From the IMG/VR virus record IMGVR_UViG_3300033998_000168, positions 1 to 22,684 of that record: a stretch of DNA of 22,684 bases, one strand, 5' to 3'. Positions 1-22,684 of this stretch are shown here, in pieces. The position numbers and the translations under genes are program-made. How positions within the stretch are numbered: position 1 is the first letter of the stretch; each line of letters begins with the position of its first letter. The DNA is from a virus. The notes under the pieces were generated by a model, which saw only the letters and a list, made by a program, of their open reading frames with translations, ran no database searches and was not told the origin of the DNA.

Positions 1-1
1 C

Positions 2-382
2 AGGGAAAAGGGAAAGCGCGGAGAGCGAGAGGTGGTCCGTATTATCTCTGAGCTCTTGGGGGTCGCGGCCACGCGCAAGGTGCGCCAGCACGAAGGCGAC
101 TCGGACATCCTGGGGGTGCCGGGCTGGTCGATCGAGGTCAAACGCTACGCCAACGCATCGGAGGCCACCATGCGCGCCTGGTGGGAACAGGCCGCCGCAC
201 AGGCGGCCTCCAGCGGCGGGATACCCTGCGTGTGGTACCGCCTTGACCGCCGCGACTGGCGCGTCCTGTGGCCCCTGGAGGCCGCCATCGGAGCCAAACA
301 CCAGTGGGGATGGGAGTATGTCGTAGACTCAACACCGGAGGCGTGGGCCGCGGTAGTGCGCGAAACAATGGAGGAAAAATGA
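2..382 (+). CDS. PD-(D/E)xK / Holliday-junction-resolvase-like nuclease (5' partial)
   Basis: The reading frame is open from base 2, and the codons before the internal GTG at 32 encode a KGKRGERE segment. This matches the conserved N-terminal helix of Hjc-like and phage PD-(D/E)xK nucleases, so the true start lies left of the window. After that come an acidic DSDI and then IEVK, the D...ExK metal-binding signature, with the ExK lysine at base 152 or so. The family cuts or resolves branched DNA; the role here could be recombination, replication or debranching before packaging. It ends in an ATGA overlap with the next gene. The C-terminal half (WWEQAAAQA, then VLWPLE) resembles small phage nucleases in layout. 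Family membership is read from motifs; substrate and function are inferred. Confidence 0.7.
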   Translation, partial: REKGKRGEREVVRIISELLGVAATRKVRQHEGDSDILGVPGWSIEVKRYANASEATMRAWWEQAAAQAASSGGIPCVWYRLDRRDWRVLWPLEAAIGAKHQWGWEYVVDSTPEAWAAVVRETMEEK

Positions 383-636
383 GAGCGAAGCAGTGTGTCG
401 TCTGCGGCCGCACCTACCTCCCTGCGCCGCCCAGACAAGCAGCCAAGACCTGCTCCAAGGACTGTGAGCACGCGCGGCGCCTCCAACGCAACCGCGAGTC
501 CGCCAGGCGCAAATACGCAGAGAAAAAAGCCTTGGCACACGGCCAACAACAGGACCACCGGTTCCCCTGCCCTTGGGCCTCCGGCTCAATTACCGCGCCG
601 GAGTGCCTAGGCGTTGACCCGTGGCTTGGCTTCTGA
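379..636 (+). CDS. small zinc-finger protein (CxxC...CxxxC)
   Basis: An 85-residue protein starting at the ATG that overlaps the stop of the nuclease gene (ATGA), which indicates translational coupling. Cysteines form a CVVC pair at residues 6-9 and a CSKDC pair at 25-29, a typical treble-clef or zinc-ribbon knuckle. A strongly basic Arg/Lys-rich helix follows at about 32-52 (HARRLQRNRESARRKYAEKK). Such small phage proteins usually bind nucleic acid or another protein. The C-terminal third has a low-complexity appearance with a second isolated CPW and a terminal DPWLGF. The open frame extends upstream to 268, but the overlap start is preferred because the upstream part only shadows the nuclease gene. 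Specific function unknown. Confidence 0.7.
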   Translation: MRAKQCVVCGRTYLPAPPRQAAKTCSKDCEHARRLQRNRESARRKYAEKKALAHGQQQDHRFPCPWASGSITAPECLGVDPWLGF

Positions 637-649
637 TACATGCTCTGCC

Positions 650-853
650 ATGGGAAGCATAGCCGACAAACTCTTCGCGGTGGCTCGGATGCTCGACGAC
701 CCCAAACAATCGGCACACGTCGCAGAAGCGGCAGCCGACGTTGCGGCGCTCGAGGCACGAGCCCGAAGAATGGAAGATGACATCGCCACGCTGCGCGCGC
801 GGCTGCGCCTCGCGCAATCCTGCTATAACCGCGTTACGGAGGTGTGGTCCTGA
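650..853 (+). CDS. short coiled-coil protein of unknown function
   Basis: A 67-residue protein if the ATG at 650 is used; an in-frame TTG at 614 would add 12 residues that look unlike the rest. No good ribosome-binding site precedes either start. Residues 30-55 are Ala/Arg/Glu/Leu-rich (AAADVAALEARARRMEDDIATL) and should form a charged amphipathic helix or coiled coil. It lies just before the terminase genes and its TGA overlaps the ATG of the small terminase (TGATG), so it is probably in the same transcript. It might be a terminase or regulatory accessory protein, but no family is recognised. Confidence 0.6.
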   Translation: MGSIADKLFAVARMLDDPKQSAHVAEAAADVAALEARARRMEDDIATLRARLRLAQSCYNRVTEVWS

Positions 854-1356
854 TGCCAAGGCTGACAGCTGACCAGTGGGAGACCGTCCGCGCCGAGCGG
901 GAGGCCGGGGCGTCGTTTCCAGCGCTGGCCGCGAAGTGGGGCGTATCGCACCAGGCCATCCAGAAGCGTGCCAAGTCCGAGGGCTGGGGTGACGGCCAGG
1001 ACGTTGGCGAGATCATCCGGCGCAAAGCTGCAGAAAAGGTTGCAGGGGTTGTTGCAGCCTGCAACCCTAAAAAACGCGCAGAGGCAATCAATGCCGCGGC
1101 TGAACGCAGCGCCGAGATTATCAAGCGCCATCAAGACGAGACGAACGCCGCCCGAGAGCGGCTCTATGCTGGGCTGAAGGCGCATCGGGCAGCGGAGACG
1201 AAGGAGCAGAAGCAGCTTGCCTTCGAGGACCTCAAAGCCGCCAAAATCGCAAGCGAGACGCTGCTGAACATTCACAAGGCAGAGCGGCAGGCGTGGGGGC
1301 TGGATGAGGAGCGCGGCCGTGCTGACGTCGTGATCCACTGGGACGGCGATGAGTAG
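853..1356 (+). CDS. terminase small subunit (HTH DNA-binding)
   Basis: A 167-residue protein immediately before the large terminase. The start chosen is the ATG at 853, in a TGATG overlap with the previous stop and eight bases after GGAGGT (838-843); the in-frame GTG at 844 sits too close to that site. Residues about 8-45 form a helix-turn-helix of the kind used by small terminase subunits to recognise the packaging site (EAGASFPALAAKWGVSHQAI, followed by QKRAKSEGW). The rest is long, charged, Ala/Lys/Glu-rich helix suited to ring oligomerisation. It ends in a TAGTG overlap with terL. The assignment rests on the HTH plus position; a general HTH regulator is the alternative. Confidence 0.8.
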   Translation: MPRLTADQWETVRAEREAGASFPALAAKWGVSHQAIQKRAKSEGWGDGQDVGEIIRRKAAEKVAGVVAACNPKKRAEAINAAAERSAEIIKRHQDETNAARERLYAGLKAHRAAETKEQKQLAFEDLKAAKIASETLLNIHKAERQAWGLDEERGRADVVIHWDGDE

Positions 1357-2558
1357 TGGCCATCGTCATCAAGCGGTTGCGGCTGCATGATGGGCAGAGG
1401 GCAATCGTCACTCACCCTGCTCGGTACAAAGTGGCGGCGTGCGGGCGGCGGTTCGGCAAGACGATGCTGGCGCTTTACTGGCTGACGACGCGAGACAATG
1501 GATCTGCAATCGGCGGCAAGCGGGTCGCGTGGTTCGCTCCGACGAACAAGTTGCTGATGGAAGTGTGGGAGGAGGCCGAGCGTACACTGCGGCCGGTGAC
1601 GCGTAAAAGTAATAGGCAGACGATGCGCATCGAGCTCGTCACTGGCGGGGTTATCGACTTCTGGACGCTAGAGGACAAGGATGCCGGGCGTGGGCGTCGC
1701 TACCACCGCATCGTAATTGACGAAGCCGCGCACGCTCGTTATCTGAAGGAGGCATGGGAACGGGCGATTTCGCCGACGCTTACAGACTATCGCGGCGAAG
1801 CGTGGTTTATCTCAACGCCGAACGGGCTCAACTTTTTTTACGACCTGTTTTGCCGAGGCGACAACCCGGAATATCCGGACTGGATCAGCTTTCAGATGCC
1901 GACGATGTCGAACCCGTACATTGCGCCAGAGGAAATCGAGGAAAGGCGGCGCGAGCTGCCTGAACTGGTGTTCCGGCAGGAGTATCTAGCCGAGTTCGTC
2001 ACCTTCGGTGGCGGCCTCATCAAGCCCGAGATGCTGGTCATGGGCGAGTGCCAGCCGCATCTGCGCCCGGTACTGGGGGTGGACCTCGCGATTTCCGAGC
2101 GCGACGGCGCGGACTACACCGCCATCGTCGCGATGGCGCGCGAGCCGGAATCCGGCATCGTGTACGTCAAGGAGGTCGAGCGCTTCCGCGCGGGCTTTCA
2201 CGACGTGCTCACGCGCATCAAGGCTGCGGCCGCGCGGCACAACCCGTCCATCGTCGCCATCGAGCAGACACAGTACCAAGCCGCCGTGGTGCAGGAGCTG
2301 GCCCGCACCACGACGCTACCGGTTCGCGGCGTGCGGCCCGACCGTGACAAAGTGACACGCTTTGCGCCGCTGCTCACGCGCTTCGAGCAGCGCATGGTGC
2401 GGCTCGACCCGTCCGGATGCCCGGCAGCATTCCGAGATGAGTTGCTAGCGTTCCCGGACAGCGCCCACGACGACATGGTGGACGCGGCGAGCTACGCCTT
2501 TGCGGCGCTGGGCATTGGGCAAGGCGGCTACGTGGCCGCAGGAGGGAGGGTGTTCTGA
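1356..2558 (+). CDS. terL: terminase large subunit (ATPase/nuclease)
   Basis: A 400-residue packaging motor that pumps DNA into the prohead and cuts the concatemer or, in Mu-like phages, host-flanked DNA. The ATPase domain shows Walker A at residues 29-36 (CGRRFGKT), Walker B at 118-124 (RIVIDEA) and the coupling motif STPNG at 153-157. The C-terminal RNase-H-like nuclease has D243 in a GVDLA strand, D253, E303 in AIEQTQ and the closing acidic cluster at 372-376 (DDMVD). All catalytic positions are present, so it looks intact. It starts with a GTG overlapping the small-subunit stop and ends in TGATG with the Mor-like gene. Slightly short compared with Mu gp28, but complete by motif. Confidence 0.95.
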   Translation: MAIVIKRLRLHDGQRAIVTHPARYKVAACGRRFGKTMLALYWLTTRDNGSAIGGKRVAWFAPTNKLLMEVWEEAERTLRPVTRKSNRQTMRIELVTGGVIDFWTLEDKDAGRGRRYHRIVIDEAAHARYLKEAWERAISPTLTDYRGEAWFISTPNGLNFFYDLFCRGDNPEYPDWISFQMPTMSNPYIAPEEIEERRRELPELVFRQEYLAEFVTFGGGLIKPEMLVMGECQPHLRPVLGVDLAISERDGADYTAIVAMAREPESGIVYVKEVERFRAGFHDVLTRIKAAAARHNPSIVAIEQTQYQAAVVQELARTTTLPVRGVRPDRDKVTRFAPLLTRFEQRMVRLDPSGCPAAFRDELLAFPDSAHDDMVDAASYAFAALGIGQGGYVAAGGRVF

Positions 2559-2980
2559 TGCACAAGATCGGCACGATTGCGACACTGGCCGAGTACGTGG
2601 GCGAGGCGGCCGCGGCCAGGCTGTGCGCGGCGCTGGGCGGCTGCCAAGTCAAGATTCCTAAGCGGCGCGATGGCGTGTGGTGGGATCGTCTGGTGGCGGC
2701 GATTGGCCCGCGCGACGCCGAGGAGCTTTGCAGCGCCTTCGGGGGCGAGAGCCTCTATATTCCGCGCAACGCGGCCGATGGGCGCGCCGCCCGCCGCCAG
2801 GCGGTGCTCGATTGCCTGGCCGCCGGGATGACGTTCGCCGAGATCGCGCGCAGCCTGGAATTCCGCGTGCGCTACTCCGAGCGCGGCTTGCGCAAGCTAG
2901 TGGCTGGCTTCGTGCCGGACGGTGTGGGCGGGGCAAGCGTCCGGGCGGAAGGCGTTCATGACGAGCACCACGCCGAGTAG
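2558..2980 (+). CDS. Mor/C-family DNA-binding protein
   Basis: A 140-residue protein wedged between terL and the portal gene. Residues 10-36 and 45-71 are two copies of one unit: (V/I)G, then A..LC.A.GG, then IP(K/R). This is the arrangement of the Mor transcription activator family, whose N-terminal part dimerises. Residues 86-116 (AAGMTFAEIARSL, then SERGLRKLV) form the helix-turn-helix. In Mu, Mor and C activate middle and late transcription by contacting RNA polymerase. Here the gene lies inside the late operon rather than upstream of it, so it may autoregulate, act as a packaging cofactor, or activate another promoter. ATG start in a TGATG overlap. Family is fairly sure; target unknown. 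Confidence 0.75.
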   Translation: MHKIGTIATLAEYVGEAAAARLCAALGGCQVKIPKRRDGVWWDRLVAAIGPRDAEELCSAFGGESLYIPRNAADGRAARRQAVLDCLAAGMTFAEIARSLEFRVRYSERGLRKLVAGFVPDGVGGASVRAEGVHDEHHAE

Positions 2981-4484
2981 TGCTACCGGGGCCATCATGA
3001 GTGATCGTATCCGTGGCGACGCCCTTCCATCCCTGGGATCAAGCCTTGCCATCGAGCGCGCGCTGACGCGCTTTGGCTGGCTGGCCAATGGCGACTACGA
3101 TGATCTGCTGACGCAGATCGGCATCAGCCGCGCCAAGCTGCGCGCGCTGCTGGCAGACGATGAAATCTCCGCCGCGCTAGAGACGCGCCGGGCGGCCTGC
3201 ATCAACACGCCGTGGCGCATCGAGCACCCGTCGGCGCGCGCGCGCAAGCTGCTCACCGAGCTGGTCGAGCCGCACATGCACGCGATCATGTCGGCCGCGT
3301 GGGAGGCGATTCCATTCGGCTACTCCGTGCAGGAGATCGTGCTTTCCGACGACGCGGGCCGCATCGGAATCGCGCATGTGGTGGCCTGCCCATTCGAGTG
3401 GTTCGCCCCGCAGCCTGATGGACGGCTGATCTGGCGCGACACGCAGCAAAGCGCCGAAGGCGGCTTCGTGCTCACCGTCAACGAGCCCTCCCTGCGCAAG
3501 CCCTCCGGCGAAGCGCTGCTCGCCAAGGCGTATTGGCCGTGGTTCTTCCGCACCCACGGCTGGCGCATGTGGGCGAAGTTCCTAGAGCAAGCCGCCATCC
3601 CGCTGCTCTACGGCAAGACGCTTGGTGACAAGAGCGGTCTGCTCAACCTACTGCGCACGCTCTCGCAGGGGCCGGTGGCGGTCGTCGACCGCGAGGATGA
3701 GCTCACCGCCTTGGATCAACCCGGCAACAGCCCCAACAAGTTCGCCGAGTTCGAGGTCGCCACCTGCCGGCGCATCCAGCGCCTGATCCTGGGCCAGACG
3801 CTGACCAGCGGGACGGATGGCGGCAGCGGTAACCGGGCGCTGGGCGAGGTGCACGAGCGCGTGCGCGACGAGAAGCGCCGCTCCGACGTGCGCCTGGTGA
3901 CGGCCACCGCCCAGCGCGTGCTCGACATGCTCGCCGCCTACAACGGCATCCAGCCCGGCCGTGTGGTGCTGGAAGACCCGCACGGCCTGGAGCGCGACCG
4001 CGCCGAACGCGACAAGCTGCTGGTGGATTCCGGCATGCTGCGCTTCACCCGCGCCTACCTGGAGGAGAAATACGGCTTCGAGCCGGACGATTTCGAGGAA
4101 CTGCCCGCCGCCGAGGCAGCGGCGATTGCCGATGTGGGCGCAGGCGGCATCGGGCAGGCTGCGCAGACCAACGCACCGCTGCTGACCATGGCCAGCAAGC
4201 CCGGCAGCCTCAAGCCCGATCGCCCGCGCTTCACTGCCGGGCAGCAGGCCGTCGAGGACGAGATCGAGCGCACGCTGCCGGCCATCCCGTCGCCAATCCA
4301 ATCCGCCGCGATCAGGTCTGCCATCCTAGGGGCCAAGGACGCTGACGATCTCTACGAGCGCCTGGCCGTGGCGCTGCAAGACGCGGACGACGCGGTATTT
4401 CGCCAGGCCTTTGAGCGCGCACTTTTTGCGGCGGAAATCATGGGGTACGCCCACGCCCGAAAGGAAGCGATCCGCGAGGACTAA
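2958..4484 (+). CDS. portal protein, Mu gp29-like (DUF935)
   Basis: A 508-residue protein with the layout of DUF935 portal proteins, which form the dodecameric ring at one head vertex through which DNA enters and leaves. Typical segments are the N-terminal helix with LRALLADDE and ISAALETRR, the middle WWF-type block (YWPWFFRTHGWRMWAKFLE) and GKTLGDKSG, then helical wing and barrel regions. The start chosen is the ATG at 2958, five bases after GGAAGG (2947-2952), overlapping the last 23 bases of the Mor-like gene; ATG 2997 is the alternative and would remove 13 residues. The acidic C-terminal region (after residue 380) is Ala/Asp/Glu-rich. Neighbours terL and MuF support the call. Confidence 0.92.
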   Translation: MTSTTPSSATGAIMSDRIRGDALPSLGSSLAIERALTRFGWLANGDYDDLLTQIGISRAKLRALLADDEISAALETRRAACINTPWRIEHPSARARKLLTELVEPHMHAIMSAAWEAIPFGYSVQEIVLSDDAGRIGIAHVVACPFEWFAPQPDGRLIWRDTQQSAEGGFVLTVNEPSLRKPSGEALLAKAYWPWFFRTHGWRMWAKFLEQAAIPLLYGKTLGDKSGLLNLLRTLSQGPVAVVDREDELTALDQPGNSPNKFAEFEVATCRRIQRLILGQTLTSGTDGGSGNRALGEVHERVRDEKRRSDVRLVTATAQRVLDMLAAYNGIQPGRVVLEDPHGLERDRAERDKLLVDSGMLRFTRAYLEEKYGFEPDDFEELPAAEAAAIADVGAGGIGQAAQTNAPLLTMASKPGSLKPDRPRFTAGQQAVEDEIERTLPAIPSPIQSAAIRSAILGAKDADDLYERLAVALQDADDAVFRQAFERALFAAEIMGYAHARKEAIRED

Positions 4485-4486
4485 GC

Positions 4487-6049
4487 GTGGCGGTCACCAT
4501 CGACTTTGATGCAGATCCAGATGTGCAGATCGCCCAGGCCAGGGCGCAAGGGGTTATGCTCCCGGAGGAGTTTTACGCTTTGCCACCGGAAAAGCGTGCG
4601 CTGGCCTTCACCGTTTCCACCCTCGCCAAGTTGGACCAGATACAGGCCATCGCGGATGCACTTGCCCGCATGCAAGAGGCCGGTGGCTCCTTCGATGCTT
4701 TCCTTGAGTGGGCTTTGCGGCAAGATTGGGATTTGCCATACCACCGGCTGGAGACGATCTACCGCAACGCGGTACAGACGGCCTACATGGCCGGGCATTG
4801 GCGATTTTTCGAAGAGACAAAAGACTCCCTGCCTTACCTGATGTACGACGCCATCAACGACGGCCGCACGCGGCCGTCGCACCTTGCGCTTGATAACGTG
4901 ATCCGCCCGGTGGATGACCCGTTTTGGCGCACCCACAGCCCGCCGCTTGGGCACCGCTGCCGCTGCTCATTACGGGCGCTTACCGCCAAGGCGGCCATGC
5001 AGCGTGGCGGGCCGACGGCCAGCATCCCGGCCGAGGCGGCGCCAGATGAGGGGTGGGGCAATGATCCGCGTGGCTGGAGCAGGACGCTGGCCAAGCTGCT
5101 GGCTGACAAGGCCAGCAAGACGCACAAGGCGATTGATGAGGCCATACGCGACGTAGCGCCGTGGCGGACGGCCACGGCAGGCACAGATGAGGGCGACTGG
5201 CATGATGCAGCGTTCGTGGAGTCTCCTCAGTGGCTAAAGGCCGCTGTGGCCAAGCGAGGCCCGCTAAAGGGAGGCGTGCGAGTAGATCCAGGCGCCGTGT
5301 CGGCGCACTACAGCGCGCGGGAAGACGCCATCAGCATCAAGGACGCGGATAAGACAAGCTTGTACAGCCTTGGCACGTGGCGCCACGAGTATGGCCACGC
5401 CATCGATAGGTCTTTGCGCCGCGGACGCACCTTCCGCAGCTCCGAGGACGACTTCTTGGGCGCGATGGCGGCTGACGCCGATGACCTGATCCGTCTCGGA
5501 GGTTATGGCGCCGAGGCCAAGGCGGTGCGCTCAAAGCTTGACAGAGCTTACAAGAAGGCCATAGACTCGCTCAATAACGCCGAAGACCGCGATGCGTGGC
5601 TGACAAAGCGGTTTGCGATGATCGGTCTGGACTTCGAGGAGGTCAAGGTGGCGATGCGCGAGCATACGTGGTTTGCAAGCAATTTGTCTGGCATCGGGTT
5701 GCATGCGAGGTACGCGCGCATTGCTGTCGCCATTGCGCGGCGCGACGCGCAAGGTTTGCTAGACGCTATGGCAGGCACCGACCCTATAGAAAGGCGGCTT
5801 ACCTACTCAAAGGGCGCGGTTGGGAGCCTGTCCGATCTGATCGGAAGCGCCACCCTCAACAGGGTGGGCGGATTCGACAAGTCCGGATTTGGGCACAAAG
5901 ATTCATATTATCAAGACATAAGCCGGCAAGCGGCTGAATGTTTTGCAAACCTGACGTGCATGTACGCTGATAGTCGTCGTGTGTTTGCAAAAATCGTTGA
6001 ATCCATGACGCCGCGCATGGCTGCGATGTTCAAGGAGATTCTGAAGTGA
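4487..6049 (+). CDS. MuF head protein with C-terminal HExxH zincin domain (putative polymorphic toxin)
   Basis: A 520-residue fusion. Residues about 85-166 are the MuF (Mu gp30/SPP1 gp7) head-morphogenesis domain: TAYMAGHWRFFE, DAINDGRTRPSH and the closing GHRCRC at 155-160. Classical MuF proteins end soon after; here about 300 more residues follow a variable linker. The extension carries HEYGH at 300-304, the zinc-binding signature of zincin metallopeptidases, and a likely third ligand E484 in QAAECFANL, preceded by GFGHKDSYY. MuF proteins sit inside the head and can be ejected with DNA, and MuF fusions to toxin domains are a known polymorphic-toxin class. The C-terminal part is visibly less GC-rich than the MuF part. 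GTG start follows GAGGA (4476-4480). Toxin activity is inferred; a protease for head maturation is the alternative. Confidence 0.85.
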   Translation: MAVTIDFDADPDVQIAQARAQGVMLPEEFYALPPEKRALAFTVSTLAKLDQIQAIADALARMQEAGGSFDAFLEWALRQDWDLPYHRLETIYRNAVQTAYMAGHWRFFEETKDSLPYLMYDAINDGRTRPSHLALDNVIRPVDDPFWRTHSPPLGHRCRCSLRALTAKAAMQRGGPTASIPAEAAPDEGWGNDPRGWSRTLAKLLADKASKTHKAIDEAIRDVAPWRTATAGTDEGDWHDAAFVESPQWLKAAVAKRGPLKGGVRVDPGAVSAHYSAREDAISIKDADKTSLYSLGTWRHEYGHAIDRSLRRGRTFRSSEDDFLGAMAADADDLIRLGGYGAEAKAVRSKLDRAYKKAIDSLNNAEDRDAWLTKRFAMIGLDFEEVKVAMREHTWFASNLSGIGLHARYARIAVAIARRDAQGLLDAMAGTDPIERRLTYSKGAVGSLSDLIGSATLNRVGGFDKSGFGHKDSYYQDISRQAAECFANLTCMYADSRRVFAKIVESMTPRMAAMFKEILK

Positions 6050-6249
6050 CTGAAGACGAGTACGTGGCCGTCTGCGAAGAGTACCAGCGCAAGTTCGGGT
6101 CTTTACCTGGGGTGCCGCCCCTAGACTTCGGGGTGCCGATGATGACGCTGGAAAAAGAAGCGTCATACATGCTGGCCGCCATCGAGGCCGGCAAGCCGAT
6201 TGATTGGCTGGAGGTGCTCAAGCCGCTACCAGCTGGATGTGTGTCCTAG
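6046..6249 (+). CDS. small protein after MuF-zincin; candidate immunity/antitoxin
   Basis: A 67-residue protein, probably cytoplasmic, with no signal peptide or membrane segment. GTG overlaps the MuF stop (GTGA) and lies eight bases after a strong AAGGAG (6032-6037), so it is tightly coupled to the toxin-like gene. The sequence is acidic (TEDEYVAVCEEY at the N-terminus), with a hydrophobic middle (LDFGVPMMTLEKEASYML) and a C-terminal KPIDWLEVLKPLP. No family is recognised from the sequence. Small acidic genes directly downstream of polymorphic toxins are often the cognate immunity proteins, needed to protect the lysogen; that role here is inference from position, size and coupling only. Similar lower GC to the adjacent toxin domain suggests they travelled together. 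Confidence 0.75.
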   Translation: MTEDEYVAVCEEYQRKFGSLPGVPPLDFGVPMMTLEKEASYMLAAIEAGKPIDWLEVLKPLPAGCVS

Positions 6250-6442
6250 CCGTCTGACATGGTGGCCTACTCGGATGCCGAGATGGAAGGCGACCCATCA
6301 ATGTCGATCCAACCCGTAGCCGCCATCTGTTTCGCCTCAACGCCTCAGCCAGAGCGCAAGCCTGCTGGGGTCTTTGATTTTGGCGTCTCTTGGTGAACAC
6401 GTTCAGCGCGACGAAAACCCCTCCCATGTGTAGACCGTTACT
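6250..6442 (+). other. 193-base gap between candidate immunity gene and protease; only tiny ORF
   Basis: This is the longest non-coding gap in the head region. It holds a 45-codon open frame (ATG 6259 to TGA 6396) with no convincing ribosome-binding site and no recognisable product. No hairpin-plus-T-run terminator was seen. A TACTAT just before the protease ATG (about 6437-6442) resembles a -10 box but has no clear -35 partner. The gap could be residue from insertion of the toxin/immunity pair, or a spacer with an internal promoter. Confidence 0.4.
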
Positions 6443-7336
6443 ATGAAAGGGAAATTCCATACACTGACTTTTGCCATCGCGGCTGGTGCCGACCCCCTGC
6501 GCATCGAGGGCATCGCCTACTCGGGCGGCGTTGTGCCAGCTTATGGCTGGCAAGGCGACATTGCTATTGACCTCGCAGGCTTGCAAAACGACGGCGCCGA
6601 GCTGCCGCTCCTGGCCGACCATGAGGCCAGCATCGAGGCCATCGTGGGCCGCACGCGTATCCACCGCGTGCAGATCGACGGCCACACCGCGCTAGCCATC
6701 TCTGGAACCGTGACCGAGACCACACCGGCCGGTAAGCAAGTTGCGGCGCTGCTGCGGGAGGGGTACCCGCTTCAGATGTCGGTGGGCATCACCGCCAATT
6801 TTCGGGAGGTGACGGCGCCTATTATGGTCAATGGCCGGACGCTCAATGTGCAGGGCGTCTTTGAAAACCCGCTGGTGCGCGAGGTGTCGTTTGTGCCGAT
6901 CGGGGCCGACCCGGCCACCAGCGTGGCCGCCTTTGCCTTCGCCGCTGATTTTCAACCCCCCACAAAGGAGCTAATTATGTCCCGAACCCCCGAAGATGAG
7001 GCCCTGATTGCAGGGCTGCAACAACAGGTCGAGGCGCTGCAAGCCGAGCTTGAGCGCCTGCGCGCCGAGCGCCGCGCCGAGCAGTTGGCCGCGCTCATGA
7101 CCGAGATCGGCCGCGACGCGCCGCAGGGCGACGCGCTCAAGCCGTACCTGTCGATGAGCGATGAGGCGTTTGCCGCCTTCGCCGCCGACTTGCGCGCCGT
7201 GGCGTCTGCCGCGCGCGTCAAGCCCGATGCCGCGCTGTTTAGCTCGCAAGCGGTCAAGCGCGCCGAGAAGCAGCCCCAGGAACTTGACCGCGCTAGCGCA
7301 TTGCTTGCGGCCGTCAAAAAGCTCGTCACCGCCTGA
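6443..7336 (+). CDS. prohead protease with fused scaffold (Mu I / S78-like)
   Basis: A 297-residue head-maturation protease. Residues 1-165 carry the protease: a histidine in LLADHEAS (H60) followed by IVGRT, and a serine in LQMSVGI (S113), the His/Ser arrangement of S78/Mu-gpI-type assembly proteases, then REVSFVPIGADP. Residues 179-297 are a charged helical scaffold with a coiled coil at about 190-215 (LQQQVEALQAELERLRAERR). Scaffold guides capsid assembly and is degraded by the protease, emptying the shell. No Shine-Dalgarno sequence is obvious before ATG 6443, in contrast with the strong site before the internal start at 6977. Order protease, decoration, capsid downstream fits. Confidence 0.88.
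   Translation: MKGKFHTLTFAIAAGADPLRIEGIAYSGGVVPAYGWQGDIAIDLAGLQNDGAELPLLADHEASIEAIVGRTRIHRVQIDGHTALAISGTVTETTPAGKQVAALLREGYPLQMSVGITANFREVTAPIMVNGRTLNVQGVFENPLVREVSFVPIGADPATSVAAFAFAADFQPPTKELIMSRTPEDEALIAGLQQQVEALQAELERLRAERRAEQLAALMTEIGRDAPQGDALKPYLSMSDEAFAAFAADLRAVASAARVKPDAALFSSQAVKRAEKQPQELDRASALLAAVKKLVTA
6965..6970 (+). promoter_or_regulatory. strong internal ribosome-binding site for the nested scaffold
   Basis: AAGGAG, six bases before ATG 6977, inside the protease coding sequence. It falls exactly at the boundary between protease and scaffold domains. Confidence 0.75.
6977..7336 (+). CDS. nested in-frame scaffold protein (Mu Z-like)
   Basis: An internal ATG in the same frame as the protease gene, codon 179, six bases after AAGGAG (6965-6970). 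Translation from here would give a 119-residue protein identical to the C-terminal scaffold domain: an N-terminal coiled coil, then a helical region and a C-terminal SALLAAVKKLVTA that could contact the capsid protein. Mu I/Z and lambda C/Nu3 use exactly this nested design, which makes far more scaffold than protease. The much better ribosome-binding site here than at 6443 supports it. Seen: the site, frame and domain boundary. Inferred: that it is used. Confidence 0.75.
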   Translation: MSRTPEDEALIAGLQQQVEALQAELERLRAERRAEQLAALMTEIGRDAPQGDALKPYLSMSDEAFAAFAADLRAVASAARVKPDAALFSSQAVKRAEKQPQELDRASALLAAVKKLVTA

Positions 7337-7351
7337 TAAAGGAGCCAAATC

Positions 7352-7726
7352 ATGTCTACTATGACCCCAACCATCGGTCAGTATGTCAAGTACGAGGAGA
7401 CGGAGGCGCAGTACAGCCGCGACAACGTCACGGTTGCGTCTGGCCAGGTCCTGGTCACCGGCCAGGTGGTCGGGCGTATCAACGCCACCGGTAAGATCGC
7501 TGCGTATAATCCCGGTGCCACTGATGGGACTCAAAACGCAGTGGGGATCATGGCTATGGACGTAGACGCGTCCACCGGCGACGCCCCTGGCGTGATCGTC
7601 GCGCGCCACGCCGTCATCGTCGATGCCGACAACCTGATCTGGGCCGGTAGCCCGACCGAGCCGCAGAAAGACGCCGCCATTGCGCAACTCAAGGCCCTGG
7701 GCATCGTGGCCCGCAAGACCGTCTAA
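7352..7726 (+). CDS. head decoration protein, lambda gpD-like
   Basis: A 124-residue protein just before the major capsid gene. It shows the gpD-family pattern: a short N-terminal arm, a Val-rich core (VTVASGQVLVTGQVVGRI), a Gly/Thr stretch ending in AVGIMAMDVDASTGDAPGV, then the ARHAVIVDADNLIW segment. These proteins trim on the threefold sites of the expanded capsid and stabilise it after DNA entry. Start ATG 7352 follows AAAGGAG (7338-7344). Mu itself lacks a gpD trimer of this type, so with the next gene this gives the capsid a lambda-like coat. Length is close to the family norm. Confidence 0.82.
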   Translation: MSTMTPTIGQYVKYEETEAQYSRDNVTVASGQVLVTGQVVGRINATGKIAAYNPGATDGTQNAVGIMAMDVDASTGDAPGVIVARHAVIVDADNLIWAGSPTEPQKDAAIAQLKALGIVARKTV

Positions 7727-7738
7727 GGAGCCCAGACC

Positions 7739-8719
7739 ATGCAACTCAATGACTATACCATCACCGAGCTGACCGCCGCGATCAACGCCTTCCCTGTGCA
7801 GTGGGGGCTGATCAACGCTAGCGGCCTGTTTCGCAACCAGGGTGTGCGTACTCGCACGGTAACCATCGAGGAGCAGTCCGGCACGCTGGCGCTGCTGCCC
7901 GACCACGAGTGGGGCGGCGAAGGCACGGTGGCCAGCCGCATCAACCGCAACACCCGCAGCTTTGCCATCAAGCAGACGGTGCACGAAGATACCGTGCTGC
8001 CGGGCGACGTGCAGGATGTGCGCGGCTTTGGCATCGAGGGTCTGACCGATGTCAACGCCGAGGTCGCCCGCCGCCTGCAGCGCATGCGCGCGCGCCACGA
8101 CCAGACGCTGGAGTGGAAGAAGATGGGCGCGTTGAAGGGCATCGTCCAGTCTGGCGACGGCTCAACGCTGGCCAACCTGTTTACCGCCTTTGGCATCACG
8201 CAGGTGACGGTGGACTTCGTGCTGGGCACTTCCACCACCGACGTGCTTGGCAAGTGCGCCGCAGTGCTCAACCAGATCGAGGACAACCTGCAAGGCGACG
8301 TCATGACCGGCGTGCGCGCGCTGGTCAGCCCGGAGTTCTACTCCAAGCTGATCAACCACGCCAAGGTGCAGGACGCGTACAAGTACCACCAGGAGGCGGC
8401 CATGCGCCTCGGTACCGATATGCGCGGCGGCTTTGCCTTCGGCGGTATCGAGTTCGTCGAGTACCGGGCTTCGGTCAACGGCCAGCGCTTCATCGCGGCC
8501 AATGAAGGCCACGCCTTCCCCGTCGGCACGATGGACACCTTCGCCACCTACTTCGCCCCGGCGGACTTCAACGAGACCGTCAACACCCTGGGCGTGCCGT
8601 TTTACGCCAAGACCTGGGAGAAGGAAGGCGGGCGTGGTGTAGTAATCCACACCCAAAGTAACAGCCTGCCGCTTTGTCACCGCCCGGCAGTGCTGGTCAA
8701 ACTTATCACGAGTAACTGA
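7739..8719 (+). CDS. major capsid protein, lambda gpE-like
   Basis: A 326-residue HK97-fold shell subunit of the lambda gpE family. Family marks include the N-terminal YTITELTAAIN, the VRTRTVTIEEQSGTL strand, RNTRSFAIKQTVHEDTV, the RMRARHDQTLEW helix, a central GVRALVSPEFYSKL and the C-terminal block with AFPVGTMDTFATYFAPAD. ATG 7739 follows TAAGGAG. It lies straight after the decoration gene, as E follows D in lambda. The most abundant virion protein, assembled with the scaffold encoded at 6977 and processed by the upstream protease. Confidence 0.92.
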   Translation: MQLNDYTITELTAAINAFPVQWGLINASGLFRNQGVRTRTVTIEEQSGTLALLPDHEWGGEGTVASRINRNTRSFAIKQTVHEDTVLPGDVQDVRGFGIEGLTDVNAEVARRLQRMRARHDQTLEWKKMGALKGIVQSGDGSTLANLFTAFGITQVTVDFVLGTSTTDVLGKCAAVLNQIEDNLQGDVMTGVRALVSPEFYSKLINHAKVQDAYKYHQEAAMRLGTDMRGGFAFGGIEFVEYRASVNGQRFIAANEGHAFPVGTMDTFATYFAPADFNETVNTLGVPFYAKTWEKEGGRGVVIHTQSNSLPLCHRPAVLVKLITSN

Positions 8720-8725
8720 TACGCC

Positions 8726-8944
8726 ATGTTGATCCTGATGACCGCCCCCGCCATGCTTGGTCGCCAGTCGCTAGCTGCTGGTGTCCTGGCCGATGTGCCA
8801 GACGACGCCGCGCAGCGGCTGATTGCGTCGGGCGTGGCGAAGCAAGCAGGCGTCGCGCCGCAGACGGCGGACCAGGCGTTGGACGACGCGCAGGACGCAC
8901 CGCCCACTGCGCCGCGCCGCAAAAAGGCGAGGACTGACACGTGA
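8726..8944 (+). CDS. small protein after capsid (gp35/FI-position), unknown
   Basis: A 72-residue protein located where Mu gp35 and lambda FI sit. The N-terminal half (LAAGVLADVPDDAAQRLIASGVA) matches a short motif common in small phage head proteins; the C-terminal half is a Pro/Ala/Asp-rich linker ending in a basic PRRKKAR cluster. It probably helps head completion or DNA packaging. Start ATG 8726 has only a weak ribosome site, and its TGA overlaps the GTG of the next gene (GTGA). Function is not determined by the sequence. Confidence 0.68.
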   Translation: MLILMTAPAMLGRQSLAAGVLADVPDDAAQRLIASGVAKQAGVAPQTADQALDDAQDAPPTAPRRKKARTDT

Positions 8945-9360
8945 GCGTCATCACCCGCGCCGAGCTGGAGCAGCGCTTGTCCCCGCAGGACATTGCACAA
9001 CTGGCCGACCTCGAGGGCGATAGCATCGAGGCCGTCGGCTTTGTCGATGCTTGCCTGGCGGATGCCGAGTCGGAGGCGATGGCGTGGGTACGGAGCGTGG
9101 GCCAGGTGCCCGATCCCGCGCCCGAGGTCTTACGGCGCGTGGTGTGCGACATTGCGCGCTACAACCTCTACCAGCGCCACTTGCCGGAGGAGCATCCGGT
9201 GGTGGTGGCGTACCGGCAGGCCCTTGAGACGCTCAAGGGCATCGCCGCTGGGCGTATCGTCATCACCACGCCACCGGAGGGCGCGGTGGTTGGTGCGCCG
9301 GTTTGTTATGCGCCCGCACGTGTCATGACTGACGATGCCTTGCAGGGGATGGGGCCATGA
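8941..9360 (+). CDS. head-tail connector, Mu gp36-like (DUF1320)
   Basis: A 139-residue protein with the DUF1320 pattern: SVITRAELEQRLS at the N-terminus, a helical core with DACLADAESEAMAWV, then LRRVVCDIARYNLYQRH and a helix containing YRQALETLKGIAAGRI. Proteins of this family form the adaptor ring beneath the portal. GTG start overlaps the upstream stop, and its own TGA overlaps ATG 9357. The position between capsid and gpG-like genes is conserved in Mu-type heads. Confidence 0.85.
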   Translation: MSVITRAELEQRLSPQDIAQLADLEGDSIEAVGFVDACLADAESEAMAWVRSVGQVPDPAPEVLRRVVCDIARYNLYQRHLPEEHPVVVAYRQALETLKGIAAGRIVITTPPEGAVVGAPVCYAPARVMTDDALQGMGP

Positions 9361-9863
9361 TCACCATTGATATCGACGACCGCGAGGTGCTCTCCGAGCT
9401 CTCCGCCTTGCGCGACCGCATGGCCAACATGCTACCGGCGATGCGTGTTGTAGCGCAGGTCATGCGGTCGGACGTCCTGGACCGCTTCGAGCGGCAAAAC
9501 ACGCCCGACGGCACGCCGTGGAAGCCACTCTCGCTGGCGGCTATCTTGCTACGCGCACGTCGCCACGCTCCCTCGGGGCTTAAACGGCGCCGCGCGCAGA
9601 CTTTGGCGCGCTTTGCGGCCGGGGCAAAGGCGTTGATCGATACCGGCGTGCTGCGCAACAGCATCCAGGTGGTGCAGGTCGGCCGTGACATGGCTACCGT
9701 CGGCACGCGTATTGAGTACGCCGCTCTCCACCAGTTCGGCGGCCGCACTGGCAGGGGGCACTCGACGACCGTCCCGGCGCGGCCGTACATGGGGCTGTCG
9801 CGTGAGGGCAAGCGGGAGTTGCTGGAGGTGATCCGCCAGCACATTGCGGGAGGGCTGCGGTGA
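9357..9863 (+). CDS. virion morphogenesis / tail completion protein, Mu gpG-like
   Basis: A 168-residue protein of the phage virion-morphogenesis (gpG/tail completion S) family. Features: N-terminal RDRMANMLPAMRVVAQVMRS helix, the NTPDGTPWKPLS stretch, KALIDTGVLRNSI, and IEYAALHQFGGR followed by VPARPYMGLS, which are the family's best-kept blocks. It helps seal the head or start the tail connection. In Mu, gene G follows gp30 directly; here it comes after the gp36-like gene, one of several order changes. ATG overlaps upstream TGA (ATGA). Confidence 0.87.
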   Translation: MITIDIDDREVLSELSALRDRMANMLPAMRVVAQVMRSDVLDRFERQNTPDGTPWKPLSLAAILLRARRHAPSGLKRRRAQTLARFAAGAKALIDTGVLRNSIQVVQVGRDMATVGTRIEYAALHQFGGRTGRGHSTTVPARPYMGLSREGKRELLEVIRQHIAGGLR

Positions 9864-10291
9864 TTGGTGCCATCGAAGCCTCGATTCTCGCGCGCCTGAC
9901 CGACCGGCTCACCGGTTGGCGCATTGCGGCAATGGCTGATGTGGATCTCGCCCGCCAGCAGGGCGGATCGGCGCAGCCAGCGCTCTATTTAGCATTCGGC
10001 GGCATTGAGACACTGGACGCCGCTGGGCGTGGCGCCGCGCAACGCGTGGATGTCGCGTTCGTCGCCGTCCTCGTCGCCCGCCATGCGCAGGGCGCGGCGC
10101 GTGGTGCGAGTGCAGCGCGTGGCGCGTTGGCGCTGTTTGATGACGTGTTTTCCGCGCTCGCCGGATTCCAGCCGACCGGCGCAACTGGACCGCTGCGCCT
10201 TACCGGCGCAGGCCCCGCCGAATACGAGCCGCCGACGTTCTGGCTGCCGGTGGAGTTCTCATGCAGCACCGTCCTAAAGGGGGCGCCATGA
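9860..10291 (+). CDS. Mu gp37-like tail/connector protein (DUF1834-type)
   Basis: A 143-residue protein. The N-terminus MIGAIEASILARLTD followed by W-R is typical of gp37-like proteins, and the core carries alternating strands (PALYLAFGGIETLD, RVDVAFVAVLVAR) and a helix rich in Ala. These act as tail terminators or joining proteins. GTG start overlaps the gpG stop (GTGA) and follows GGGAGG (9848-9853). It is followed in ATGA overlap by a 41-codon gene, as in Mu where short gp38 comes next. Family call moderate. Confidence 0.72.
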   Translation: MIGAIEASILARLTDRLTGWRIAAMADVDLARQQGGSAQPALYLAFGGIETLDAAGRGAAQRVDVAFVAVLVARHAQGAARGASAARGALALFDDVFSALAGFQPTGATGPLRLTGAGPAEYEPPTFWLPVEFSCSTVLKGAP

Positions 10292-10413
10292 TCATCGAGC
10301 GCATGCAACCGCACACCCATGCCGGTATCCTGCATTCGCCAGGCCGCCGTATTGACCCATCAGACGGCGCCGCCCGCGCCGTTGAACCCGAGAAACCCAC
10401 CCGCAAGGAGTGA
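10288..10413 (+). CDS. 41-residue protein (gp38-position), unknown
   Basis: Small gene missed by a length cut-off: ATG 10288 overlaps the stop of the gp37-like gene (ATGA), and TGA 10413 lies three bases before the tail-tube start. The product has an N-terminal MIIERMQ, a THAGILHSPGRRID motif and a charged C-terminus (PEKPTRKE). The HAG...PG..ID arrangement recalls short proteins found beside tail-tube genes (gp38/DUF2635 position), but similarity is weak. Codon composition fits its neighbours. Role unknown. Confidence 0.55.
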   Translation: MIIERMQPHTHAGILHSPGRRIDPSDGAARAVEPEKPTRKE

Positions 10414-10416
10414 CCC

Positions 10417-11163
10417 ATGGCAATCGATACGCAGTATTTCTCATTTCAGGGCATTGTAACCCTCGGAACCGCCGGAGAAAACGCCATCGAGGAGTATGAG
10501 GTCGGCAACTGCCCGAACCTCAGTATTGAGCTCGCGGTGGAGACCATCGAGCACACCGAGAGCTGGTCCGGCCAGCGCATGACTGACCTGCGCCTCACCA
10601 AGGCAAAGAAGGCCAGCGTCAAGATGACCCTGGAGAGTTTCGATCTGGACAATCTCGCCCTCGGCCTCTACGGCACGCCGGCCACGCGCGCGGCGGGCAC
10701 CGTGACCGCCGAGGAACTGGGCACAGTGCAGGCTGGCAAGATCTACCCGCTGGCCAACCCAATGGGCGTCTCCAATGTGGTGATCAAAGACGGGTCGGAC
10801 GCCACGGTACCGGCGGCTAAATACGAGCTTGACGCCACCTTTGGCGTCATCAAGGTGCTGGACGTCGCCGGGACGACGATGCCGTGGAATGTGGACTACG
10901 CTTACGGCGCGGCGAAGAACCTGGTGATGTTCCTCACCAATCCGCCCGCACGCAAGCTCCGGTTGCGCGGCGTCAACACGGCCCAGAGCAACGCCCCGGT
11001 GCTCATCGAGCTTTACCGGGTGCAGTTCGATCCAATCAAAGACCTGGCGATGATCCAGGACGAACTGGGCCGCCTGGAATTTGAGGGCTCCGCGCTCGCA
11101 GACCCGACCAAGGCCAGCGACCCGGCGTTTGGGATGTTTGGGCGCGTGATGATGCTCTCGTAG
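10417..11163 (+). CDS. major tail tube protein
   Basis: A 248-residue protein between connector genes and the chaperone/tape-measure block, exactly where a siphovirus tube gene lies. It is beta-rich: YFSFQGIVTLGTAG at the start, KKASVKMTLESFD in the middle, and a C-terminal VLIELYRVQFDPIKDLAM followed by GRLEFEGSALAD, like the tube-domain strands of lambda gpV-type proteins. Hexameric rings stack around the tape measure. No contractile sheath gene (Mu L) is present beside it. ATG 10417 follows AAGGAG (10405-10410). Confidence 0.85.
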   Translation: MAIDTQYFSFQGIVTLGTAGENAIEEYEVGNCPNLSIELAVETIEHTESWSGQRMTDLRLTKAKKASVKMTLESFDLDNLALGLYGTPATRAAGTVTAEELGTVQAGKIYPLANPMGVSNVVIKDGSDATVPAAKYELDATFGVIKVLDVAGTTMPWNVDYAYGAAKNLVMFLTNPPARKLRLRGVNTAQSNAPVLIELYRVQFDPIKDLAMIQDELGRLEFEGSALADPTKASDPAFGMFGRVMMLS

Positions 11164-11178
11164 CGTAGTGGAGGCACT

Positions 11179-11553
11179 ATGGGCGACCTAGAGCGCATCG
11201 CGCCAACTCCACGCAAGATCACCGTCGCAGGGGAGGCCATTGAGGTCTCCCCGTTGCGGGTCCGCGACCTCCCCGCGTTTTTGCGGGCCTGCGAGCCGCT
11301 AGTGGCGGCCATTGCCGCAGGAGATCTGCGGTCTGCTCTGATGCACCATGCCGACACCCTGATCACCGTCACGGCCATCGGGGCTGGGGTGGACCGGGCA
11401 TGGCTGGAGGAGCAGACCCCAGACGTGCTCATCGACCTGGCGGCTCAGGTGGTGGAGGCCAATGTCGATTTTTTCGTCCGGTCCATCCTGCCGCGGATCC
11501 AGGACGCGGCGCGGAGGGTGACCGCAGCCATCGATGGTGGCACCGCTGGGTGA
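11179..11553 (+). CDS. tail assembly chaperone-like protein
   Basis: A 124-residue mostly helical protein directly before the tape measure's short partner gene. N-terminal strand KITVAGEAIEVSPLRVRDL is followed by helices with FLRACEPLVAAI and ALMHHADTLITVTAIG, a pattern frequent in tail assembly chaperones (lambda gpG analogues). They coat the tape measure before tube assembly. The stop overlaps a GTG of the 65-residue gene in the -1 frame. Position and fold impression carry the call; no sequence family is certain. Confidence 0.65.
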   Translation: MGDLERIAPTPRKITVAGEAIEVSPLRVRDLPAFLRACEPLVAAIAAGDLRSALMHHADTLITVTAIGAGVDRAWLEEQTPDVLIDLAAQVVEANVDFFVRSILPRIQDAARRVTAAIDGGTAG

Positions 11554-11747
11554 CCGGGCTGGTCATGGCAGGCTATAGCTACGAGGCAGTGATGGACATG
11601 CCATGGACGGATGCTAGAGACTTTTGGGACTGCGTGCTCGAGGAGCGCCGGGCTAGGTGGATAGACATGGCCGCGGCCATGCGGCTGGCCCATGCATCCC
11701 AGGAGGATTGGGAGCGCGTCGTGCGGGAGGTGCGCGGTGGAAAATAA
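11550..11747 (+). CDS. small tail chaperone partner (gpT/GT-position)
   Basis: A 65-residue protein whose GTG overlaps the previous TGA (GTGA); an in-frame ATG at 11565 is an alternative. It is helical and Trp-rich (PWTDARDFWDCVLEERRARW, then EDWERVVREV). It occupies the place of lambda gpT, which is made as an extension of gpG by -1 frameshifting. The frame is open upstream in the -1 frame, but the overlap zone (GCTGGGTGACC) has no canonical slippery heptamer, so reinitiation is favoured. It overlaps the start of the tape-measure gene by 11 bases. Confidence 0.65.
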   Translation: MTGLVMAGYSYEAVMDMPWTDARDFWDCVLEERRARWIDMAAAMRLAHASQEDWERVVREVRGGK

Positions 11748-14700
11748 AATCGCCATCAAGATCGTGGCCGACACTGCTGCGGCCAAGCGCGGCATCGCGT
11801 CCATCACCGAGGAGCTGCGCAAGATCGAGCCTGCCGCAGCCGGGGCAGCCCAGGACATCGAGGAGCTGGGCAGCCGCCTGGAGCGGCTCAAGGCAGCATC
11901 CAAGCTCGATGCTGCCCGCGACATCCTGGGCGTGCGGTCGCTGCGGTCCGGGCAGCGGGAGATCCAGCGGGTGCAGGCTGCCTTTGCCCGGCTGCGGGAC
12001 TCGGGCAAGGCATCGGCCCAGGAGCTCGGCGCTGCCTGGATAGCCATGCAGGACCGCATCGCGGAGCTCCAGGGGCGCATCTCGGGCATCCCTGCGGCAA
12101 TCCAGGCAGTGCAAGGCAGCATCGTCCGCCTCGTGGCAGGCACAGCCGCCTTTGGCCTGGCTGCGCGGGAGGCAGTCGTCTTTGAGGATGCCCTGGTGGA
12201 CCTCCAGCGGGCCGCAAACCTCAGCCGCGATGATGCTGCAGCCATGGGTGAGGAGCTGCAGGACCTCGCCCAGAGTCTGGGCATGTCCTCCACCGCAGTG
12301 GTGGGCCTGGCCACGTCAGCAGCCAAGACAGGCGTGGCCAAGGATGAGCTCCTAGCCTTTACCCGGGTCGTGGCCCAGGCTGCCATGGCATGGGACATGA
12401 TGCCCGAGGAGGCCGGCCAGGCCATGGCCAAGCTCAAGAACGTCCTCGGCCTAGGCGTTCAGGACATGGAGGCCTTCGCCGGGGCTATCAACGAGCTAGC
12501 TGACAATGCCGCAGCCTCGGAACGCGAGATCGTCGAGGCCCTCAAGCTAGGGGGGGCGTCAGGGCGGCAGTTTGGCCTCACTGCCAAGGAGACGGCTGCG
12601 CTTGCCACAACTTTTATTTCCCTGGGCGCATCCGCCGAGCAAGCTGGCACAGCCATGCGCACCATGCTGGGCCGTCTGCGCCTGGCCACCAGCGGCGCCG
12701 GCGGGGCAGGCAAGGCCCTGCGGTCGGTGGTGGGCGACACCAAGGCCTTTGCCCGGGCCATGGCCACAGACGCCAAGGCGGCGCTCATGCAGTTTCTCTC
12801 GGCCCTCAGCCAGATGACCGCGCCGGAGCGCATGCGGGTGCTGCGGGATATCTTCCAGGAGGGCCTGGACACCGAGAATATCGCCAAGCTGGCCTCGGAT
12901 GCCGACAAGCTGGCCGAGGCCCTGCGCCATGCAGGCAAGAGCGACGAGGAGCTGGTGCGATCCCTGCGGGACCTTACCAGCCTCAAGCTGGGCACTACCC
13001 AGGCAGAGATAAACCGCCTAGGCGCAGCCTGGCGCAATGCGGGCGAGGCCGTGGGGCGGCTCTTTTTGCCTTTTATCCGCGCCGCAGCCGTGGCCCTATC
13101 GGCAGTGGCGCAGGCCATTGATGCCCTGGCGACGACCTTCCCGGCCCTCTCCCGCCTGGTCGCTTTCGGAGCCCTCTTGGCCGCTGCCTGGCGGCCGCTG
13201 CAGATGCTCTGGGGCCTGATCCTCGTGGTGGGCGGGCGGCTCAAGGGCGTGCTGCAGATGGTATCTGGAGCAGCCAGTGCCCTGGCCACGGCCGTGCGCA
13301 TGGGGACGCTATCCTTTGCCGCGCTGCGGACCGCCATGGGTGGGCTCCTGGGTCCCATCGGGCTTGTGGTGACGGGTCTGTCCCTGCTCTGGGATGCCTG
13401 GCATCTCCTCTCCTCGGACAGTGATGACCCGCTGGCAGCCAAGCGCCAGGCCCTCTCGGAGGTGTCGGGTGCGCTGCGCGGTGTCGGAGAGGCGGCCAAG
13501 GCGGCCAAGACCCAGATCCAGGCCAGCATGGAGGAGGCCGCTGCGCCCATCGATGCACTCAAGGCCGACTATAAGGCAGCCACCGACAGCATCATCGCCG
13601 ACCTGGCCCGCAGGCAGCAGGCCATTGAGCTCCAGTCCTCCCTCCAGCAGGCTATCATCGAGGCCTCCAGCCTCTCCCAGCGGGACGCCATCGCGGCACT
13701 GGCCGAAGAGACCCGCCGGGCCGAGCAGGCCAAGGTGGATGCCGTGGCCCAGGCTGGGCGGCAGATGGAGGAGACCTGGCAGCGGACCTACGGCCAGGCT
13801 ATCGAGATCGCCCGGGCTGCTGGCATGGATACTACAGCCCTGGAGGCCGAGGCCCTGCAGGCCAAGATGGCCATCTACCAGCAGCAGGAGGCCGCCTACC
13901 GGGCCACAGTGGATAGGCTCATCGCCGAGGAGCGGCGCTTTACCGAGGCCGCCAAGCGCGCCGAGGAGGACCGGGCGCTTTTGCGCATGAGCGTCCAGGA
14001 TCGCATCCGGGCCCTGCAGCAGCGTACCATGAGCGAGGCCGAGGCCTATGCCGACCGGGTGCGGCAGATTGAGGAGAAGCTCGCCCAGGCCGACATGGCC
14101 CGGGCCGCAGGCAATTTTGACCAAGCCCGCAGGCTCGCCGAGGACGCCATGCGCTTGGCCGAGTCCAACGCTAGGGCCGTCACCCAAACGGTGGAGCAGG
14201 GTGGCCGCACGGTCACCCAGACCATCATCTCCGAGGCCCAGGCTGCCCAGACCGCCATGGGCCAGATCGCCCGGGCCGGGCAGATCGCCGACCAGGCCAT
14301 CGGGGCCTTTGGCCAGACCATGCAGCAGCAGGCTGCTGCTGCCGCCCAGGCCCTCCAAGAGCCCATGAGCCGTCTGCAGCAGATCCGCCAGGCCATCGAG
14401 GGCCTCGCAGGCCAGCAGGCCCAGGCCATCGCCGTCAAGCTGGATGCGGACGACGCTGCAGCCAAGGCCAGCATCGAGCGGCTCAAGCAGCTGGCCGCGG
14501 CGCAGAAGGTAGTGGTCCAGCTGGAGGCGGACACTAAAGCCGCCCAAGAGGCCATTGCCGAGCTGCGTAGCGACCCAGAAAATCAACAGCTCCAGATGCA
14601 GGCCCGCATCGCCACCGACCGGGTGCAGGACGACATCCCGGCAGTCCAGCAGGCCCTCGAGGCAGCCGGGCTCCAGATCCCGGCCGAGCTGGACGGGGAA

Positions 14701-15225
14701 AAGCTCGCGGCATCCATCGAGCAGATGCGAGCCCAAGTGGAGCAGCCCACCCAGAGCGAGCACACCATCTTGGACAACGCCAAGAAGGTCCTGGACCGGA
14801 TCCTCTCCCTGGACGGCAAGGACACCTCCAGCACCCACACCATCTACGTGCGCGAGGTACAGCGGCGGGCCATGGGCGGGCTGGTGCAGCGACTGGCTGC
14901 CGGTGGCCAGGCATGGCGGCGCATCGTCGGCCGGGTGTCTGGACCTGGCACCAGCACGTCGGACTCCATCCCGGCCATGCTCTCGGCCGGGGAGTATGTG
15001 GTGCGGGCCGCAGCGGTGCGCAAGTACGGCGTCGGCCTCTTGGAGGCCCTCAACCGCGGCCGCTTGGAGCTCCACAGCCACCAGACCATCCAGCAGGGGC
15101 CACAGCGCGAGATCCGCCTGACCATCCAGGGGCCGCGGGGCCAGGCGGCCAGGGTGAGCACCACCAGAGATGAGGCGCGGCGGCTCGTGCGCCTGCTCAC
15201 AGCCGCGGGGGTGTCGGTAGCATGA
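11737..15225 (+). CDS. tail tape measure protein
   Basis: A 1162-residue protein setting tail length, predicted about 170 nm by the usual 0.15 nm per residue. Start is GTG 11737 after GGAGG (11727-11731); the in-frame ATG 11692 lies too far inside the previous gene. Residues about 149-320 are the TP901-type PhageMin_Tail domain (FEDALVDLQRAANLS, LATSAAKTGVAKDE, FISLGASAEQAGTAMR). Hydrophobic stretches at about 450-500 and 525-558 are the membrane-inserting part. About 565-1020 is long Ala/Gln/Glu coiled coil. The C-terminus carries the classic SIPAMLSAGEYVVRA block near 1075. Arginine codon choice leans to CGG, unlike the CGC-rich head genes. Confidence 0.95.
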   Translation: MENKIAIKIVADTAAAKRGIASITEELRKIEPAAAGAAQDIEELGSRLERLKAASKLDAARDILGVRSLRSGQREIQRVQAAFARLRDSGKASAQELGAAWIAMQDRIAELQGRISGIPAAIQAVQGSIVRLVAGTAAFGLAAREAVVFEDALVDLQRAANLSRDDAAAMGEELQDLAQSLGMSSTAVVGLATSAAKTGVAKDELLAFTRVVAQAAMAWDMMPEEAGQAMAKLKNVLGLGVQDMEAFAGAINELADNAAASEREIVEALKLGGASGRQFGLTAKETAALATTFISLGASAEQAGTAMRTMLGRLRLATSGAGGAGKALRSVVGDTKAFARAMATDAKAALMQFLSALSQMTAPERMRVLRDIFQEGLDTENIAKLASDADKLAEALRHAGKSDEELVRSLRDLTSLKLGTTQAEINRLGAAWRNAGEAVGRLFLPFIRAAAVALSAVAQAIDALATTFPALSRLVAFGALLAAAWRPLQMLWGLILVVGGRLKGVLQMVSGAASALATAVRMGTLSFAALRTAMGGLLGPIGLVVTGLSLLWDAWHLLSSDSDDPLAAKRQALSEVSGALRGVGEAAKAAKTQIQASMEEAAAPIDALKADYKAATDSIIADLARRQQAIELQSSLQQAIIEASSLSQRDAIAALAEETRRAEQAKVDAVAQAGRQMEETWQRTYGQAIEIARAAGMDTTALEAEALQAKMAIYQQQEAAYRATVDRLIAEERRFTEAAKRAEEDRALLRMSVQDRIRALQQRTMSEAEAYADRVRQIEEKLAQADMARAAGNFDQARRLAEDAMRLAESNARAVTQTVEQGGRTVTQTIISEAQAAQTAMGQIARAGQIADQAIGAFGQTMQQQAAAAAQALQEPMSRLQQIRQAIEGLAGQQAQAIAVKLDADDAAAKASIERLKQLAAAQKVVVQLEADTKAAQEAIAELRSDPENQQLQMQARIATDRVQDDIPAVQQALEAAGLQIPAELDGEKLAASIEQMRAQVEQPTQSEHTILDNAKKVLDRILSLDGKDTSSTHTIYVREVQRRAMGGLVQRLAAGGQAWRRIVGRVSGPGTSTSDSIPAMLSAGEYVVRAAAVRKYGVGLLEALNRGRLELHSHQTIQQGPQREIRLTIQGPRGQAARVSTTRDEARRLVRLLTAAGVSVA

Positions 15226-15581
15226 AGAGACTTGCAGGCATTACCCTCATGGACTCCATCGAGATGGAGACCGCCTATCAGTCGGCGGGCGTGTCCACGG
15301 TGCACCGGGTGGCCCTGGACGGCTCGCTGGTGACCTTTTCCGGCCCGGCCCTGCGGCAGATCGTGCTGCGGGCTGGGGACGACTATGGCTGGGTCCGCGC
15401 CGAGGATGCCGAGGCCCTGGTGCTCCTCTCCCAGACCACGACGAGCACGACCCTGGAGTGGCTGGGTGCCGCCATCCCGGTGCGCTGGGACCACTCATCT
15501 GGCCCGGCAGTCCAGCTCTCGCCGCTCTATCCTGGTGCGCAGTGGTGCACCGGGACCATCGCACTCATACGGGAGGACTAG
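15222..15581 (+). CDS. tail protein after tape measure, unknown
   Basis: A 119-residue beta-rich protein with ATG overlapping the tape-measure stop (ATGA). No signal or membrane segment. Notable pieces: MKRLAGITLMDSIEMET at the N-terminus, ALRQIVLRAGDDYGWVRAED in the centre and a Trp-containing C-terminus with YPGAQWCTGTI. In siphoviruses this slot usually holds a distal tail or tip component. Followed immediately by a TAG-ATG junction with GGGAGG as ribosome site for the next gene. No family recognised. Confidence 0.65.
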   Translation: MKRLAGITLMDSIEMETAYQSAGVSTVHRVALDGSLVTFSGPALRQIVLRAGDDYGWVRAEDAEALVLLSQTTTSTTLEWLGAAIPVRWDHSSGPAVQLSPLYPGAQWCTGTIALIRED

Positions 15582-16547
15582 ATGCCCATCTATACTGCAG
15601 ACATCGTCTATCGGCCTTCGCGCAACCTCGACGGGACCGGCGGCATATCTGGGTCCACCATCCAGGCCGTCAAAAACGCCCTTTTCCCCGACGTCACCAG
15701 CTCTCAGCGGGCCAGCGGGCACAAGATCGGCCGCAAGGTGTGGGTCCACTTTGCCTCTGCGGACGGCTCTGTGGCCCACCAGATCCGCATCTATGCCACC
15801 CCGACCTCTGCCGGGGACGCCCTGGTGCTGCGCCCTGTGGGCACGGACCGCGTGGGCGAGGCATGGAGCGAGACCGATGCCCAGCGCATCTATGGGGCAG
15901 GAGTCTTGTCTGCTGGCGTGCCGTCCGGCGCGTCCACCCTCCAGGTGGCGGCCGAGTCGGACTACACGGCCATAGGATTTGTGGCAGGCGACGTCATTTG
16001 CGTGAGCGCCAAGGCCTCTCCGACGGATGCCACGGGCGCTGAGGAGTTTGCCACCATCGCCTCAGTGACCCGCTCAGGCAGCGCAGTAACCATCACCACA
16101 TCCCAGCCCCTTCAGCTCGCCTATGCCAGCGGGTCCCGGGTGTCGGCCTGCATGTCTGTGGCCACGGCCGAGCCCAGCGTGGAGCAGGTAAGCGCCTCGT
16201 CTGGCGTGACCGTGGACCTGGGCAAGATCTCACTTGCCACCACATCCATCGCCGAGGACACCTGGACGGTGTCCTTTACCTCGGCCACGGACTACACGGT
16301 GACAGGAGAGGCCCTTGGGGCTGCGGGTGCCGGTACGGTGGGCGCAGACTATGTGGGCACAGGGGTGGCCGCCGGGCTCAAGATCCAGGCCGGGGCCTTT
16401 GGTGGGACCATCGCCTCGGGCGATACCGTGGTCTTGCGCACCATGGCCGCGGCTGTGCCGGTGTGGGTCATCCGCCAGGTACCGCCTGGAGCTGCGGCCT
16501 TTGCCCAGAGCGCTGGCTATCTCATGGTGACCTGCGAGAGCGCCTAG
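15582..16547 (+). CDS. tail tip/distal tail protein, unknown
   Basis: A 321-residue protein rich in Ala, Thr, Ser, Val and Gly with alternating short strands, as expected for an extracellular beta-sandwich tip protein. The first third (YTADIVYRPSRNL, KVWVHFASADGSVAHQIRI) differs from a repetitive Ser/Thr/Ala middle (SAGVPSGASTLQVAAESDYTA onwards). ATG 15582 sits six bases after GGGAGG (15571-15576). Placed between the small post-tape gene and a second large unknown tail gene. It may correspond to the tail-tip protein of transposable siphoviruses such as those of the B3/D3112 type, but this is by position only. Confidence 0.65.
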   Translation: MPIYTADIVYRPSRNLDGTGGISGSTIQAVKNALFPDVTSSQRASGHKIGRKVWVHFASADGSVAHQIRIYATPTSAGDALVLRPVGTDRVGEAWSETDAQRIYGAGVLSAGVPSGASTLQVAAESDYTAIGFVAGDVICVSAKASPTDATGAEEFATIASVTRSGSAVTITTSQPLQLAYASGSRVSACMSVATAEPSVEQVSASSGVTVDLGKISLATTSIAEDTWTVSFTSATDYTVTGEALGAAGAGTVGADYVGTGVAAGLKIQAGAFGGTIASGDTVVLRTMAAAVPVWVIRQVPPGAAAFAQSAGYLMVTCESA

Positions 16548-16549
16548 CC

Positions 16550-17608
16550 ATGCCTGCCAGCTACCAGCACGCATCAGCCCGGAGCGAGGCCACAGGCAGC
16601 CTCTGGGATGCATCTATCCGCTGGGAGATCGACGAGAGCCAGAGCCGCAATCCGCAGCCGCGGATCAACTGGTGGCGGGCACTCCTCGAAAAAAAGAATG
16701 CACCCTACTCCTCCGGCCCGGACTGGCCCATCTACACGCCCGACGAGCCGGGGTTGCTGGTGGTGCGCATCTATGGTGACGGCCCCTATGATGTGCTCAT
16801 CGATTCCCCAGAGGTGACCGGTGGGGCATCTGGGGTGCGCATCGAGGGCTCACCCTGGGAGAGCTATGCGGCCCAGCGCTACGTGCCGTGCATCCGCTCC
16901 ACCTATGCCGAGACCGTGCCCATGGAGCGCATCGAGTGGCGGGGCGAGACCAGCCGCACCACCCAGGCCGAGCCCGACGGGGCGGTGACGGTCCTCTATA
17001 GCACCGACATGCGCGGTGCAGACGGTACAGCCGCAGACGTGCGGGAGATGGAGCCAGGGGTGTGGGTGGCTGACCGGCCGACGTATGGCACCATGCTGGT
17101 GCGCTACGGCCGCAGGGTGCACGAGCTCCGTATTGAGTACGAGTATTTTCCGCAGGGGTGGGAAAGCGGCCTCATCGAAGGCGCCATCAAGGACATGATC
17201 GACGGCGACATCGTCAACTACACCTCGCCGCGGCCAGAGCTGTGCCGCTCGGTGCCGCTGTGGTACAAGATCGACTACACCCAGCTCAACCGCCACCCGT
17301 TGGTCATCCTGGTGCGCGATGAGCTGCGGCCGCACATCCAGGACATCATCACCGCCGACCGGTGGCGGGAGCACAAGGCGTCAGCCCAGCGCAGCATTCG
17401 GCGCATCGATGACGAGCCTGAGCAGCAGAGCGGAGCAGCGACACTGCCGTCGCTGCTTACAGAGGTGAGCAGGGAGACAACGGTCGATATCCAGGACACA
17501 GACTGTGGAAGCATAAGATACGTCCGCGTGACAAAGATGACGTTTGAGTATGCAGACGAGATCAATCCAAACAACAAAAAACAGATAGTGATGGAGTTTG
17601 TAGCATAG
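16550..17608 (+). CDS. tail tip protein, unknown, with AT-rich 3' end
   Basis: A 352-residue protein starting at ATG 16550, two bases after the previous stop; the frame opens earlier (16463) but that part shadows the upstream gene. Visible features: acidic Trp-rich N-terminus (WDASIRWEIDES), GLLVVRIYGDGPYDVLIDSP, and a helical C-terminal half with GLIEGAIKDMIDGDIVNY. From about base 17,450 the codons become AT-rich while the frame continues to the TAG, so the last 50 residues look acquired with the following block. Ends in TAGTG overlap with the next gene. No family recognised; position suggests a baseplate or tip component. Confidence 0.65.
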   Translation: MPASYQHASARSEATGSLWDASIRWEIDESQSRNPQPRINWWRALLEKKNAPYSSGPDWPIYTPDEPGLLVVRIYGDGPYDVLIDSPEVTGGASGVRIEGSPWESYAAQRYVPCIRSTYAETVPMERIEWRGETSRTTQAEPDGAVTVLYSTDMRGADGTAADVREMEPGVWVADRPTYGTMLVRYGRRVHELRIEYEYFPQGWESGLIEGAIKDMIDGDIVNYTSPRPELCRSVPLWYKIDYTQLNRHPLVILVRDELRPHIQDIITADRWREHKASAQRSIRRIDDEPEQQSGAATLPSLLTEVSRETTVDIQDTDCGSIRYVRVTKMTFEYADEINPNNKKQIVMEFVA

Positions 17609-18360
17609 TGCCGGTTGCAACCTATTTGCACGAAGTCACATATAGCGCATGGCTTTCTTTCGAGGAGCCAAACCCATTTGGACACCTTCGCCCGCATATT
17701 ATTGGAGGCATAGCGATAGTTCCGCTTGGGACCATCGCCATGATAACAGGCCCGGGATATGACGGCACATATAATGAGGCAAAAGAATACAACATTTATA
17801 TCAACGCAGACGGCCAGGTATGCGTTGATTTTGTAAGAAACGTTATGCACAGGTATTGGGAAAATATTTTCACAGACCTAAACCGCAACACTCTCTACTC
17901 ATATCAAAGTTTTTCTGTTGTTGGATATTATCCTTACGCAGATGTTGCCGTAAACTATTTTGGATCATATAATCCGGTGCTGCTTGGGCTAGGGAAGTAT
18001 ACTATTGGCACAACATACAGCTATTACGAAGAATATCAAGGGCCAGGGGTCCCCTACGGATGGTCCTCGAGGGTTTTCAGGGTGCAATATCCATTTCGCA
18101 TTGGCATCCTAAAAAGGGGCAGGGATTGGTGGCGGTGGAGAGAAGTTGCCAGCGTGCCGCATACTGCCGGGACTGTTTATTTTGTAGACGGGTCATCATT
18201 GGCTAATGGCGTTATTCTGATCAAGCAGTATGGGATAACAAACACGCCTCCTCTTTATCATGAGAATGACTACTCATACTTCTACATAAAGCTATATTCA
18301 ACCCACGCATACTGCCCAATAACAGACGAAGTGCGAGAGATTTTTGTCGCCGATTTATAG
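17608..18360 (+). CDS. tyrosine-rich tail-tip protein, unknown (candidate receptor binding)
   Basis: A 250-residue protein with 29 tyrosines, many paired or alternating with Ser/Asn (GYYPYADVAVNYF, YSYYEEYQ, DYSYFYIKLYS). GTG start overlaps the previous TAG. The whole gene is AT-rich against high-GC neighbours and uses codons such as TAT, ATA and AAA freely. No signal peptide or clear membrane segment. Aromatic-rich surfaces are common in carbohydrate-binding proteins, and adjacency to the repeat fibre points to host recognition or fibre attachment. Family not recognised; an anti-host accessory gene (moron) is the alternative. Confidence 0.65.
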   Translation: MPVATYLHEVTYSAWLSFEEPNPFGHLRPHIIGGIAIVPLGTIAMITGPGYDGTYNEAKEYNIYINADGQVCVDFVRNVMHRYWENIFTDLNRNTLYSYQSFSVVGYYPYADVAVNYFGSYNPVLLGLGKYTIGTTYSYYEEYQGPGVPYGWSSRVFRVQYPFRIGILKRGRDWWRWREVASVPHTAGTVYFVDGSSLANGVILIKQYGITNTPPLYHENDYSYFYIKLYSTHAYCPITDEVREIFVADL

Positions 18361-18372
18361 GAGCAAGCAAAG

Positions 18373-19755
18373 ATGAAAGCCGGAATGCTCAATATGTTTT
18401 CGGTGCGGCTTGTTGGTAACCTGGAGCCGGGTGCAGAAACGATAGTTGTGTCTGGATCGTCCATAGACTCATATAGTGTCTTGCAGGCCCCTTTCTACCT
18501 TACTGCCGACATCCCAGGGTCGCCAGTCTTGAGCTGTGCAAGGATGCAAGATTGGACTGATGGATTGGCAACCATTGGACTAACAGCCGCCTGGACAGGT
18601 CAGACGATACCAGAAGGCACCGACCTGCATATGCGCGTATGTGCCGAGCTGCTCTATCGTCTATCAAACGTCAGCCCCGCGAGCGGATCTATCGACGTGA
18701 GTTATCACATCCCGACGTCTGGGCCGGAAGGCGCAATAGATTATGTGGCAGTCGGAGAAGGGTGTTGGGCTGAGAGCGACAGCGTAGCTATAGGCAAGGG
18801 CGCGTATGCGTCGGCTAAAGGTATTGCCATAGGCAAAAACTCGTATGCTGACGGCGAGAGCATTGGGATTGGCGATGCTGATGCAAACGGCAGCGGAACT
18901 GTCGCTATTGGCAAAGGGTGCCAAACGGTGCAAAACGGATCTATAGCCATCGGCAATGGTGCAACAGGGTATGGGGAGGGGAGTGTCGGCATCGGAAAAA
19001 ACGCAAACGCGTCCTCACAGCGGTGCATAAGCGTTGGCCTGGACGCATACTCCTATGATGATAGCGTTGCGATCGGCAACGGCGCAAACAGCTCCGGATC
19101 GCGCGGCGTCAGCATAGGCGTGGCAGCGAACGCATATGGGTATGATGGCATCGCGATCGGCCGGTCAGCGGTAACCTACAACTACAGCATCGCCATCGGA
19201 TGCCTGTCAGAGGCGCAAGGGGAATATGGCATATCGATTGGGAGCGGCAATCCAAATAATTGGGCGCATGCTATCGCCATTGGAGATGGGGCAAGCCCGG
19301 GCACTTACTGTGTTGCCGACGTGCGCGCCCTGTTTGCACTGCCAAATATTTCAACAGACCCAGCCCCAAGAAGCTCCAATGATTACGTTATTCGGCACAG
19401 GACTGCGCCGCAAATCGTACTCGTTACCAAGCCGCTGTCGCTTGTTTCTCCGGCTGGAAGTGAGTTTATTCAGCTTCCTCCTGGACTGCGATTTTTCGTG
19501 ACAAGCATTGAGGCAATCAAGATTTCGCAATATCCATGGACTGGTGTGCCTAAAATATCGGTGGGGACCAGCTCAACCGACAAAACATCTATCCTCCCCC
19601 CAAGCGATTTTGACGTAACCCAACAATATCAGCGCGTTGTGTTCGCACCGATCGGATCTGTCGGCGTGGAGTCTATATATGTGGACGTGCCAACGGTTTG
19701 CTCTGGGTCTGGGCAGGCAAAAGTTGTGCTGCGTGGGTTTTTGCTGGCTGTATAG
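18373..19755 (+). CDS. tail fibre with YadA-head-type repeats
   Basis: A 460-residue protein. Residues 1-124 would attach to the tail; 125-310 carry about 14 copies of a 13-14 residue unit of the form (V/I)(A/S/G)IG followed by a variable loop, the hallmark of the left-handed beta-roll head of YadA-type trimeric adhesins; 311-460 is a unique beta-rich tip (SAGEF-like SPAGSEFIQLPPG, then VFAPIGSVGVESIYV). There is no signal peptide, stalk or C-terminal membrane anchor, so it is not an autotransporter but a phage fibre that borrows the adhesin fold. Trimer formation and receptor binding are inferred. ATG 18373 lies nine bases after AGGAG. AT-rich like its upstream neighbour. Confidence 0.82.
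   Translation: MKAGMLNMFSVRLVGNLEPGAETIVVSGSSIDSYSVLQAPFYLTADIPGSPVLSCARMQDWTDGLATIGLTAAWTGQTIPEGTDLHMRVCAELLYRLSNVSPASGSIDVSYHIPTSGPEGAIDYVAVGEGCWAESDSVAIGKGAYASAKGIAIGKNSYADGESIGIGDADANGSGTVAIGKGCQTVQNGSIAIGNGATGYGEGSVGIGKNANASSQRCISVGLDAYSYDDSVAIGNGANSSGSRGVSIGVAANAYGYDGIAIGRSAVTYNYSIAIGCLSEAQGEYGISIGSGNPNNWAHAIAIGDGASPGTYCVADVRALFALPNISTDPAPRSSNDYVIRHRTAPQIVLVTKPLSLVSPAGSEFIQLPPGLRFFVTSIEAIKISQYPWTGVPKISVGTSSTDKTSILPPSDFDVTQQYQRVVFAPIGSVGVESIYVDVPTVCSGSGQAKVVLRGFLLAV
18745..19302 (+). repeat. YadA-head-type repeats in fibre gene (about 14 units of 39-42 bases)
   Basis: Protein-level repeat at residues 125-310 of the fibre. Each unit begins with VAIG, IAIG, VGIG, ISIG or a close variant and lasts 13 or 14 residues. 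The DNA copies are diverged, so this is an old array rather than a recent expansion. Confidence 0.85.
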
Positions 19756-19770
19756 AGCGCGGTATAGAGC

Positions 19771-21114
19771 ATGGGCCTTCTAAACCAGTGCAAAATTGGG
19801 TCTGTTACCATTGGGGATCTTTGTGGGCGGTTTGTTGACGCGCCCCGCCTGGAAATATCTTGGGGCCATGCCATGGCTCCATCTACCCTTGCCCTCTCCT
19901 GGGCCTGTGCCCTGCAGGCGCAGAGGCCCCTGCCGGTGACATGGGGAGCGGCCCTGGCAGCCAGCCGGGCTCTGGCCATGCAGTGGGCATCCACAGAGCC
20001 AGCCGCCAAGGCCCTGATGATGGAGTGGGGAGCGGCTGCGGCCTCAGTCTCGTCACTGCCGACGTCCTGGGGATACGACATGCCCGCCCAGGCGGCGCTA
20101 CCCATCTACTACGCCCTCCTGGGTGCCGTGGACTACACCGTGCCAGCGGCCACCATGACCGACGGCGTCACCACGTGGTCGCTCCTGGACGTGGAGATCA
20201 CCCAGGCGTCCACGTCCCCGGCATGGATGGCGTCAGTGACCACGGCCATGGCCCCGCCAGACATCGGCGAGGATGTGATCCTGCACATCGGGACGACGTC
20301 CTGGATGCTGCGGGTGGTGGACGTGTCGGCCTCGCGCATGTCGCCAGTGGATGGAGGCTGGATAGTGCGGGCGCAGTCGGCCTCGGCCGTGGAGCTGGCT
20401 GCCATCCCGGCAGAGAGTCGGCTCCTGCATAACGGCAGGGCCAGCGACGTGTGCGCTGCGCTCTGTGCCCCGTGGCCGCTGGCGTGGGGCGTGGAGGACT
20501 ACGACCTGGCCCCTCCAGCCATCGACAGCCTGGTGGGGATCTCCTGCCTGGATGCTGCGGCCCGCATCGCCTCCATCTCTGGGCGGCTCCTGTGTCTGCC
20601 CAGCGGAGTGCTTATGGTGCAGCCGCGAGAGATGCCCGCCAGACAAGCTCCAACATGCCTGGAGGCCACGCTAGACGGCGTGGGCATATCATCTGCCGTC
20701 CAGGGCGTGCGCGTGAGCTCCTGGGGCATCTCAGACAGCCTCACGGCCGAGGGCGATGGATATGCCAGGACGGTCTATGTATCCCTCTCGCCGCGCCGCG
20801 CTGTGGACCTGGTGGTGGAGATCGGCCAGGCTGGAACGCCAGTCTGGGAGGACCAGGAGATCATCGAGACCGTGGGCCTCATCGATGGCGTGGCCCAGGT
20901 GAGCGCGCCCATCTCGTCCATCCGCCAGGCCCGTGCTGGGGATGGGTCCCCTGTACAGGTCGGCTACTGGCCAGGGCAGACAGCCGTGTGGACCAGCACC
21001 CCGACGCATCTGCCTGTGACCATCATCTATACCACGGCCCGCATCGCCCTGCCGGTGACCCTGCCGCCTGGGGCGCATGCGGCGCACGTGCTCGTGGAGG
21101 ATATCGATGCCTGA
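19771..21114 (+). CDS. tail hub-like protein with N-terminal Trp repeats
   Basis: A 447-residue protein. Residues 27-114 form a strict 14-residue repeat in which each unit starts L-x-x-x-W-(G/A). Residues about 120-447 look like a tail hub: DYTVPAATMTDGVTTW, strands ending in WMLRVVDVSAS, a helix with CLDAAARIASISGRLLCL and SGVLMVQPRE, where hubs commonly carry a 'G.l.v.p' strand, and a C-terminal beta segment. Hubs sit at the tail tip and guide the tape measure out. The first 80-90 bases are AT-rich like the upstream block; after about 19,860 composition returns to GCC/CTC-rich. Start ATG 19771 has a weak ribosome site. Hub call is moderate. Confidence 0.7.
   Translation: MGLLNQCKIGSVTIGDLCGRFVDAPRLEISWGHAMAPSTLALSWACALQAQRPLPVTWGAALAASRALAMQWASTEPAAKALMMEWGAAAASVSSLPTSWGYDMPAQAALPIYYALLGAVDYTVPAATMTDGVTTWSLLDVEITQASTSPAWMASVTTAMAPPDIGEDVILHIGTTSWMLRVVDVSASRMSPVDGGWIVRAQSASAVELAAIPAESRLLHNGRASDVCAALCAPWPLAWGVEDYDLAPPAIDSLVGISCLDAAARIASISGRLLCLPSGVLMVQPREMPARQAPTCLEATLDGVGISSAVQGVRVSSWGISDSLTAEGDGYARTVYVSLSPRRAVDLVVEIGQAGTPVWEDQEIIETVGLIDGVAQVSAPISSIRQARAGDGSPVQVGYWPGQTAVWTSTPTHLPVTIIYTTARIALPVTLPPGAHAAHVLVEDIDA
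19849..20112 (+). repeat. 14-residue tryptophan repeat (42-base period)
   Basis: Tryptophans at residues 31, 44, 58, 72, 86 and 100, with a tyrosine at 114, each four residues after a leucine: LEISW, LALSW, LPVTW, LAMQW, LMMEW, LPTSW, LPIYY. Spacing is 13 then exactly 14 five times. Between them lie eight or nine small residues (A, S, P, Q). Confidence 0.85.
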
Positions 21115-21661
21115 CCGTATCACCGCATCTGTCGTGGTGGAGCTGGAGCAGCCTGGGGCGGCTGATGAGGCCCGGGGCCACCTCTCCGCCCAGGTGGACG
21201 ACCGCCCGGACGGGCTCAATGCCGGGCGCACGCAGTTTTACCGGGATGCCCCGGCATCTATGGCCCCGGGGTTTTTGGTCTGGCGTGCCGGGCTCTCCTC
21301 GGTGACCATCGAGGCCGTGCATGGCACCGTGTCTGCCGTGGGCCAGGCCAGCACCACACACAGCCGGGAAGTGGTGGAATATGCCCAGCCTGGTCAGACC
21401 GAGATCGAGGTCCAGCTCGATACGCCAGCCAGGAGCCTGCCCACCATGACCGTGGACTACGGGGCGTGGTCCATCCAGGCCGGCGGAGAGTATGCCGACG
21501 GCACCCTGCGCAGCGTGCGCTTGGTCCGGGCCACTGCCGACCAAGGCGGGTGGTGTGTGGTCAAGCTGGAGTGGACGGCCCAGGCCGACTGCTATCGCGT
21601 CATCCCGACATCAGGGGCTGAGTATGTCATGCTGCTGGTATCCGGCGCAGTGGAGGGCTAG
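21107..21661 (+). CDS. tail/baseplate protein, unknown
   Basis: A 184-residue beta-rich protein. Start ATG 21107 overlaps the hub stop by eight bases and follows GGAGG at about 21095-21099; upstream in-frame starts would shadow the hub gene. Sequence features: VVVELEQPGAADEARGHL, SVTIEAVHGTVSAVGQAST and a C-terminal strand pair WCVVKLEWTAQADCYRV. No signal or membrane segment. It travels with the hub and the next small gene as a tail-tip set, and reads like an accessory tip or carbohydrate-binding sandwich domain, but no family is identified. Confidence 0.65.
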   Translation: MPDRITASVVVELEQPGAADEARGHLSAQVDDRPDGLNAGRTQFYRDAPASMAPGFLVWRAGLSSVTIEAVHGTVSAVGQASTTHSREVVEYAQPGQTEIEVQLDTPARSLPTMTVDYGAWSIQAGGEYADGTLRSVRLVRATADQGGWCVVKLEWTAQADCYRVIPTSGAEYVMLLVSGAVEG

Positions 21662-21663
21662 CT

Positions 21664-21981
21664 ATGCATCGGGTGTCTATCTCCTCGTCTGCGCCGCCCT
21701 GGCGCGTGTCTGTGGGGCAGTCGCCATGGCAGGACCTCACCGAGCCGCTCCTGGCAGATGCCCCGCAGTCCATGTGGGCGTCCTATGCATCCGAGGCCCT
21801 GGCCGCATCGACGGCCCCCACCGCTACGGCCCATCTCCCCATCGACACCTCTATCCGTATCGGCGACAGGGTGGATCTCACCATCGACGGCGCCCCCGTC
21901 TCCGGCGTCGTGCAGACCGTCGAGCACGTCATCCGCGATGGGCAGGCCGTGACGAGGATCGAGGTGCGGGTGGTGGCATGA
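21664..21981 (+). CDS. small hub-associated beta-barrel protein
   Basis: A 105-residue protein starting two bases after the previous stop. The C-terminal half (IRIGDRVDLTIDGAPVSGVV, then VEHVIRDGQAVTRIEVRV) resembles the barrel that ends many tail hubs (gp27-like: 'G D x V ... G V V x x V E H'). It may therefore be a hub domain encoded as a separate gene. The N-terminal 40 residues are Trp/Ser/Pro-rich. Its TGA overlaps the ATG of the broken gene that follows (ATGA). Call is by pattern. Confidence 0.65.
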   Translation: MHRVSISSSAPPWRVSVGQSPWQDLTEPLLADAPQSMWASYASEALAASTAPTATAHLPIDTSIRIGDRVDLTIDGAPVSGVVQTVEHVIRDGQAVTRIEVRVVA

Positions 21982-21997
21982 GTGTTGGACAGTAGGC

Positions 21998-22022
21998 AAC
22001 TATCCGGCAGGGCCGGATAGTT
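21998..22022. repeat. perfect 10-bp inverted repeat (hairpin)
   Basis: AACTATCCGG, a five-base loop CAGGG, and CCGGATAGTT. It lies just after the amber codon of the broken gene. No T-run follows on either strand, so a classical terminator is unlikely. Confidence 0.7.
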
Positions 22023-22081
22023 ACCGATCTCCAGCTATCTCCAGAATGGGGGCAGCCCTTTGGCCTCCTCGATCGTACAGT

Positions 22082-22100
22082 GCGCCCGACAATCGGGCGC
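22082..22100. repeat. perfect 8-bp inverted repeat next to repeat block
   Basis: GCGCCCGA, loop CAA, TCGGGCGC, immediately before the 22-base direct repeats. It could be part of the mobile-element end, or chance in a coding remnant (it encodes part of VRPTIGR). Confidence 0.55.
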
Positions 22101-22185
22101 TAAAACCCCGCACAAAGTCCCACGCCAAGTGCAAAAAAGTCCCAGAATAAGCGAAAAATCGTCTCAGACTAAGTGCACCGTTACA
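22101..22185 (-). mobile_element. transposon-end-like block: four about 22-base direct repeats ending TTACA
   Basis: Units at 22101-22122, 22123-22144, 22145-22166 and 22167-22185. The first three are exactly 22 bases and end GTCCCA, GTCCCA and GTCTCA; the second, third and fourth share (C/T)AAG(T/C)G near their start. Read on the minus strand the block begins TGTAACGG and proceeds through the repeats, as in Tn7, Tn552 or Tn402-type ends, which begin TGT and carry several transposase-binding repeats of similar size. No transposase gene or opposite end is seen, and no 5-base target duplication was found (right flank CTGGG). Seen: repeats and terminus. Inferred: transposon origin. Confidence 0.5.
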
Positions 22186-22317
22186 CTGGGAATGGTGGTG
22201 GCCGAGCCAGGCGGAGCTGTCGGGCAGGTGGAAGATATTGCATGGCGCGCCACACCGGCGTATACGGAAGCGACCGCCACGGTGCGGACATATACAGCCA
22301 TGACCGCAGGGTAACAC

Positions 22318-22569
22318 ATGCCGCTCCGACCAGCCGACATCATCCCAGTACCACAGCGCATCGAGACGCTGGTGGGCACAGTGACGCAGACAGGCGGCGC
22401 CGGCGCAACCATCGAGCTGCGCCCCGGCTTATCGATCCGGGTCCAGGCGTCGGGCGTCGCGACAGGCCAGCGGGTGCTCGTGGCCGCACCGGGGGGCGAC
22501 GTGTCCAGAGCACAGGTGGTCGCGCCGCTTGTCGGCGAGCGTGGCAAAATGACACATGTCGCCGTGTAG
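22318..22569 (+). CDS. small beta-rich tail protein, unknown
   Basis: An 83-residue protein starting three bases after the end of the broken gene. Strand-like segments RIETLVGTVTQTG, ATIELRPGLSIRVQ and QRVLVAAPGGDV suggest a small barrel with a metal-independent SH3/OB look. The initiation region CAGGGTAACACATG is weak. Product lies just before a BppU-like baseplate gene, so a tail-tip or fibre-attachment role is plausible. No family recognised. Confidence 0.6.
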   Translation: MPLRPADIIPVPQRIETLVGTVTQTGGAGATIELRPGLSIRVQASGVATGQRVLVAAPGGDVSRAQVVAPLVGERGKMTHVAV

Positions 22570-22577
22570 GAGTGTAT

Positions 22578-22684
22578 ATGCACAAAGTACAAATATTTAG
22601 GGGTGATACGTGGCGCAGGACATGGGAGCTCAAGGCCCCGGACGGCACGCCCGTTGACCTCTCCGGTGCGACGGCCCGGCTCAT
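22578..22684 (+). CDS. baseplate/fibre-attachment protein, BppU N-terminal-like (3' partial)
   Basis: Starts at ATG 22578, five bases after AGGAG (22568-22572), and runs off the right edge after 35 codons. The visible N-terminus has the pattern FRGDTWRRTWELKAPDGTPV followed by DLSGATARL, which is characteristic of the N-terminal domain of BppU-type baseplate proteins (R/Q-GDT...W.lkd.dG.pvdLtGat). In siphoviruses these join receptor-binding proteins to the tail tip. Length and C-terminal domain cannot be seen. Confidence 0.7.
   Translation, partial: MHKVQIFRGDTWRRTWELKAPDGTPVDLSGATARL

Follow-up and report, generated by a model that had tools for sequence, protein, structure and literature searches.

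A predicted zincin metalloprotease domain on a phage MuF head protein and the small acidic gene that accompanies it

The closest described systems are the MuF toxins, which are widespread, with few characterised. Published MuF biology includes packaging of MuF proteins and their release with DNA (PMC5512222, PMC5576092), and Jamet et al. 2017 (PMC5576092) reported a metallopeptidase domain in 20% of 191 MuF toxins, with 89.4% followed by a small open reading frame (ORF). Adjacent immunity proteins have been shown experimentally for Apk2 and Bxa, with Apk2 named as the sole characterised kind before Bxa (PMC11699363). Because metallopeptidase MuF toxins with small downstream ORFs have been reported by Jamet et al., the kind of arrangement described below is already known. 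Zincin domains also occur in polyvalent phage proteins, for which a role in processing or on host targets has been proposed (PMC5512222), and as C-terminal HExxH toxin domains of polymorphic toxins, namely the Tox-MPTase1-5, PVC- and ALF-type toxins (Zhang et al. 2012, PMC3482391), which our domain resembles in these respects. Tox-MPTase1-5 are assigned to T2SS, T6SS, T7SS, PVC or TcdB-type routes, not MuF, and are listed with no immunity protein; for ALF-type toxins, Imm-SuFu is the only immunity protein listed (PMC3482391).

Here we analysed an IMG/VR virus record of 22,684 bases, a fragment that we refer to as the window. An initial annotation of its sequence had proposed a fusion of a MuF domain to a zincin, coupled to a candidate immunity gene. 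The features of this locus are as follows.

2922-4484: Mu-type portal gene, adjoining the MuF-zincin gene (PF06074, Portal_Mu, E 5.8e-63)
4487..6049, + strand: gene for the MuF-zincin fusion protein (520 aa, GTG start), directly 3' of the portal gene
4649..4972, + strand: MuF domain, residues 55-162, a head/portal-associated carrier (PF04233, E 1.3e-20)
5159..6046, + strand: C-terminal zincin-like metalloprotease domain, residues 225-520 (about 296 aa), delimited from the alignment, its invariant residues and the AlphaFold model
5384..5398, + strand: HEYGH active-site motif, residues 300-304, on a predicted metal-binding helix
5936..5938, + strand: codon of the invariant E484, the predicted third metal ligand, on a later helix
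6032..6037, + strand: AAGGAG ribosome-binding site of the partner gene, within the final codons of the effector, read from the sequence
6046..6249, + strand: partner protein (67 aa, pI 4.29, GTG start), a candidate cognate inhibitor or immunity protein

The remaining genes of the window belong to a Mu-like module for head and tail, with a terminase, a Mor-like activator, the portal, decoration protein D, capsid E and tail proteins. The integrase family PF00589 had 0 matches within the 22.7-kb fragment. Searches with the Mu transposase families PF02914 and PF09299 gave no match either, but their controls were equally silent, and we draw no conclusion from them. PF04233 is the sole Pfam family above cut-off in the 520-aa protein, which also matches the PHROGs family phrog_220, 'minor head protein and DNA pilot' (E 5.5e-50). 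All the elements that the initial annotation had read from the sequence were recovered: a MuF domain ending in GHRCRC at residue 160 (here residues 155-160), an extension of about 300 residues containing HEYGH at 300-304, E484 as a possible third ligand, and an acidic, GTGA-coupled 67-residue gene with its own AAGGAG (here, the start overlaps the effector stop by 4 nt and AAGGAG stands 8 nt before the GTG).

The arrangement is like that of MuF polymorphic toxins in its N-terminal MuF domain beside a portal gene and its variable C-terminal enzyme domain (PMC5576092, PMC11699363), and in its small downstream ORF (theirs <150 aa); the association of MuF toxins with temperate phages has a parallel here in one Methylophaga relative. 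It differs in that this zincin/partner family is not described in the main text of those papers, and in that the cassette also occurs on non-MuF carriers.

Relatives were collected by a pattern-based scan of IMG/VR, which gave 39 loci, and by three further scans and one of GTDB genomes, which added more; searching 369 and 398 genomes with profiles contributed additional ones. Viral contigs and the first genome loci together yielded about 48 distinct effectors once copies with identical last 150 residues had been collapsed (49 entries, two being halves of L032). Two loci, L001 and L002, belong to the window's own phage (99.9% DNA identity) and were excluded as independent evidence. Searches of INPHARED phages and PLSDB plasmids with the C-terminal domain and the partner returned mostly nothing, with one query finding a zincin remnant in Nodularia phages. 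The Methylophaga relative (L016/L043) lies to the right of a tyrosine integrase and of bacterial genes that we take, from their translations, to be valS, pepA, lptF and lptG; this flank and the integrase indicate an integrated prophage.

The catalytic residues of the zincin domain are strictly conserved. Among 41 aligned partner-bearing members, R299, H300, E301, G303, H304 and D307 are invariant, and so are D450, G469, H470, Y474, E484 and A487. As TWRHEYGH was among the seeds of the first scan, we inspected members found through other seeds, and HExGHxxD is kept in L048, L050, L054, L056 (twice), L060, L063, L064, L072 and L073, so that the invariance of TWRHEYGH is not an artefact of the search seed. 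An AlphaFold2 model of the domain (27-row alignment A1; pLDDT 96.1, pTM 0.94) runs from a three-stranded sheet to the HEYGH helix (68-85 in A1 numbering), a helical insert of about 170 residues and the E484 helix (254-270). The model is a confident one with a zincin-like topology, and E484 is likely to be the third metal ligand: alignments and model together place an invariant HExxH and a downstream Glu on a second helix, as in gluzincin-type enzymes. The domain alone has a pI of 8.96.

Fold searches of the PDB gave no match at E<=1e-3, the weak matches including Certhrax, ArdC and lethal factor. Among viral structures there was one strong relative (BFVD A0A6J7WAM8; TM 0.82, E 1.1e-13), and the weaker matches were minor capsid proteins. 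We do not claim kinship with anthrax lethal factor, for which the profile match (E 0.0085) covered about 38 positions around HExxH and the fold match had an E >1. The order of elements (three-stranded sheet, HExxH helix, variable insert, Glu helix) is that of the MPTase zincin of polyvalent proteins (Iyer et al. 2017, PMC5512222), and the invariant D307 corresponds to the Asp found three residues past HExxH in one MPTase-PolyVal clade. The His that closes strand 2 in that clade was not seen, the conserved His early in our domain, H239, lying in a helix of the model and not at the end of a strand, and the Pfam family for MPTase-PolyVal (PF18818) stayed below cut-off, with a best E of 0.084 in one of 27 members. 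The parts of that paper drawn on here mention no downstream partner for polyvalent-protein MPTases.

Toxin families of Pfam and NCBIfam gave nothing above cut-off for the C-terminal domain in 27 members; we therefore class it as MuF-toxin-like in its mode of action and treat its membership of the group as provisional. PHROG 4728 ('head morphogenesis') matches the zincin domain in 9 of 27 members (best E 3.4e-8); aside from this family, Pfam, NCBIfam and PHROGs returned isolated chance-level matches for the zincin and the partner. Both PHROG 4728 and A0A6J7WAM8 (from an uncultured Caudovirales phage) are annotated for head morphogenesis only, and neither annotation names a metalloprotease or a partner. 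The combination of zincin and partner, which the initial annotation suggested may be undescribed, is apparently uncatalogued: it was found neither in the curated libraries nor in the main texts of the openly accessible papers that were searched.

In phages the partner is consistently linked to the effector. Its homologue is the next ORF after the effector in all 44 phage-borne loci with readable downstream DNA (42 in the main tally, plus L032 and L050). The partners of the 42 loci are 56-96 residues long, acidic in nearly every case (median pI 4.2), and 41 of them overlap the effector or begin <=4 nt away. The usual overlap is 4, 8, 11 or 14 nt and varies by lineage, which argues that the arrangement is not a single frozen sequence, and most relatives have a Shine-Dalgarno-like stretch at the equivalent position before the partner. 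The family motif (YxxxFG..P ... AIxxGxxI ... followed by a C-terminal tail) includes conserved positions Y13, F17, G18, P25 and A45, and the tail, which often ends in I, L, V, Y, S or T, might, at a guess, enter the active-site cleft. The predicted structure (pLDDT 84.7, pTM 0.70) has two main helices; its fold search gave chance matches and no fold relative, and scanning 27 partners against Pfam and NCBIfam gave chance-level matches and no curated Imm model. In one locus (L032:2092-4055), an in-frame stop splits the zincin gene between HExxH and the Glu helix, and the partner is intact (E 1.5e-13).

A profile built from 27 partners was run against all 757 six-frame ORFs of 14 unused loci. The top 15 ORFs were exactly those behind the 15 effectors (E 7.9e-16 to 0.12), and the best non-partner ORF had an E of 0.21; the three highest E values among the 15 (0.03 to 0.12) belong to ORFs that are poor matches alone, with mainly positional support. 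It is scarcely credible, then, that the downstream ORF is just another short gene of the head, or an artefact of the overlap, with no role in the system. Its shortness, and the absence of the copy in the window from Pfam, NCBIfam and PHROGs matches, would suit such an account, but the held-out test contradicts it, Y13, F17, P25 and A45 are conserved, and the partner stands at the equivalent place behind zincins on unrelated carriers and is absent where the zincin is absent.

The carriers themselves are diverse, comprising several MuF types, polyproteins with DUF2213 and topoisomerase IB, and N termini without a Pfam match, together with almost bare zincin domains (L063, L064), and the partner accompanies the zincin whatever the carrier. 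Another account makes the zincin an autoprotease, cleaving the carrier to which it is attached as the head matures, in the way proposed for P1 DdrB, with the small gene as an assembly auxiliary. The precedent (Iyer et al. 2017, PMC5512222) and the polyprotein nature of several carriers (L049, L050) speak for it. In MuF carriers, however, the zincin is the extreme C terminus, with nothing past it to release, near-solo versions (L063, L064) exist, and related MuF phages have heads without a zincin; we consider this account quite improbable.

In L049:89-4264 and L050:293-4417, DUF2213, the catalytic core of a topoisomerase IB (E 2e-16 in the former, 1e-16 in the latter) and the zincin form one protein, with xxHPRxxxGxF..GGG motifs repeated between the domains; to our knowledge, association of a topoisomerase IB with the virion would be unusual. 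Another phage (L056:1-3465) has two tandem zincin-partner cassettes, each with its own overlapping partner.

The initial annotation had also named C-terminal swapping among MuF homologues as a point to check, and comparison of close phage pairs bore this out. The phages of L017 and L019 are about 92% identical in the DNA of the MuF part; from about 30 codons before HEYGH, through the zincin core and the greater part of the partner, identity drops to 48-75%, and in the gene that follows it is back at 92-100%. The break between L010 and L011 falls at the same place, with protein identities of 81% (MuF), about 45% (zincin), 54% (partner) and 98% (next gene). In addition, L004 and L010 share a 223-nt block, 89% identical and ending near HEYGH, whereas their MuF parts are merely 24% alike. 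In the L017/L019 and L010/L011 pairs, the catalytic part and the partner diverge or are swapped as one block between conserved flanks.

Distances between effectors and partners were correlated (Mantel r 0.42 for 41 pairs, and 0.55 within MuF carriers); within MuF carriers the zincin-carrier correlation was 0.33 against 0.55 for zincin-partner, shared ancestry contributing to all of these values. A regional mirror-tree analysis gave r 0.27-0.53 throughout and indicated no single contact surface. Neither the zincin nor the partner is present with five MuF relatives from database phages, whose N-terminal identity is 26-41%; the zincin is therefore not a general structural part, an alternative that the initial annotation had raised and that also fares badly against the conservation of the domain as a catalytic site on unrelated carriers. 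Overall, the MuF-zincin fusion and a genuine coupled partner gene, standing behind every readable phage-borne effector and co-diverging with the protease, both hold up, and the likeliest reading, by analogy with known MuF proteins, is a virion-carried metalloprotease that the partner would inhibit in the producing cell. Such a zincin may kill the infected cell, redirect it or disarm a defence.

Protection of the lysogen is the weakest step of the initial interpretation. A promoter-like TTGACA-18-TAGACT lies at 5538-5567, inside the zincin gene and upstream of the partner, but 2 such sites were found against 0.7 expected in shuffled sequence, a weak excess that leaves no own promoter evident for the partner. 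With the partner coupled inside a late head operon and this site hardly exceeding what shuffling yields, the cell that makes virions is no less likely than the lysogen to be the one protected. The same observations would suit a partner that is a dedicated chaperone or loading adaptor, one that folds the zincin or holds it inactive until it is packed in the head; the protease would then aid infection by cleaving a host defence or regulatory protein, with no killing and no lysogen immunity. Translational coupling in the late head operon, the lack of a clear own promoter, the acidic, helical and small partner (as many secretion chaperones are) and the roles proposed for polyvalent-protein zincins in processing or on host targets (PMC5512222) all agree with this, and a zincin-specific chaperone would yield the same genomic pattern. 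Co-swapping of effector core and partner, however, fits a cognate inhibitor at least equally, and two candidate chromosomal orphan partners, one of them beside the cytosine methyltransferase/Vsr-like locus L133, would fit immunity better; we regard the chaperone account as unlikely.

Taken together, these data lead us to consider it fairly probable that the locus is a mobile cassette of effector and inhibitor mounted on a phage head protein. The domain appears to move among unrelated phages with one small acidic gene, in the fashion of weapon and antidote. By analogy with known MuF biology, which is the source of the packaging and delivery steps, the MuF domain would serve to dock the protein inside the head, close to the portal, and a few copies would exit with the DNA. 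The C-terminal domain would act as a gluzincin-type metalloprotease, with H300, H304 and E484 binding the metal and E301 serving as general base, and once delivered would cleave a protein of the infected cell. The acidic partner, made from the overlapping start codon, would bind the protease and keep it inactive in the virion-producing cell, an inhibition that may extend to lysogens. The proteolytic activity, the toxicity and the inhibition by the partner are inferred. With a defined protease-partner pair, one could ask if enzymes carried in the capsid get into infected cells and damage them, and which cell, if any, an immunity gene of a phage head operon shields: the producer of virions or the lysogen. 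For specificity tests, the two pairs of phages with swapped blocks offer natural cognate and non-cognate combinations.

More tentatively, and with less than an even chance in our estimation, the pair may represent a new toxin-immunity family: a virion-delivered zincin and its dedicated inhibitor, exchanged among MuF, DUF2213/topoisomerase and near-solo genes, diversifying under inter-phage antagonism (superinfection competition) and leaving orphan immunity copies in chromosomes. The four related genomes G409, G466, G419 and G445 each have a zincin homologue that keeps HEFGHYxD where the fragment covers the motif, with no partner nearby or genome-wide at E<=0.001. An apparently active domain is thus tolerated there without a partner, which argues against universal toxicity; the partnerless chromosomal form would be either harmless to its owner or controlled by other means.

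In the two cases among these four that were examined in full (L122:4561-6366 and L123:3941-5770), the partnerless MuF-zincin homologue is chromosomal, lies in a conserved neighbourhood of non-phage genes and has apparently been domesticated. Conversely, L133:1495-1671 is a partner-like 58-aa gene on a chromosome without a zincin, with a cytosine methyltransferase/Vsr-like nuclease pair on one side and a GIY-YIG protein on the other, and is a candidate orphan immunity gene; L134 has a second partner-like gene, likewise on a chromosome without a zincin. Both score 31.6 bits, compared with 26.9 for a false positive inside an aminotransferase (L135), and are candidates only.

In Nodularia phage vB_NspS-kac65v161 (MK605243.1; L137:792-2985), the sole cultured phage found carrying the pair, gp194 is a zincin C-terminal remnant beside the transposase gene gp193, and gp195, of 64 aa, is homologous to the partner (E 2e-7). 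Within the window itself, a tail-region protein at 18373-19755 contains YadA head repeats (PF05658, E 6e-11).

Follow-up and report, generated by a model that had tools for sequence, protein, structure and literature searches.

The repeat block near the right edge of the window (the whole 22,684-base stretch analysed here, which is a complete IMG/VR record) is almost certainly the right end of a Mu-like transposable phage, with three predicted transposase sites. We call the phage that carries this end phage A, and we call phage B the owner of window positions 1-11275 and 22186-22684. Matches to the contigs G001, L083 and L038 indicate that the window is phage B with about 8 kb of its tail genes replaced by the right arm of A, and as far as sequence comparison goes such a B/A hybrid is very probable. 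Taken as a whole, an A right end in a hybrid formed by insertion and then deletion is the best explanation and a highly likely one; that the two steps took place in this specific order is probable. The features of the window are as follows.

1-11275, + strand: left part of phage B, with HNH, TerS, TerL, Mor/C-like activator, Portal_Mu-family portal, minor head, protease, decoration, major capsid, connectors, major tail protein and the start of the tail chaperone (PHROG/Pfam)
10417-11163, + strand: major tail protein of B, phrog_807; 96% amino acid identity to L038, 32% to A's own major tail protein
11179-11553, + strand: hybrid tail assembly chaperone, phrog_1442, 124 aa, with a B N terminus fused in frame to an A C terminus and the ORF intact (from the junction sequences)
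11260-11273, + strand: left junction, a 14-nt patch GTCCGCGACCTCCC (VRDLP codons) common to A, B and the window; the sequence resembles B before it and A after it
11274-22185, + strand: right arm of A, with tape measure (11692-15225), tail-tip and fibre genes to 21981, and a non-coding end; 99.5% identical to G001
21995-22025, no strand: strong hairpin downstream of the final A gene, with stem ACTATCCGGC/GCCGGATAGT and without a clear T-run (z -4.6)
22082-22100, no strand: hairpin GCGCCCGA-caa-TCGGGCGC, close to the site array on its inner side (z -4.3)
22117-22138, - strand: R3, third predicted MuA-binding site, TTTTTTGCACTTGGCGTGGGAC (periodicity and end-site comparison)
22139-22160, - strand: R2, second predicted MuA-binding site, GATTTTTCGCTTATTCTGGGAC (periodicity and end-site comparison)
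22161-22185, - strand: R1 with the terminus, TGTAACGGTGCACTTAGTCTGAGAC; phage A ends with base 22185
22186-22190, + strand: CTGGG, the predicted target pentamer, which fits CYSRG; in the comparison, the empty B site reads CCGGG
22186-22314, + strand: 3′ remnant of the interrupted B gene, 96% identity; intact as a 183-aa ORF at L009:4446-4994
22318-22569, + strand: B gene of 83 aa directly downstream of the interrupted gene, 98% identical in L009
22578-22684, + strand: first part of the following B gene (MHKVQIFRGDTWRRTWELKAPDG...), truncated where the contig ends (L009 match)

The block is built from three 22-nt units, at 22117-22138, 22139-22160 and 22161-22182, which begin with GTCCCA, GTCCCA and GTCTCA on the + strand; an initial annotation of this DNA had counted four. 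That annotation was right to see ordered GTCCCA/GTCTCA repeats, which are real and non-random: the three-unit, 22-nt periodicity amounts to 46 matches, compared with a maximum of 38 in 200 Markov-simulated windows, and none of 5,000 local simulations reached 46. Tandem-repeat noise was rejected for the block, as simulated periodicity always fell below the observed 46 matches. After the third unit the + strand reads CCGTTACA and ends at 22185; read from 22185 on the minus strand, the last unit with its continuation into TTACA is TGTAACGG, giving a minus-strand terminus of 5′-TGT.

The owner of this end was identified through G001 (IMGVR_UViG_3300031260_000091, 29,476 bases, from another metagenome), a sister contig reached via a protein search with the product of a left-hand tail gene. 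Window positions 11260-22185 are 99.5% identical to G001 over 10,926 bases, and the identity stops exactly at 22185, past which the window reads CTGGGAATGG... and G001 reads AACACGATGT...; the same terminal base of A thus adjoins different flanks in the two contigs, as for an element inserted at varied sites. In a search of a viral collection with the exact right and left ends, G001 was the only match beyond the window. At its opposite end G001 encodes a full-length MuA as well as a MuB and a GemA protein, identified by profile matches. The MuA matches DDE_2 (3.5e-51), HTH_Tnp_Mu_1/2 and Mu-transpos_C and aligns along its full length with Mu A, all three catalytic residues (D269, D336 and E392) being matched; the MuB, of the target-ATPase type, matches Phage-MuB_C (1.2e-16) and phrog_296 (1.4e-79). 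None of these genes is in the window, for which the earlier remark that neither a transposase nor a second end lies nearby is correct. The full element sharing the tip, which the same annotation had suggested looking for, is found in G001, complete with MuA, MuB, GemA and a left end. Given the exact-base end of identity, the MuA and MuB genes on G001 and the matching left end, we take the block to be the right terminus of a transposable siphophage, Mu-like and about 29.2 kb long.

Phage A encodes a terminase, a portal, a protease and a major tail protein of its own, and the distance between its ends is short for a Mu-like phage. Its left arm is also present in G008, which is 99.9% identical to G001. 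The flanking pentamers beyond the two ends of G001 differ, CCGGA versus AACAC (L006:1-141; L007:14381-14476), and show no 5-bp target duplication, so this contig is not a simple intact prophage; it may be virion DNA with mixed flanks or a rearranged prophage. A phage-collection search with the right flank of G001 gave no match.

The opposite end of A was located with a weight matrix built from the window's three units alone and scanned over G001 and its relatives. On the 29.5 kb of G001, the best score outside the right end, 23.3 bits, falls 116 nt inside the opposite end and is inverted, the next best being 11.4. The top two scores in L012 and in L013 are left-end-type sites, as is the top score in L015; the signal in L016 is weaker. 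L012 and L013 are 97% identical from the left tip inward and different outside, which defines the left terminus independently. The left terminus of A, TGTGCGGGATCAGATGATTTGAGAC, has TGAGAC 25 nt from the tip, the same distance as in the right terminus TGTAACGGTGCACTTAGTCTGAGAC. Left-end sites lie at 25, 85 and 137 in A and at 25, 110 and 162 in L012, L013 and L016, so that the gap between sites two and three is 52 nt in all four; the left ends of the three relatives start TGTGCG, and all four begin with TGT. The right-end sites of A end at 25, 47 and 69. Phage A therefore has defined termini with repeated predicted transposase sites at both ends, seen in the window and G001 for the right end and in G001 and the three relatives for the left. 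The L012 and L016 contigs stop before the right end is complete, and the right-end architecture is the one known from the window and G001.

The end of A resembles the right end of phage Mu (attR, R1-R3) in its three transposase-site repeats per end, 22-nt units and TG..CA termini. The likeness extends to a MuA-family transposase, with 40% identity over residues 163-594 and catalytic residues conserved, to its MuB partner and to a fitting target pentamer. Unlike in Mu, the site sequence is A's own (GCACTTNNNNTGRGAC-like), R1-R3 directly abut with a 22-nt period, and both termini are TGT/ACA. Mu's published MuA-site consensus reaches at best 15/19 in the block, a value also reached by chance in simulations, and the sites do not rise above background; because this consensus fails to single them out, the end assignment rests on the sister contig G001 instead. 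TGT/ACA termini are shared with the D3112 group, transposable phages whose genomes begin with TGT and end with ACA (PMC5977238). Mu-type transposition genes in a siphophage are likewise found in D3112/B3-like and RcapMu-like phages and in the roseobacter transposable siphophages vB_RhkS_P1 and vB_PeaS-P1, and the MuA proteins of Rhodovulum, Pelagibaca and Sinorhizobium phages are 42-47% identical to that of A. Phage A differs from the D3112/B3-like, RcapMu-like and roseobacter phages in its small size (~29.2 kb) and in its terminase and portal genes (L007:2898-5937), which run on the other strand from MuA and the tail genes.

Both outer parts of the window belong to B. Positions 1029-11276 are 99.2% identical to L083 (IMGVR_UViG_3300034759_000073), which runs 3.7 kb past the window's head genes into B's own tail genes and is in turn 96.8% identical to L038 over 4.5 kb. 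At the other edge, positions 22186-22684 are 96-97% identical to L038/L009 (IMGVR_UViG_3300033998_000135), where the 183-aa gene continues uninterrupted at the position of the 22185/22186 junction; this is the empty site. The linkage of head to B tail comes from L083 and that of B tail to flank from L038, with the two overlapping by 4.5 kb. Since L083 and L038 link both outer parts to the B tail, these parts appear to form one phage, in order and orientation. The L038 strain has a different gene set upstream of the major tail protein, so B is better described as a lineage of mosaic strains. The left arm of A (G008) and the B head (L083) both occur in metagenome 3300034759. A search for further contigs with the interrupted B gene, aimed at the left transposition joint, found only the contig of L038.

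Between these outer parts, the A segment takes the place of about 8.0 kb of B tail genes (reverse complement of L038, 2359-10346). At its left edge the crossover falls in the 14-nt patch within the chaperone gene. At its right edge the last base of A adjoins the pentamer CTGGG, in agreement with the 5′-CYSRG target preference of Mu (PMC7350765), and by its sequence the right junction, 22185/22186, is a transposition joint. Of A, the window contains the right end and no left transposition junction. The initial annotation placed the block inside a tail operon; tail genes do flank it on both sides, but those on the left and those on the right belong to separate phages, with the boundary at 22185/22186. 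Its suggestion of a remnant after deletion or a one-ended insertion fits the window well.

The following route would account for this arrangement. Phage A would have transposed into the B genome, whether resident as a prophage or present as co-infecting DNA, with a CYSRG-type pentamer in a tail-region gene as its target. The left joint, now lost, would have read as B sequence ending CTGGG/CCGGG, then TGTGCGGGATC. A composite of B plus 29 kb would have exceeded the capacity of a B-type capsid. The chaperone genes of B and the inserted A would have lain in direct orientation, and recombination between them at the 14-nt match could then have deleted the left 18.3 kb of A, with its transposase and head genes, together with 8.0 kb of B, about 26 kb in total. 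The net product would be B plus 2.9 kb, roughly the size of B; it would keep the B head and major tail protein, gain the A tape measure and tail tip, and lose most of the 183-aa gene. The right end of A would stay behind as a scar which, with no left end beside it, could not transpose alone. We infer both the route and the viability of the hybrid.

The same hybrid could have arisen along another path, in which an A virion with packaged B DNA replaced the B tail by double crossover in a B-bearing cell, homologous in the B flank and homeologous in the chaperone gene, with no full insertion of A in that copy of B. The product would be identical, and in Mu-like virions the right end is followed by packaged host DNA, from hundreds of bases up to 2-3 kb of it (PMC5977238). 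This path still requires an earlier insertion of A in another copy of B, plus two crossovers, and we regard it as unlikely, although its sequence outcome is the same as that of insertion and deletion and the window does not distinguish the two. More doubtful again is an ordinary mosaic Mu-like phage, with A early region, B-type head and A tail, that was inserted in or packaged with B DNA, so that 22186 onward would be 'host'. Target DNA does travel with transposable phages beyond their right end (PMC5977238), the window is without the far left, where an A early region could lie upstream, and it contains a Portal_Mu-family portal and a Mor-like activator gene. But the flank derives from the phage that also supplies the left part of the window, with matching orientation and the expected order downstream, and independent contigs connect both outer parts to the tail genes native to B; this reading would also call for one more recombination and for a target hit by coincidence. 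MuA, moreover, is undetected among relatives of the head module: a DDE_2 search in larger contigs related to the B head genes (44, 41 and 32 kb) found none, whereas the same search was positive in G001, G002, G006 and Mu, and the 41-kb relative encodes a tyrosine integrase. The reading of the window as one Mu-like phage with a host flank was dropped once L083 joined the head genes to the B tail.

An assembly or amplification chimera of A and B seems very improbable. The hybrid is seen in one contig only, and A and B share just 14 nt at the left junction, where an amplification chimera keeps a small probability; yet both junctions would have to be artefacts, when the right one falls at the exact terminal base of A, adjoins a CYSRG pentamer and has no shared repeat, and the left one is in frame and colinear, with 14 nt being below usual assembly k-mers. 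Least credible, and hardly tenable, is the idea that the block is the tip of a Tn7/Tn552/Tn402-type transposon or a set of iterons or regulatory repeats of the resident phage, both proposed in the initial annotation. MuA belongs to the same DDE superfamily as TnsB and TniA, which explains the likeness in layout to such tips, with a TG..CA terminus and spaced sites of about 22 nt. That annotation had the kind right, for the repeats look like transposase sites marking the tip of an element with a DDE transposase, but not the family: the element bearing the end encodes MuA, MuB and phage head and tail genes on G001 rather than a TnsB/TniA-type set, and DNA-level searches of phage and plasmid collections with the block gave nothing useful and no similarity. 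A CRISPR-associated transposon end was also considered and rejected, there being no such genes. As for a resident iteron array, the A-free B contigs L038 and L083 are without the block, which is shared with A to its exact last base, and this leaves the array unsupported. Conservation of the block at the same site in divergent phages was looked for as well; L038 has the site without it.

A close parallel to a B/A hybrid formed by insertion and then deletion comes from the laboratory. Hybrids of Mu with lambda and with other phages are formed there by Mu insertion plus deletion; in these hybrids a Mu-type end is joined, as in the window, to the DNA of another phage, and deletion restores genome size, as proposed here. 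The hybrid described here differs in being natural and metagenomic, and in that its deletion join lies in orthologous tail genes with the frame kept open, which amounts to a swap of the tail module. A search of the open-access literature, which is no proof of absence, found no natural hybrid of such a type described.

Phage genomes are mosaic, yet the joining of modules is seldom seen as it happened. In the window the two joints are resolved to the single base: a transposition joint at a Mu-like end, and an in-frame crossover of 14 nt within an orthologous tail gene. They suggest a two-step route to exchanging most of a tail, by insertion and then by a deletion that also restores genome length. 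Phage contigs that end or switch at TGT/ACA repeat arrays may be hybrids, and deserve caution. More tentatively, transposable phages might act as natural tail-module donors that jump into co-resident integrase-type temperate phages, with deletion between orthologous tail genes fixing viable hybrids that bear a transposon-end scar. If this conjecture is true, such scars would be searchable as signatures of this form of phage mosaicism.

Several smaller differences were observed along the window. In the A arm, 32 of the ~55 differences from G001 over 10.9 kb cluster at 17500-18999, in fibre-like genes, and the cluster takes in the start of the gene for a YadA-head-repeat protein (18373-19755); this concentration marks 17500-18999 as a fast-changing region. 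In the B head, the sister contig L082 has an extra ParB/DNA-methyltransferase-like gene between the small and large terminase (L082:534-2401 versus window 1319-1629), and the N-terminal half of its terminase differs from that of the window, another module exchange. At the right edge, the window at 22684 and the separate B contig at base 1 of L038 (the end of L009) stop at the identical base (...GGCCCGGCTCAT), perhaps a branching point that both share in assembly, at a variable or repeated downstream gene.
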